This document shows positions 1 through 64,000 of a DNA stretch of 64,000 nucleotides, in pieces. Under the pieces are notes generated by a model that saw only the letters and a program-made list of their open reading frames with translations, had not been told where the DNA came from and did not search any database. Source of the stretch: Sugiyamaella lignohabitans (lineage: Eukaryota > Ascomycota > Dipodascomycetes > Dipodascales > Trichomonascaceae); contig NC_031672.1 of NCBI RefSeq assembly GCF_001640025.1, positions 3,720,001 through 3,784,000 on the forward strand. The letters are read 5' to 3'. Within the stretch, counting starts at the first letter, position 1, and each line of letters begins with the position of its first letter. The position numbers were made by a program, and so were the translations under genes.

Positions 1-159
1 ACCCGTTCCAGGGTTCGACTCAGGGGGTATGTACCCTTGCCCGGCGGAGATCAGACCCTGGAGATCGGCGGACCCTGCGTCCTATTTGGGGGTGGATGTC
101 CCATGCAATATAATATATTTAGCTATACAAATGTCGAGGTACAGAGAGAGGTGAGCGTA
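1..159. other. GC-rich left edge, 3' flank of UTP5
   Basis: No gene is seen. The first ~110 nt are G/C rich and hold a short palindrome (GGGTATGTACCC near 25-36) and a B-box-like string near position 8, but the arms needed for a tRNA T stem do not pair. It may be the edge of another repeat cut by the window. Confidence 0.4.
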
Positions 160-2319
160 TTAGCGTCTGGCCCGTCCGTTTGGTTTTTTGGGTTTCGACA
201 CGAGCTGCTCGATCTCGTCTTCGTCGTCTTCGTCGTCGTCCTCGTCGTCGTCTCCAGCCATGGTTTCGACAGCCTCAAGGTCACTGTAACCCTCGTCATC
301 GTCTCCCATGATAATGTCCTCTTCGAAGTCGTCTTGAGCAGTGCCGTTAGTGAAAGCAGAGATGTCGTCGACAAGGTCTTCATCGTCGTCATCGGCGTCT
401 TCGTCGTCATCATTGTCGTCAAAGTCTTCTTCCCCGTTCATGATATATGTACCTTCTTCAACGTATTCGACAGCAGCCTCGTCTTCTTCTTCATTATCGT
501 CCTCCTCGGCTCTTCTTGATTCAGCAAGCAAGTCGCGTCGGATTTCCATTTGTGAGTTTAGAAGCTCCAGACGTCCTTGAAGTGCAAGTAGTCGAGGAAG
601 TGTGGTAACACGTTCTGAAACTGTAGAGTGAAGTGACGACAGTGTCTTGAGTAGATTGGGAAGTGTGACGAGATAACCACCATGAGAAATCATGACCCAT
701 TTAATCCAAATATTCAATTGACCAGCACGAGAGGGTGAACGAGCAAGCTTCTCAGCAAGTCTTTCTAAGAAAGTAACTGCGAGCGAAGAGTCGAGTCTTT
801 GAACAGAAACTTTGACCATGGTCTCGTCACGGTTCACAAGACACGATTCTAAGAGCGCTCTGTCGTTGGTTCTCAGGGCTTGATTAAGAATAACTGCGAA
901 TGAACCAGGAGTAGCAAACTCGGCCTTGGGAATTGACTTGGTGGCAGACTTGGCCGATCCGTTCAGTTTCGAGTCGCTGGAGGTGGTATTCAGGGCATCT
1001 AATCTATCAGCCAGAGTTTCCTCATCATCGTCATCCTCATCATCATCGTCATTTTCATCTCCTTCTTTATCACTTTCAAGATTGTGAACGTCCTTTCCAC
1101 TGGTAACAACGGCAGTCGCTTCATTATAAGTAGTAGGAGCAGCTTTATCATTACCTCTAGCAGATTTACCGGTAATATCGTCCAGACCCGGAACTCTTCT
1201 GGCTCTAGTAATCTCAATAAGTCCTGACAAAGGCTTGCCATCCTCGTCTTTCCAACGAACTTGCTCGAAAACTGGTACCGAAGCATTTTCAAGCCAGTTG
1301 AGAGTGATATGATCGTCGTGGAAAACAACTTGACTCACCTTGACAAGCTCTTTTGAAGGGGCTGGTCGAGTAATCTTAATTTGAATCGATGATTTTGTTG
1401 AGTTGGTTAAAGACTTGCCTCTACTGCGTCTACTGTTATTACCAGCAGCAGCAACGGCATTAGTAGCGTCTAATGGGCTAGTGAAAATCTCGACCAGACC
1501 ATCGTCATTGATAGCAGCCAATGCACTGTCATCTTCGTTAAGGGAAATGGATTCCACATCCGATTGTGACACAAGAATGCTACTAGGTTTGTTGCCAGAA
1601 AGAGAAAGAACACTAATGTTACGCTCGTTCTTAGATGAGCACAGGAACAGTTCCTGGTTCGAGCTGGGAAATAGAACATCGGAAACTGGATGAACGAAAC
1701 CTGGGAATGTCTTAATAATAGCTGATTTAGGCAGTTTTGAAGCGGCCGAGCTGGCCAGGTCGACCAGGAAAACATTTGTAGACGCTAATAGCAGTTGCTG
1801 GTCTTCAGGACCAGGATATACCAAGTTCACATCAGGTTCAGATGAAGTAAACGTTCTCAAAAGAGATTTTTTGTTGATATTCCATTCACAGATGGTTCCG
1901 TTAGAGTCACACGACAAAAGCAGTGTGCTCGAGGTAGAAAGACCGGTTATTGGTAAAGAGTGGCCGCCAGTCAGTGTATTGACCACCGAGCCAGTAGCAG
2001 GAGAAAATAATAAAATAGATCCATTGTTTGTACCAAGAGCAACCAACGAGTCCTCAAGGCTGTTAGTCGAGTTATCAACACCCGAAACTCTCTTTCTCTT
2101 CTTTTTCGGTTGGTTTTTCGATAGCGAGATCCACTTTAAACACTGAACAGTGACGCCTCTATCAAACGAGTGCTCGGAGATTTGAGATCCCTCGTTAGAA
2201 CTAGCAGACACGTTGTGAATTCTTAACTTATGAATGTCCAAAGAAGGGATAACTGAAGCCAGGATCTGGCCCGATTGGTCAAAAGACGAAGCCACCACTT
2301 GCAATGATTCTGAAGTCAT
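160..2319 (-). CDS. UTP5: U3 snoRNP (t-UTP) component Utp5, WD40 plus Utp12 domain
   Basis: This is a 719-residue protein of the Utp5/WDR43 family, a subunit of the t-UTP subcomplex of the small-subunit processome, which couples rDNA transcription to 18S pre-rRNA processing in the nucleolus. The N-terminal ~330 residues read as WD40 propeller repeats (LVALGTNNGSILLF, TLLLSCDSNGTICEW). A basic NLS-like patch (KNQPKKKRKRV) lies near residue 70. Residues ~470-610 form the helical Utp12-type domain, and the tail is extremely Asp/Glu rich before a basic end (KPKKPNGRARR). S. cerevisiae Utp5 is ~640 residues, so the acidic tail explains the extra length. The start is an ATG at 2319, with a TATA-like run at 2561-2570 about 240 nt upstream. 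No intron is seen. Confidence 0.88.
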   Translation of the reverse strand: MTSESLQVVASSFDQSGQILASVIPSLDIHKLRIHNVSASSNEGSQISEHSFDRGVTVQCLKWISLSKNQPKKKRKRVSGVDNSTNSLEDSLVALGTNNGSILLFSPATGSVVNTLTGGHSLPITGLSTSSTLLLSCDSNGTICEWNINKKSLLRTFTSSEPDVNLVYPGPEDQQLLLASTNVFLVDLASSAASKLPKSAIIKTFPGFVHPVSDVLFPSSNQELFLCSSKNERNISVLSLSGNKPSSILVSQSDVESISLNEDDSALAAINDDGLVEIFTSPLDATNAVAAAGNNSRRSRGKSLTNSTKSSIQIKITRPAPSKELVKVSQVVFHDDHITLNWLENASVPVFEQVRWKDEDGKPLSGLIEITRARRVPGLDDITGKSARGNDKAAPTTYNEATAVVTSGKDVHNLESDKEGDENDDDDEDDDDEETLADRLDALNTTSSDSKLNGSAKSATKSIPKAEFATPGSFAVILNQALRTNDRALLESCLVNRDETMVKVSVQRLDSSLAVTFLERLAEKLARSPSRAGQLNIWIKWVMISHGGYLVTLPNLLKTLSSLHSTVSERVTTLPRLLALQGRLELLNSQMEIRRDLLAESRRAEEDDNEEEDEAAVEYVEEGTYIMNGEEDFDDNDDDEDADDDDEDLVDDISAFTNGTAQDDFEEDIIMGDDDEGYSDLEAVETMAGDDDEDDDEDDEDEIEQLVSKPKKPNGRARR

Positions 2320-2560
2320 GGTTTATATGAAGAATAGGAATGTCAAAACGAAATTAAAAACACTGAACTCAAAAAATAATAGATCCGACGAATCAAACTG
2401 ATACCAGAGCTATTAAGCAGAATAATAAAAAAAAAGGTAATGGAAAAAAAAATCCAAAATGCGTTATAAATAAAGCAGACAAGACAGTCACCACACAAAG
2501 AAGCAAGTCTATCTACCAGAAAGAAAGACCACAAGTCCAGTCACTATCGGGCTGCTGAAA

Positions 2561-2570
2561 TATATATATA
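2561..2570 (-). promoter_or_regulatory. TATA-like element upstream of UTP5
   Basis: Alternating TATATATATA lies ~242 nt 5' of the UTP5 ATG on the minus strand. Its position fits a core promoter, but AT alternation can occur by chance. Confidence 0.35.
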
Positions 2571-2811
2571 CAAATTGGTTGCACAGACCAAGTACAACCC
2601 ACACAAAGAACGAAAACTGCCGAATAAAAAGCTCGCCGGCAACAAAGTCCACAAGAAAGTTTTTGAGATTCGTGCAACCGTTTACAGTTGTAATTTATTT
2701 TTCTGATCTTCAAATATTTTTTTTTCACTGCGAAATTTCACACGCGGCTGGCAGGGTCCATCTGGTCAAGGGTATATTGATATGGGCAGGGGCACTTCTC
2801 AGGGGGGGAGA

Positions 2812-2872
2812 TGCCTCCGGCGGCTGGGGCTCCGCCCCAGACCCCGCTGCTCCTCTCGCTTCGCTCGAGTCG
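2812..2872 (+). repeat. GC palindrome, C arm (left of inverted pair)
   Basis: A complete 61-nt C arm: TGCCTCCGG start, GGGGC-loop-GCCCC hairpin, then a CTCGC-loop-GCTCGAG hairpin ending in GAGTCG. A run of seven G lies just outside its TGCC end (2802-2808). Confidence 0.9.
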
Positions 2873-2940
2873 GGCTGGGGGGAGCCGCCGCAAAATTTAG
2901 TTCCTGAGAAGGTGTCGGACTTTGCTGGTTCCCTATGTGA

Positions 2941-3001
2941 CGACTCGAGCGCAGCGAGAGGAGCAGCGGGGTCTGGGGCGGAGCCCCAGCCGCCGGAGGC
3001 A
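2941..3001 (-). repeat. GC palindrome, C arm (right of inverted pair)
   Basis: Inverted partner of the arm at 2812 across a 68-nt spacer. The two arms match at nearly every stem position and could form one long fold-back. Confidence 0.9.
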
Positions 3002-3133
3002 GGCCAGGTACCCCAGTGTCCAATGGATCCGTGTTTGAATAAGTTTTCTCGGGTATAGAGAAGAAAGAGATGTGATTTATGGCCGTAAAAGAGCAGTTAC
3101 TCAGATCAATCTGTGCACGGCTGTTTGACAAAT

Positions 3134-3139
3134 CACGTG
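3134..3139. promoter_or_regulatory. CACGTG site, NCB2 promoter
   Basis: Lies in a perfect 12-nt palindrome (AATCACGTGATT) ~590 nt upstream of NCB2. It matches the Cbf1/bHLH core. The same core recurs in several other promoters in this window. Confidence 0.4.
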
Positions 3140-3729
3140 ATTATTGGTAAAACAGCTGTTGCTGTTCCTGTAGAATGGAAACCAGACTGTTTTTAGGGAA
3201 CAGGTGGGCTGTACCTGGTACTACAATGGCTAAAGAAGCGATTTGAAGTAGGAAGAAGAGTAAAGGGACCAGGAGTGGGACCAGTGGTAGGAGACAGGTG
3301 CCGGTAGACGCTATCGCCGTTCCCTTGCACATGTTGCAGGGCAGGGGTACGAGGAATGAGAACGAGGATCCCAGCTACATGACCCGTACCCAGATGGGCA
3401 ATAAAAAAAGATCTGGCTATATAAACCAAGAAGATTCCCATGCACCGTAAAGATGGAAAAAAAGATTTCTGGGAGAATAGGGTTCACAGGAATTGCGTGT
3501 TGCAGATAACTGGTCGATATTGAACTGATTTGAACACCCCGACCAGGCCAGCGGACTTGATCAGGGGCGAAGTTTTGGCTAGTAAAGAAATTATTCTTGT
3601 TTTAATCGGTTTATTGAGTAACAGTTGAAAGTTAAACTGACTGTGAAACGGTTATTTGAGTGAGAAATTCATTAAAACGCGAAAATCACAAGCGCCAAAC
3701 CATTGGATACACATACATACACAGACAAA

Positions 3730-4194
3730 ATGTCGGACAGGGACGCCGGAGATGATCTCAGCCTGCCAAAGGCTACAGTACAAAAAATAGTGTCAGAAAT
3801 TATCCCACCGGACCTTGTTTTCTCACGCGATACACGAGATGCTCTTATAGAGTGCTGTGTGGAGTTTATTATGATTCTATCCAACGTGTCAAACGAGATT
3901 GCTGAGAAGGAGTCGAAGAAAACAATTGCATCCGAACATGTGATCAAGGCACTAGAAACGTTAGGGTTCTACGATTATATCCAACCCATCCAGGACGTGA
4001 TCCAAGAACACAAAGAGTCTCAGAAAGTACGTGACCGCAAGGTCGGCAAATTAGAATCGTCTGGCAGATCAGAAGAAGAACTTCTACGAGAACAAGAGCT
4101 GCTATTCGCCAAGTCGCGGTCACGACTGAATAGCGCTGCCACCAACAACGCGGCCCAAGCAGCAGCTGCCACTGCTAAAGTCGAGCCTGAATAA
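3730..4194 (+). CDS. NCB2: NC2 beta (Dr1) histone-fold transcription regulator
   Basis: This 154-residue protein is the beta subunit of negative cofactor 2, which with NC2 alpha binds TBP on DNA and blocks or redistributes preinitiation complexes. Residues ~8-100 are the histone fold (LSLPKATVQKIVSEI, then CCVEFIMILSNVSNEIAE and KKTIASEHVIKALETLGF). The DYIQPI segment and a charged, Ala-rich tail follow. S. cerevisiae Ncb2 is 146 residues. The start is the ATG at 3730 in a good yeast context (ACAAAATGTC); the frame is open a little further upstream but only with non-ATG codons. It is a single exon, divergent from UTP5. Confidence 0.93.
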   Translation: MSDRDAGDDLSLPKATVQKIVSEIIPPDLVFSRDTRDALIECCVEFIMILSNVSNEIAEKESKKTIASEHVIKALETLGFYDYIQPIQDVIQEHKESQKVRDRKVGKLESSGRSEEELLREQELLFAKSRSRLNSAATNNAAQAAAATAKVEPE

Positions 4195-4309
4195 TTGGCT
4201 AATCTAATGCCTCTGGCTTGAGCCACTATTTAACTTATTGTTACGACTGTAATGAACTGTATTTTGTATTACTTAAAGCCTGTTGTGCCTCACAACATCC
4301 ATAATTTTC

Positions 4310-4335
4310 GGGGCTGGGGTCCTGCCCCAGACCGT
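4310..4335 (+). repeat. Fragment of GC palindrome core
   Basis: Only the CTGGGG-loop-CCCCAG hairpin and a few flanking bases of the family are recognisable, with an altered loop (TCCT). Probably an eroded arm. Confidence 0.5.
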
Positions 4336-4500
4336 TGTATCATTTTCTTTTTTCTGGTTTCTAGATCTTGGAGATTAGATACGAGAGATTCCAGTTTTAC
4401 TATTATGATCAGTGATCATTGACGAAAAAAAGAGAACTTCATAGTGGTTGAGCTGGTTGTGCTTATTCTACGGTTCACCGAAAGTGCCCATCCCGACGCC

Positions 4501-4561
4501 CGACTCGAGCGTAGCGAGAGGAGCAGCGGGGTCTGGGGCGGAGCCCCAGCCGCCGGAGGCA
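4501..4561 (-). repeat. GC palindrome, solitary C arm
   Basis: A complete arm 97 nt past the NMD5 stop codon. The end away from TGCC extends as CGACGCC, an extension shared with the solitary arms at 26496, 42245 and 42484. Confidence 0.9.
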
Positions 4562-4658
4562 CACAGACCCCCGTTCAAGTAGTCTAAAAGTATCTATTAA
4601 ATTAAAACAAACTTTTGTATGCCGTGTGCAAGTGGAAGAAGAGGAGGATATGAATGTA

Positions 4659-7600
4659 CTAATGTTTGGGTTGCTGGTTGAGCTTGTTCTCAGTTCTGCT
4701 GGCAAGTTCAAAGGTCTTGTCAACAACAGCCTTGTCTTGCTCGTTGTATTCGTTGGTGAGCAGTTGGTAGCGTGGTTGGTTGTTCTGGTTGAGTGCCAAA
4801 AGAGTGTCGCGGAATGCGACATATGCGTTTACGGGATCAAGAGGGGTTTCTTCAAACAGCTCCTCTTCCAGCTCGTTGCCCTTTTCAAAGAAATCCGAGT
4901 CATCGTGTTTAGCAGCGAGTTCAGATTCAAGGTAGCTGACATATTCAGCATCCTCGACATCGTCAACATTACCATCGGCATCCTCATGACCCTGTGCAAG
5001 CTCGTCGTCGTCACCACCCCACTCTTCGTCCTCATATGCACCGTCAGAGAAATCATCATATGCGTCTATGGAATCATATTCCTTAGCAAGTTTCTCTTTA
5101 TTTTCCACAGCTGCTGGTAACGTGGCGACAATGCTAACGAGTCCTTTACTCAACTGAGACAGGTTGCCATGAATAGCAGCGGGAATTTGCTCATCAGGAA
5201 GAGCGAAAATCGCCAACAGAGCTAGAATCGACACCTTCTTGTCCTGGACACGCGAGAAACTCTCCATACTTTCAAACCACAGGGTGAAAAAACCTTGGGT
5301 AAATCCCTTGGACTCGAGGAATACAAGTGTTGCTTGGGCATTATAGTACAAAGATGCAATCACAACCTCCAGCAAATGCACCTTATAAGCAATGTTCTTT
5401 AATGCGGGCTCGTTGGATTGTAAACGGGACACCACCAACTCCAGGAATCGAGGAACATATGCATCAATCTGTCCTCTGACAGCCGTCAGAAGTCGAATAG
5501 TCAGGTTACAAGCAACAGTACGATCGGTAGCTCCAAGCGACTCGGTGTCGACCATGACTTGCTCGATAACTTCATACATAAGACCCAAGTTCTCGCCATC
5601 GGCAACCAGTGCCTCAGCTCCGTACTGAATGTAGTTGCTCAAACAGGGCAGAGCGTCTTCAATATAATCAAAACCGAAATCACGCAGTGACTTGTGAACA
5701 AGCTTGTAAACCTGCCACATGTTGGGAGAAATGGTCTTGATTGTGAAAGTAATGTTTTCAGCCAAACTCCAGATCTCATTGTAGAATTCTGACAGTTCAT
5801 TACCGAGAACTGCAGCAAAAATAGGCATAAAAACGTCCTCGAGTTTCAGAACAATGTCACTGGCATTGTCAAGAGCCAGCAAAAGACTGGTCAGGGTATT
5901 GAGGATACCCAAAGCAGCCATGGTCTTTTCCTCACTGGCCACATCGTCGAGGTTACTGACATCCTCAGGACCAGCATTGTACTTTTCAAGCAATTCACCG
6001 GCAATTCTCATGAACTGATCTCTCAATTGAGTAGCCAGTTGAACGGAAAACGGCGTTAGTTGTTCAGAAAACACCTCGACAAACTCCTCCATGACTCCCG
6101 ACAATGCATCAATATCGATTTTATTAGCCAAATCGAGCAGAAGTTGCATGACTTCTGGAATTCGAGTCGACAACGCAGCACGCACGTTCTCATGACGGAT
6201 CATAGGCTGTAATGCCAGAGCTGCCTCTACTTGGACTGGCAAATGCTCGTCAGTCATGCACTTCAAAACACTCTGGTAAGCGACCGACACATTCTCCTCG
6301 TTGGAAAATGCAGTATCAGCATATCTGTTGAGGAACTCGCAAGCACGGGCTCGTAAGAATCCATAAGCACTGTGGAAATCTGGGAACACATACTGCACCA
6401 AGAAAGACTCCATTTGATCAACAATAGGACTCTGTTTGCTCAACACAATATACGAGATGGCTCCGAGCATCCTCAGAGCACCCTCCTTCTTACGACTGAG
6501 CTCCAAATCTCCCTGGTTGGCAATATGGCTTGCAACCACTGTTTGAATAAACTGCAGGGTAGGCGTGAAAACTGTCTTCCGTCTCTTTCGCACCAATTTC
6601 AGCAAGAAATTAGTGGCGGCCACATCGGCTGTAGGTGACTCCTCAAAAATGTCAATGCGCTCGTGAATGTACTCCTCAGGCTCCTCCTCGAAAGTCTCTA
6701 AATCAGCGTCACTAGGACACAATAATGGGAACACGACGTGGGAAATCAGCACCTCGGAATGCGGTTTGAGAAGCAACCACGTGCTCTTAATACCAACACA
6801 CTCTTCAAAGAAAGACAGAATATTATAGAGCGACGCTCTTCCAAGCCAAGTACGTTTCTCGATCCACAGCTGGATTTGTTCAAAATACGCCTTGAGAATC
6901 TCGGGAGCGAAATTGTCCAAAAACATTTTGCTGAACTCCTTGTACTGAGCCTCTCTGTCGGACAGATTCGACAGAATCACATATCTCGAGAACAGTCGGA
7001 ACAGGTTAGCATACGCCCATTTCTTACACTTGACCCAAGGGTGCACTTCACGCTCGTCTTCGTCCAGAGCCAGCACCTCTTCCGGAAGCTCTTTTCTAAT
7101 GACCTGCAAAAATAGCGACCCCCATCCTACTACAGACTCTCTCTGTCGAAGTGCTACGGGCAGTTGTTGCTGTTTAATGTTAGTTCTAGTTCAAGTCTTT
7201 TTTGTGGAGGGGGGACTCTGCCTCTGGCGGCTGGGGCTCCGCCCCAGACCCCGTGGCTCCTCTCGCTTCGCTCGAGTCGAGCGTCGGAGGAGTGGAAGCA
7301 GAGTGAGTGAGGTTCGGCACTTACATAGCTGGCCATTTTGTAGATTTTCAGCACATCACGAAGCATTTCACCTGCAGCGGCGTTGTTTTCGTTTACAAGC
7401 GAGTTGCCAACGCTGAGGACTCCGGCAAAAGCAATTTCAATGACACCGTCGAGTCCTACACGCGACTCGCCGCTAGTCCATCGGTAGTATCGTGCTACTT
7501 CAAGAAGACACGTCAGTCCACATCGGATAGAATCCACATCGTTGTTTTGGAAAAGCTTCAATGTTACATCAAGCAATTCGGGCCATTGCTTAGGGTAGTC

Positions 7601-7954
7601 GTAGGAAACAATGCTATTGAGAATCGATACAAGAACTGGACGAATAGGAGGTGAAACCTTGATCAAAGCAGGAATAATTCGTTCTCTAAACACTGGCTTT
7701 TCTCCTTCGTCAATTTTGTCAGTGGCATTCTTGTCGTATGGCATCCAATGGCCTGATACTCTGTTTTTCAGGTACACAGCAGCTGCTGCTTTAACACCGT
7801 TGGATACTTGGGGCTCAAGAACAATATCCAGACATCCGTTAATAAATCCTGGAGCCTTATTGGCCTCTTTCAATTCGAGCTCGGCTCTTCTACGGTTATT
7901 GATGTCAGCATCTAACGTTGCAGCAAAGCAGTTGTGTAAAGCGTTAATATCCAT
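4659..7954 (-). CDS. NMD5: Karyopherin/importin beta family, Nmd5 (Kap119)/importin-7 type
   Basis: Two exons (7325-7954 and 4659-7103) join in phase 0 (...KMASY then VIRKELPEE) to give 1024 residues. The intron at 7104-7324 has GTAAGT and TTTTTGCAG ends. The N-terminus (MDINALHNCFAATLD...PGFINGCLDI) fits the Nmd5 branch of the importin-7/8 family better than Sxm1, and S. cerevisiae Nmd5 is 1048 residues. HEAT-type helical repeats run throughout. A very acidic segment (~890-960, DDFSDGAYEDEEWGGDDDE) precedes the C-terminus, as is usual in this family. Role by family: RanGTP-regulated nuclear import of proteins. The true start is the ATG at 7954; the TTG at 7963 is not a start. Oddity: the 221-nt intron carries a GC palindrome arm. 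Confidence 0.87.
7219..7279 (+). repeat. GC palindrome, C arm inside NMD5 intron
   Basis: Full-length arm within intron 7104-7324, antisense to the gene. It carries one change near its start (CCTCTGGCGG). Donor, acceptor and a CTAAC-like branch lie outside it. Confidence 0.9.
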
Positions 7955-9142
7955 TTTTAACAATTTTTCGGTGAGTAAAATGCAACTATGGGAGTGAAAA
8001 GGGTATGCTAGGTAATTTTGTTGAATATTCCGGGTGTAAAATGCTTGAACCTGGGTTAAATTTGAATGAGATGTTGATATATGGTTTAACCAGTTTGATT
8101 ATTCCGTGATCCTCACTTATCTACAATTCATACAGTGATCTCTTTCGGTTCTAAATTTTGTCGTTAATCCAAATCGGTTGTAAATGAAATATACACTTGT
8201 TACTACTAGCATACACTATCGTACTGCTAGTTTGTGCCGTCACAAAGATATTCCGTCTCCACGAAGTCCGAATGAACCCCTTGAATATTGTGAAATTTAT
8301 CACTAGTACCGTAGTATCTTAATATTGAGATATTCTACAGACTATGCGACAGTCAGATCAGTTCAGTTTGAAAAATCTGGCGTCTAAAATTTTGGTCTAG
8401 CTAGTTAATACCAGCTGTTGTGTCGTAGATGTCCGAGATATGGTTTCACTTTGTACCTTGAATAAAAATTAAATTTTTTTTTGGTTTTTGTCTCTTAGTA
8501 AATCACTTGTGACCACTGTTGCACAAAGCTCAGTTCTTACGCGATGTTTCACCACCGCACAATAAGAAAGCGCTATGTTTAGTCCTCCAGTGACCGTGCG
8601 TGATGTGTATCTGTACAGTAGTTCAGTCAAGTCGAACCGCGAATGACGATTGAAAAAAAATTAGCTTGTGAAAAGATTTAGCCGTACAATCAGGTACAAA
8701 ATGGTCATGCAAGGTTAGGGATATGCCCTGTAAAGGAGTAGCGTGGATCTAACGTCGGAAGGACTCCCCGACCCTCCCACTAGCACGAGCTAGCCAATCC
8801 GGTTAAATTGAATGTTATCTTCTCACAAAATGGCAGTTAATTCGATCTCTGTCACGCCATAAACCCCTAATGGCTTTTGCTTTTTCCCACCCGCTGCCTG
8901 CTGGGTTTTCTACGAAGTTGAAGGGGTTGACCGTTGCATTCAGCATATGCCGACGGCAGACCACCTGCTCAGTCGGGACCCTTGATTTACCTTTGAGCGG
9001 GCGGCCGACTCGGCCTTTACCCCCTCAAAATAGGGTTAAATAACCATCTCATCATATCTACTTGCCATATCTACTGGTTTAATAGCTTATAATCAATTAA
9101 TTGGGAAATTTAACTCAGCAATTTAACCTTCATCTAGAACAT

Positions 9143-9148
9143 CACGTG
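9143..9148. promoter_or_regulatory. CACGTG site
   Basis: Sits in ATCACGTGAT, 55 nt left of the composite palindrome and ~1 kb upstream of SMP3. Confidence 0.3.
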
Positions 9149-9202
9149 ATCACTGCAGTTACCCCTGAGGAGCAACAGGGTCCGACCCTGGTGGAAGGGG
9201 TC

Positions 9203-9342
9203 TGCCTCCGGCGGCTGGGGCTCCGCCCCAGACCCTGGTTGCTCCTGCTGTGCAGGAGACTTACCGGGACCCCCGCAAAAACGACTCGAGCGAAGCGAGA
9301 GGAGCCACGGGGTCTGGGGCAGAGCCCCAGCCGCCGGAGGCA
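9203..9342 (+). repeat. Full composite GC palindrome (~140 bp)
   Basis: B arm 9203-9258 (ends CTCCTGCTGTGCAGGAG), diverged spacer 9259-9281, inverted C arm 9282-9342. The outer flanks extend the inverted repeat (GGGGTC before, GACCCC after). Confidence 0.92.
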
Positions 9343-10167
9343 GACCCCCCTCCAAAACTTTTCTTTTTGTTCAAGTTTAGAATTGGTTTTCCAGCTGACG
9401 GTCAAGTTTCACACTCAGACTCCGTAAAACAAGAACCAGGTTTTTTTTCGGACGAAATCCAGAGTCGAGAGCTCATTTGGAGATCAGGGTCCAGTTGTTG
9501 GAGATAGATAGAGACAGCCGCTGGCGCGGCAGGTGAGATAAAAGAGGCGATCAGTTGATCTCAGGACCAGGAATGACGTCCTGTGTTGAGCTAGCAGCGA
9601 TCGTAGTTGGCGAACCTTTAGAGACCATTGACTGTTCGTGGTAGACTTCTGACAAACCGTGTTTGACTAGGAAACCAGAAATTTCTCATAGGAACCATAG
9701 CGAACCGGATAAATCACATTTGGAGATACCAGACTCTGCAAGTGGCTGGTAGAATCAGTAACGTGACTTCAGTTTATCGGTATCAGTAGCGATAACGCGT
9801 TTGGTTAGCTTAGTAGCAAGTTTGTGCGATTGATTTGTTATTGGTTGATGGGAAAAACTGGTAATTGGTGTGATAGTGATTCTGTTTTTTTGTGGCTACC
9901 AGTTATCAGCTGAGTTGCAAAGTTGATTCTACAGTTGAGTGACTCGTTCTGTGCCTCCTTACTCTGCAGCAACCATTATCAGTTGATTGACTTGAACTGA
10001 CTTTGTCTTGAGTTTTAGTCAGTTTGGTCGGTATTTGCGAGTTCGTGAGTGGTAATTGAGTGCAATTGTACTTGATTTTGATTCGATTTTTATATCTTCA
10101 ATTTTTTTTTTGGTTTTATTTCAGGAAGTTTTAAGAGACAGTTATCAGGGAACGAACAGGATTGGCC

Positions 10168-11964
10168 ATGCAGAGCCTTAAGCCTGTGATATCGCCTAAA
10201 TTGGGCTCGGTACGCTCGTCGTCTCATATGCGGATCCAGAGCCTGTTCAATCGAAACAGTACTTGGCGAGCTGTATTTGTGATCACATTTTTCTTGCGGG
10301 TATATCTAGCGATATCGCCTTCTTATATCCATCCAGATGAACATTTTCAGGGTCCAGAAGCTGTAGCTGATAAGGTGTTTGGCTGGGCCACGAAAATATC
10401 ATGGGAATTCTCTTCAGAAGCCCCAGTACGTAGTTATGTTTCGGTATGGTTGGCATATGGTCTACCAATGACTATATTCCAGGCACTTTTGGGCCATTCT
10501 CATATTGGGACTGTGACTCCGGAGACTATGTTTTTGACATTGCGTTTGGCTTTTGCCACTGCCACCTGGACACTGACTGATATGGCCATTGACAGACTGT
10601 CAGACTCAAAAAATGATAAATTAAAGGGTCTATTTTTTGTGTCGACCTCATATGTCACATGGACCTATCAATCACACACGTTTTCCAACTCTGTAGAGAC
10701 TGTCATTGTACTGTGGTGTCTAGTAATTATTCATGAGTTCACTAATGACCGGGCCACTAATAATTCACTTGTGCGACACTGGGATATTGCTTTATTGGGT
10801 ATAATGATTGCTCTTGGTACGTTCAACAGGCCCACATTCCCAGCATTTATTATCTTTCCCATCATGAGATTATCACGGGTGTTTTATAAATTCCCCTGGA
10901 CAAATATCACATTTCTGTTCTGTGCAGGAACCACTACTTTAATATGTATCTACATCGATACGATCCTGTACGGAGTAGAACCACAACCTCTTAGCACGGT
11001 TATGAACTCGCTTTGGTCAGCGATTCTAGCACCATCGACCGCTCTGGATGCATTGGCATCTACTGGTTATGTCATTGCACCACTTAATAATATCCTATAC
11101 AACACCCAATTATCTAATCTCAGCATTCATGGCTTGCATTCTCGATTCCACCATGTCCTGGTTAATTTGCCTGAATTGCTTGGTCCAGGACTCATATTTT
11201 TATTTTCGAGAAAATATCTCTGCTCTATTCCTCTCCAATCGGCTCTTGGTGGTATTACCGTTCTTTCCATTATTCCACATCAAGAAGCACGATTCTTACT
11301 ACCAGTCGTGCCTTTGTTATGCTGGTCTTTCGACCCTGAGGTTCTCCGGTCTATCAAGTGTGCAAAGATAGTTGTCCGAGCATGGCTAGTATTTAATCTA
11401 GCTATGGGCATTCTCATGGGATACTTCCACCAAGCTGGTGTAGTACCGGCCCAATCCTTTTTAGGTGAACATTTGGCACATGATGCTCATACCATTACCT
11501 GGTGGAAGACATATTCACCACCGATATGGATTCTTGGCCAGCCTGTGGGTTCAGTCCAGATGCTAGATCCACTTTCCGAAGGTGATTCTGATCGTGAGCG
11601 TTATCAGCCCATTCTGGACGAGCTAGCTACAGGCGGTGTAAAGAAGTCGCATGTGTTCTCTAACATTATTGGATCAGATGGTCCATTGATCTCGGTACTG
11701 GACCTAATGGGTGCTGATACAGGCGTTGTACACGATATCGTAACAGCAGCTGTTGACAGCAGCCCATCTTCTAAGCATAACTACTTTGTAGCCCCAGCAT
11801 CGACCCTGCGGAATGCCTCCTGTCCGAACGAGATTCTCGGCACCTCGCTCAACTTCACCGAAGTGTGGTCCACATCCAAGCATCTGTCCATGGAGACACT
11901 CGACTGGAGCGACTTCTCCACGCTCCGACCCGGCCTCAAAGTGTGGCTCGTCGAAAAGTATTAG
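10168..11964 (+). CDS. SMP3: GPI mannosyltransferase 4 (Smp3/PIG-Z, GT22)
   Basis: This 598-residue multi-spanning ER protein belongs to the dolichol-P-mannose dependent GT22 family that includes Smp3, Gpi10, Alg9 and Alg12. Smp3 adds the fourth mannose to the GPI anchor core, a step essential in yeast. The luminal catalytic motif is YIHPDEHFQGPE (~residues 52-63), the Smp3 form; Alg9/Alg12/Gpi10 differ here. About ten hydrophobic segments follow (e.g. WRAVFVITFFLRVYL, ITFLFCAGTTTLICIYI). IIPHQEARFLLPV (~375) is the second conserved GT22 motif. S. cerevisiae Smp3 is 516 residues, so this copy has some N-terminal and loop extension. The start is the ATG at 10168; a later ATG at 10231 is an alternative. 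Single exon, convergent with HIS5. Confidence 0.88.
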   Translation: MQSLKPVISPKLGSVRSSSHMRIQSLFNRNSTWRAVFVITFFLRVYLAISPSYIHPDEHFQGPEAVADKVFGWATKISWEFSSEAPVRSYVSVWLAYGLPMTIFQALLGHSHIGTVTPETMFLTLRLAFATATWTLTDMAIDRLSDSKNDKLKGLFFVSTSYVTWTYQSHTFSNSVETVIVLWCLVIIHEFTNDRATNNSLVRHWDIALLGIMIALGTFNRPTFPAFIIFPIMRLSRVFYKFPWTNITFLFCAGTTTLICIYIDTILYGVEPQPLSTVMNSLWSAILAPSTALDALASTGYVIAPLNNILYNTQLSNLSIHGLHSRFHHVLVNLPELLGPGLIFLFSRKYLCSIPLQSALGGITVLSIIPHQEARFLLPVVPLLCWSFDPEVLRSIKCAKIVVRAWLVFNLAMGILMGYFHQAGVVPAQSFLGEHLAHDAHTITWWKTYSPPIWILGQPVGSVQMLDPLSEGDSDRERYQPILDELATGGVKKSHVFSNIIGSDGPLISVLDLMGADTGVVHDIVTAAVDSSPSSKHNYFVAPASTLRNASCPNEILGTSLNFTEVWSTSKHLSMETLDWSDFSTLRPGLKVWLVEKY

Positions 11965-12041
11965 TATTTAAACGTAGATAGACACGATCCTGTAATTTTT
12001 TATCCACCTAAGCTCTTCAAACGGCCCCCTCCCCACGCCAA

Positions 12042-12096
12042 CTCCTGCGAAGCAGGAGCCAGGGGGTCTGGGGCGCAGCCCCAGCCGCCGGAGGCA
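12042..12096 (-). repeat. GC palindrome, solitary B arm
   Basis: A 55-nt arm with the CTCCTGCGAAGCAGGAG hairpin, between the convergent SMP3 and HIS5 stops (77 and 32 nt away). No C partner is present. Confidence 0.88.
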
Positions 12097-12128
12097 AGTT
12101 TCACATTAAATTCTATTAGTTACAGTAT

Positions 12129-13436
12129 CTATTCGCTGTAAATTTCAGCGAGCACCGATTGTAGCTCCTTGAGAAGAATTGTAGTTTCTTCCTCGTTGCC
12201 GATAGAAATACGGAGACAGCCAGTACATCCAGGCTCTTTGCCTCTGTATCTTACAATGACGTTGCGGAACTCGGCCAGTTTAGTGTACACTTGACGGGCA
12301 ATGTCGTTAGAAGGCTTGCCGTCTTTATCAATGATCTCGACAAGCAAGAAGTTGGCATCCTCTCCGCCTACAAACTCGCCAATACCTTGAAGTTTAGGCA
12401 GTTCACGTACCAATCTGTCTCTTTGGACGATGATTTTCTTGACAAGACCTTTCATGACCTTGATTCCTTCTGGGGACAGTACTCTTGAAGCCAGTCTAGC
12501 GGTAGGAGTAGAAATGTTGTAGGGAGCTTTCATGCTATTTAGCAGACGAGATAGATCAGGAGATGCAAATGATACACCACATCGCACACCGGCAAGACCG
12601 AACGATTTACTAAGAGTTTGCATCACCAGGAGATTGGGATACTTATTTACAAGAGGTGCCATTGACGTGCCTTCAGGCGCGAAGTCGATGTATGCCTCAT
12701 CGACAACAACAATGCCGTTCCACGTAGGATGTTCCAACACTTTAATTATGTCAGCTTTCTCGATAAGTGAGCCTGTAGGGTTACCTGGCGAGCAGATATA
12801 CGCCAGTTTGATGGAGGGGTCTTCGGCGAGCCTGGCGTTGATCTCGTCGGGTTTGATAGAGAACTTGCCCTTGATAAAATTCATGTTGATAGAGACAACC
12901 TCTACATCATTGATCTGGGCGGAAACTGCGTACATTCCGTAGGTAGGTGGACATGTCAGCAGTTTATCTTTGCCTGGAACACACAGTACTCTCATGATGG
13001 CATCGATGGACTCGTCTGATCCCACTCCAAAACACAGATTCTCGGGCTTCAACACCTTTCCATTGAGTGTTTGTTTATCGGCAGAATTGATTTCACTGTT
13101 TCTGAAATCACACATCAATTGCTTCAATTCGATTTGGTGAGGATCTGGGTACCTGTGCAACTCCTGTTCTTCTTCGTCGGCATCGATCGAGCTCAGCGAC
13201 GGCCCGTGTGTGTTTTCGTTTGCATCCAGTAAAATTCCAACTTTGTAGTCACTGAACCTGTTAGATTTATGGGGGGGTTGGTGTGCCTCCGGCGGCTGGG
13301 CTCCGCCCAGACCTGGTTGTGCTCGCTTCGCGAGCTAGCGGGTGAGGTCTCGGTCTACTTACTCTCGAGCACATCTATAGGGCTCTAGAGCCAAAATATT
13401 GGGTCGTGCCAGCGTCTGTAAATTAAATGAAGCCAT
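12129..13436 (-). CDS. HIS5: Histidinol-phosphate aminotransferase
   Basis: Two exons (13363-13436 and 12129-13257) give 400 residues; S. cerevisiae His5 is 385. The join codes ...CAR-E-FSDYKVGILLDANENTHGP, matching the conserved His5 N-terminus exactly where expected. The enzyme is a PLP-dependent class I/II aminotransferase converting imidazole acetol-phosphate and glutamate to L-histidinol-phosphate. Visible motifs: LHRYPDPHQ, GSDESIDAI, SPGNPTG, VVDEAYIDF, the PLP-lysine segment TLSKSFGLAGVRCG, and RYRGKEPGCTGCLRISIG near the end. The intron (13258-13362) is only 105 nt and about half of it is a GC palindrome arm. A TGACTC Gcn4-like core lies ~100 nt upstream, fitting general amino-acid control. 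Confidence 0.96.
13284..13335 (+). repeat. GC palindrome arm, shortened, inside HIS5 intron
   Basis: A 52-nt variant: the first hairpin loses one pair (GGGCTCCGCCC) and the second is GCTCGCTTCGCGAGC. Stem pairing is preserved despite the deletions. It is antisense to HIS5. Confidence 0.85.
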
Positions 13437-13536
13437 CTTTATTACCAAAAGAATGAAATGACAGTGTTCAAATGCAGAGAAACGATAAATTGGACTTTAA
13501 TTGACCAATATGCCAGGATAGAAGCTCAGAGATGAC

Positions 13537-13542
13537 TGACTC
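13537..13542. promoter_or_regulatory. Gcn4-type site (TGACTC) upstream of HIS5
   Basis: TGACTC, ~101 nt from the HIS5 ATG. Gcn4 control of HIS genes is established in yeasts. Six bases is weak evidence alone, and the preceding base (C) is not the preferred purine. Confidence 0.4.
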
Positions 13543-13596
13543 GGACTGATAACGATAACCGCTTATGACTGATCTCTTCATGCATCTGCTAATCAT

Positions 13597-13602
13597 CACG
13601 TG
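13597..13602. promoter_or_regulatory. CACGTG site, HIS5/NUP159 promoter
   Basis: Core in context ATCACGTGAG, 161 nt from the HIS5 ATG. Confidence 0.35.
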
Positions 13603-14030
13603 AGTTCTCTTATCTGAAGGGTACCAACCCTGTGTCCAGAAAACCATATCCGCTTCGTACAGACATTTCTGCTAGTAAATAAACACATTTATAATTGGAA
13701 ATGCAAATATACAGTCTTGATTTGAAGATGACGAGTAGTTGAGTCTAGAAAAGTGCCCTCTACGGAGACAATTCTCCGATATCAGTTTTAAAGTCACATG
13801 ACCTGTGTATTTGAGCCGCATAAAAGCAGGTCAGCCAAAAAATATTTGGACCCGCGCACGCGCGTCGAATGTTTGGACTTGTAGCTTGTTCTCATAGAAT
13901 CAAGGAACCTTTGAACTGTTATTTATCATTCAGTAATTGGCTGGTATTTGTCCGATTTAGTTTTTGACCTTGGTTCCTGAGACATTGAGTTTGTGCTTTT
14001 ATTGCTAGTTAACTAAACGACTCGGCTGCC

Positions 14031-17000
14031 ATGTCGGAAAGCAAAACTCTCGCGACTGCCGGCGAGCTTGAAGTCAATACTACTGAGGTATGAAGACATG
14101 TTCCAATCAGTGAAATTGGCGAACTTGACTAACATTTATATATAGGATTGGGCATTTTTACACATTGGCAAAAGCAATGGCGCACCACTTGTAGAGCCAT
14201 ACAGTTCTTTGCCCAAGGGTAATATCCGATTACTGGCATTGGCACAAGAACGAGATGTATTTGCATGTGCTGGGTCCAATGGCCTTAGTACGGGAACTAT
14301 TAGTGAATTGCGAAAATATGCTGCTATAGAGGATGAGGCAACTTCATCGTTTGAATCAAGAAAGTTTGTTGAGGCGTATAATGAAGAAGTTCAGATTTTG
14401 GAGTTCACCTCTGATGAAAAAGAGCTGCTAGTTGCCAAATCTAATGGCGGAGTAGACGTTTTCACGTTTTCCAAGAAAGCAACTGGATTAAAAAAGAAGC
14501 CAAAGATAACTATTCAGACTGATAACATCATTGATATTCGAGCCAGACCATTGGTAGGCAATGAAGCCATTATCTTAGAAGCATCTGGAGATTTGAGTCT
14601 CATTCGAACTGATGCCGGAGAGAGATCATTAATCTCATCACATGTATCGTCAGCTGCTTGGTCTCCTTTGGGAACTCAGATTTTGGTGGGCCTGAATTCA
14701 GGTCATATTCGCAAGATAACTATTGGCACCTCTATCAAGCAGGCCGAGATTCCAGTGCCTGCTGATTCACGTCTCTCGGATGGAACATATATACCGGTTT
14801 CTATCACTTATATCAGGTCTAAAAGCTTCATTGTTATGTATCGTGAAGTTCCTGAACCTTTGGCTGACGGCGAATCAGAGGAAGAAGACGCAATGCAAAC
14901 GTTTATTGGTTACATAGTTACACATGATCCTGAATCTCACACATATAATTGGGATGAACTAGAAGATCCTTGTCCTCCATTTGCCGATATGTCTCGCGAG
15001 GGTTGGTGGTACACGCAGGTGTTGACTGATTGGACTGAAGAGTATCCAGATATAATTGCCATGGCAAATGGTCCATCGTCAGATGTGGCACTATTAACAA
15101 GCAAGGAGGTCTTCAACATGCTTGAGGATCGTGACCGTGCCTCGCTACCTTTCACAGAGGATGATACTACACCAATTGGATTTGTTTTAGATTATTCCTC
15201 AAAAAATAAAGTCCTCGATCCTTGTAACGGTGTAGAGGAATGTAGTGCACTGCCCATTGTATGGGCTCTTAGCAATGAAGGTGCTCTTACTGGTTGGCAT
15301 ATTGTTTGGTCAGGAATTAAATCTGGAAAGAAATTAGCTTTAAAGGCTCTCCAACAGAAGCATAATACTCGAGTAGCAAATTCGAATAAGGGTAGATCGA
15401 GTGGGTCTTTGCCCGTCTTCCATAAGAAAGAGAAGAAAGAAAAGAAGGAAAAGCATAAGGAATCAATAGAACAGACAAATGAAGCTGCTGTGAGGATTCC
15501 TGATACGATGAGCATTGGAAAAACACAGGAGGAAACACAAACTGCCGAGGTTCCTGGCGAATCAAAGTCGAGTATCTCTTTATCTGATGAAATTAAAACG
15601 ACCAACGATACTGCAAAGTCATTTGTATTACCTAAAGAGGCCGAAAAGGAAACTACGGGCATATCTAAGTCTGTCAAGTCTGAGCCCAGTCATCTTGCGA
15701 CAAGTTCAGGTGAAAAGGAACCTATCATCTCTGATGTCTCTCAAGGAGTGAAAACCGATTCAGAAAGAGTTGACGGTGTCGTTGCCGATACCAAAGAATC
15801 GGCAACAACAGTTGATGATTTGACAGACAAATCAGCAGAGGTTGACCTAGAGTCCAGTAGTTCTGCGAAGGATGAGGTGGTCATTACCACTCCTTCAATC
15901 GAATCGAGCCCGGCAGATGAACTAATTACAGAAAACGAAAGTCAGGCAGTCGATAAGAAAGACGATTCAAGTGACTTACAGGGAAATGTAGGAGAGGTAG
16001 AAGGAACTGCAGATGAGTCTCAGCAAAACGAAAAACACACAGATGAACAAACTAAAGAAGAGAAACTTGAGGTGATTACGCCCCATCAACAGAACTCTCC
16101 TACAAAACACAATGAGGTGTTGGATAAGTCGACAGCTTCTCCAAACTTTTTTCCCTTTGGATCACCATCGCATTCGATAACAGGCTCCTTGGGAATTGGT
16201 TCAAGAGGTACGTTTCCCACATTTGGAAACTTGAAGGCTGGTTTTGGATTTGGACAAAGTGACGAACCTTCTAGTAGTATTGCTCCTACTGCGGATGAGG
16301 AAGTAGAAAATGACGGGACCAACTCTACAGGCGTGCAGACTCTACCTCCTACGCCTCTTGACTCGGAATTCCCTACTCAGTCGGATTCTGAACAACACGC
16401 TGATATCCCACAATCGTCTAATTCATCTGAGAAGGCTACTAATGAAGTTGACAAGCTAGAAACTGTGACTGAAAACCCAACTATTGAAGGTGATCACGAG
16501 AGCAAAGATAAGCCAAGTGAGTCTGCTAAAGATGCCATTAAGGAGAACAGCAATGTTTCCAATGAGATAACAGCAGAATCTGAAGAGAAATTTGAAAGTG
16601 TATCAGATGCTTCGAAAGAAGAGTCGGTGGTTGATCTGGGAGAACAGAATAAGGTTACTGAACTACCCATCGAACAGTCATCTGAAAATGTGAAAGAAAA
16701 GTTAGTTTCCAATCTGGAGGAGAAATCTACCGATGCTACTGAAGAAAGTGTGCCAAATGTTGATGCAGATAAGACTGCTAATTCATCGGTACCCAAATCG
16801 ACCGAAGAGCCAGTTGGAACGAGCAACGAGGAAAAGGGAGGAGACTCTTTGGATGATAATCATGATTCGGAAGGGTCGACCCCCATTCCTGAAACTCCTG
16901 CAGTGGCACAACTTGCTGAGACTGAGCTAACTGATAAAGCCTCTCACTTGTCCATTCAAGAATCAACTGACAAACCAGCTGGCGAGCCAACTGAGTTGCC

Positions 17001-19487
17001 AGTTAGTGAGTCGACTGAAGAACCTAGTGAGGAGTCAGCAGAATTAGCAAATGAGGATTCAGCTGACAAGTCGGTTGAAGAACCTAACGGTGACTTATCT
17101 GAATTGGTAGATGAGAAGCCAGTTGACAAGTCGACTGAAGTACCAAGTCAAGACGCCAATGAAGAGCACCTCGACACCTCTGATAAGCCAAATGAAGTAA
17201 CTTTGAACGATAAGAAAGAAAAGCTATCACAAACTGAAGAACTCCCTACCAAATCGGTGGGTGACCGTTCTGTTGACGACGCGACTAAAGAACCTCAAAC
17301 ACACCCAACTGAGTTATCGAAATCTATTACAAATACAGCCTCAAAAGTGGATAACCCTTTCTCTCAATCGAGCCCATTTGCAACACTTTCCCAAAAGTCC
17401 TCATTTGGAAGTTTTAATACTACTGCTGAAAAACCTAGTGTCACAGAAGAACGACCAAGCCTATTTGGCTCAAATTCTAAAGCTAGTCCAGCTCCAAGTT
17501 TCACTTCCGCGTTTGGCAGTTCGAATTCTACATTTGGAAGCAGCGCTACATTTGGTTCATCGTCCAATTCTACTTTTGGTGCATCTCCTAGTTCTGTTTT
17601 CGGGTCTAATGCCAATAATAGCGGATTCAACAGCAAGGCTGTATTTGGTGGGTTTGGTTCTGCGGCTAAGAGTGGGTTTTCTACCCTTGGACAAAAACAA
17701 ACATCGATATTTGATCAACCAGAATCTGATTCTGTCGCTACAACTGAAGAAACCTCGCTATTTAACGCCCCAGCTGGACAGTCTAGCGGCTTTTCTGGCA
17801 TAAACAACCAGGGGTTTAGTTTGAGCAGTAACTTCAAGGCAGATCCAAGTGTGGCTGATTCAACGCCATCTACAAATGCGACGTTGCCCTCTTTCAATTT
17901 GGAGAGCAGCTTTGGTCAGACTCTGCCGAGTTCATCGTCGATATTTGGCGGATCCACAAGTGGCACAGGAGCTTTCCCGGGTGTTGCTTCGAGCCCGTTT
18001 GGTGGGTTATCTCAGTCCAGTGGATTTGCTAGTACTATAGATACTGCAAAGTCCAAGATGGGTTCAGGAAGTGCTTTTGACACACTGAAGAAGCCTGCAG
18101 ATAATGATGTACAGGCAGACCATAGTTCAAGCGACTACGTTATTCCAGATGATGGCCGGGAAGGCACAGAGAGTCCAGTTCTTGTTTCCTCAGATGACAT
18201 ACCTGATAATAATGGCGATGAGTCGAAGGTTTCAGGGTCGGATAATGAGGAATTTAGTGACGAGTCTAGTTTTGAGGAATTTGATGATTTTGAAAACGAA
18301 GATCTCGATGAAGATGAAGAAGAGGAGGAGGCCTCGCAAGTTTTGGAATCTGATGAGAGCGATGAGGAGGATGTGTCTGAGCAGGAATCTGAAGAAGCTG
18401 AACCATCAGTTCCAGAATACGAGCCACTAATAGATGGTCTCGAGGACCTTGATTTGAGCACTATTGTTCAAACTGCTCCTTCACTACGAGATTATGTTCC
18501 CTTCGAAGTCAATACTGATTTACCCGAAGATGTAAGTACAGAACTTTACCACTTTTTGTGCGGTGATAAGACTAACCATTGGATAGGTTTCTGATTTCGA
18601 TCTTATTTATGCAGAAACTGTTACTCAGTTTAAAATTGTAAGTTATATTCTTGTGGCAGCTCAAGTACGCCGTTGATGTGATAGGGATATGATGAAAACG
18701 ACAACGCGATTTGAATTTTTCAGCAGCCAACTAACGATTCTAGATTGAGGTAAACCTGAGGTCAATGAAAAAGTACATTACTTACCATGGTGAACAAGAT
18801 AGAGCTACACATGGAGAAGAAGACTTGGCCAATCCTGAGACATGGAAAATATCAGAGGGACCCACTTTAACTTATTTGATAGACGGTCTGATGAGTCGAA
18901 CCAAGGAGATCAGCACCGATAATGGACTTATTGATGCGAAGTTGCCAGTCCTTAAAAAGAACATTGGAAGCATAGGAACATACTTATCTCGGATACAAGA
19001 AGGACTCAAATACAGGGAAGGTGAGACCAGTGAACGAGCACTACTTTTGCGAAGTCTCCCCGTGACAGCAGTCGATCTTCAGCGAAATTTAAGGTTACGC
19101 ATTGCCAGCGTCGAAAAACAGCTGAGCGAAATAGAATCAACCATTAATGTCCTGAAAGCAAGGATGTCGCGTACAGGATCTTCTTCAACACCTTCAGTTC
19201 AAGGAATAAGAGAATCGATAGCCAAAGTGACGGAGCTAGCTTTACGTAAGAACCACGCTGTCCAAGTGCTAGGTAGCGAACTGGCTCAACGTAAGGCACG
19301 AAAAGAAGGTTCTGTTCCAGAATATGGGTCTCGTAATGTCACTCGAGACTCCATTGTCAGTGAGCTGGATTTCGTTGCCTATTACTCGCGACGACAACTC
19401 AAAACCACGATTGGTGATGCTATTCGCCGACTACCCAAAGACAGTGTCCTTGCCAAGGCCAATGTTCGTAGTGCCAGGGTCGAGTAA
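14031..19487 (+). CDS. NUP159: FG-nucleoporin Nup159 (Nup214 family)
   Basis: Four exons (14031-14087, 14146-18531, 18587-18637, 18744-19487) give 1745 residues, all joins in phase 0. Introns have GTATGA/GTAAGT donors and CTAAC near each acceptor. Residues 1-~400 form a beta-propeller like the Dbp5/Gle1-binding domain of Nup159 (exon 1 codes MSESKTLATAGEL...). A long Ser/Thr/Glu-rich linker follows (~430-1080, with imperfect KSTEEPSEE-type repeats). Residues ~1090-1330 carry FG repeats (SSPFATLSQKSSFGSF, NSTFGSSATFGSSS, GFNSKAVFGGFGS). After an acidic stretch (~1390-1440) comes a coiled-coil C-terminal domain that in the family anchors it to Nup82 on the cytoplasmic face of the pore. S. cerevisiae Nup159 is 1460 residues; the linker accounts for the extra length. 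Role by family: mRNA export. Confidence 0.85.
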
Positions 19488-19683
19488 TGGAAGCATTTGT
19501 AATTAATAGTGTATTATATGAAATGAACATTGTCAGGTACTAGGGGCTCCGCCTCTAATGGCTACGATTTGAACATAGATAGATTATTTGAACGAGGTGA
19601 AGCTCCAGCCCTTCAATGCCATATCCTAGTGGGTCATTAGATAATAAATAAAGTCATAAATCATAAAATCGGGATGTGTGTTC

Positions 19684-20571
19684 TTATGGTAAGCCGAACT
19701 CTCTCAGGCGTATCGAATTTCCTCGTCTGGTAATGAGATCTCCTTGAAGAAGGAACCTAGCAATTGGCCCGTCTGGTTCGGTGAGTGTGATGTAGCCATC
19801 AGCAGACGAGTCGGGATCAAACATCTCATTCATCAGACTCTCAAATACATCCACCAAACTCTCTCTTAAAGACTGAATGCTCTCCTCACTATCATCGTCC
19901 ATATTTTCATAGAGCAAATCAGCGATTTGGGTCTCGAGCAGCTTTTTCAGCATAGATTTCAGTTCTCCACTGCGTTCATCTGTTTCCTTTTCGCTAAGTA
20001 CAATTGATTCAATTAGAGATTCTGCAGGCTCTGCCTTCCTGCTATTGACGTCTTCTACCTGTTTTTCGAGGAGCGCTGTAAATGTTGTAGCCTGCTCATA
20101 TGATTGACGCTCTTTCTCTAACGTTTGTCTTAGATTTGCCTCTTTTCGTCTCAAAGATTCTAGAGCCGCTTTGGAACTGTCGATTGTGGCTTCTAAGTTA
20201 TCAGTTAGAAGAATTCGAGGGAGACACGATAGCTTGCTAACATAATCTGGTAGACCTGACATAGCTTTTACCAGCTCCTTTTCGATTTCAGGAATCTTAT
20301 CAGTATCGTCTATTTTTCTTCGTTTAGCAGCCCGCTTCTGTGTGTTTTTCTTCACAGTCTCCTTGAGAAACTGAATCTCAGCCTGAAGTCGTTTATTATA
20401 TCGATAAACTGATTCATTGTATAACTTCTGATTCTCATTGCTTGACCCAGTACTCTCGCCAAACAGCACATCAGTCGTGCTTATGCTTTTTCCTTTCTTG
20501 TCAAACGCGTGGGATCCATTTTGCTTTGCCGAGTATTGTCTCAATCTCTCAAGAACCTCGCGACTAGCCAT
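19684..20571 (-). CDS. CENP-K-like inner kinetochore protein (Sim4/Mcm22 family)
   Basis: This 295-residue protein is largely coiled coil (~residues 45-215, heptads around SVYRYNKRLQAEIQFLKETV and LESLRRKEANLRQTLEKERQ) with a basic RAAKRRKID patch. The C-terminal ~55 residues (ESLMNEMFD...YITLTEPDGPIARFLL...RRGNSIRLREFG) resemble the end of CENP-K, where a short helix, a conserved hydrophobic strand and an R.RL..F tail are diagnostic. CENP-K/Sim4/Mcm22 is a CCAN subunit bridging centromeric chromatin and the outer kinetochore. The family diverges fast, so the call rests mainly on the C-terminus; another coiled-coil kinetochore protein is possible. The start is an ATG at 20571. Divergent from TIM8 with 170 nt between. 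Confidence 0.55.
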   Translation of the reverse strand: MASREVLERLRQYSAKQNGSHAFDKKGKSISTTDVLFGESTGSSNENQKLYNESVYRYNKRLQAEIQFLKETVKKNTQKRAAKRRKIDDTDKIPEIEKELVKAMSGLPDYVSKLSCLPRILLTDNLEATIDSSKAALESLRRKEANLRQTLEKERQSYEQATTFTALLEKQVEDVNSRKAEPAESLIESIVLSEKETDERSGELKSMLKKLLETQIADLLYENMDDDSEESIQSLRESLVDVFESLMNEMFDPDSSADGYITLTEPDGPIARFLLQGDLITRRGNSIRLREFGLP

Positions 20572-20645
20572 GTCTGGATGTTATCGATGTTTATTTATTG
20601 AAAATAATTGACCGTGTTTATTTATTGCCGTCATAGTGATCTTCT

Positions 20646-20651
20646 CACGTG
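20646..20651. promoter_or_regulatory. CACGTG site in CENP-K-like/TIM8 shared promoter
   Basis: TCACGTGAC centred in the 170-nt divergent promoter, 75 nt from one ATG and 91 nt from the other. This is the most constrained position for such a site in the window. Confidence 0.5.
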
Positions 20652-20741
20652 ACATATGTAACACGGCTGTAGATATTTTTCAAATTCCGGATCTTAGCGC
20701 TTCTCCGGATCTACCAGTTTTCAAACTTCAATATCATCAAA

Positions 20742-21302
20742 ATGCCCGCTGAAATCGACCCTCAAGCTCTTGCTAATCTCGATCCTTCCTCTCGTCAGGA
20801 GATCATGCAATGGATTGAAGCTGAAAGTTCAAAGTCCAAGGTTCAAAGCTGTAAGTTGGTAGTATCTGCAGCAGGCAAGGGGTGTCCCTCTATCGTCTGT
20901 GGCGTCGCTAGATTTCATTGTGTTCACATATTTCTGAGAATTTCGTAACGATATAGCAAGGCAGACTATCTTTTCACTATGTCCTTCTTTTATTTGTGAC
21001 ACTTTTGACTCGTTCGGCTCTAACAATTTAGCTATCCACAACTTCACTGACCTCTGTTTCAAAAAATGTATTACTGGCAAAATAACCTCAAGCCAGTTAG
21101 ACAGAACTGAAGAAACCTGTCTTCAAAACTGTTTAAACAGATTCCTTGACACCAATATTAACATTGTTAAATTGTAAGTTTGAACGATATTTGGAACATG
21201 TTTTTGTTTGGTGTAGCTGTCTGGTGTAAGAGTTGCATTATAACTAGTGTTGGTGTCACACATTTACTAACTATTTGAAGGATCCAAGAGTCTCAACGTT
21301 AA
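20742..21302 (+). CDS. TIM8: Small Tim chaperone Tim8
   Basis: Three exons (20742-20850, 21032-21173, 21281-21302) give 90 residues. The protein carries the twin CX3C motif of the small Tim family (CFKKC and CLQNC) and Tim8-specific context (KVQSSIHNFTDLCFKKC, NRFLDTNINIVKLIQESQR). Tim8 pairs with Tim13 in the intermembrane space and escorts hydrophobic precursors to TIM22. Reading through the second donor (GTAAGT at 21174) would stop at once (...IVKL*). Splicing to the 22-nt third exon, whose acceptor follows TTACTAACTATTTGAAG, restores a C-terminus like S. cerevisiae Tim8 (87 residues). Both introns have CTAAC branch sites. Confidence 0.9.
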
Positions 21303-21694
21303 AAGACCGAAACATTTACCAAAATGTTTATGTTTATATATATTGTACATAGAAATACCATTTATCAAAACTATATATTGGGTTCACTTTGTCACTTTGA
21401 TTGAACCTTGAGCCGCACGAGGTAAGCATGTGAGGGTGGTGTCTACGATCGAGAAGTTCGAGTACAGTTTAAAACCTCTAGTAGAAAGAAAACATTGGCC
21501 AGCTTTATGGAAGTATGAGTTAAGTTGATTATTGATTGGAGTGTGGCAAACCAGTTAGCGTACCTTTGTAAAGTATATTAATCGAGGGTTTTGTCTCAGG
21601 TTTTGTTTTCTTCAACTAGATTTCCTATGGTCTTATTTTTCCCTCGCTAATATTATATTGATTAAGCAGTAACCCGTTATAACTATTTTTCACA
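21303..21694. other. Spacer after TIM8
   Basis: No gene is seen. AT-rich with a TATATATATTGTACAT run near 21332 that may serve TIM8 3' end formation. The last ~100 nt are a T-rich promoter-like tract. Confidence 0.4.
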
Positions 21695-21869
21695 ATGTCT
21701 GACTATTCTACCACTGGTATCAATCCTACATCTACTGATGCTTGTCCAGGAACCCCAGCCCAATAGTGAGCCACTTTGCCTTACTACATCGACTCGAGTT
21801 CTCTTCATACCCCTGAGCAGTCTAATTCTTGTGTTTTGGGCCATTGTTCTTTGGAATGATCATTTCTGA
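21695..21869 (+). CDS. Candidate 39-residue membrane protein, spliced (unrecognised)
   Basis: An ATG in good context (TTCACAATGTC) opens a frame that stops at TAG 21764-21766. If GTGAGC at 21766 is a donor and CAG at 21818-21820 the acceptor, a 55-nt intron is removed. The frame then continues with YLILVFWAIVLWNDHF and stops at 21869, giving a 39-residue protein with one short C-terminal membrane segment. The 55-nt size equals two confirmed introns nearby (in NUP159 and TTI2), but the branch site is poor (TTACTAC). The end overlaps the TTI2 start by 14 nt in another frame. I recognise no family. It could instead be TTI2 leader sequence. Confidence 0.25.
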
Positions 21870-23407
21870 GGTTGCAGATGTCTCAGATGATGGTGACAGT
21901 AATCTGTGAGTTGGAAGTCTTGCTAATACCATCACAGAGAAAAAACTAACTGGACTCTAGCTCGGATCAGGCTCTGTTTACTGAGAAGTTGAGAGAGCTA
22001 AAAAGGCAATCGGAATATAGTTATGACAATGTCAATAGCTTGGTCAGCTCATTTGATTCATCGTCTCTTGGGAACGTAGATGAGGTGATACTACTCCTAT
22101 GTGATTTGGTTACACCTTTAAAGGGCGAGTGGGTATGGTTCAAAACTGAGCTTTCTGATGAAAAGCAGTACCAGCTGCAGAAGCGGTTTACGGATGTAGT
22201 TCCACTACTTTTGAATTTACTCATAAAAGTTTTGAATGTGGGTGCGAAAAGTGTAAAGGACAAAGACTCGAACAATACTACGGATTCTTTACAAGAAATA
22301 CAACTAGCAGAGGTAGTAGCTTACTACAAATTTGCGGGTTATCCTTGGTCCTCAAGTTCAAGTTACGATTATGCCCGACAACTGGAATCCCAGTTCATTC
22401 CAAGTTACAGTGATAAACTTGTTTCCACATTAGTTGATACAGTTCTAAAACCTTCATTCTCGAATCCCACGCATGCATCTGTTTCGGCCGCTGGACGTGC
22501 AAAAGCAGTTCATCAAACTAACCGATTCTCAACAAACGAAGCTGAAGAGACATATAAAAAGCCTTGGAGGTCGATATCCCAGGGCTCTATTGCTGTTTTG
22601 CAATTAGTTCTTTCAATAATTAGGAAGGATGCCGACGACTCGCGTTTGAGAGCTTACTGGCCATTGCTTGTTCCGTCTTTACTGAACATCGTGGATGATT
22701 ATGAAGCCCTAATAAAAGCAAAGGGATGCGAACTGTGTAAGCTATTTTTTGAAACTGTGGACTCGAAATTTTTAAAAACGACTGGTCTGGGTCCGATATT
22801 TTGGAATGCTTTGAAACCGAGCCTGCTATACTTACCTCCCAGTACTCCTGCTGAAGTCTCAGTAATACTGGTCCAAAGCTGCATTGGATCTTTGGTAGCT
22901 TTAGCAAACAAAGACTCGTCAACAAGGCTTTCAAGATTAAATGAAGTTATGCGGGACGGGGTGTTTAAAGGTATTAGCCAGGCTGGTCAGCAGAATATCA
23001 ATGTCATTATTATGCTACTAGATGAACTTGTGCCTCTAAGTAACGAATTCAATGTTCAGATTGTACGTCATCTTAAACATTTGGTGGGAATTTTTGTGAA
23101 TATTCTTTCTGATCCATTTACTGGTGTACTACCAAGGCTGGTCGAGTCAACATGTGAAGCATTAGTTGCCGTCATGAACAATGGGTGGCCCAGAGTCGAG
23201 GGTTATAAGTATGACATACTCCGTGGGGTGATCAATTCATGGCAGTCTCAATCAAATGAAACTGGACAGAAAAACACCAAAGTTTTACGATCACTACAGA
23301 ACGTCATCGTGAAGTTGGAGAATATCTTTGGTAAAGATAACCTTTTGGAAGACTATACCGCCCTAATTGGCTACGATAATCGCCTAACAGAACTTTTCGA
23401 TTTTTAA
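21856..23407 (+). CDS. TTI2: Tti2, TTT complex subunit
   Basis: Two exons (21856-21905 and 21961-23407; 55-nt intron with GTGAGT and AACTAAC...CTAG) give 498 residues; S. cerevisiae Tti2 is 421. It is an all-helical HEAT/ARM-like protein with the family signature KGCELCKLFFE at ~residue 275 and AYWPLLVPSLLNIVDDYE just before it. Tti2 acts with Tel2 and Tti1 (TTT) as an Hsp90 co-chaperone maturing PIKK kinases (Mec1, Tel1, TORs, Tra1). The first exon supplies MIISEVADVSDD; the exact start is less certain than the body. Convergent with the serine-rich gene, stops 97 nt apart. Confidence 0.75.
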
Positions 23408-23503
23408 CTATTAAAGGATGTGAAACTAAATAATGTCTTCTATTGTCTTCTTGGAATATCTTGGGTATGGATTTCCCTCGGATAGACACCTTATAACGGT
23501 CAT

Positions 23504-24700
23504 TCAGGCCTTGCTGTAAACAATCAGCGTAATTATCATACAATTGACGAGCCCCAATATTCCAAATACTTTGCTGATAAAAATCCAAAAGTCGATATGT
23601 TTTGGACTTGTCCACTCGATGGTCCCTATTTTCAAATGGAATCGATCTTTGCTACGTGGATCTACAAATTCTTCCCATGAAAATAGTATTTCTTCGTGCT
23701 TATGTACCTTTCTTCTCTTGACAATGAATAGAAGAGTTAGCACAGCATTAAGAGTCCAGATAGGAGGGAGAACAAATCCAACAAGTAACAAAACCTTGAT
23801 CAACCGGATGTCTTTGCTGTAGGGACTGTTGCTGATGGACGTATTTGGACTTTGCGCAATCTGATGAATCGGGACGACTTTTCCACGAAAATTGGCAATG
23901 GCCGAAGGCTTATAATAAACTGGTTCAGGTATGGAAATGTCCTTTGTTGCCAGTGGACTGGAAAGGGTTCGAGAGTGCCGCTTCCATTTCTTGCTGAGCC
24001 AACTGCCGTTGCTCTCAAGAGGCGGCGTTGAATTGATACTCAGAGCAGAATGATGATAGGATTCAGGCGGAGGAGTTAGGCCATGGCTAGCTGTGAGAGA
24101 TGCTAAGGTAGCGTTTGGGATTAATGCCATATCTGATCTAGAACTGCTTATAGTCTGGGATATATCAGGCGATTCAGCAGCTTGGTCAAACAAGGAGGAT
24201 GACATAGCAAAATCCAACATAGAGGATAGATTTAAAATAGAGCCGTTGGCATCCTGGAAAAGAGTTTTGACTGGGCTGGATGAAAATATGTCTGAGGTTG
24301 TGGTATCGTAATATCCCAGAATATCGCTAGTCAAAGTTGAAGATAATCGTTTAATCTCCTCGAGACGTGGTGGTGTGGACAAGTCGTGTGATCCTGAACC
24401 AGTGGACCCAGTAGATATATCTCCGTCATAATCGTCAATATCATCATGATTACGATCATTGTAAATAATATTGGTGTGCACGTGGCTTTCCTCTGAAATA
24501 GCTCTATCACTAGTCCTTGTCCATACGACAGGACCCGTGGACACGCCCCCATCATAATCGTCAATGCCATCATGAGTGCCATCATTGTCAGTATTATTGA
24601 CTTGCCTTTCATGTACAGTGGCACTGCTATCACTGCCCATTGCCCATCCGCCACGACCCAATCCACTTCTTAATACACTAGAACTGCTATGTCTTTCCAT
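23504..24700 (-). CDS. Serine-rich protein with C-terminal TM pair (unrecognised)
   Basis: This 398-residue protein has a long, low-complexity Ser/Thr/Asp-rich N-terminal region (~1-290). At the C-terminus are two hydrophobic segments (~300-330, LLLVGFVLPPIWTLNAVLTLLF, and ~372-395, WIFISKVFGILGLVNCMIITLIV). Between them lies a conserved-looking loop (HKHEEILFSWEEFVDP). No signal peptide is seen, so the bulk is probably cytosolic with a membrane hairpin at the end. The N-terminus contains an imperfect duplication: HDGIDDYDGGVSTG at ~43 and HDDIDDYDGDISTG at ~83. TPPPE and other SP/TP sites suggest phosphorylation. An ACGCGT (MCB-like) core lies at 24895-24900, ~195 nt upstream. I do not recognise a named family; it may be a fungal serine-rich membrane protein. 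Confidence 0.7.
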   Translation of the reverse strand: MERHSSSSVLRSGLGRGGWAMGSDSSATVHERQVNNTDNDGTHDGIDDYDGGVSTGPVVWTRTSDRAISEESHVHTNIIYNDRNHDDIDDYDGDISTGSTGSGSHDLSTPPRLEEIKRLSSTLTSDILGYYDTTTSDIFSSSPVKTLFQDANGSILNLSSMLDFAMSSSLFDQAAESPDISQTISSSRSDMALIPNATLASLTASHGLTPPPESYHHSALSINSTPPLESNGSWLSKKWKRHSRTLSSPLATKDISIPEPVYYKPSAIANFRGKVVPIHQIAQSPNTSISNSPYSKDIRLIKVLLLVGFVLPPIWTLNAVLTLLFIVKRRKVHKHEEILFSWEEFVDPRSKDRFHLKIGTIEWTSPKHIDFWIFISKVFGILGLVNCMIITLIVYSKA

Positions 24701-24994
24701 AGACTTAAGATAATAAAAATTTTGAAAGTTAATTTGAATTTTTTGGTATTTATAAATAAATGAAATCTACATCAAGTGGCGTTTTTTCTCGTTTTATATT
24801 TTTCTAAAAGTTTTTGAGAGGGGGCTGGGACGTTATATAAAATTACAGGTCACTTTGAAGGAATTCATGACACACGACAAGCAAGACACGAAAAACGCGT
24901 CAATCCATACAAAATAACTTGTCGAACGACAGGTCACTTCCCTCAATGAGACAATAATAATGCACACATTACAATAACTATCATAGTGTATGCG

Positions 24995-25776
24995 CTAGAG
25001 CACACCAAGATAATCTTCTTTGATACTTCCGCTGTATAAAGTTAGTCCAGTTCGATTTTAGAGCTCAGCTGAAGACACTTTTTCTCACACGTTGTTCAAT
25101 GTGAAATCTAGATCGAACTAGATAAACGAACATGAAATTCCCCACAAATAAACGACAAAAATCAGTACTAAACAAAAAAAATTGAGTAGTACAGTGGTAC
25201 AACTTACATTGCAAACATCTTTCCGACATCGGCTCTTACACCCACAATTTTCAGGCGCACTCGGCTACCCTTTTCTATCGATTGTTCTTCAGAAGTATAT
25301 GCAGGAGGATTCGCAGACGGATTGAAAGTCATGTCCGAGGGAATCAAGTGTGATGAGATAAATACAGAAAGAGGACCCACATCTGCAAACACACCCATTT
25401 TATTGACATTGGTGACAATACCATCCACTACTTCTCCTTTAAATGGTCTCCACACAATGGCACGGTACTTGACTTCAAACTCGGCAGAGCCTGTAGACGG
25501 AATCACCCGACCTTTGCCCACATCAATTTTCATACCGTCCATAACGCAAATAATATATCCAAACTGGCCCGTGCACGTACCTTCAACATCTGCCAGCAGC
25601 TTGTTTTTCAAATACTGCGTCATGTGAGGGCCAAAATATGAAGGATGTAGCGTCAGCGTCAAAGATAAATCTTTCTGTAAATTGGTTAGTATTACAACAC
25701 CATAAACTGACTATAATCGCTCATAAGCATTTTCACTCTGCTACCAAAATGACAAAAGACATACTAAGAAGAACAT
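24995..25776 (-). CDS. RPB7: RNA polymerase II subunit Rpb7
   Basis: Three exons (25765-25776, 25208-25674, 24995-25031) give exactly 171 residues, the same as S. cerevisiae Rpb7. Exon 1 codes only MFFL. Exon 2 opens [18 protein letters not shown] and covers the RNP-like tip domain and most of the OB fold ([18 protein letters not shown]). The 37-nt last exon supplies [11 protein letters not shown] after an isoleucine split across the junction. Introns have GTATGT...TACTAAC...TTACAG and GTAAGT...GACTAAC...TACAG. Rpb7 with Rpb4 forms the stalk of Pol II, acting in initiation and in mRNA export and decay. Without the micro-exons the protein would lack both ends. Confidence 0.95.
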
Positions 25777-25974
25777 TTTATAGTGTGTTTTATGTGTATT
25801 ATTATTGTGGTATTAATGACAATGATTGAAATACCAAGGCCGATTACTAGTTTTTCTAAGTATTGATCGGATTGCTCTTGTTACTTGGATTATTATTTCA
25901 GTAGCTGATGAAGATTTGACGATGCTTGGTGCTTTATCACTAAACTTCGTTCACTAAACTGGCGCCAAATTCTA

Positions 25975-25981
25975 TTACCCG
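25975..25981 (+). promoter_or_regulatory. TTACCCG (Reb1-type) site
   Basis: Matches the Reb1 general regulatory factor core, ~200 nt upstream of RPB7 in a divergent promoter, a typical place for a nucleosome-excluding factor. Confidence 0.4.
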
Positions 25982-26495
25982 TTGCCTTTTTGGTGCAGTA
26001 GTGTCTGAAGAGAAGTGGTTGGCAGAAGCCAAGTCGCGTGTTGATTTATTCGGATTTCCGTGTGGAATCGAATTCCAAGTAGAACTACCAAATTACCAAC
26101 TCTTTTAAAGCCCACGTCCGGTGCGATCAGGTCGTTTCCCGTTTTTTTCAAATACGTCGAGAACCGAGTTACAGGTCACAATCGACAGTAAACTCGTCTT
26201 AGGTACGTAAGCAATCGCTCTTGGAAGCTTCCAGGCAGAGTCCTCAGCAGAGATTGCGTAGTCACACAAAAAAAAGGCGCCAACCGGTCAAAAGCTACCT
26301 TTAACAATTGACAAAACACACTCTACCCTCAGTCCGTCGAATGTGAGAAGCCCGCCGAACTTCTGCGCTGTGCTGCCGTGATTTTGTCAAATCGAATATC
26401 TGTTTGTCAGGCGGGGTAACTCTCTGCGGCCCCTGAGGCGCATGCGGCGCGTAAACACTCACCACTCTACCAAGAACTGCTGGGTCGTCCACGCC

Positions 26496-26556
26496 CGACT
26501 CGAGCGAAGCGAGAGGAGCTACAGGGTCTGGGGCAGAGCCCCAGCCGCCGGAGGCA
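26496..26556 (-). repeat. GC palindrome, solitary C arm
   Basis: Complete arm in a promoter region, 170 nt upstream of the pseudouridine gene ATG. Loop variants are CTAC and CAGA. Confidence 0.9.
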
Positions 26557-26725
26557 GTTTCTATCCTATTCTGATAAAGCAATTGCTCAGGTAGAGCCGT
26601 TTGACCTGTCTCTCAAGAACCCAAATCTGGCAGTGGAAGTAGTTGCCTTGATAGTGGTTAGGGCGCGATCTTATCGGTCAGATCGAGGAGCATACAGACT
26701 TGGCTTGTGGAGTGAGATAACGGTC

Positions 26726-29403
26726 ATGTTGACAATGATTTCACGGAGTACGACTCTTAAACTTCCTCGAGGATACTCTGGGAGTGTGGTGAGACGGATA
26801 TTGGCCGGCAATGGGTGTCGCAAGTTCGGATCAGTGCCTCTTCAGGTGTCACCAGAGGTTCAACAGGCGTTGGCTGATAAGAAGCCAATTGTCGCTCTCG
26901 AGAGTACTATTATCACACACGGACTTCCATTCCCTGAAAACTTGCAAATGGCAGCCGATGTTGAAAGTATCATCAGATCTGAAGGTGCTGTGCCCGCAAC
27001 GACAGCGTTTATCAATGGAGTTCCACTCGTTGGAACTACCCCCGCTGACCTGGAATATCTGGCTGGAAAAAGCTCAAAATCGAAGATGGAAAAGATTTCC
27101 AGACGAGATATCCCCTATATAATGAGCAGAAAACTCAGTGGTGGCACCACAATTGCAGGAACTATGATTCTCGCCCATAGAGCCAACATCAAAGTGTTCT
27201 CGACTGGTGGACTCGGTGGTGTACACCGCGGAGTCGAATCCTCCTGGGACATCAGTGCTGACCTTGACGAGCTGGGTCGAACGCCCGTTGGTGTCGTCTG
27301 TAGTGGTCCAAAGAGCATTCTTGATATTCCTCGTACTATGGAATATCTCGAGACAAAGGGTGTACACGTGTCGACTCTGGGTCCCGTGGGCACAAATATT
27401 CCAGGGTTCTATACTCGGGACTCGGGTGTTCCAGTAAGTGTTGGTTGGGACGCTGCCTCCGGCGGCTGGGGCTCCGCCCCAGACCCCGTGGCTCCTCTCG
27501 CTCCGCTCGAGTCGGGTGTGGGTGGGTCCCTGAAATATGGGTTTTTGCTGTAATGGAGATTCTAACTGGTGTTCTTTAGTCTCCTTTTAACTTTCAGTCA
27601 CCAGAACAGGCAGCAGAACTTTTATGTGAGTATTCTATTATGAAGGTCTATGGATGTTTATGAGTCTAACTGCGTAGATGCAAATCATTTGATGGAACTG
27701 AACTCAGGTAGTGTATTTTGTATTCCTGCTGATGAGAAGATTGCTCTTCCTAAAGAGCTGATGGATGCTATCATTGACGATGCTATTGCTGAATGTGAGA
27801 GAAGAGGTATTAAAGGTAAAGATATCACGCCGTTCCTTCTGGCAAGTGTTAAAGAAGCGACTGGAGGACAAAGTGTGAAAACCAATGTGGAATTTGTCAA
27901 GAATAATGCTAGAATAGGTGCTAGAATCGCTGTTGCTTTGGCCGCTTTAGAGGTAGGTGTATTCTTTTAATTGCTAGCCGTTACCATTTCACTGATATTG
28001 AAAGAAACTAACTTGTTCAGAACGGGTCGGGATCCGGGGCCAAAGTAGACTCGGCTGTAATCCAGCCAGCAATCACAGCTACAACCCACGCTCCTCCAAC
28101 TACTTCGAAAAGCAGTACACCTTTACCCATTACCAAGGCAGACAAAGGTTTCTCAGAAAACAGTTCCATTATATCTAATGTCACCATTAGTAACAAATGT
28201 GACGCAGTGGTAATAGGATCTCTGGCAAGAGACTTGACTTGTACTATGAGCCAAGCGCATAGCTCTTTTAACCGCAAGACCTCGTATGCTGGTGAAATTG
28301 AGTCTAGCATCGGCGGTGTGGGCCATAATGTCGCATTGGCCGCTCTCTACGCTGGAGCTAATGTTAGACTGGTATCAGAAGTGGGTCATGACCATGGCGA
28401 TTTACTCGATGCTGTTTCAAACGAAGGATTGGAGTTATCGGGAATAACAACTAATGAGGGCAAAAGAACTGCTCGATATGTTTCTATGAATGATGGAACC
28501 GGTGAACTCCTTATCGCATGTGCTGATATGGATATTATTAAGGACATGTCTCCTAAACACGTCTATGATGAAATTTGCCGGGCTGATGCTGAGTGTGTAT
28601 TCTTTGATGGAAACATCGGCAACGACCAGAAAATGGCTGTTATACGTGCAACTAAGCGAAAGACTGGGCTTGAGACTGGGACTTCGACACCTCGGTTCGT
28701 CGGGTTCGAACCTACTTCGGTGCCGAAATCAAGCGAGTTGGCTGCCATGAGTCTAGGAGTATATCCAAACCACGATATCGATCTTGCTACACCCAATATT
28801 GACGAGCTGCAAACCATGTTCGAGTCATTTCACGAAGCAGGAAGGTTTGATGTTGACCATTGGTTTCCAGTAATTGATGCTCTGGGAGTGAATGAAACGC
28901 TGAGATTGGGTTTAGAGAATCTTGCCAGGTCTAAACCTGAGCTTATAAACCTCATACGGTCAGGTATAGCCCAACAAGCTCTGCACTTACTGCCCTATAT
29001 TCCAAACTTGATGATCAAAAGTGGTGTTTTAGGTGTTCTCTCGTTTCAACTTCTGGACGCCGACCAAATTCGAGACCTGGCTCGTTTTGGACCCTCTGTA
29101 ACCAACAACACAGTTGGGAAGTCCATTTCAACGCAGATTGCATATAGAGAGGGTCAGCTTCTAGGAGTATTGGTGCAACACTACCCTGCGTTTGATATTT
29201 CACCCTCAGAAGTTGTGAGTGTCAGCGGTGCTGGAGACAGTTTCTGTGGAGTACTCGTAGCCAAATTGGCAAAAGACACCAGCTGGCTCTACACTGCTAA
29301 CCAGCAGAAAGCAGATGTCATTGATGCTGCTCAACTGGCAGCCAGTCTAGCGATTCAGACACTGGAAGCTGTCAACCCAGAAATCAGATCAATTACAATT
29401 TGA
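26726..29403 (+). CDS. Bifunctional pseudouridine-5'-phosphate glycosidase / pseudouridine kinase
   Basis: Four exons (26726-27433, 27580-27625, 27678-27952, 28021-29403) give 803 residues. The N-terminal half (~35-345) is a PsuG/IndA glycosidase that splits pseudouridine-5'-P into uracil and ribose-5-P; motifs are ALESTIITHGLPFPEN, GTTIAGTMILAHRA, GGLGGVHRGVE and GPVGTNIPGFYTRDSG. After a Ser/Thr-rich linker the C-terminal half (~405-803) is a PfkB/ribokinase-type kinase (SSIGGVGHNVALAALYAGA; catalytic SVSGAGDSFCGVLVAKL). The fusion is known in fungi and animals but absent from S. cerevisiae. The N-terminus (MLTMISRSTTLKLPRGYSGSVVRRIL) is basic and amphipathic, suggesting mitochondrial targeting. 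Intron 1 carries a GC palindrome arm. Exon 2 has two in-frame acceptor choices (AG at 27579 or 27596). Confidence 0.92.
27454..27514 (+). repeat. GC palindrome, C arm inside pseudouridine gene intron 1
   Basis: Full arm in intron 27434-27579, sense to the gene, beginning 20 nt after the donor. It leaves the frame open past the donor for ~100 nt. Confidence 0.9.
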
Positions 29404-29512
29404 ATATATTTATTTTTTCATAACTGCTAAAGTCCAGCGACTTCCGGAACTGGGACTCCGTCCAGCACCAATTCCATGTTGTTCACAAATAAAGCTCTGG
29501 GATCCCCTAGCA

Positions 29513-29573
29513 CGACTCGAGCGTAGCGAGAGGAGCAGCGGGGTCTGGGGCGGAGCCCCAGCCGCCGGAGGCA
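29513..29573 (-). repeat. GC palindrome, solitary C arm
   Basis: Between convergent genes: 109 nt past the pseudouridine gene stop and 11 nt past the AIM18-like stop. Confidence 0.9.
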
Positions 29574-29584
29574 TATGCCCCCAA

Positions 29585-30496
29585 TCAGTGAACAGCAACC
29601 AACTGTGAGAGTTCATCAACTGAAGTTTGGCGGGCAGACTCACTGGATGGGTTCTTGCCACTGAGATATTTGAGGAACAGCAGTTCTGAGATTAAAGGTT
29701 CGTCGACAACACCCAGGACTTCGTGGGCATCTGGTGACTCTTTAGTGTCTGCATAGAACTCAATTGAAAGCTTTCCATCAGTAGAACGATTCAGGTAGAG
29801 GATCTGGCCCTTAAGAACCGAGCGTTTGCGGCCAAAAGCCTTTTTAAGATCCCCGATACCTTCGCCGCCGTTGTCAGCCGGTAATTGCTTGAATCTCGGG
29901 TGGCCCACAATTGCACGAACAAATCCGTCACGCAAATGACCAAAGTCAGTCTTGCGAACAGGGACAATTCGAATTGACAGACGAGTACCAGCAGCGAGTA
30001 ATTTAGAAATGAGCTCGCCACTGCGAACATCGTCTAATAATGCAGCTTGGATTTGTGCCGGGTCGGCTGATACAGAAGAACTTAACACCTGTTTCACTTT
30101 GTTGATATCGTCTTTGGCAATATAAATTCCAACAGCATACACCTGGAAAAAGAATGAGACCGATCTGACGCCAGATCCCAGCAGTTGGAACTCATCTTTG
30201 TCGATAGATATGCTGTTGGGAAATGCCACTTTCGTATCAGGCTGGACAGTAGTTTCAGAAGTCAACTTTCCAGGCGGAGAATCGAGTCGAATTGGGTTCA
30301 CCATTCCTGGATCAAGCAGTTGTAGTCCTGTATAAGCCACAAGTACACCACTTAGGATGGTAGTACCGAACACCGCTCGACTTCGTAGTTGAGCAGTGGC
30401 TGTAGAAGTAAATGACCGACTTCCAGCGCCAATTCTAGTCCTCAACGTTGTCGTGGCCAATCGCCCCGATTGTCTAAACATGTTTCTCATGAACAT
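29585..30496 (-). CDS. Mitochondrial chalcone-isomerase-like protein (Aim18/Aim46 family)
   Basis: This 303-residue protein has a basic N-terminal presequence (MFMRNMFRQSGRLATTTLRTRIGAGSRSF). A hydrophobic segment at ~40-58 (VFGTTILSGVLVAYTGLQLL) follows, probably an inner-membrane anchor. Residues ~85-285 form a chalcone-isomerase-like fold (LLGSGVRSVSFFFQVYAVGIYI; the DGFVRAIVGHPRF and KGQILYLNRSTDGKLSIEFY segments). S. cerevisiae Aim18 and Aim46 share this layout and length (~320 residues); these are heme-binding relatives that lack plant chalcone isomerase activity. The true start is the ATG at 30496; the frame is open upstream only from a TTG. Which of the two paralogues it corresponds to cannot be told. 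Confidence 0.82.
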   Translation of the reverse strand: MFMRNMFRQSGRLATTTLRTRIGAGSRSFTSTATAQLRSRAVFGTTILSGVLVAYTGLQLLDPGMVNPIRLDSPPGKLTSETTVQPDTKVAFPNSISIDKDEFQLLGSGVRSVSFFFQVYAVGIYIAKDDINKVKQVLSSSVSADPAQIQAALLDDVRSGELISKLLAAGTRLSIRIVPVRKTDFGHLRDGFVRAIVGHPRFKQLPADNGGEGIGDLKKAFGRKRSVLKGQILYLNRSTDGKLSIEFYADTKESPDAHEVLGVVDEPLISELLFLKYLSGKNPSSESARQTSVDELSQLVAVH

Positions 30497-30768
30497 TTTG
30501 CCCAAATATGAAACCGATAACAGGAACTATGTCGACAAAGCGTAAAGGTAGTTTAATTGATACTGGTCCAGTATAAATACCAATATGCACGGCGTGAATA
30601 TCAGGCAATTTATTTGTGGAATATGCAGGTCCCGGATTCCACTGTCCTGAAGAGCATGTGAACATTTACACGGTATTTTGCAAAAGCACCTTCAAATTAA
30701 GACGTTTGCGCTGGGGGGCTGTCGGTATAGTTATTAGATTCTCCAGATTTGGTCTACTTTTCGGCCTC

Positions 30769-30824
30769 TGCCTCCGGCGAATGGGGCTACGCCCCAGACC
30801 TCCATAGCTCATGCTCCGCATGAG
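30769..30824 (+). repeat. Degenerate GC palindrome arm (B-like)
   Basis: CCTCCGGCGAATGGGGCTACGCCCC, then a second hairpin CTCATGCTCCGCATGAG. The second stem differs in sequence from both B and C arms yet still pairs perfectly. Confidence 0.7.
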
Positions 30825-31212
30825 ATTCTCAAGTCATTGATATTAATTATATTAATTACTCACATAACTGAGAGAACCATCGACTTAGAAATTAAGTCTT
30901 TGCCACTAGAAACAACACCGATAAACTACTTAGATTACTATTTCTGCTTCATCAGCTCGTCCATTTATTGTTGCTTCGTCTCTGGATTGAATGAGCCGAA
31001 CTTTAGGCGGCCAGTTGAATTTAACATTCTGGAGATATTAGACGGAAAGCTCGCTCCGCACTCTTAGCTGGAAGATCCGAACCTTTGATACCACAGGAAC
31101 CAGACCCATGTGGTAGTACGGAAATACTATCGAAGCGCCGTTGCTTATTCATCCTGGACTACTTATACATGGGCTAGGGCCTAGCTACCGCACGAATACC
31201 ACTTCACTGCGA

Positions 31213-31392
31213 TTATTTGGAGACTCTAGTTTGAGAATTATTGGGAACAGACCATTTCATGATCCAAACATTGAAGTACAAGTTGAATTTGAGCGTCTGT
31301 AGATAGTAGTCGGGGAAGCCCAGAATGCCGACAAGAGCAAGGTCCATGCCACTGGCCCAGTTGAGCTCGATTAGCCGGGTCTGAATATTCAT
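31213..31392 (-). CDS. Short ORF, 59 residues, unknown (possible gene remnant)
   Basis: ATG at 31392 (MNIQTRLIELNWASG...). The mix of hydrophobic and aromatic residues (LALVGILGFPDYYLQTLKFN) looks protein-like rather than random, but the frame is short with no recognised family. It could be the surviving exon of a decayed gene. Confidence 0.2.
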   Translation of the reverse strand: MNIQTRLIELNWASGMDLALVGILGFPDYYLQTLKFNLYFNVWIMKWSVPNNSQTRVSK

Positions 31393-31583
31393 CCTAAACA
31401 AGTATTGTATGACTTCATGTTAAAATCTACACCAGTATGCCGATTTTTTTTTCAGTATTCTAAATTCTCTTTCCCAAGCTGGAAATAATTGTCGAAATGT
31501 TCATCCTGGACGGTTTATTACATTGTCCAAATCAAACTGCGGCCTGGATTTGCTAATATTTTGGCCGGACTTTAGACCACATG

Positions 31584-31590
31584 TTACCCG
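31584..31590 (+). promoter_or_regulatory. TTACCCG (Reb1-type) site
   Basis: One per unit of the 400-bp array; equivalent sites at 32010-32016 and 32408-32414. Confidence 0.35.
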
Positions 31591-32009
31591 GTTTTTTCGT
31601 TACCCAGAATAGCAGGTCTAAGCAAAAGTTACGATTGGAAAAAACGTCATTTTTCAAATGTTCTCTTTTTTTTTTCAGAGGAAACCTCTAATGTCCATAG
31701 GAATGGTTCGATATACTTATATAACACGATTCGCTCAACACATCAGCCGGGTCCTTTCATCTTGGAGAGTTCATTATACCCTTTATTGCACCGTCTGGAA
31801 ATATTAGTCAGAAATCTATTAGCCTAAAAGCCAAAGTGATAGAACCGGCCAGAAAGGTAGTAGAGCGCAATTAGCTGGAAAAAATAGCCAAAATGTCAAT
31901 CATAAACAGTTTAATCCATGATTTAGGTCATTCTTTGTCCTTTAATCGCTAATATTTGCAAATTAACTATGGGCAGCATTTTTAGTGTTCCCAGATTTTT
32001 TATCACATG

Positions 32010-32016
32010 TTACCCG
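32010..32016 (+). promoter_or_regulatory. TTACCCG (Reb1-type) site
   Basis: Second array unit, context TGTTACCCGGTGTTACC. Confidence 0.35.
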
Positions 32017-32407
32017 GTGTTACCTGTTCAATATTGGGATTGGGAAAAGTCATTTTTCCAATGTTCCATTTAATTCTTCTTTTCTAAAAGGTAATCTGCG
32101 ATTGCCATGGGACCTATTGGATAAACTTGTAGAAAACGATCCGCTCGACACATTAGATGGGTCCTTTTATCCTGGAGTGCTCATTACAATCTTAATTGCA
32201 CCGTCTGAAAATATTAGTCAGAGATTATTGACTACAGGAGCCAGACGTATATCATGGGCAGAGATGTAGTTAAGGGCAATTGGCTGAAAATAATAGTCGA
32301 TATGTTAATCATGGAGAGCTTATGGCATGATCCAATTTCATTTCGTGGTCTGAAATTGATAATATTTACAAATTAGCTGGCAACAGGACTTTTGATGCTC
32401 TCAGGTG

Positions 32408-32414
32408 TTACCCG
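32408..32414 (+). promoter_or_regulatory. TTACCCG (Reb1-type) site
   Basis: Third array unit, context GTGTTACCCGGTGTTATC. Confidence 0.35.
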
Positions 32415-32483
32415 GTGTTATCAGGTCTCAACCAGAGTTAGCTTCTTTTGGATACATGGGTAACTACAGGAATTCTATACTAC

Positions 32484-32508
32484 TATAATAATAATAATAA
32501 TAATAATC
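32484..32508 (+). repeat. ATA/TAA microsatellite
   Basis: About eight trinucleotide units, flanked on both sides by the direct repeat TTCTATACTACT (32472-32483 and 32520-32531). Confidence 0.9.
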
Positions 32509-32781
32509 AATATTAAAGTTTCTATACTACTTCTTACTTTCCATTTAGACTCCACTATTTCCTAACAAACCGTTAAATGAGATAAAAAAGTCTTTGTTGG
32601 TCTAAAGATATAATCCACGGTTGGCAGAAACCAGCCGATACAGGCAAATCAATAGGGGACCAAGGATGAGCAGTAGTCCCTAGGGTCTGCAAAAATTGGG
32701 ACCAATCGTACCAAAGACACTGCTTCTCTAAGTGGTGAAATGAACTATATAATACTAAACGTAATCTTCCAAAAAGTGTTA

Positions 32782-33189
32782 TCATTCGCACTGCCAATAA
32801 AGATAGGCTATGTAGAATGAGATTGGGGTTGCCCAACTAATATCTGATCGTGCAGAGGATCTGGCAGGGTTGTAGTTGACTCGACATGGGCTTACCCGAC
32901 TAATATCTGATCGTGCAGAGGATCTGGCATGGTTGTAATTGACTCGACATGGGCTTACCCGCCTAATATCTGATCGTGCAGAGGATTTGGCATGGGTGTA
33001 GTTGACTCTACATGGGCTCGTCCGACTAATATCTGATCGTGCGGAGGATCTGGCATGGATGCAGTTGACTCGACCTTGAATTGTATCACTCAATAAGCTG
33101 TCCAGAATAAATATATCGACTGATATAAGGAAGTAGGGTCTCCAGCTGATTGTGTACAACGAGTAGTTGTCCGGAACATGTGATATCAT
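32782..33189 (-). CDS. Candidate orphan ORF, 135 residues, over a 63-bp minisatellite
   Basis: ATG at 33189. The frame runs 135 codons through four tandem 21-residue repeats of the form (N/T)(H/P)A(R/K)SSARSDISRVSPCRVNY. It starts with a hydrophobic/aromatic N-terminus (YSLYTISWRPYFLISVDIFIL) and ends SFYIAYLYWQCE. The period is a multiple of three, so the frame survives copy-number change. No family is recognised. It may be a chance ORF over the array or a young gene. Confidence 0.25.
   Translation of the reverse strand: MISHVPDNYSLYTISWRPYFLISVDIFILDSLLSDTIQGRVNCIHARSSARSDISRTSPCRVNYTHAKSSARSDIRRVSPCRVNYNHARSSARSDISRVSPCRVNYNPARSSARSDISWATPISFYIAYLYWQCE
32835..33077. repeat. 63-bp minisatellite, ~3.8 copies
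   Basis: The word TAATATCTG starts at 32838, 32901, 32964 and 33027, an exact 63-nt spacing. Copies differ at only a few positions, so the array is much younger than the neighbouring 400-bp array. Confidence 0.92.
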
Positions 33190-33400
33190 GGCCCCACACC
33201 TTTGATATTAGCAATTCCAGGCGATAGTATGAGTTGGACCACGCAAAAAACAAGCACACACCTTGAGATCAGTAATTCCAGGGGATAGTATGAGTTGGAT
33301 CACTTAAATAAACTGTCCAGAAGGGATATATCAAGTGATATCTCAAATTAGGCCTCCAACTCATTGTGTTGACCTGGTAGTTGTCCCGAAACAAGTGTTC
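33085..33400. repeat. Nested direct duplications (~214 and ~62 nt spacing)
   Basis: A ~100-nt segment beginning ATCACT at 33085 recurs diverged at 33299. A ~48-nt segment (core CAATTCCAGGCGATAGTATG) at 33195 recurs at 33257. Confidence 0.7.
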
Positions 33401-34313
33401 TTATGTTGTCAATCTTAGAGCCGAGCACGCCAAAACTGGTGACAGTGAGAAGACTGCCAACACCCTGAGAAGGCTAATAAGTATGCCGATGACTGGCTCT
33501 GAGCTACCAGGAGAAAGCGAGAGGGACGATAGTACTAGTACTATTAGAAGAAGTATTACCAGAAATGGTATTGGAACACTGGGTTCAGGTTTCAGCTTTA
33601 ATGTGAAATCTAACAGAGTTGTTTTCTCTTCTTTATTTTCCAGTTACTCACTTTTTTGAATCGTTTAATAACTCAGTTTGGCTTTATCCTGGGTTTGGGA
33701 AAGTTCCGTGGGCCGCACTTCAGTACCTCATCTATTATCGAATAGAAAAGGTTAATGCAAATCCCAGTCACGGTGAAGAGAAGTAAAAGCGTCACTAAAG
33801 TAGACACTTGTGAGTTGCACAACATGAATCTCTGTGAAAAAAATATCAGCCACCCTCTCAAACTACATGACAGACATCTAGCTTCTACCAATCTAAAGGG
33901 AACTTTGCTTTTTACGTTTTGACACTGCTGAGTCGGTCGTATATTCCCTCACTGCACTAGTACTTTCAAAAATTAGGCTCCGGTTTTTTGCGAGAGCATA
34001 GGGAACCAAGGCTATGTCTTGAATACAGTCAATGCTCAAGTCAGAACTTTTGAACTTTCCTTCGAACAGTCAAGTTTTGTTATATTAAACTGGAGGTTCC
34101 AGACAGGAATAGTAGAGTAGTAAGCAAATAGAGTAATATTAAAACAAGGATAGACAGTACAGAGAGACAATGAATACAAAAAAGGCTTGGACAGTGGCTG
34201 CGATTAATAATGACAAATTCTTATCGGAGGATCAAACAGATGAGAGATAATGCAGAATAGTGGATGATGCAAACTTTCTCCCGTTGATGGAAGATCCTCT
34301 GATAGCGAATAGG

Positions 34314-34440
34314 GGAGGACACGATGCAATTTGTGTTCGCTCCAGCTGCCTTGGTTCATGAGCCATTGAAATAATGATGATGCAAATTGATTTGGAGGGC
34401 ACGATGCAATACAATTTGTGCTCGCTCCGGCAACTTTCCT
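34314..34440. repeat. Short direct repeat pair
   Basis: GGACACGATGCAATTTGTG...GCTCC near 34314 recurs as GGGCACGATGCAATACAATTTGTG...GCTCC near 34396, about 80 nt apart. Confidence 0.6.
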
Positions 34441-34725
34441 CGCTGCCAGCCTTGACCAGGGGCTAATGATAATAAAAAGGAAGAAATGAATACGAATGAA
34501 ATCCAAGTGAAGTACATTTGTGAGTGGCATTGGACAAAGGAGGACAAGATTAGATATCCCAGTATTGACTCGGGATGCCAATACTAAAGCATCTCATTTT
34601 AAGGACATCAAGCGCGAAAGTGCAGCTACCGAGTATCCTAGGCCTGAGATGCAAGAGATACTAATCAATGTCCATGGCTCTAAATGTGTGTCGAGGAAAG
34701 AGTGTTTGTCCACTGAATGACTAAT

Positions 34726-35448
34726 TCACCAGACGACCACGTGGTATCTTGGAGGGGGACTTGAAGGAATTCCAACAGGTTTTCTTGGTAGTTTGAATGG
34801 ATTCTCGTTAAGTGGGGGACTCGTGTAAATTGGTTTGGCAGATACCGGAAGAGTATCGCTGATAGATGGGGGACAACTGTGAATTGGTCTGGTAGATACT
34901 GGGAGGGTATCCTTCACAGACTGGAACTCCGTCTTCTTTCCCCAAATTTTCTTGAAACTCTTCTTAACTCTAGTTCGTTTCTTTTCTAGGACCAGAGTAG
35001 ATTGTGAGTCGGTAGTGGCAGTTGTAGACAGCTTGAATGATTCGGTGGATCCCTTCTGTTTGGTGAATCCCGATGACGTTTCTACTGTGTTCCTCTCTCC
35101 GACATATCTCTTGGTGGCAGCTGATTTAGCTCCATTCTTTCTCTCTCTCTCTTTCTCCTCCCGGGGTTCCTTTTCCCGGATGGGGCATAGTATAATACCA
35201 GTAAGTACGGCGACGAGAGCAACAATTTCGATCTTCTCTTTTATTTTTGCCAGTCTCCGTTTCATCTTTGAGGGGGGTGGAGGAAGGGGTGTCCACATCT
35301 CAGTGGCTTGAACAGGCCATCTGTAGTTCATAAACGGTTCCTCCTTTGGAACCGGCTTCTCAGGTTTACCAAAGAGAAACGAGACACAAGTAGTAGGTAG
35401 GAGCAAATTGCCCAAAGACTTGATCTTGTTCCAGCCAGAATGAAACAT
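34726..35448 (-). CDS. Orphan protein, 240 residues (unrecognised)
   Basis: This is the only long ATG-initiated frame in the gene-poor domain. A short N-terminal region is followed by a Pro-rich segment (WTPLPPPPSKMKRR), a lone hydrophobic stretch at ~85-100 (IEIVALVAVLTGIILCPI) and a highly basic/acidic stretch (REKEPREEKERERKNG). The C-terminus contains a tandem motif, DTLPVSTRPIHSCPP followed by DTLPVSAKPIYTSPP, and ends in PSSPPPRYHVVVW. A single-pass membrane protein with a basic cytosolic tail is possible. The start is the ATG at 35448; the frame extends upstream only to a TTG. A ~58-bp tandem array lies directly upstream (35503-35840). I recognise no family. Confidence 0.45.
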   Translation of the reverse strand: MFHSGWNKIKSLGNLLLPTTCVSFLFGKPEKPVPKEEPFMNYRWPVQATEMWTPLPPPPSKMKRRLAKIKEKIEIVALVAVLTGIILCPIREKEPREEKERERKNGAKSAATKRYVGERNTVETSSGFTKQKGSTESFKLSTTATTDSQSTLVLEKKRTRVKKSFKKIWGKKTEFQSVKDTLPVSTRPIHSCPPSISDTLPVSAKPIYTSPPLNENPFKLPRKPVGIPSSPPPRYHVVVW

Positions 35449-35502
35449 AGTAAAATAATCCGAATAATAAGAATTAATAGCTCGGTTCAACCGTAATAAC
35501 AG

Positions 35503-35840
35503 ATTCTACTCAGAATAATGTAAAATCGATCAGGAATTAGCCTTTTATTGGTCTTTAACAGTTCTGCTTGAAAATAATTAAAATCAATCAGAAAATTAGC
35601 GCCTGTCAGTTTTAACGATTCTGCTTGAAATAATTTAAAATCAATCAGAAAATCAGCGCCTGGTTGATCTCTAACGACTCTAATTGAAAAAATGTAGCTT
35701 TGTCAGCTTTACAATTCTGCTCGAAATAATGTAAAATCAACCAGAGAATTTGTGTTTAGTCGGTCTTTAACGATTCTGCTTAAAAAACTGTAAAATCAAT
35801 CAGAAAATTAGCGTTAGTCCGTCTTTAACAATTGTGGTCA
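35503..35840. repeat. ~58-bp diverged tandem array, about 5-6 copies
   Basis: The word AAAATCAATCAG(A/G)AAATTAG recurs at about 35522, 35580, 35637, 35733 and 35791, alternating with (T/A)CGATTCTGCTTGAAATAAT. The 95-nt interval probably contains a damaged copy. It lies in the presumed promoter of the orphan gene. Confidence 0.8.
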
Positions 35841-36767
35841 GCTCTGAGAATGTGAATGTGTGATAAGTAAGAGGAAGAGAGGATGCGAGCGAAGCCACCC
35901 ATATATATATTGTTGTGCCAAATATTATGCAGAAGTAGAAGAGATTATGCTTGAAATAGGGTTTGGAAACAACTGCAGGGACGGGAGGCAGACGCGTGCT
36001 GTATCACTTCAAGCACGTGATAACCAACTAAGGAATGCTTATGGAGGTTATCAAAGCTGATGAGATATTCCATTATATTGTTTATAAAGGGATGTGACTT
36101 TATAAATTTCAATCTATCGTGGGCTCGATCTCTTTGACAGGATTAGAGTTAGAGATCAGCGATGAGGACTGATCTGATAGTGATATCGGACATGCAGATC
36201 GTTGCAGCGATAAGGCAAGTAGTGATTATCGTATACTGGATGACGGACTCGGTCTTGTATAGCAGCAGACGGCCCCTTGTTCCAACATTAGTTGGTAGAC
36301 CGATGAGTAGAATTACTGAGAGGTAGATATGAGACAATAATGTGCAAGCGTTGAAGTAATGGAATGGCTGAGATGTTGTATCCGGTTATTTGTTTAATTC
36401 TCTTTAATATTTTCTTATCTCATATGAAATATTATACTTGCTTCCATTCAAAAAACTTTTACGCCAGAGATTTCTCGCCCTTGAGTTGACCATTTTTTCC
36501 TTGCGCGGTTAGTATGCAAAATGTGAATTGGGTCCAAAAATTCAGTAAATAAACAAAGCCTAGACTAATGACTCAATTTATGGTTAAAAAATTCAATGAA
36601 TATATTTACATGCAAAATGTTTTATGGGCTAATCAATATCCCTAGGTATAAACGAGTGAAAATGCTAATTGAATGCTATCTGCCTTGGGGGTGTTAATTT
36701 GAACAGGTCACTCGTGAGCTGACCCGTGCTGTCCACGATATATTAGCGCTAGAGCAGGGAGAAAATG

Positions 36768-36774
36768 TTACCCG
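36768..36774 (+). promoter_or_regulatory. TTACCCG (Reb1-type) site
   Basis: Context AATGTTACCCGGCGTT, not part of a recognisable repeat unit. Confidence 0.3.
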
Positions 36775-37159
36775 GCGTTTACAGCTCGCCATATATAGTG
36801 AATCTTAGCAGCTGGCCTTTTCCCCTTTAATTCCTGACCCAAAAGTGGCATTCTCTAGTAATATAAAGTAAATAATGATATCTATTCATGTTTTATAATG
36901 ATTCAACCATGGTTTTGAAGGCACTGGCTGAAAAAGTGTGTCACATTACCATTTCCCAGCCGGGCAATAGTTCCATTTTCCGCAGAGCAAACTAGTACCA
37001 GTCAAAAATGATCATGGATCATTTATTCAGCCAATCCTTTCACGATTTTATATGTGGGGCTTTGTTTAATTGATCAATGTCTGTTTTATCAAAAACAAAT
37101 ACGGCATGTCTTGTTCACGAACGCTAATCCGCGATATGGAACAAAATATGTAGTTATGC

Positions 37160-37166
37160 CGGGTAA
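37160..37166 (-). promoter_or_regulatory. TTACCCG (Reb1-type) site, reverse
   Basis: Reads TTACCCGGC on the minus strand. Confidence 0.3.
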
Positions 37167-37352
37167 TACTAGAAAATCCAGCAGCTGGAGAAGTTGGTTG
37201 TAGGAGTACTGGACAACACACGCCATCTTCGTATTATTGAACTTAGGATATCCTTGGACAAGTACATCCAAAAGATGAAATACAATATGAAAATGAAACG
37301 GAAATAGCTCATCTACGAACAGCCATTGAAAGAATGGCTGTTTTCTATTCGC

Positions 37353-37359
37353 CGGGTAA
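37353..37359 (-). promoter_or_regulatory. TTACCCG (Reb1-type) site, reverse, abutting CACGTG
   Basis: CGGGTAACACGTG joins a reversed TTACCCG to a CACGTG core at 37360-37365, a compact composite ~590 nt upstream of RRB1. Confidence 0.35.
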
Positions 37360-37947
37360 CACGTGATGTCCACCCAGACGACGCATTAATATTAATCAAT
37401 AAATCTTGTTTAAAGTGTAAAATACAAAGGGTAGTTTGCATTAAACAGAGGTTATTTTCCCGTGCTAATTGAGAACTCATACAACTAGCTCTCACATATA
37501 CAGGAGCAAAAGTTCAAGTTTTTTTCTTGTTTTTTTTTCTTTTCATCAGAGATAAAGACCCAATACATCATAGATCAGTCTTAATCGGTCTATCTCGGAC
37601 CAGCAATCTGATTTGTCCAATACCCAGCAGAGCCATCCGATAATCTATTTAATGATGGTATCATACTAGATCTTTAAAAAAACTGTCTAAACCCGTAAGG
37701 TGAGATCTATTCTATTAATCTGACTTTATAGCTTATCGCCCTTCTGGATAACCACCAATCCTGCAGATACCACCATGCAAGACCCTGCGTCAGCCTATGC
37801 GCGCTAGCGCGCATGCTCGTTATCAAAAAACCCTTACATCTGAAAAATAAAAAATTGTCCCTGATCAGCCCTAAGACCAATCTCCTATTTCTTTAGCATC
37901 CAGACTTGACTTTTTTTGACGAATTGTATCTATCCAATTCTTTAGAG

Positions 37948-39528
37948 ATGTCCAAAAGAGCAGCTGAGTCCTTAGAAGAGGGTCGAGTTACCGCCCAAAA
38001 AACGTCGGCAGAGGATACTGCTGGCGATATGGCCATTGATTCGACCACGGCCGACGCTGAAATGGGTGAATTCGAGGACCCTTATGGAGACGATTTCGAA
38101 AGTGAAGATGAAATTTTCGAGGCTGGAGATGACGACGAAGAAGAGGATGAAGAAGGTGATATGGAGGTGGAAGCTAATACTTCAGCCAATCTCGAATCTA
38201 TTCAAGAGGACGAGGAGACTCCCGCTCCAAGTGCCAAAGCCAAGCCTGCTAAACAAACTCCACAAATCTATCTACCTCACAAATCGGCTCCTTTAGGGCC
38301 TGATGAGATCATGGAACCCGATCCAACCACTTATCACATGTTACACAGTTTTAATGTCAAATGGCCATGTCTTTCTTTCGACATTATCGAGGACTCGCTC
38401 GGCGATGAGCGTAGAGGATACCCTCAAACCACGTACCTTGTAACAGGAACTCAAGCACAAAAGGCAAAAGATAATGAAATCTCTGTTATGAAATTGAGTT
38501 CTCTCTGTAAGACTCTCGTCAAGGACGACGATGAAGAAGACGATGAGGACGACGACAACGATGAAGACTCGGACCCCATTCTCGAATCCAAGTCGCTGCC
38601 CACTCAATACACGACCAATCGAATCCGCATCAACCCTCATGCCAAGAAAACTGGCGAATATTTAACTGCTTCCATGAGCGAATCGGGAGATGTCTACGTA
38701 TGGGACATTTCTCCTCATTTGCGAGCTCTCGACACTCCTGGTACTACCATTACAAAACAAATGAACCGACCTGTGCATACCATTCAGGTTCATGGCCGCG
38801 TAGAAGGCTATGCTCTTGATTGGTCACCTCTCCTCCAGACAGGAGCTCTGTTGACCGGTGATATTTCCGGACGGATCCATCTTACTTCTCGTACTCAGAG
38901 CGGATGGGTATCTGACAGAACCCCCTATATCAGTCATGGCGGCAGTGTAGAAGAGATCCAATGGAGTCGATCTGAGAAGTCTGTTTTCGCTTCTGGTGGA
39001 ACTGATGGACTTGTGAAAATCTGGGACACTCGTAGCAAACAGCACAAGCCAGCAATTTCCGTCAAGGCTACTAACACCGACATCAATGTTATGTCGTGGA
39101 ACGCCAATGTATCGTATCTGCTTGCTACTGGACACGATGACGGTCAATGGGGAGTATGGGACTTGCGTAGTTTCAAGCCTGCTGCAAAGGGAGCAACTGC
39201 CTCGACGCCGACACCAGTTGCATCGTTCGACTTCCACAAGTCGCCCATCACCTCGATCGAGTTCCATCCTTCGGAAGAGTCCATTGTGGCTGTTGGCTGT
39301 GAAGACAACACCGTCACTCTGTGGGATCTGTCTGTCGAGGCTGACGACGAAGAAATCAAGGCTCAAGAAAAGGCTGCCGGCGGCGAGCTCGACGACATCC
39401 CCTCACAACTGCTCTTCGTGCACTGGCAACGCAATGCCAAAGAGGTACACTGGAACAAACAGATCCCTGGCAACCTCGTATCCACAGGCAGCGACGGATT
39501 CAGTCTGTGGAAGACAATTTCTGTATAA
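37948..39528 (+). CDS. RRB1: Rrb1/GRWD1, Rpl3 chaperone in ribosome assembly
   Basis: This 526-residue glutamate-rich WD40 protein is close to S. cerevisiae Rrb1 (511). The N-terminal ~100 residues are highly acidic. The family signature follows (QIYLPHKSAPLGPDEIMEPDPTTYHMLHSFNVKWPCLSFDII), then an internal acidic loop and WD repeats (GSVEEIQWSRSEKSVFASGGTDGLVKIWD; HKSPITSIEFHPSEESIVAVGCEDNTVTLWD). The end is LVSTGSDGFSLWKTISV. Rrb1 binds nascent ribosomal protein L3 and delivers it to pre-60S particles in the nucleolus. The true start is the ATG at 37948; the frame extends upstream only to a TTG. A composite GC palindrome begins 32 nt after the stop. Confidence 0.93.
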   Translation: MSKRAAESLEEGRVTAQKTSAEDTAGDMAIDSTTADAEMGEFEDPYGDDFESEDEIFEAGDDDEEEDEEGDMEVEANTSANLESIQEDEETPAPSAKAKPAKQTPQIYLPHKSAPLGPDEIMEPDPTTYHMLHSFNVKWPCLSFDIIEDSLGDERRGYPQTTYLVTGTQAQKAKDNEISVMKLSSLCKTLVKDDDEEDDEDDDNDEDSDPILESKSLPTQYTTNRIRINPHAKKTGEYLTASMSESGDVYVWDISPHLRALDTPGTTITKQMNRPVHTIQVHGRVEGYALDWSPLLQTGALLTGDISGRIHLTSRTQSGWVSDRTPYISHGGSVEEIQWSRSEKSVFASGGTDGLVKIWDTRSKQHKPAISVKATNTDINVMSWNANVSYLLATGHDDGQWGVWDLRSFKPAAKGATASTPTPVASFDFHKSPITSIEFHPSEESIVAVGCEDNTVTLWDLSVEADDEEIKAQEKAAGGELDDIPSQLLFVHWQRNAKEVHWNKQIPGNLVSTGSDGFSLWKTISV

Positions 39529-39560
39529 CAGTAATAAATATAACTCTGTCTACTTGAACA

Positions 39561-39697
39561 TGCCTCCGGCGGCTGGGGCTACGCCCCAGACCCCATGGCT
39601 CCTGCTTCGCAGGAGATGGCTGGGACCGTGGAGAGTCGACTCGAGCGGAGCGAGAGGAGCAGCGGGGTCTGGGGCGCAGCCCCAGCCGCCGGAGGCA
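39561..39697 (+). repeat. Full composite GC palindrome (137 bp)
   Basis: B arm 39561-39615, spacer 39616-39636 (ATGGCTGGGACCGTGG...), inverted C arm 39637-39697. It fills the space between the convergent RRB1 and PQ-loop stops (32 and 10 nt away). Confidence 0.93.
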
Positions 39698-39707
39698 GCG
39701 TCTCAGT

Positions 39708-40862
39708 CTACGAGCTCTCGTCAGCCAGAAGTGGGGCTCGTTCTCCAACTCGGAGGTTTCCTCTGCTTCGTTCGTAGTACACTGCCAGAATGAGAACGAC
39801 TAATTGGAGAGAAGCTGCTGTGAGGTAGGGCAGCCACGAGCTCCATGAGGTACCCTCTCGAGCTGCTAAACTGGCAGACCAGATGAACCCTCCGGGGGTC
39901 TGCATCAGCATCATCGGGATACTTAGAGATCCAGCGTGCTTGAGGGTGAACGTAGTGTAGATTTGGGGAAAGTACTGGACCATGGCCAGCAGTGCTGCGG
40001 TGACTCCCATCAGATTGGCCACGAAGTTGATGTACGATGGGGCAAAATAGAATGTGTACGCTGCCAGAAGTGCTGTCAGTACAAAGTGACCAAGACACAC
40101 TTGGCTGACGACGACAATTCGCACGTATTGGTCTTCTTCTGCCAGTGGTACTCCCTCTACAGGCCCATCACCGACATCGGCAGAGGGGTTAGTGAACACA
40201 ACTGCTAAGACGAGACTGGCCATTGTTAGTATGCTTCAGCTCTTACCACTTGCTATCACACCTTAAACCACATATATTTGACTGAGAGCTCGATTCCATC
40301 TAATAATGGTACTTTCTAGACAAAGGTGAGATTGCTCCTAAAACAAAAATACTCACATTATAGCAGCCATAGTGGCTTGCAAGCCGATCTGGACAATTCC
40401 TAGTGTCGATGCGACACATTCAAAAGATGTCTAAAAGTACGTTAGACTGACATTCCTGTTGTTATTCAATCCTTCTGAACCCCACCTCATCTCCTTCTTT
40501 TGATCTTACTCAGTACATCGATACGATCGAATAACATGAGCAACCAATTTATAAACACCTATGTCGAGAGAGTGAAAAAGAAAACAGCCGTGACTTACCA
40601 CCACGCGACAGCATGAAATTATGGGCCTTGAAAGCAAAAGAATGTTGCAAAAGGCACAGGTGCCCGAAGTCACACCAAGGAGCAGGAACCATGGCGATAT
40701 GCCCTCCGATGACTTTCTCTGAACAATCCGGATGTGTTGTGGCAGATATGAAACTACAATTCCTAGAGCCAAGGTAATTGAAACAACCAGATTTAGCAGT
40801 CCAGGATTTTTAAATGGCTCGCATGATGGCAGAGTCGGTGGTACCTTGATTGGTTCTAACAT
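39708..40862 (-). CDS. PQ-loop repeat membrane protein
   Basis: Three exons (40599-40862, 40357-40430, 39708-40215) give 281 residues with phases that fit. Introns are 168 and 141 nt with GTAAGT/GTGAGT donors and CTAAC branch sites. The first PQ loop is LGIVVSYLPQHIRIVQRKSSEGISPWFLLLG; the second is LLAMVQYFPQIYTTFTLKHAGSLSIPMMLMQTPGG. Seven hydrophobic segments are visible, as in the cystinosin/Ypq/SWEET-like superfamily. The spliced middle exon reads TSFECVASTLGIVQIGLQATMAAI, another TM helix. Relatives are vacuolar or endosomal amino-acid exporters or scaffolds, but substrate and organelle cannot be read here. The C-terminus ends RAPLLADESS, a possible dileucine sorting signal. Confidence 0.82.
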
Positions 40863-41735
40863 GACCAAAAAATGTATATCAAAAATTAAGGTTCTTCGTT
40901 AATAGAGCGTTTGGTAGTGCCAGGTGCTACTGTTTTTTTATAGTTTTTACCTGTTTTATTGAAAACCTGGTTCAGAAACAATTCAAAACTTGTGAATACT
41001 CCTGAGGTATTTCTGAAACCTCCAAAATGATAACTACGGTAGGGGTAGAATGACTGGGAACGAAAATAGTTCTAGCCACAGGTGGGGTTTGTTATGGCTG
41101 TGGTATCTTGCAGTTTGCCCTTAACGCTATCTCTTATCGACTGATACCTGCAGGACAGCAGCTCCCCTAGAAAATCGTCTCATTGCATCCATTCTTTCTC
41201 ATTTTCACCTATTTTTTCACTTTTTTTGTCTTCTTCAAACCCTTTGTCTAATATTGTTAGCACAAATTACTTTATATCTCACCTTATTAATTATTTGCTG
41301 CTGTTTAAGTGTAAAAATATTCAGCTCTGTACCTTGACACCCTTACCGTAGACACCTGCATAAGTCTCAGTAAAATCTGGCTCATTAGTATCTCTATATT
41401 GACACCGCCATCCAACCTAATTTGCACATACTATTTAGTAGTCTGCTCCATTACTTGCTTACCGTCTTTTTCTACAATAAAAATCAATTAGGATCCTTCA
41501 TTATCGACAGTCTTGTCTATAAACTGGCAGACCCCTTAGCAACATCACGTGCAGAACATGTACGATCTCTCACACGCACTATTCCTGACCTCGATTAAGT
41601 GATATATTGTGGCTTCTGCCGATAGTTCACAAAATTTCAGGACCAGCCAATCATGCGTTACATGGTTCTATTCACGTAAGACTGGTGAACCTACTGCTCG
41701 CGAGATCTGGATCCATAGTTTCCACACAATTCACA
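40863..41735. other. Divergent PQ-loop/NDUFA6 promoter region
   Basis: No gene is seen. AT-rich with a C/T-rich tract at ~41170-41270 and a CACGTG core (41546-41551) 185 nt before the NDUFA6 start. The frame upstream of NDUFA6 is open but starts only at a TTG. Confidence 0.5.
41546..41551. promoter_or_regulatory. CACGTG site, NDUFA6 promoter
   Basis: Core in context ACATCACGTGCAG. Confidence 0.35.
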
Positions 41736-42181
41736 ATGCCAACTCATGCCACTGCATTTGCTCAGACTACGAGAATCTCGGCTAACCCAGCTGAGTTGAG
41801 ATCTCGAGTTCTGGCTCTCTACCGTACTTTTATCAGAAGTGTAAGTAGCACCAACTCCACCAAACAGTCTCTCTTGAGAATCGGTTTAGAGCTCAAAACT
41901 AACAAAGCCAGGCCCCTACTTTCAGTGAAATCTACGAAATTGACCAGCCCGTGTCGAAGATTCGCACCAAACTAAGACAAGAGTTCGAGCGTCACAGATT
42001 CGTCAACGACAATGCCGTATCCAACATCCTGCTAGCCAAGGGCCAGATGGAGTACCAAGAAACCATCAACTTCTGGAAGCAAGGACCCCACGTTCTCAAG
42101 TTCTTTGCCGACGACGAAAAAACCATCCAAAAGCTGCCTGCTAGCGACTTCGTCAGCAGATTCATCAAGGGAACTGCATAG
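41736..42181 (+). CDS. Respiratory complex I LYR subunit NDUFA6 (B14 / NB4M)
   Basis: Two exons (41736-41840, 41912-42181; 71-nt intron, GTAAGT...ACTAAC...CCAG) give 124 residues, close to the Yarrowia NB4M subunit. The LYR-type motif is in exon 1 (RVLALYRTFIRS). Exon 2 reads APTFSEIYEIDQPVSKIRTKLRQEFERHRFVND, then the YQETINFWKQGPHVLKFF segment typical of NDUFA6. This accessory subunit with the mitochondrial acyl-carrier protein sits on the peripheral arm and is needed for ubiquinone reductase activity. Its presence shows the yeast retains a proton-pumping complex I, unlike Saccharomyces and Kluyveromyces. Confidence 0.92.
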
Positions 42182-42244
42182 CCTGCCTGAGTACATAGAC
42201 ATACGATTAATTTAACTCATGACCTGATTTCTAGGAGGACCTGC

Positions 42245-42305
42245 TGCCTCCGGCGGCTGGGGCTGCGCCCCAGACCCCGCTGCTCCTCTCGCTGCGCTCG
42301 AGTCG
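42245..42305 (+). repeat. GC palindrome, C arm
   Basis: 63 nt past the NDUFA6 stop and 56 nt past the RIC1 stop. With the arm at 42484 it brackets the last RIC1 exon in inverted orientation. Confidence 0.9.
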
Positions 42306-42361
42306 GGCGTCGGGAGTGAATTGGTGTTAATATATCATGAATTACTATGCATTTAGAGCCT

Positions 42362-45300
42362 TCATTGAGACTGTTTTAATGGCACTCCGACCGACTCGAC
42401 CGTCTCTCGTAGAAGTTCCATCGATGCTGACCTTGTTAGTATCACCCTCACTCGAAAAATCTAGTAATGCCACCCCCCACGCCCGACTCGAGCGCAGCGA
42501 GAGGAGCAGCGGGGTCTGGGGCGGAGCCCCAGCCGCCGGAGGCACGTCTCCCAACCAGAATACTTACGGTCAACAGCGGTCAGAAACCGGGTGAGCTCTT
42601 TACACAGGTCCCAGTCGCCGCTTTCGTACGCCAGTTTGAACAGTTGGACGGTGTTGTCTCGGGCATCATCGGTGCCTTTGGATAGACTGTGAAGAATCAG
42701 GAGGTAGCCAGCAGCGGTCTTGAGTTTGCCTAATAATACACATCGCTCGAACAGTTGTTGTGGCGAGCCAATGACTTTGAACAGCCGTTTCCAGTACTTG
42801 ACTTCTGTTTTCCGGGTACAACCGAGGAAAATATCTAGCATTTGGGGAAACTGGAACACCAGGTCCGCTGCTTTGACAAGCAGTGAGTTCTCGGATATGT
42901 CCGATTGCGAGTCGCTAGTAGGACTGGCATCACCCTCGGTTTGTCCTTGAGCGCTTGCTGGAGTCAGCGAGTCGGGGTCTGCTTCAGCTCCCTCAGATAT
43001 CAGGATTTGGTACAAGAGCATCTCGAGAATATGGCTGAAGTATTTCAGGTGTTTGTACTCGTTGGCAATGGTAACGGCTTTCTCGTAGTTGCCCATTTTC
43101 AGTACCGATTCAAGAATAAACGGCACAAACAGCTGGGTACTGGTCCAGAACTTGAAGTATGTAAAATAGTTTTCTCTGGATGGCAGAGTGTCTGTTTCAA
43201 TTCCTGTAAGAATACCTTTGTCCATGAGCACTGCTATAGGATACGACTCGACAGGAACCACAGCTGGCTTGATTGACGAAAACTGGCTGTTGTAGTCCTT
43301 GATCCAGACAAGCATGTTAGTGCCATCAAAAGCCCATAGCATGCAATGATACGAGTTATCTTTTCCTGGCGGAGTGATGAAGTAGTATTCGATACTGTGA
43401 TGGAGAAGATGCTTTTTGTACGAGGTGATCGGTGGTCCACTGGCTGGCTCGAAAATAGTCAGCATTCCATCTACTAGGAATACAAGTTTCAAGTTATCGG
43501 CAGTAATGGGGATGGTAGGGTCTTGATTATCAGCGAGAAGACCTTCTATACACCTCACACGTGCTGGTGAGTGAACTAGTCCGTTAAGAGAAATCTTATG
43601 TTCAAGGTCAAGCGACCGAATGTCGTTACCACTGATTGACGTGATGCGGTAAAAGTATACATTGTTGTCATGAGCATACACGACAAGAAGATTCTGAATC
43701 ACACACATCTTTAGGATTGGTGCACCAATCTCCTCTGATGTTACCACGTAGTACGAGCTTAGTTCCAGCTCTCGCGAGTAGATCTTGATCTCATACTTGT
43801 ACTGATCAGTATCAACAGCCACAATCAGAAAATGTCCATACCAAATCATACCTGCTCGCACCGAAATTTCTTTGTCCATATACTCCTCGGTGAATAGCTT
43901 CCATCTTCCACTATATAGACTGTAATGTGCTAATCCTCGAACCCCTGCCACGGCAATATATCGACCATCAGCTGACGACGACACGTACCGTATGGGCCAG
44001 TTTTCTGCCATGTAGTTTCCAGGTATCGTCACAGTCAACCATAGCAGAGCATCTCTGTCAATCGTGGTCAGATCGGATTGTTCTTGACCTCTGTATATAA
44101 GTATCTTGTTGCTCTCTTTAAGAAGAACCGGTCGTTTAAGATTGTCGTGAGTCCAAGTGCCAACTGCTCCCCATTTAAGAAATCCCTGACACCAGAACTC
44201 CTGTCTGGATCCCTCTGATGACAGTATAAAGGCGGAATCGCCAGAAAATGTCCAACACACTTTTTTAATTCCTCCTAGCCAAGTCTCTTTTGTTTTCTGG
44301 TCGTTTTTAATAAGAAAAGACGACGCGTTGGTCATTCCATATACAGAATATAGGATCCAGCCATGTTCATACCCTGCCAATAAAGTACATCCGTCAGACG
44401 ACCAGCTCAGACACCTGGGTGATCCTGATGATGAAAACGACGGCGAGTCCATCTTATTCAGTAGCTTTGATGTACCTGAATAGTCTCTAATATTGTACAA
44501 GTAGATTGACCCGTTAGAGCATGCCACTGCTATTTCACTGAACCGTGCATTTATTGAAGATGATATGGCCGGGGGTAATGTTGGCCCATCTGATGGTGGT
44601 GATGATGAATGCAAAATGTAACCTTTAAAAACCATAGATGCTGGTTTCGACTTGTTTGTACTGCCTTTATTGAACTCTGTCAGAGTAGCCGAGTATACAG
44701 AGCCTAATTGTGTCGTTATAGAGAAAAGAGACATGGCCTTGCTACGGGAAATGTGGACGATTTTTTTGTAGCCCGATTGAGACGCTAGTTCTTTTCCGGA
44801 TTCTTTGTCATTTCGGTCGCTGTCAAGCCATTCTAATTCCGAATGCACAATCGTATATACTGGTTCTGATGTAATCTTCTCATTGTGCCATTTGAAGAAC
44901 TTTGTTACTTCTGTTGTAGACACCATGATATACTCTTCTAAAGGAATTATCGATGTAAAATGCGGTCCAGCAGGGCTATTTTCAACCTGTGCTTTTTCAC
45001 TTTCTCCTCCATTAGCCTTGTCTGAATCAGTTTGGAGTTCTTTATCGACTCCCGACCCTCCTGACTCGCTTCTGTGGCCATTAGCAGCAGTGTCATCAGC
45101 ATCACTAGTACGAACATGGTCCTTTATAACCCCACAAAACCGTATTCTCATCTCTCTGACACCCAGAGCCTCTCCTGGACCGGGATATGTCTGTATAAGC
45201 GATTCGCTGAATGACTGTCGTCGACTATAGCTATTGTAGAACCCCGTGTCGTTAGCCCCTCCTGCACTGCTCAGAGACTTGTCGCCAATGCTGGAAGCCA

Positions 45301-45967
45301 CGCTATTTTTTCTACTTTTCGGTCCACCGCCAGCACCAGCAGACACTGGCCCTGACCCGCTAATCTGGCCGTTTCTCACAGCATCACTTATCCTGCGAAC
45401 TTGAGCATTTGATGGTTGCTGCTGCTGCTGTTGCTGCTGGAAACCCTGGTCGGCAGAATCACTGGATTTAATCTGTCGTAGTTCAGGCAGCGACCCCAGA
45501 GTATCATACGATACAAAATGGTCAGCACGCACGAATCTACACACCTCAGCTGGTCCTGAAGATGAAGCACCCAGCGAATACAGTGACGAGCCGTCGTCCT
45601 CTTCATCTACACCACTCGCCGAGGCTGATCCAATTCCATCTCCAACTTCAAAAAGCAAAATATCATTTTTACTCGCACTATCGCTTGTCCATACACCAAT
45701 CATCTTCCCATCTGGTCTTATTACCACCTGAACATTCTCTCCATATGTCTTAATTGAATGCTCCGACCGAGCATATACCAGCACGGGACATAGAGGCTTA
45801 AGTCGATACACATATATCGCCCTCTTAGTCAATACAACAAGCATGTAGCTTGCATCATGTAATGCCAAATCAATGATCTCATTGTCATCTTTCAGACTAT
45901 TCGCAATCTTCTTGCCGTCCAGACTTGGCAGTACTATCCTATCCGGCGTGGATGACGGCCATAGCAT
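42362..45967 (-). CDS. RIC1: Ric1, subunit of the Ypt6/Rab6 exchange factor
   Basis: Two exons (42568-45967 and 42362-42426) give 1154 residues. The first exon starts MLWPSSTPDRIVLPSLDG, the expected Ric1 N-terminus. WD40-like repeats follow, interrupted by low-complexity inserts (a run of eight Gln at ~185, Ser/Gly-rich stretches). The conserved RIC1 domain occupies ~850-1154 (FTYFKFWTSTQLFVPFILESVLKMGNYEKAVTIANEYKHLKYFSHILEMLLYQIL; AYESGDWDLCKELTRFLTAVD). The 65-nt last exon adds PSMELLRETVESVGVPLKQSQ. Ric1 with Rgp1 activates the Golgi GTPase Ypt6 for endosome-to-Golgi retrograde traffic. The 141-nt intron contains a GC palindrome arm. An alternative acceptor (AAG at 42430-42432) would give a different, basic tail. 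Confidence 0.88.
42484..42544 (-). repeat. GC palindrome, C arm inside RIC1 intron
   Basis: Within intron 42427-42567, sense to the gene. Unspliced reading continues in frame through the arm, adding a spurious LRRLGLRPRPRCSSRCARV tail. Confidence 0.9.
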
Positions 45968-46600
45968 GATTCCTAGCCAGCCACCAGTTCTCTCTATAAA
46001 TTTCAATTCACTCCTCAATCCTTTCTTTCGCTCCCTATTTCAATTTCCACTTCTCTTTTCTTTCTTTTTTATTTTCGCTACTGACTCTTGTTAAACACCA
46101 CTGGCTGCCCACGGTCACCCCTAGCTCGCCTGTCGCTCTCCGTGGTCAACTGTGATCATCTGCATGAACTTCAATACCAGCAGCTTCACAGGGGTAATCA
46201 GCGTGTCTGCGGCGGTGGACCCTGCATTGACGGGGGTCTGCCTCCGGCGGCTGGGGCTCTGCCCCAGACCCCGTGGCTCCTCTCGCTTCGCTCGAGTCGT
46301 TTTTGTGTGGGGTTGGTGTTTCTGTGGATTGTTTTTAATTTTGATATATAATCAATTGACCGGCTTTTGTGCTCGATTTTTCGGGACATTTCTGACCCGT
46401 ATTGCCATGCCGTATAAGAGTCCAGCGTCCAGAGTCCCTTATAGGGATGTATCAGCTTTTACGCTATCTAGTAATACAATTACAGGTTGATGTTGATGTT
46501 GATTTGAAACCAAACTTTATGATCTCTCTGTTCTGACCAGATCAACTGCTACTATTTCACATTCTCCACAGACTAGGCATGGAAGCCTGTATTTTATGAA
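45968..46600. other. Divergent RIC1/PAM18 promoter region
   Basis: Contains a CT-rich tract upstream of RIC1 (45990-46080) and a solitary C arm (46239-46299). No gene is seen. Confidence 0.5.
46239..46299 (+). repeat. GC palindrome, solitary C arm
   Basis: In a divergent promoter, about 270 nt from RIC1 and 300 nt from PAM18. A GGGGG run precedes it. It may reach nearby transcript leaders. Confidence 0.9.
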
Positions 46601-47028
46601 ATGGTCTTGCCCATTATTGTGGGGCTCGGACTGGCTGTAGTATACACAACCGTAAGTATCAGGACCCCGGATCAAGTCTCCCACTGCTGCTGAAAAATGG
46701 TCGCTAACTGGACTCACAGACTCGGGCCGGTATCAGGGCATACGCCAGGTTCAAGCAGTACCCTCCTGAAGCTTTTGGCATATCCACTAATGGACCAGCC
46801 AGTAAAAACACCAAGTTTCTCCATGGCGGTTTCGAACAAAAAATGACCGAGAAAGAGGCGCTCCAGATCCTCGGAATCGCCACGTCCGCTCGGTACCTGA
46901 CTCGCGAAGAGCTCCGACGCCGACATCGCAAAACAATGCTCCTCAACCATCCTGACAAAGGCGGGTCTTCATACCTGGCAGTCAAAATCAACGAGGCCAA
47001 AGACGTTTTAGAGAATAAAGCCAAGTAG
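46601..47028 (+). CDS. PAM18: J-protein of the mitochondrial import motor, Pam18/Tim14
   Basis: Two exons (46601-46651, 46720-47028; 68-nt intron, GTAAGT...GCTAAC...CACAG) give 119 residues. Exon 1 is a membrane anchor (VLPIIVGLGLAVVYTT). Exon 2 gives a short linker (FLHGGFEQKM) and the J domain with the invariant HPD motif (RRRHRKTMLLNHPDKGGSSYLAVKINEAKDVLE). Pam18 stimulates mtHsp70 ATPase at the TIM23 channel, held in check by Pam16. S. cerevisiae Pam18 (168 residues) has a long intermembrane-space extension; this copy lacks it and resembles the animal DNAJC19 layout. The ATG at 46601 is the only in-frame start seen. Confidence 0.9.
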
Positions 47029-47047
47029 CATCCCCCGGGTCGCCTTC

Positions 47048-47184
47048 TGCCTCCGGCGGCTGGGGCTCTGCCCCAGACCCCGTGGCTCCTGCTTCGCAGG
47101 AGGTTGCTGGGACCGTGGAGTAACGACTCGAGCGAAGCGAGAGGAACCACGGGGTCTGGGGCAGAGCCCCAGCTGCCGGAGGCA
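47048..47184 (+). repeat. Full composite GC palindrome (137 bp)
   Basis: B arm 47048-47102, spacer 47103-47123 (GTTGCTGGGACCGTGG...), inverted C arm 47124-47184, starting 19 nt past the PAM18 stop and ending 87 nt before the next ATG. Confidence 0.93.
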
Positions 47185-47270
47185 CACCCGCCACGCAAAA
47201 CATGTCGCTTATGCAGCGACGGACATCACGAACTTCACGGTCGATTGACACTTGTTTCACAGGGGTAACT

Positions 47271-47856
47271 ATGGCAGACCAGTCAGCTGTGGGCTCGAGC
47301 TGTTGGCAGCGTACTAGAGACAGGGTGTATGCTGTTTATTTGTAAGTGTGCTTGTATCTGAGTAAGAAAGAGAGAGAACGATGAGAGTTGAGGCGTTCTA
47401 ACACCGTGCAGCGCTGTTCACCTGGTGATTACTCTGCTGATTGACGTGACCATTGCGGTTCCAAGGAAGTATTTATTGCCAGTTCAGATTAGTCTAGGTG
47501 ACTTTCATATCAAAGAGAATAAAGATCTGCTGGTTCTGTCACGGCCTGTGTGGTTACAGACTTTTGTATGGGTCGAGCTGCTGTTCCAGGTGCCATTTTT
47601 CGTGCTGGCGGCTATAGCTCTCTGGAGAGACGACAAAAGAATCTATCCCGCCAGTCTTGTCTACGGAATTGAAGCTGCCATAACGACTCTGGCATGTCTC
47701 ACTGAAGTCCTGTTCATTGACGGACTCGACTTCTCCGAACGGTCCAACCTTTTCTTCCTCTACCTTCCAACATTCGTCATCCCGCTGCTCATTTCGGCCG
47801 ACTTCTACTCCCGTCTCGTCAGCATCATCTCTTTCTCGAAACCCAAAAAGGACTGA
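47271..47856 (+). CDS. EXPERA-domain membrane protein (TMEM97/sigma-2 receptor family)
   Basis: Two exons (47271-47341, 47412-47856; 70-nt intron, GTAAGT...TCTAAC...TGCAG) give 171 residues, near the usual length for TMEM97-like proteins. Four TM helices are visible: YAVYFAVHLVITLLIDV, WVELLFQVPFFVLAAIAL, LVYGIEAAITTLACLTEVLF and FFLYLPTFVIPLLISADFY. The EXPERA features (charged residues in helix 1, a polar WVE in helix 2) are present. The family binds sterols and related lipids and includes EBP isomerases, TM6SF2 and ER proteins of NPC1/cholesterol traffic. S. cerevisiae Efr4 (YLR050C) is the likely counterpart. The C-terminal SKPKKD is a plausible KxKxx-like ER retrieval signal. Confidence 0.8.
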
Positions 47857-47879
47857 GTGTGTCTGTTCGGGTGGGGACA

Positions 47880-47940
47880 TGCCTCCGGCGGCTGGGGCTC
47901 CGCCCCAGACCCCGCTGCTCCTCTCGCTGCGCTCGAGTCG
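47880..47940 (+). repeat. GC palindrome, C arm (left of inverted pair)
   Basis: 23 nt past the EXPERA stop; its far end extends as GGCGTCGGG. Confidence 0.9.
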
Positions 47941-48071
47941 GGCGTCGGGCTGCCTCGTGGTTATATTTCTAGGGACTTTCTCGTTAATAAAACTGTCAAA
48001 CTCCGGACTTCTGAACAGCCCCGTTCATGCACGCTCGAACTACCCCTGAACTGCTGGGACCGGAGACGCAA

Positions 48072-48132
48072 CGACTCGAGCGAAGCGAGAGGAGCGGCGG
48101 GGTCTGGGGCGGAGCCCCAGCCGCCGGAGGCA
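48072..48132 (-). repeat. GC palindrome, C arm (right of inverted pair)
   Basis: Inverted partner of 47880 across a 131-nt spacer. The spacer ends with GCTGGGACCGGAGACGCAA just before the arm, echoing the composite spacer, so this may be a composite whose B arm was lost. Confidence 0.9.
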
Positions 48133-48468
48133 GTCACCCTCTGGAAGGGCCCTGACAGGGATAGGGGCCTGTCGGGGATGACAGGGGTTGATGGTGCCTC
48201 GATGCAGGGTTGTGTGGACCCAATCTCGAGGCAGAGTAACGGTGTTCGAGTTTTTATGAGCGAATTATGTCCCGATGGTGTATTCAAAGGGGACTGTTAC
48301 CCAGTCAATGAGCCAATAGCTATAATTAGAGATCATAAATTTCAAGTTGGTATGCAGGGTCTTGCGCCGCGCAGATCTTGATCTCGATGCACGACAGGGG
48401 TCGATGCGTCGATGGGTGGTGTTACAACAGATGTTGTGCCAGGGTCTACCCTTGTCGAGAGTATGTGG

Positions 48469-48476
48469 TATAAAAA
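48469..48476 (+). promoter_or_regulatory. TATA box of the Ser/Thr-rich surface gene
   Basis: GGTATAAAAATGG, about 205 nt upstream of the ATG at 48679. A strong TATA box fits a regulated surface-protein gene. Confidence 0.5.
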
Positions 48477-48678
48477 TGGCAGTTTTCCCATATGAGCTTG
48501 TCTTTTTCTTACTTTCTCTACCTTGTTTCCCGACTTCCAGACTTGATAATAGTGTTTATCAAGGTAGGTTGTTACTGTCACTCGCTTAGTTTAACAACCG
48601 GTACCAGTACATATAAATCAGTCGTTATTCGTTGTTATTTTTGTTATTATTGTTACCTTTGTGTCCCGATCGTTAGTC

Positions 48679-50307
48679 ATGAACTCGACCACTTTTAGTT
48701 TATTGGCTATATTGGCTACGGCCGCTGTTGCTACTAATAGCTCAGTGGAGTTCTTCGTTTCGGCACCTGGAACCCCTCTTGATGGCGCGGGTATTACTTC
48801 TATCCATGAGGGTGCTGGCATTAATTACTTGCCCATTGTCCCTGGTGGTGGTAGTGAAGCGTTTGTGTTTGATGATGTTGACTATACAGTTAGCCTGGAC
48901 TTGACTCCTCAAGCTACTCTCGAACTGACTGTTTTTGGCTCTGTCGTGGCGTTTGCCCCTGGTTCTAATGAAAACCAATTCACCGTCACTGATGGATTCC
49001 TTAATCTTGATGGCTCTTCAGACTGCTTTTTTGCTTGTGAAAATATTAACGACCCTTACGACTACTCTCGCAATGAGTACTTTCTCACTTTTGAACCGGA
49101 TGGGGCTCCTGATGGCTGTATCCCTATTTCGGTTGTTGTTCGTCCTTTTCCATTTCCTATTCCCAGTTCAAGTGTATTGAGTTCTTCCTCGACTACTTCT
49201 ACTACTTCTACTACCTCGACTACTTCTACTACTTCTGCTACTTCTGCTACTTCTACTACTTCTACCACTTCTACTACTTCTACTACTTCGACTACTTCTA
49301 CTACTTCTACTACCTCGACTACTTCTACTACTCCTACTCCTACTCCTTCAACTTCTCCTACAACGTCTAGCCTCGCTGCTTCCTCGACTTTGTTCTTGAA
49401 CAGCTCGTCAGTCACCTCACTTTCAAGCACCATTACTCCACCACCAACCTCAGCTCTGTCCACTACTGTCATTAGTACAGGAAGCACTATCATTACCAGC
49501 ACCAAAACTGTCACTGTCACCCAAGGCGGAACTACTGTAACTGTAACCACCACAATCTATATCACACGACACTGTCCTTGCACTGTCCATCTCTCTACCG
49601 CGTCCACCACCCTTCCTGTGAGTAGCTCTACTCCCACCTCTACTCCTGCTGTCAACTCTGGCACATCCACCTCTTCATCGATTACCTCCTCTTCGTCATC
49701 TACGTCGTCATCTACGTCTTCTACGTCGTCGTCGTCGTCTACTTCGTCTTCTTCTTCGTCCTCTACACTATCCACCTCGACTTCAACTTCAACTTCTATT
49801 ACTAGCAGTACTAGTAGTAGCACTTCTACCAGTTCAAGATCTACAACCTCCTCAGCCCTCAGCTCCAGTTCACTCTCATCCATCCGTCCTAGTATCTCAT
49901 CCTCGCCTTTCGGTAACTCCACAACTACCACCTCCAACACTCCTAGCACACCAATTTCCTCCTCTCTCATTGTTAGCACCTCGTCTTTACCTATTACTTC
50001 TTCTAGTAACTCGACCTATACTACACCTCCTCCACCTCCCATCTGCCCCACTGTCGTCCCATCTGTTATTGTCTCCACTGTATTCTCAGTGATCACTACT
50101 ACCACTACCGTTTCTGTCTCTGCTGGATCCATTCATCCCGTCAGTATTGGGGTTTCTCTGTCTCTTTCCTCTCCTTCATCCGTAGCTGCCGAAACCACTT
50201 CAATATCCACTCTCCCTGCCGAAGGTTCTGGTTCCAGTCTGACCGGTCTCAACTTGGCCATTGTTCCTTCTCTTCTTTTCTGTCTTGTTTCTATGTTCAT
50301 GATCTAA
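48679..50307 (+). CDS. Ser/Thr-rich GPI-type cell wall protein, 542 residues
   Basis: The N-terminal signal peptide is MNSTTFSLLAILATAAVATN. A globular N-terminal domain of ~150 residues (SVEFFVSAPGTPLDGAGITS...; two Cys in DCFFACENIND and one in DGCIPIS) is followed by ~330 residues of almost pure Ser/Thr with TTS and STS runs, a likely O-mannosylated stalk. The middle contains TQGGTTVTVTTTIYITRHCPCTV. The C-terminus has a small-residue site and a hydrophobic tail (LNLAIVPSLLFCLVSMFMI) typical of GPI attachment. No specific adhesin family is recognised. The start is the ATG at 48679; the frame opens upstream from a GTG only. Such stalks vary in length between strains. Confidence 0.8.
   Translation: MNSTTFSLLAILATAAVATNSSVEFFVSAPGTPLDGAGITSIHEGAGINYLPIVPGGGSEAFVFDDVDYTVSLDLTPQATLELTVFGSVVAFAPGSNENQFTVTDGFLNLDGSSDCFFACENINDPYDYSRNEYFLTFEPDGAPDGCIPISVVVRPFPFPIPSSSVLSSSSTTSTTSTTSTTSTTSATSATSTTSTTSTTSTTSTTSTTSTTSTTSTTPTPTPSTSPTTSSLAASSTLFLNSSSVTSLSSTITPPPTSALSTTVISTGSTIITSTKTVTVTQGGTTVTVTTTIYITRHCPCTVHLSTASTTLPVSSSTPTSTPAVNSGTSTSSSITSSSSSTSSSTSSTSSSSSTSSSSSSSTLSTSTSTSTSITSSTSSSTSTSSRSTTSSALSSSSLSSIRPSISSSPFGNSTTTTSNTPSTPISSSLIVSTSSLPITSSSNSTYTTPPPPPICPTVVPSVIVSTVFSVITTTTTVSVSAGSIHPVSIGVSLSLSSPSSVAAETTSISTLPAEGSGSSLTGLNLAIVPSLLFCLVSMFMI
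49186..49335 (+). repeat. Coding trinucleotide-derived array (Thr-Thr-Ser)
   Basis: ACTTCTACT-type 9-bp units repeat about 16 times within the surface protein stalk, with occasional TCG and GCT variants. Confidence 0.9.
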
Positions 50308-51709
50308 AGCGGTGATGAAATGCTGCTCTCAATTCTCTTAATGCTCTTATGTCCACAGTTTTTTCTAAGGTTGACGTCAGTCTAATATTTATTGCTTTTT
50401 CTGCGGTCAATTTTTTTCCGTACATCTCTGTCTAATTATAACCAAATAATATTATACGATGTTACCTATTTGGCTGCCGTATTTTGTCAAGCAAGTCCGA
50501 ACTTGCCATTCTAACATTTGGCAAACCGATATCATCATCTTTCATGGCCCACGCTATTTCTTGCCTTCATCGAATTTTTCAATGACGTACTTGGCCGTTG
50601 GCCGCCATGTTCGCATTCGCCGTTTGCTAGAAGTTGGGCCATGTATATTTTTTTAACTGCATATTTCTTGACACACGGCCCTTCTGTTACATTGCCCATC
50701 CAAACTAATGCTGTCAGTTACCAGGTGTTAGTATGGGTCTACTACCCTGACTTATCAACTGACAGAGCCGTCTACTCAAATACTACAAAGCTAAAACCTT
50801 TCAGAACTGTCTATTGTACTCACTGTATATGTATAGTGTGGGTCTATTTTGTATAGTACACCCGAATCTAGAGCTACTCAGTCAAATTAACCCATTAGTC
50901 ATTTTGTCATAGCCACTGAAAGTAGTGTGTAGGTCTTGGTTATTGGGTCATAGTACATCCGCTTCGCTCCATCTGCTACTAAGCCTACTCCAATCTTCAC
51001 TACTAGGCCCACTTCCTCAGCATTACTAAACTACTTTTGACTGACCATGCATCGGATATGGTAATCGCTTATCTCAATGCAGCGACCGACACATGTGTCT
51101 TACATGCTGCATGCACAAGTTAATCTAAGAATAGCTAGGGTCCCCGCTATGTGCCCTGATACCTAGGGCCACAACCTGTTCGTACTGTTCGTAACCCACA
51201 CGAACGAACTCACAAGCGGACTAAACCGAACCAGTTGCAAAAAATAAGAAAATATTTTTAGCTCATTATTTTATTTTTTGCCCACACTTGGCTTGCCCAG
51301 ACAAGGACTCCGTAGTGTAGGAATTGCTGGAGTAGCAAGTATTTTTACGACGCACCCAGGATAGTTTAATTGCCTTTTGGTCAGTGGGCAATGTTTTCCA
51401 GCCAAGCCTATCTCGACAATAGTTCATTATTTCATTGTAAAAAGTTCCATTGTAATTAATTTATTATAAATACAGACCACTCCGCTGCCACTTTTCTTGC
51501 TGCAGGTACTACTTTATCTTAGAACTGTGTCGAATACTTGAATACTTCATTCTGATAACAGCAGCACCCGTGTCCAATCGTTGATATTACAGAAATTCGT
51601 CTCTGTTTAATTATATACGCCACCAAACGTCTTGTTTCTATTGTTACTTGAAGCAACTGCTCATCGAACAAATCATCTAAAAAAAATCTACTAAAAAAAA
51701 ATTATCATT
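50308..51709. other. Spacer between the two surface protein genes
   Basis: 1.4 kb with no convincing gene: the longest frames begin at non-ATG codons and have no protein-like composition. A TATA box lies at 51465-51472. An unusually long upstream region fits a regulated surface gene. Confidence 0.5.
51465..51472 (+). promoter_or_regulatory. TATA box of the small surface gene
   Basis: TATAAATA about 238 nt upstream of the ATG at 51710. Confidence 0.45.
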
Positions 51710-52213
51710 ATGAAAGTCATTTCTATTATCAGTACTTTGGCCCTTGCCATTTCGGCTGTCTGTGCTCAGAACACCAGTTCTGTGGTTAATGTCACTTCGT
51801 CCTTCACATCTTCTAGCATTGTCATTGTCACCAACACTTCAGTGGCTAGCACTATTCCAATTGTCACCAACAGTTCTACTACAGCCGCTCCTATAGTCAC
51901 AAACTCCACCTCATCGCCCTTAATAGTTAATAGCACCACCCCCTTGGTGACCAACTCGAGCGTACCTGTTGTCATCACCACTACTCCACTGGTCACCAAC
52001 TCCACTGCTGGTCCTTTTGTCAACACTACCACCACTCCTCCTGTAGTTGTCACTTCTACCATCACCACTTCGGGAGTCACTACTGTAGTCACCATCACCG
52101 AATCAACCCCTCCCACTGGAGTTCAAACTGGTTCGGCTGCCAAATTGGCCTGGAACCCCGATGATCTCATGTCCTCGGCCCTTGGTCTGGTTATCGTTCT
52201 GCTCGTCTTTTAA
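51710..52213 (+). CDS. Small Ser/Thr/Val-rich GPI-type cell wall protein
   Basis: 167 residues: signal peptide MKVISIISTLALAISAVCAQ, then repeats around (I/L)VTN(S/T)(S/T) with many N-x-S/T glycosylation sites, and a TSTITTSGVTTVVTITES segment. The C-terminal hydrophobic tail (LMSSALGLVIVLLVF) preceded by small residues and Asn-Pro-Asp-Asp suggests a GPI anchor. It resembles small mannoprotein wall fillers of yeasts; no named family can be assigned. The second secreted Ser/Thr protein in a row, same strand as the 542-residue gene, without clear sequence identity to it. Confidence 0.78.
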   Translation: MKVISIISTLALAISAVCAQNTSSVVNVTSSFTSSSIVIVTNTSVASTIPIVTNSSTTAAPIVTNSTSSPLIVNSTTPLVTNSSVPVVITTTPLVTNSTAGPFVNTTTTPPVVVTSTITTSGVTTVVTITESTPPTGVQTGSAAKLAWNPDDLMSSALGLVIVLLVF

Positions 52214-52519
52214 GGATCCAAATATTTTATTCATTTCTTTGTACTATACTCTTGTTCTCTAACACCTTATCTATTTTTGTTCATTCTTCTTCTCTCATTA
52301 CTAAAGAGGTTAGTTTTGACGGAATTTTTTTTTTTTTGTGTAATAATAAATTGCTGGTTTTGTGGTCTAGATCTCCTCTCAATGCATGATAACAACCTTT
52401 ATTATATCTATTGCCATATCGGGCTACACGTCGACTTATCTTGCATGTCAGCTTCGCCGGTCATATCCCGCTGCCGGCTCTTATCAGGAACCATTTTGTC
52501 TTCGTTGCCATTGCCAGAT

Positions 52520-52574
52520 TGCCTCCGGCGGCTGGGGCGCTGCCCCAGACCCCGTAGCTCCTGCTTCGCAGGAG
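52520..52574 (+). repeat. GC palindrome, solitary B arm
   Basis: 55-nt arm with loop GCT in the first hairpin and CTCCTGCTTCGCAGGAG at the end. No C arm or conserved spacer follows. Confidence 0.88.
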
Positions 52575-52999
52575 TTTCATCGAGAATCCAGTGGTTTATC
52601 GCCGGGTTGACGGTGGTGGTATGACCGAGGCTTCCAAGTACTTCCGAAGATTAGAATAGAAATGCCACTCAATCGCGATAAACTCTAGATCGACTTGAAG
52701 AAATCAATACAGAAACCGATATCCTGTGAAATAAAAAAGAAATTCAAAATAAAAATAAAAAAAAACTCGGCTGTGGTATTCTCGATCAGGCAGTTTGGCG
52801 GAGATAGAATACCATCAGGTTTTCGTCCTCGATTACCGATTTTCTATCTTTCATTCTCATAGGATACTTTTAAAACTCACGACGTTCAAAGATACTCTAT
52901 AAATTGCAGAATGACAAACACTCGGTCTGTAGAATCCAGTCTGCAAGGAGCTCCCCGTACTTAGTCCCTCTCAAACCCGGACCTCGGTTCAAATTAAGT

Positions 53000-53005
53000 C
53001 ACGTG
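53000..53005. promoter_or_regulatory. CACGTG site, PEX6 promoter
   Basis: AGTCACGTGATG, 423 nt upstream of the PEX6 ATG. Confidence 0.35.
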
Positions 53006-53427
53006 ATGTTCAGAATGGCCGATATGGAATGACTTTAGAGTCACCAATTGGCCTTTTATTTATGTTTTTGAGAGCTTTTTTTTTCTTTCTACTTTCTTGC
53101 CATTATCAAATCCATATTGACCATATTTTAACTTTGGTACTTCCTTTACTTCGCTAATTCCCATAGAAGCTCTTTGCCGAATTTGCTGGCTCGCTACTCG
53201 CTGAAGTCGCTGAAGTGGGGAAGGGTTAGGTACGTTCCCCAGTTTGAATCGAGGTCCCAGGTCTCCTCAAGACCCGGGATCCACTCTATTTCACCCCACA
53301 TTGTGTTTAAATTAGCATCTTTGATTCCAGATTGACTCAGAAATTGGTTTTTTGGTATCATTTTTATTACTATTATTACTGGAGGATTGGTTTGACAGCA
53401 GAGAGCTAATAGTGCTGTTTTCGAGTC

Positions 53428-56400
53428 ATGCCCACTCGGATTTCAGTAGAGGAATCCTCGGTACCGGCATCACATCTTATCGCCAACGGTAAAACTGCCA
53501 AGCTGAACGGTCGTCGAGTAGAGAACAACTTCAATCAGGATCCGATACAATCAAAGTTCACTGAAATGCCTGTTTCTGACAGTCTGACTGCTGTTGGACT
53601 CAAAACTAATTCGGTAGATAATAGCATTTATACCAATGGAACTACCAATGGTAGCGGCAATGCTCAGGATAAACTGGGATTGAGTACCTCTGGATCCATA
53701 ATTTCGGCGGTATCTGACACTAAAACCCATGTCCAAGAGAAAAAAGTGAAAATTCCTCCTCGGGTGTTCAAATCAAATATTATCGAATCTTATAAGATTC
53801 CTAATGATACTGTTCGGTTATCTCACGATCTATATGAAGACCTGGCCAGTCCCAAATATGTCACTATACAGTGTCTGACCAATGAGCTACAGGGTATTCC
53901 ATGGACACTCTTTCGAGCAGAGGTTGACGAGGCTCTGAATCCAAACACTTGTGCTATCAAATCGTCGATAAACAGCATCTCGGTAGGCACCAACTCGTCT
54001 CAACCTCGGGTGGTCCAGATCGCCAACACTGATCCCGTATATATAACCCATGCTATTGTCAGTGTGGATGCTGAATTCTACCACCAGCATCAAAATAACC
54101 CTCATAATGGCATACTACTCACGCAACTACGGCAGTCGCATATTCTTCGTCAGGGCGAACTCCATCCTGAAGTCGATGGCGGTTGTCGTATTCGAATTTG
54201 TGAACCTGTGGATCAGGGTCTGTTTGATCCTGCTAAAATCAAACTCACTGTTGTCTGTGATAATCATGTTAGCACCGTTTCTCTTCTTTCTCCTAATTCT
54301 AATGGAAGTATTGGCATGATCCAAAATGCATCTTCGGCTTCACTGGAATCGGACGACTCTCTGGATGTCGAGATCTCGAAATTCCTCGACGTCGATGACG
54401 ATGAAGACCAAGATAACACACTGGCTGCCAGTAATGGTCCTTCGGCTACTCTGTCGGTATCGGTACTCCAAAGACCCATTTTTGTCGACACCCTGACCCC
54501 TACTCCTGAACCGTTCGATGATATGGAAAGCGTGGCTTATGTTCGCATTGAACAGCTTGCCAAAATCGGCAGTTTGTCTGGTGATATTGTATGTTCTATT
54601 TGTTGAGGGACCTGCCTCCGGCGGCTGGGGCTCTGCCCCAGACCCCGTGGTTCCTCTCGCTGCGCTCGAGTCGTTTTCGTGGGGTTGATTTACTAACTAT
54701 GTTTCAACAGTTACTGTTGGAGACGGATGGCGGTCTTAAGAGACATGTCAAGGTATATTCGTATCCTGAACCAAACACTATTTCGTCAAATGAGATTTTT
54801 GTTTCGCCTTTAATGGTCTTTAATCTGAAATCTCCTCGCACTATTAAAATTTCGAAACCCAGTAATGGCACGTTCCCTATCTCGAGGTTCGTCAGAATCG
54901 CTAAAGAGGTGACAATTTCTAGACTAGCGTCACCTGTGACTACTGATAGATCTTTCCAGCAATCGTTCCTTTCCGGATTGAGAACGTATTTTGAGTCGTG
55001 TTGTCGAGTGGTCAGAATAAACGATATAATTGCTGTTCCAATCGATACAGTGCTTGCTCAAACTCTGTATGGAAGTACTGATATGGGAGCGGTTCCTGCT
55101 GGTAGACCAAACGATGTCGCATGGTTCAAGATTACTTCTTTAATACCAGGAAAAGGCTCTGGTGAAGATGATGAGCCTGGTGATGTAGAGTGTATTATTG
55201 ATCCGTCTCATACTAGAATGGTGCAATCGGGGCTTGTTACTGGACCTCATCCCAGTACCCTTTTGGGGTGGAGAAGCTATTTGTCGCTTGATAGATACCC
55301 TAATTATGGCCAAACTCTTGAGGGAGATGGATTCTCTGACAAACACAACTTCAAGCATGCAGCTGACTTGAGTCGATTGTTGGCAGCTAGCATCTCACCT
55401 CAAGGTGCTGCTTTACAAACGACAATTCTTGTGCATTCATCAAAACGAGGTGCTGGAAAGTCTACACTCTTAAAAAGTATTGCATCGCAGTTGGGAATCC
55501 ATGTTTTTGAAATCGATTGCTACTCTGTTACTGGAGATAATGATACAAAGACCATTGGTACTTTGAGAGCTAGACTAGACAGAGCTAGTACCATAAGCCC
55601 ATGTCTGGTGGTCCTTCGACACATTGATGCATTGGCCAAGAAAAACGACCAGGACGGAACTGATGGTGGTGGTCTTGTATCTAATTTGGTAGATACTTTT
55701 GAAGAGTACATTGGAACAAGCAGTAAGAAGAAGAACTCGTTTATTCTTTCGGCGACAGTTGCAGATGTCGACAGGCTGTCGGAGGCGGTGAGATCGAAAT
55801 TCAAGTTTGAAATCACTGTTTCAGTGCCTTCAGAATCGGAACGTAAGGCAATTTTCAAGTATCTTACTGAAGTGCCACTGCCCAATACTCAACTGACAGG
55901 TTTTGATGTGCGACGGGTCCAAACAGGGTTCACGCTGCGAAACGATGTGTCGTTAGAGACATTAGCATTACAATCAGCCGGTCTGACTCCACCAGACCTG
56001 GTGTCAATTATAGACATGTCGAAACAAAAAGCTATCAATAGACTACAAAAAGTGGCTAGTGGTCAAGGGTGTAGTTTGCGAGACCTTGTACTGTCCAGTA
56101 AAGGGCTGGTTAAAATCACCCCCGAAGACATTGAACAAGCTATTGGCGAAGCAAGATCGAAATATAGTGATTCAATTGGTGCACCCAAGATTCCTAATGT
56201 GGGCTGGCAAGATGTAGGAGGACTAGACGGAGTCAAGAAGGAGATTCTTGATTCGATTGAGATGCCGTTGAAGTTCCCACAGCTTTTCAGTGACGGGATC
56301 AAGAAACGAAGTGGTATTTTGTTTTATGGACCTCCTGGTACTGGTAAGACGCTACTTGCCAAGGCTATTGCAACGACATTTTCATTGAACTTTTTTTCTG

Positions 56401-57347
56401 TCAAAGGACCCGAACTGCTCAATATGTATATTGGAGAGTCGGAAGCCAATGTTCGTAAAGTGTTCCAAAAGGCTCGTGATGCTAAACCATGTGTTGTATT
56501 TTTTGACGAGTTGGACTCTGTGGCTCCTAAAAGAGGTAAATCTGGAGATTCTGGTGGTGTCATGGACAGAATAGTATCACAATTGCTGGCAGAATTGGAC
56601 GGTATGAGTGGACAAGGAGGAGATGGTGTGTTTGTGGTAGGTGCTACAAACCGACCGGATCTGCTTGATGAAGCACTTTTGAGACCTGGTCGATTCGACA
56701 AGATGCTGTATCTAGGTATCTCTGATACTCATGACAAGCAAGAGACTATTTTACAAGCTCTTACCAGAAAGTTTACCTTGTCACCGGACGTATCTCTGAA
56801 ACAGATTGCTGCCAAGTGTCCATTCACATATACAGGTGCCGACTTTTATGCTATGAGTTCGGATGCCATGCTGAATGCCATGACACGAACCGCCGGTGAT
56901 GTGGACGCTAAAATCAAACAATACAACCTCGAACAGCGAGCTCCACACAATCTTCCCGACGTGACGACCCGGTGGTGGTTCCGTAATATCGCTACCGACG
57001 ATGACGTCAAAGTACAAGTGACAGAGGCCGATTTCGACAAAGCACAACGAGAGCTCGTGCCCAGTGTCAGTGCCGAGGAGCTCCAGCATTATCTCAACGT
57101 GCGAGCCAGTTTCGAAGGAGGCAAAAAAGACTCTCAACAACCCCCACAACTCCCCTCATCCACTCAACCACCAGCATCCAACCGACTCCAAATCCAACCC
57201 ACGAACCACTCAACCTCCACTAACCCCCTTCTGAACGGAACCACCACAACCACGACCACCTCTAAAGGCAAAGGAAAAGCCAAAATCACCAAACCCGTGA
57301 TCCTCAACGACCCGCACGACAACCCCGACGCAGACCTGTACGAGTAG
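53428..57347 (+). CDS. PEX6: Peroxin-6, AAA ATPase
   Basis: Two exons (53428-54588, 54711-57347; 122-nt intron with GTATGT...TACTAAC...CAACAG, phase 0) give 1265 residues. The N-terminal ~560 residues are the substrate/Pex15-side domains. The D1 ATPase (~615-800) has a degenerate P loop (SSKRGAGKST), as is usual in Pex6. D2 (~890-1120) is canonical: Walker A GPPGTGKTLLAKA, Walker B CVVFFDELDSVAP, then RGKSGDSGGVMDRIVSQLLAELDGM and the arginine fingers RPGRFDK. The family tail follows (TDDDVKVQVTEADFDKAQRELVPSVSAEELQHYLNVR). Pex6 with Pex1 extracts ubiquitinated Pex5 from the peroxisome membrane. Somewhat longer than other yeast Pex6 proteins (about 1030-1170). The intron contains a GC palindrome arm. 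Confidence 0.93.
54613..54673 (+). repeat. GC palindrome, C arm inside PEX6 intron
   Basis: Half of the 122-nt intron is this arm, sense to the gene. Branch and acceptor lie 3' of it. Confidence 0.9.
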
Positions 57348-57418
57348 CATCCCCCCATCCCCTTTATCCGTTCTCCTACAAAATAAACCGGTTGCATTCC
57401 CTTTTTCTCGCGGGCTCG

Positions 57419-57556
57419 TGCCTCCGGCGGCTGGGGCTTCGCCCCAGACCCCTCTGCTCCTCTCGCTCCGCTCGAGTCGGTTCCGTCGACGGTCCCAGCC
57501 AACTCCTGCGAAGCAGGAGCTACGGGGTCTGGGGCGGAGCCCCAGCCGTCGGAGAC
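57419..57556 (-). repeat. Full composite GC palindrome (138 bp), copy 1 of tandem
   Basis: C arm 57419-57479, spacer 57480-57502 (contains GTCGACGGTCCCAGCC), inverted B arm 57503-57556. The B arm has two changes near its end (GCCGTCGGAGACA). Confidence 0.93.
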
Positions 57557-57581
57557 AAAACCCCCGGTCCTGGTCCCGGTC

Positions 57582-57720
57582 TGCCTCCGGCGGCTGGGGC
57601 TGTGCCCCAGACCCCGCGGCTCCTCTCGCTCCGCTCGAGTCGGTTCTGTCGACGGTCCCAGCCAACTCCTGCGAAGCAGGAGCTACGGGGTCTGGGGCGG
57701 AGCCCCAGCCGCCGGAGGCA
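57582..57720 (-). repeat. Full composite GC palindrome (139 bp), copy 2 of tandem
   Basis: C arm 57582-57642, spacer 57643-57665, inverted B arm 57666-57720. Same orientation as copy 1 and separated by 25 nt. The spacers differ at one position only. Confidence 0.93.
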
Positions 57721-57908
57721 TACCCCCGGACCCCCGCCAGGGTCCGAGCGGCGGTGTGGGTAGGGGTTGGTGAGATAGAGTACACGTACGGCATTCGAGA
57801 TTGGCAGGTGTGGGGAGGAGGTGAAAAATGCGGTTGTTCGCTTGTGACATTTCGCGCTGTGGTAGGTCCGATATCGGTAGAAATCTATTGGAAAAATAAT
57901 CAAGAATA

Positions 57909-58628
57909 ATGAAATTGGCGTCGATTTTGTCGAGTTTTTTGGCCCTTGGTTCGGTAGCTTTTGCTGCTGGCGAGTCGGCCACTGAAAATAAAGAAGTTCT
58001 TAAAGTGGACGTGCAATTCCCCGACGAGTACATTAAGGACTATGGGGTTGAGCTGATCAATGATGTCGAGACTCCTGTGAAAATCTATTTCACTAATGGA
58101 ATGCCTGCTGAAGGTGGATTACCTTTTGTTCTTGCTGCTGTTGGTGGTTCTGTTTTCGAGAAAGAGAATCCTGATAAAGTATTCACCAACTTGACTATTG
58201 CCAAGATCGGTCCTGTTAGTATTGGACCTGGCGAGACTAAATTGGTCACCCACAGTTTGAAGTTCAACCTGCCTCCTAAGGAGTTCAATTTGGGCTTTGT
58301 GTTCTATTTGCAACACGATGAGGAGTTTTTCTCGTTCAAATTGGACCAGAAAATGCCTCTTTTCATTGCCGACCCTCCTATCTCGTCGTTCGACCCGCGT
58401 CTGATCCTGGTTCAAATCATCACCGGAGTCACTGTTGGTTTCATCGGTTACTTCTTGACCAAGACCTACGTTGCACCTGTCTTTGATCGTCTCGGCGACA
58501 AGAAAAAGAAGCCCGCTCCCGTCAAGAAAGCTGCTGCTCCCGTCGAAAAGGACGAGGCTGCCTCGTCCGGCTACGACGAGTCCTGGATCCCCGAGCACCA
58601 TCTCAAGACCCGTTCGTCCAAGAAATAA
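57909..58628 (+). CDS. IRC22: Irc22/TRAP-alpha-like ER membrane protein
   Basis: 239 residues: signal peptide (MKLASILSSFLALGSVAFAAG), a luminal beta-rich domain (~25-165, ending in LFIADPPISSFDP), one TM helix (LILVQIITGVTVGFIGYFL, ~168-188) and a basic cytosolic tail (KKKKPAPVKKAA) ending SGYDESWIPEHHLKTRSSKK. The DESWIPEHHL motif is characteristic of the Irc22/TRAP-alpha family. The metazoan relative (SSR1) is a translocon-associated subunit aiding co-translational import; the yeast protein is less well understood. S. cerevisiae Irc22 is 225 residues. Start ATG at 57909, single exon. Confidence 0.88.
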   Translation: MKLASILSSFLALGSVAFAAGESATENKEVLKVDVQFPDEYIKDYGVELINDVETPVKIYFTNGMPAEGGLPFVLAAVGGSVFEKENPDKVFTNLTIAKIGPVSIGPGETKLVTHSLKFNLPPKEFNLGFVFYLQHDEEFFSFKLDQKMPLFIADPPISSFDPRLILVQIITGVTVGFIGYFLTKTYVAPVFDRLGDKKKKPAPVKKAAAPVEKDEAASSGYDESWIPEHHLKTRSSKK

Positions 58629-58692
58629 TTGTCCCCCTCACTCCTCTGTGTAAATGTCCAATCTAACGACCCTCTTATCACCGAATGGGACC

Positions 58693-58754
58693 TGCCTCCG
58701 GCGGCTGGGGCTCCGCCCCAGACCCTGGTTGCTCCTCTCGCTTCGCTCGAGTCG
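58693..58754 (+). repeat. GC palindrome, C arm (left of inverted pair)
   Basis: 64 nt past the IRC22 stop; one of the arms with CCTGGTT in place of CCCCGTGG between its two hairpins. Confidence 0.9.
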
Positions 58755-58815
58755 GGCGTGGAGTTCGTTGTAGATTGAAAAATGAGATGATTCCACTGAA
58801 CTCTGACCCCCACAT

Positions 58816-58876
58816 CGACTCGAGCGAAGCGAGAGGAGCAACCAGGGTCTGGGGCGGAGCCCCAGCCGCCGGAGGC
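58816..58876 (-). repeat. GC palindrome, C arm (right of inverted pair)
   Basis: 61-nt spacer from the previous arm and the same AACCAGGG variant, so the two arms of this pair match each other better than they match the consensus. Confidence 0.9.
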
Positions 58877-58920
58877 CAGTCGTTCCACCCCGCGTATAAC
58901 CCGTCTGGTTCCCCGAAGCC

Positions 58921-58982
58921 CGACTCGAGCGGAGCGAGAGGAGCAGCCGGGGTCTGGGGCGGAGCCCCAGCCGCCGGAGGCA
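58921..58982 (-). repeat. GC palindrome, C arm (third in cluster)
   Basis: Same orientation as the arm at 58816, 44 nt further on and 72 nt past the MAM33 stop. CCCCCC follows outside its TGCC end. Confidence 0.9.
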
Positions 58983-59054
58983 GAACCCCCCGTAGAAGTT
59001 AGCAATAGCGATTATTAGATATGTACAGGTAAAGAGAGAGAGGAAAGAAGGAGA

Positions 59055-59900
59055 TTACTCGGACTCGACGATGGCCTTGACTCTGGCGAGCCAGGCAATG
59101 TACTCGTTGGTCTCGCGGTACGACGAGTACTCGGTGACGAATTGAGCGAGCTCGCCGTTGATACCACGGGATTCAAGGAACTGTTCAACAGCGTTTTGGA
59201 CCTTTTCGTCGAGAACAGAGAATGGAGGTCCTTGGTATTGGCTACGACGGGTGTAATCGGCCTCGGGGGTCTCAGAAGTGGCGAGCTCGGCGGACTCGTA
59301 AGGAACAATCGATTCAACGAGAATAACATCTTGCTCAACAATAGCATCGATTCCAAGAGCTCCTTTAGGCTTCTCAATAACGACATTGAGTCTAATAGGA
59401 GTAGATACCTCCTCGTCGAACTGGGCACCCTCGTCCTCCTCAGTAGCACCCTCTTCTTGCTCTTCATACGACTCCTCATCTTCCAAGAAAGACTCGCCAT
59501 TGGTAATATCAGAAACTTGGAAATGAACATGGATCACCTCATTACCTTCTTTACGAACAAGTTTAACCTCGTCTTTACCATCTTTGGTGACAAGTTGGAA
59601 CCCAGAAGTTTCCAAGAAACTCTTGACAATCGAGGGCTCTTCCAAATCGGCCTCTTTCTCGATCTTGATCTCGCTCTTCAAAGAAGCAATCAATTCAGCA
59701 TCAGCAGCCGACAAAGGAGCTCCCGATTGCAACCGGTTGCTGGAAACATGGAACGATCGAACGCCACTGGATCCACCAGAAACCATCTTCAACATAGCAG
59801 CACTGGCTCCGGCACGGGCTCCAGATACACCGGCCATTCTAAAACTGGAACGAGCAACAGCTCTTGAGGCGATTCGGGAAATAGCGGAAAGCGACGACAT
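59055..59900 (-). CDS. MAM33: Mitochondrial matrix acidic protein Mam33 (p32/C1QBP family)
   Basis: 281 residues: a Ser/Ala/Arg-rich mitochondrial presequence (~1-52), then the p32 fold. The first strand-helix unit includes ELIASLKSEIKIEKEADLEEPSIVKSFLETSGF; a highly acidic loop (~150-175, EDEESYEEQEEGATEEDEGAQFDEE) follows, and the family C-terminus reads YQGPPFSVLDEKVQNAVEQFLESRGINGELAQFV with YIAWLARVKAIVE at the end. S. cerevisiae Mam33 (266 residues) is a trimer supporting mitochondrial translation and cytochrome c oxidase. The start is the ATG at 59900; the frame extends upstream from a non-ATG codon only. Single exon. Confidence 0.93.
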   Translation of the reverse strand: MSSLSAISRIASRAVARSSFRMAGVSGARAGASAAMLKMVSGGSSGVRSFHVSSNRLQSGAPLSAADAELIASLKSEIKIEKEADLEEPSIVKSFLETSGFQLVTKDGKDEVKLVRKEGNEVIHVHFQVSDITNGESFLEDEESYEEQEEGATEEDEGAQFDEEVSTPIRLNVVIEKPKGALGIDAIVEQDVILVESIVPYESAELATSETPEADYTRRSQYQGPPFSVLDEKVQNAVEQFLESRGINGELAQFVTEYSSYRETNEYIAWLARVKAIVESE

Positions 59901-60082
59901 TCTTTTTAATTCTTCACTAACGAATTGTTCTGTCAAAAATCTGTAAGTGTGTGTGAATCTCAAGCTACAAAATCGGGCAACATCCGCTGCTGCAACCCTG
60001 CCGCTCTATCACATCACCAACCCTGCACCCACGAACAAAAGATTTTTTTTTCCACCCTCTCCAGCCGTGCCTATAATGGGGT

Positions 60083-60088
60083 CACGTG
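60083..60088. promoter_or_regulatory. CACGTG site, MAM33 promoter
   Basis: GGTCACGTGCC, 183 nt upstream of the MAM33 ATG. Confidence 0.4.
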
Positions 60089-60117
60089 CCGGGCGCGCGT
60101 GGCACGCGGTGCAGACG

Positions 60118-60178
60118 TGCCTCCGGCGGCTGGGGCTGCGCCCCAGACCCCGCGGCTCCTCTCGCTTCGCTCGAGTCG
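60118..60178 (+). repeat. GC palindrome, C arm (left of inverted pair)
   Basis: In the MAM33 upstream region, 218 nt from its ATG. Confidence 0.9.
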
Positions 60179-60237
60179 GGCGTGGGGATGTCCAGTGTGC
60201 CCCGATACTCCCCGCCGAGCACAGCTACCCCCAAGCC

Positions 60238-60298
60238 CGACTCGAGCGCAGCGAGAGGAGCCACGGGGTCTGGGGCAGAGCCCCAGCCGCCGGAGGCA
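60238..60298 (-). repeat. GC palindrome, C arm (right of inverted pair)
   Basis: Inverted partner of 60118 across a 59-nt spacer; 171 nt past the cyclin stop. Confidence 0.9.
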
Positions 60299-60469
60299 GG
60301 CCGACACAGCACGGTCATGACGCTTTGTATTAGTTTTGTGTCTAGAAATGAGAAGTTGCTAACGAGTGAATGTGAATGAAATGAAGCGGCTTGGTATTAA
60401 AGTGCGTTGGACCGTCTCCGGGGTGTGTGAATGTGTTGGTGTGGCGGAGTGGCGCAGTGGCTAGAGTCA

Positions 60470-62503
60470 TTAATTAGTAGTGGCGTTTGTGGCGGTAGTG
60501 GCACTGGTGGCAGTTGTGGCGGTCGAGACTGAGGAGGAGGATGACGTGGTGGAGACAGAGTCGGTGTGAGAATTGGCAGCGGCCCGTCGTCGTCGCATGT
60601 AATCAGCCACGAAAAGCGAGGCCCGTTTGAATTTGCGGTCCGAGTACTTTTCGTAGATGGCTTTGTGGTGTTCTAGAGGGTGTTCACAGCATTCTAGTAA
60701 CACTTCGACAGCAGGATTGAGCTGGACGGCCGTGTAGCCGGAAAAGTAGACGTGTGCACTGGTCCATTCGCCTCTGTTGAGCATGAGTCGGGCCAGATAA
60801 TGAGCTGTAGCAGCGATCCACGAGGGAAGTGCTCCTACAAATCGCTCGTCCATCACCGAGATTTCTAATAAATATTTGGCTAGAGTTCGGGTCTCGAGAT
60901 CATAGTCATCAGCTTTCGAGGTACGACGTAGAAACGACATGGGTCCGGGCCAGCCAAGATTAAAATCCAGCAGATCAATCATATATCGCTCTGCTTTTAA
61001 AATCTCATCGGCACTGAACCCGTTTTCAACCATGTATACTATCTCCTGTACCGAGGGACAGTTGATCTCCTCGTACTTGGCAGCTAGAAACAGAGCTACA
61101 ATTCCTACTAACTGGAACTTGCTGAGTGATACCACTTTAATCGACAGAAATCGGTCCATATAATTAATTGTCAGGAACAACGTTTCTGGCAACAGATTAA
61201 ATCGATGGTGTACTTGCACCAACCAGTCTACTAACACTGATCTCATTGACCACTGAATTTCCGTCTGAAGGTCCATATACCCAGGACTAGGTCTCATTTT
61301 AACCTCGAGCTGTCGCATATATGCGAATATATCGTCACCGTACTCGGCGACCATGGAAATATCGTAAGTATCTTCGTCGTCTTCGTCGAGGATGCCCGGT
61401 CGACTGCGGATTTCATAGTATGCCTGACGAAGTTCTTCCTTATCGGCCTGCTCCCAAACCGGGAATAATGCATTTGGGTTGAGAACCGAGTCGTTGACGA
61501 TATTCATAACTGCCAGAGCTGTTGGCTCGGTCAGGTCGTGCAGCAGCACGTTATTATTACTTGTATCCTCATCATCGTCCTCGTCGTCATCCACTTCGAC
61601 CTCAATATCGTCGAACTCGTCGAAACTCGGTTTGTGCATTCCATGAACCCTGGTTCTGTTACCTGCACCACCACCACCACCAGTTACAGCTGCTACTGCT
61701 GACTGATGGTCTTCAACGGTATCGTAATCCTGTTCATATTCGACACTTCCACGACCAGAAGCCATACGTGTATCTGGTCTTTTGGTTCCTCTGTGAACAT
61801 GGTCGGCTATATCGAGCTCTTCGACTGTATCAATGTCCTCCATGGCGTCAGTTCGACGGTAGTACTGATTATGGACCTCGTAATCATCGTCCTCTTCTTC
61901 GTCCTCCTCGTCTTCTTCCTCGACCGTATCGTCACTATTAGGGTACCCGTCATGATCAACGAGTTCCTTCTGATGCTGCTGCTGCTGATGTTGCTGCTGT
62001 TGCTGTTGTAGCGACACCCTGCCATTTCTGGCCATACTGGCATTCCGCGAGATAGCGTTTCCGGCACTAGTCTGCCTGCCGGGCTTTTCTTTACTGTCAT
62101 TGTAGATAGAAACCTTCTCCACCAGCACGTTCTTGGCATCGAGCTGCCGTGGCTGTCTATTAATATTGGTCAGCGTCTGCAGAGCAGTCCGCTTCCTCGA
62201 ATTATTCTTCCCTACAGCGGTCACGGCGGCGGCCGCCGCCAGCCCCTTACTATTGGCCATCAAAGTAGGGGCATTTTCGTCGTTGGTTCGCGACACGACC
62301 TGTCCTGTTAGCCACTAGACTCGGGTGCCCTGCTGCCTCCGGCAGCTGGGGCTCCGCCCCAGACCCTGGTTGCTCCTGCTTCGCAGGAGTTGGCCGGGGC
62401 CGTCGACGCAACGACTCGAGCGAAGCGAGAGGAGCAACCAGGGTCTGGGGCGGAGCCCCAGCCGCCGGAGGCACTCCCCCCGTCAGGTACTTACTCCGTC
62501 CAT
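60470..62503 (-). CDS. Mitotic B-type cyclin (Clb/Cdc13 type)
   Basis: Two exons (62495-62503 and 60470-62299) give 612 residues. Exon 1 codes only Met-Asp-Gly; GTAAGT follows and the acceptor at 62300-62302 joins GTC GTG TCG in phase 0. A destruction box is visible (RTALQTLTN, residues 40-48). The N-terminal half is low complexity with poly-Gln and long Asp/Glu runs. The cyclin box spans ~345-600 (YMDLQTEIQWSMRSVLVDWLVQVHHRF, MDRFLSIKVVSLSKFQLVGIVALFLAAKYEEI, YMIDLLDFNLGWPGPMSFLRR), of G2/M type like Clb1-4 and Cdc13. It binds and activates Cdk1 for mitotic entry; the D box marks it for APC/C destruction. The 195-nt intron holds a whole composite GC palindrome. Reading from the intron-side GTG would lose the real start. 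Confidence 0.9.
62334..62473 (+). repeat. Full composite GC palindrome (140 bp) inside cyclin intron
   Basis: B arm 62334-62389, spacer 62390-62411 (TTGGCCGGGGCCGTCGACGC...), inverted C arm 62412-62473. It makes up 72 percent of intron 62300-62494. Confidence 0.93.
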
Positions 62504-64000
62504 TGTATGATCAGACTGTTAGTGGTGAAGTGAATGAGGCTCCATGCAAAACCAGAGTCGCTTGGCGAGTGGTGTGTGAGTGTGTTTTGGATGGCGGCTA
62601 ACACAGTGGGATTGTGGCAGCGTATTTGGGTATGTTTGTTGTGGTGTTTCACTGTCCGTTTCAGTGCAGAAAGTCTGTTGAACAAGGTTATTTGCCGTGA
62701 CTTGTTGCAACCAGTGGATAAGCGAGTGTTTAGGGGTCAAAAAGGCTCGCCAGCAGCAGGAACCGTGTGTTTTGATGTGTAATATTTGAAATTTCAATGA
62801 ATGTAAGGAGTGAAAGGAATGATTAGTAGAGTTAGTTGGATTTTTTTGGTTGTGTTAAAAAAAAAGAGCGTTGTGAGAACAAGAAAAATTCAAACCCCAA
62901 TAGTAATGGTACCTAGAGGCAGAAATGATAATTTCCGTTGGCTAACAAACCGTAAAGCGGCTTGTTTTTTGTATTTATACAGAATCGAGGAATGGGACCA
63001 AATGCGGCAATGGGTACACAAAAAAATAACGAAAATCGGTTACTGCAGTTTGAGCTGCTGGTGCATGCACCTGCTATTGGCATTCCCACCAGCATATTTG
63101 CCGCCAATCGCTGCGTCAACAACAAACAGAGAATGTATATCTGCTGCCAGAGAAGCGGCAATGAATGCGGACATCAACGGTCGGAATGGTCTCTGTATGA
63201 GCTCGTACCAGCTGGTTTGTGGTTTTCTTTCTTGCTGCTGTTGGTGCTGCTGTAGCTGCTGCTGTGCAATAGATCTGGCCTGAATCTGAGCCAATTCTGT
63301 TTTAGTACGAATTAATATTCGGTCAATTATTCTATGATAATTCCTGCAATAGCTGTAACTGCTGCATTTTGTATATCAATCAGCTTGTCAGTCACTGCCG
63401 CTTGCTACATGTCCAGTCAACCTCTGTCCAATACGAAGTTACATGATTAAAATATAATGAAATAACCAATAACCAATATCCACAACTAACTTCCTCGTGT
63501 GCTTTCACGGCGGCCGTTCTGCCTGCCTCTCTACACACATCTGCCTCATAACCGAGCGCTATGACCACTCGCCAGACCCCTCACCCGATCACCTGTGATC
63601 CACTTCAGGCGTGTTTGTTTAGATCACTAGCTGGGGGGTGCAGCCTCCGGCGGCTGGGGCTCCGCCCCAGACCCCGCGGCTCCTCTCGCTTCGCTCGAGT
63701 CGTTTTCCGCCACGATCCCAGCCAACTCCTGCGAAGCAGGAGCAACCAGGGTCTGGGGCGGAGCCCCAGCCGCCGGAGGCAGCACCCCAGCCAAGTCGCC
63801 AGGGCGGACTGCCTTCATTGTTGAGCGCATCTCGCGTGAGCTGGTGCATTTTTGGAGGCCCTTTTTGGTGTGGTGTGGTTGGTGAAGCCCGATTGTTATT
63901 GCCTGTTAGGTTGTGTTCTGACAACCGCTGTCTGACATGCGTGCCGGTCTGTACATTCTTGATCGGCCGGTGGAGATGCATGCTGTCTCGCCAGTAACCC
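62504..64000. other. Cyclin upstream region, right edge
   Basis: 1.5 kb with no gene that starts at an ATG and looks protein-like. A Gln-rich frame on the minus strand (63040-63294 and open to ~63380) has protein-like parts but no ATG. CAG-rich stretches occur at 63235-63270. A composite GC palindrome lies at 63642-63781. Confidence 0.5.
63642..63781 (-). repeat. Full composite GC palindrome (140 bp)
   Basis: C arm 63642-63702, spacer 63703-63725 (ends CGATCCCAGCCAA), inverted B arm 63726-63781. Outer flanks extend the palindrome (GGGGTGC before, GCACCCC after). Confidence 0.93.

Follow-up and report, generated by a model that had tools for sequence, protein, structure and literature searches.

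The window, that is, the whole 64,000-nucleotide stretch analysed here, covers positions 3,720,001-3,784,000 of contig 1 in the 15,932,016-base (15.93-Mb) genome of Sugiyamaella lignohabitans, which comprises four contigs of 5.93, 4.95, 2.77 and 2.28 Mb. Pfam matches were obtained for 8 of 10 open reading frames (ORFs) tested, including adenylate kinase, TRAP alpha, MAM33 and chalcone-isomerase-like proteins, and the copies of an inverted repeat (Table 1) are located on contigs of 2.3-5.9 Mb, in the gaps between genes of eukaryotic type. An earlier note had described seven composites of about 140 bp, each made of a B arm, a spacer and an inverted C arm; all seven lie where it placed them, apart from one end that moves by one base (57557, not 57556). 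Its count of about 36 arms is reproduced by the arm HMM used to locate arms, which gives 36 in the window at E <= 1e-3; counted by hand, 14 belong to the seven composites, 10 to five wider C-C pairs, and 12 stand single. One lone arm, at 27,454, lies some 20 nt downstream of GTAAGT between the parts of the Indigoidine_A-type gene and probably sits in an intron that tolerates it. The window also contains a tandem repeat of ~63 bp (32824-33074) that recurs at another sampled locus (L009, 2585-2712).

Table 1. Arms and arm pairs located in the window (positions count from its first nucleotide)
Feature	Position	Strand	Basis	Remark
B-spacer-C doublet	9203..9342	+	position check and arm HMM	given as B to C
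B-spacer-C doublet	39561..39697	+	position check and arm HMM	
B-spacer-C doublet	47048..47184	+	position check and arm HMM	
B-spacer-C doublet	57419..57557	-		spacer common to doublet at 57582
B-spacer-C doublet	57582..57720	-		spacer common to doublet at 57419
B-spacer-C doublet	62334..62473	+	position check and arm HMM	
B-spacer-C doublet	63642..63781	-	position check and arm HMM	
C-C inverted pair	2812..3001	.	arm HMM	unrelated interior
C-C inverted pair	42245..42544	.	arm HMM	unrelated interior
C-C inverted pair	47880..48132	.	arm HMM	unrelated interior
C-C inverted pair	58693..58877	.	arm HMM	unrelated interior
C-C inverted pair	60118..60298	.	arm HMM	unrelated interior
Lone C arm	4502..4561	-	arm HMM	
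Lone C arm	7219..7278	+	arm HMM	
Lone B arm	12041..12096	-	arm HMM	33 nt past stop codon
Lone degenerate arm	13284..13331	+	arm HMM	
Lone C arm	26497..26556	-	arm HMM	
Lone C arm	27454..27513	+		between two exon-like parts of Indigoidine_A-type gene
Lone C arm	29514..29573	-	arm HMM	12 nt past stop codon
Lone degenerate arm	30769..30825	+		hairpin 2 CTCATGC-TCC-GCATGAG
Lone C arm	46239..46298	+	arm HMM	
Lone B arm	52520..52575	+	arm HMM	
Lone C arm	54613..54672	+	arm HMM	7 nt past stop codon
Lone C arm	58922..58982	-	arm HMM	adjoining 58693 pair

Each arm of ~60 nt is built from a fixed prefix, TGCCTCCGGCGG, a first hairpin, the suffix ACCC(C), a short linker and a second hairpin. It starts with T-GCCTCCGGCGG, followed by hairpin 1 of the form CTGGGGC-NNN-GCCCCAG (7-bp stem, 3-nt loop; TCC, TCT, GCT, TGC and others occur as loops), and its type is defined by hairpin 2, which is CTCCTGC-TTC-GCAGGAG in B arms, CTCTCGCTNCGCTCGAG(TCG) in C arms and, for example, GCTCGC-TTC-GCGAGC or GCTCCGC-TTC-GCGGAGC in the D group. 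The B arm ends in CTCCTGCTTCGCAGGAG (CTCCTGCTGTGCAGGAG in the first copy), the C arm continues through CTCGAGTCG, and the spacers of B-C doublets resemble TTGGCTGGGACCGTCGACGNAA. Arms occur singly or as outward-facing inverted doublets, the B-C form at ~140 bp and the C-C form wider; of the 92 pairs typed at separations of up to 350 bp, 70 are B-C, 9 C-C and 13 others, and neighbouring arms alternate in strand (+- 74, -+ 64, ++ 14, -- 17). Searched at <= 3 mismatches, the arm core GCCTCCGGCGGCTGGGGCTNNGCCCCAGACCC gives 3,279 + 3,345 = 6,624 matches in the genome, or one per 2.4 kb, and the reversed pattern, as a genome-wide control at the same tolerance, gives 0 + 0. Dense clusters of exact cores are seen, among the matches listed, at C1:196-256 kb and C1:3033-3046 kb. 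The 140-bp unit is matched along its length at at least 43 places on all four contigs, a lower bound obtained with 40 of 2,043 candidates scored. The family is real and very abundant, and its conserved unit is the single arm, a fixed prefix plus two short hairpins, the spacer being hypervariable.

For quantitative comparison, a working sample of 351.6 kb with 290 arms of score >= 15 combines the window with 10-kb pieces totalling 250 kb (contig starts 80 kb, regions picked for doublets 120 kb, C2 2.00-2.05 Mb 50 kb) and with 37.6 kb of short pieces around selected copies; the 194 kb picked regardless of copies (window, C2 2.00-2.05 Mb, contig starts) contain 57 arms and 11 doublets of <= 160 bp. 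The earlier note took the ~140-bp composite as a defined element and considered its length of 137-140 bp near-constant. The doublet is indeed copied, but the conserved module is the two-hairpin arm and not the length: among 91 doublets of <= 160 bp, a sample much of which was picked for containing doublets, 65 fall inside 137-140 bp, the range is 133-160 bp, and the variation resides in the spacer. Outer ends are respected where length is not, and the proposal of a defined, dispersed and asymmetric doublet in nuclear chromosomes is borne out, the doublet having sharp outer ends and being copied as a unit.

The copying is evident from near-identical rare spacers in neighbouring doublets, found in either orientation, with flanks unrelated up to the terminal TGCC...GGCA. 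Doublets at C1:3,232,878(-) and 3,233,509(+), 631 bp apart, have a rare spacer in common and a whole identity of 0.99; spacers are shared likewise between C1:2,342,713(-) and 2,344,985(+), between C1:3,230,685 and 3,234,288, and between window positions 57,419 and 57,582, and tandem doublet copies stand 155 bp apart at C1:2,344,985-2,345,585. Spacer identity is >= 0.945 in 4 of 47 doublet pairs less than 5 kb apart, three tandem copies being left out, with 0.19 expected (0/5,000 permutations), whereas on average near pairs show no gain in spacer identity (0.648 vs 0.625, P 0.17). The 36 pairs with spacers >= 0.9 alike, whatever their distance, agree at 0.99 in base 2 of the element and at 0.79 in base 1, and identity drops to 0.42 and 0.21 just outside. 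A rare spacer common to doublets whose flanks are unrelated to the sharp ends thus marks the doublet as the copied unit; the same spacer sharing and sharp ends could also arise by gene conversion among copies already in place. Over 87 doublets, the arms carry a mean of 0.63 mismatches per 58 outer positions and the spacers are 28% off consensus (4-63%), the two being uncorrelated (rho -0.07, P 0.50, n=87). Per 31 positions, arms of short doublets show 0.40 mismatches (n=166), arms of wider pairs 1.06 and lone arms 1.26 (n=70).

The C-C form is a second pairing type with features of its own. Its arms agree in linker in 6 of 9 pairs, with 1.9 expected, and these matching linkers, together with the longer, unrelated interior, imply that some arms may have an origin other than the B-C form, which had been suggested as the source of most of them. 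The idea that wide-pair interiors are captured host DNA was dropped after they gave no other match in the 352-kb sample, save for one weak local match and one B-C-type spacer classed there by length. In one wide pair (L018:8182-8467) the interior is itself an inverted repeat for some 50 nt beyond the arms, and has the look of an arm duplicated in inverse orientation along with adjoining DNA.

For one hairpin-2 pair, the genome contains 1,839 consensus stems, 36 double changes, and 8 and 12 single changes, compared to ~0.05 doubles predicted under independence. The 33 doubles inspected of these 36 carry at least five linkers and several loops, and more than one event is therefore likely; recombination could have spread one such event, and six doubles fall within C1:844,547-849,045. 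At the hairpin-1 pair, singles (20 and 8) exceed doubles (5), two of the doubles being neighbours and three of the singles tandem copies. The covariation odds ratios are about 690 for hairpin 2 and 206 for hairpin 1. Judged from these compensatory changes, the hairpins are constrained or templated. One-sided stem changes on the arm strand comprise 16 G.T and 32 C.A (P 0.03), or 16 and 30 after merging tandem copies (P 0.054), and the lack of a preference for G.T over C.A gives no indication of an arm-strand RNA.

As single-stranded DNA, the first copy with its flanks is predicted to fold at z = -10.7, none of 200 shuffles being as stable, and one B arm is predicted to form both hairpins on either strand (z -3.7, -3.6); for a C arm including its G-rich tail, stability does not exceed that of shuffles (z -1.0, -0.6), with hairpin 1 still predicted. 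The apex of hairpin 2 reads GCGAAGC on the other strand, and GCGAAGC is an unusually stable DNA mini-hairpin. Pairing of the long palindrome as the constrained structure was rejected, the arms of B-C doublets having no excess of common linkers (4/70, 4.4 expected). They weakly share loops (31/70 vs 26.2 expected, P 0.022; 16/45, P 0.19, in another count), and paired covariation in the flanks is not consistent, with one position of 25 at z 2.9.

The G runs that the earlier note saw on the outer flanks are real: GGGG occurs within 16 nt before 144 of 285 arms, compared to 158 of 8,652 intergenic 16-mers away from arms, and the corresponding counts for CCCC are 16 of 285 and 168 of 8,652. Target-site duplication was sought at 91 doublets, and no excess of abutting direct repeats of k = 2-10 nt was found; a first sign of a direct repeat at an offset (z 5.0, out of many combinations tried) was not upheld on later test. 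All four contigs begin with at least 10 kb free of arms, and their first 20 kb contain 8 arms. Contig starts resemble one another (L001, L003, L005 and L007; 84-94% mutual likeness over the first ~1.1 kb), and carry AT-rich palindromes with the same GCTTCGC apex, as in CATTTTGCTTCGCAAAATG. Among mobile-element enzymes, the families searched in the genome were PF01797 (Y1_Tnp) and RVT_1. Y1_Tnp gave 0 matches, the same search being positive in 5 of 14 control genomes. Thirteen reverse-transcriptase (RVT_1) matches were obtained, at C1:3056215, C3:656590, C3:703545 and ten more places, and since three have identical scores, they are probably young retroelement copies. The stretches fetched for an empty site next to retroelement copies were non-homologous and gave no such comparison.

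Placed among known repeat classes, the doublet resembles several. MITEs have inverted ends, no coding capacity and high copy number, all of which the yeast doublets share; the first copy has 39-nt terminal inverted arms, 97% complementary, and so shows the terminal inverted repeats of a MITE. Yet no target-site duplication was found, no autonomous partner is known, and the internal hairpins are fixed. With regard to SINEs, the window gave no Rfam or tRNA match, and no target duplication was found at the 91 doublets. As bacterial REPs and REPINs are described in passages of PMC3116915 and PMC2817692, they too are intergenic inverted doublets of hairpin-forming arms flanking a spacer, better conserved as doublets than as lone arms, with tandem runs of near-identical doublets including flanks. 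The yeast doublets differ in residing in a eukaryotic nucleus, in carrying two hairpins per arm and in that a Y1 (RAYT-type) transposase was not found; their arms are without the GTAG/GGAG-led head of the REPs listed there, and CCGGCGG and CCTCCGG are absent among the REP passages of the two papers. The comparison with REPINs made in the earlier note is upheld for the design and not for the Y1 enzyme, so that the element counts as REPIN-like without being a REPIN by the tests applied. Mitochondrial GC clusters of yeasts, according to the portions of PMC4478555 that treat them, are 42-nt elements with flanking AG or ACT direct repeats, short GC-rich intergenic palindromes with no known enzyme, whose arms are recombined in many combinations and which are called mobile. 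The doublets have those general properties in common with them but are nuclear, 140 bp as opposed to 42 nt, and without flanking direct repeats as far as found. By analogy, the yeast doublet may work like a REPIN or a mitochondrial GC cluster. A prior description was not found in the open-access literature searched, including by the letters CTGGGGCTCCGCCCCAG.

With ORFs of >= 150 aa at <= 500 nt, the outer end points toward the nearest ORF in 31 of 37 lone arms (P 4e-5, for a rule noticed prior to the test; B 8/8, C 17/20, others 6/9), and over the 16 cut-offs tried the share ranges from 35/50 to 21/22. Pre-existing G runs were discarded as the cause of this polarity, outgoing strands away from arms having fewer G4 than C4 runs (16 vs 48 at 3' ends, 39 vs 63 at 5' ends). 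Polarity of this kind, taken with some arms 7-33 nt past stop codons, strong arm conservation and a unit density highest in convergent intergenes (1.02 per kb, vs 0.73 in tandem and 0.45 in divergent ones), would suit a cellular element under selection at gene borders, acting as boundary, terminator or mRNA 3'-end hairpin. The outward polarity is, however, present at gene 5' ends as at 3' ends, which excludes sense-strand 3'-UTR orientation, or a terminator, as the sole explanation although the orientation at 3' ends fits; the G.T and C.A counts argue against an RNA of the arm strand, and the window lacks an Rfam match. The copy number, the widely varying number of units per intergene and the arm-free first 10 kb of the contigs would also be unexpected, and we consider an element kept by selection at gene borders unlikely as the explanation of the family. 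An old immobile repeat, homogenised solely by gene conversion between copies, would explain homogeneous arms, diverged spacers and sharing that stops at the element ends, but it leaves the initial dispersal of copies unexplained, and conversion alone does not account for compensated changes exceeding single ones (36 vs 20); of the explanations weighed here, it appears the least probable.

Based on the collective evidence, the arms are understood, tentatively and with a confidence that stays somewhat below even, as a nuclear non-autonomous family of DNA-hairpin repeats whose maintenance and spread would result from breakage provoked by the hairpins and from ectopic repair. The arms would fold as DNA hairpins when single-stranded or cruciform, and the palindrome centre would be a site of breaks; a 140-bp palindrome reportedly induces meiotic breaks in S. 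cerevisiae, going by a title of Nag and Kurst from 1997. Repair from other copies would restore the arms while end-processing scrambles the spacer, and template switching or copy capture at a break could establish doublets at new intergenic sites without target duplication. Loss of one arm in repair may be tolerated mostly on the gene-distal side, leaving lone arms with the outer end toward the gene; some lone C arms retain a spacer stub (e.g., L019 2502). No dedicated enzyme would be needed, and hairpin formation in vivo by 7-bp inverted repeats is indicated by the title of a work cited in PMC13155455. We favour breakage and repair because it joins restored arms, scrambled spacers, distal-arm loss and capture without duplication in one scheme. 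Against it stand the outer G tracts and the arm-free contig ends, which capture at random breaks alone does not explain; the GG-type inner end, as in C-C pairs and not of B-C type, in 15 of 31 typed lone C arms; the mean spacer identity of near pairs, which is not raised; and the expectation of spacer sharing and sharp ends from gene conversion as well. Purifying selection for function would also keep arms and hairpins. Sharp inverted ends on a discrete unit, its high copy number and the presence of local copies would also be expected from a MITE- or IS200-like element with a putative transposase for which the hairpin arms are the recognition site and which leaves no target duplication, or a hidden one, on insertion. 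Given no abutting 2-10 nt direct repeat at the 91 doublets and, within the two enzyme families searched, no Y1_Tnp match, we regard such an element as unlikely.

Counterparts of the arm core occur in prokaryotes. The exact yeast core was found in three records of a prokaryote species collection, all Desulfovibrionaceae (L069 at 361 and 2514, L070 at 4654, L071 at 1282), with more GC hairpins after the core in all three; in L070 it begins 2 nt past the stop of a 397-aa ORF, the gene frame in L069 is unsure and L071 is without gene call. In IMG/VR viral contigs the exact yeast-type core gives 0 matches, and a looser pattern (prefix + YGGGG...CCCCR + GACCC) matches 13 stretches in 12 contigs of 60-69% GC; with reversed prefix or reversed suffix, as a control for that collection, it gives 0. 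Both contigs tested for genes, L076 and L079, encode terminase and portal proteins, L076 also capsid and DUF2460 and L079 an S78 protease, from which we infer prophage or gene-transfer-agent loci of bacteria. Inverted arm pairs measure 121-128 bp across in L073, L076, L077, L079 (two), L080 and L081, and 98 bp in L078; L073 and L081 appear near-identical. Gene polarity at prokaryotic loci, by crude gene calls, is 16 outer, 11 inner and 1 without gene. The composite had no match at 1e-5 among plasmids and, among phages, 17 records at E 0.1 or worse with coverage <= 21% among the matches listed. The Desulfovibrio stretch gave 71 weak plasmid records at E <= 10, none with 80% coverage, the L074 hairpin one Brevibacillus plasmid record (87% over 39 of 47 nt), and the L079 pair no match among phages.

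In 16 prokaryotic loci, most of them fetched by the same pattern so that stem and suffix shares are not independent, the prefix has 44 matches (<= 1 mismatch); a stem of >= 5 bp comes after 34 of them, and ACCCC after 26 of those 34. The pattern of prefix GCCTCCGGCGGC with YGGGG...CCCCR and GACCC is present at 56 of 68 yeast loci and at 16 of 16 prokaryotic loci, the latter having been fetched by the looser pattern or the exact core. The prokaryotic GCCTCCGGCGGC-hairpin-ACCCC repeats (L069-L084), for which no published name was found, share with the yeast arm the prefix, the short-loop stem and the ACCC(C) suffix, as well as inverted pairs around unrelated DNA in several contigs; they differ in stems that are often 8-10 bp and in that the second-hairpin module and the G-rich outer flank were not found in the stretches inspected. 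By eye, the suffix C run across L069-L084 seems to lengthen with the stem G run (CTGGGG with ACCCC, CCGGGGGG with ACCCCCC), as if paired in an alternative fold. Yeast arms and prokaryotic repeats could represent one self-spreading DNA-hairpin family, defined by prefix, short-loop stem and ACCCC suffix, that crossed between bacteria and the yeast nucleus and, having no transposase of its own, relies on the replication and repair of either host to multiply. We hold this to be rather doubtful. The likeness spans ~33 nt, many of its letters are bound to one another by self-complementary pairing, and chance matches are more frequent in GC-rich genomes, so that it is compatible with both convergence and common descent.

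Lastly, if the interpretation by breakage and repair is true, Sugiyamaella lignohabitans would present a compact eukaryotic genome carrying one arm per ~2.4 kb, many of them inside palindromes of the size that, by title (Nag and Kurst 1997), provokes meiotic breaks in baker's yeast. The family would then offer a natural system for asking what lets palindromes persist, spread and remain alike when no transposase is known. With a core common to bacteria, it would become directly testable whether DNA hairpins can act as mobile elements that lack an enzyme of their own.
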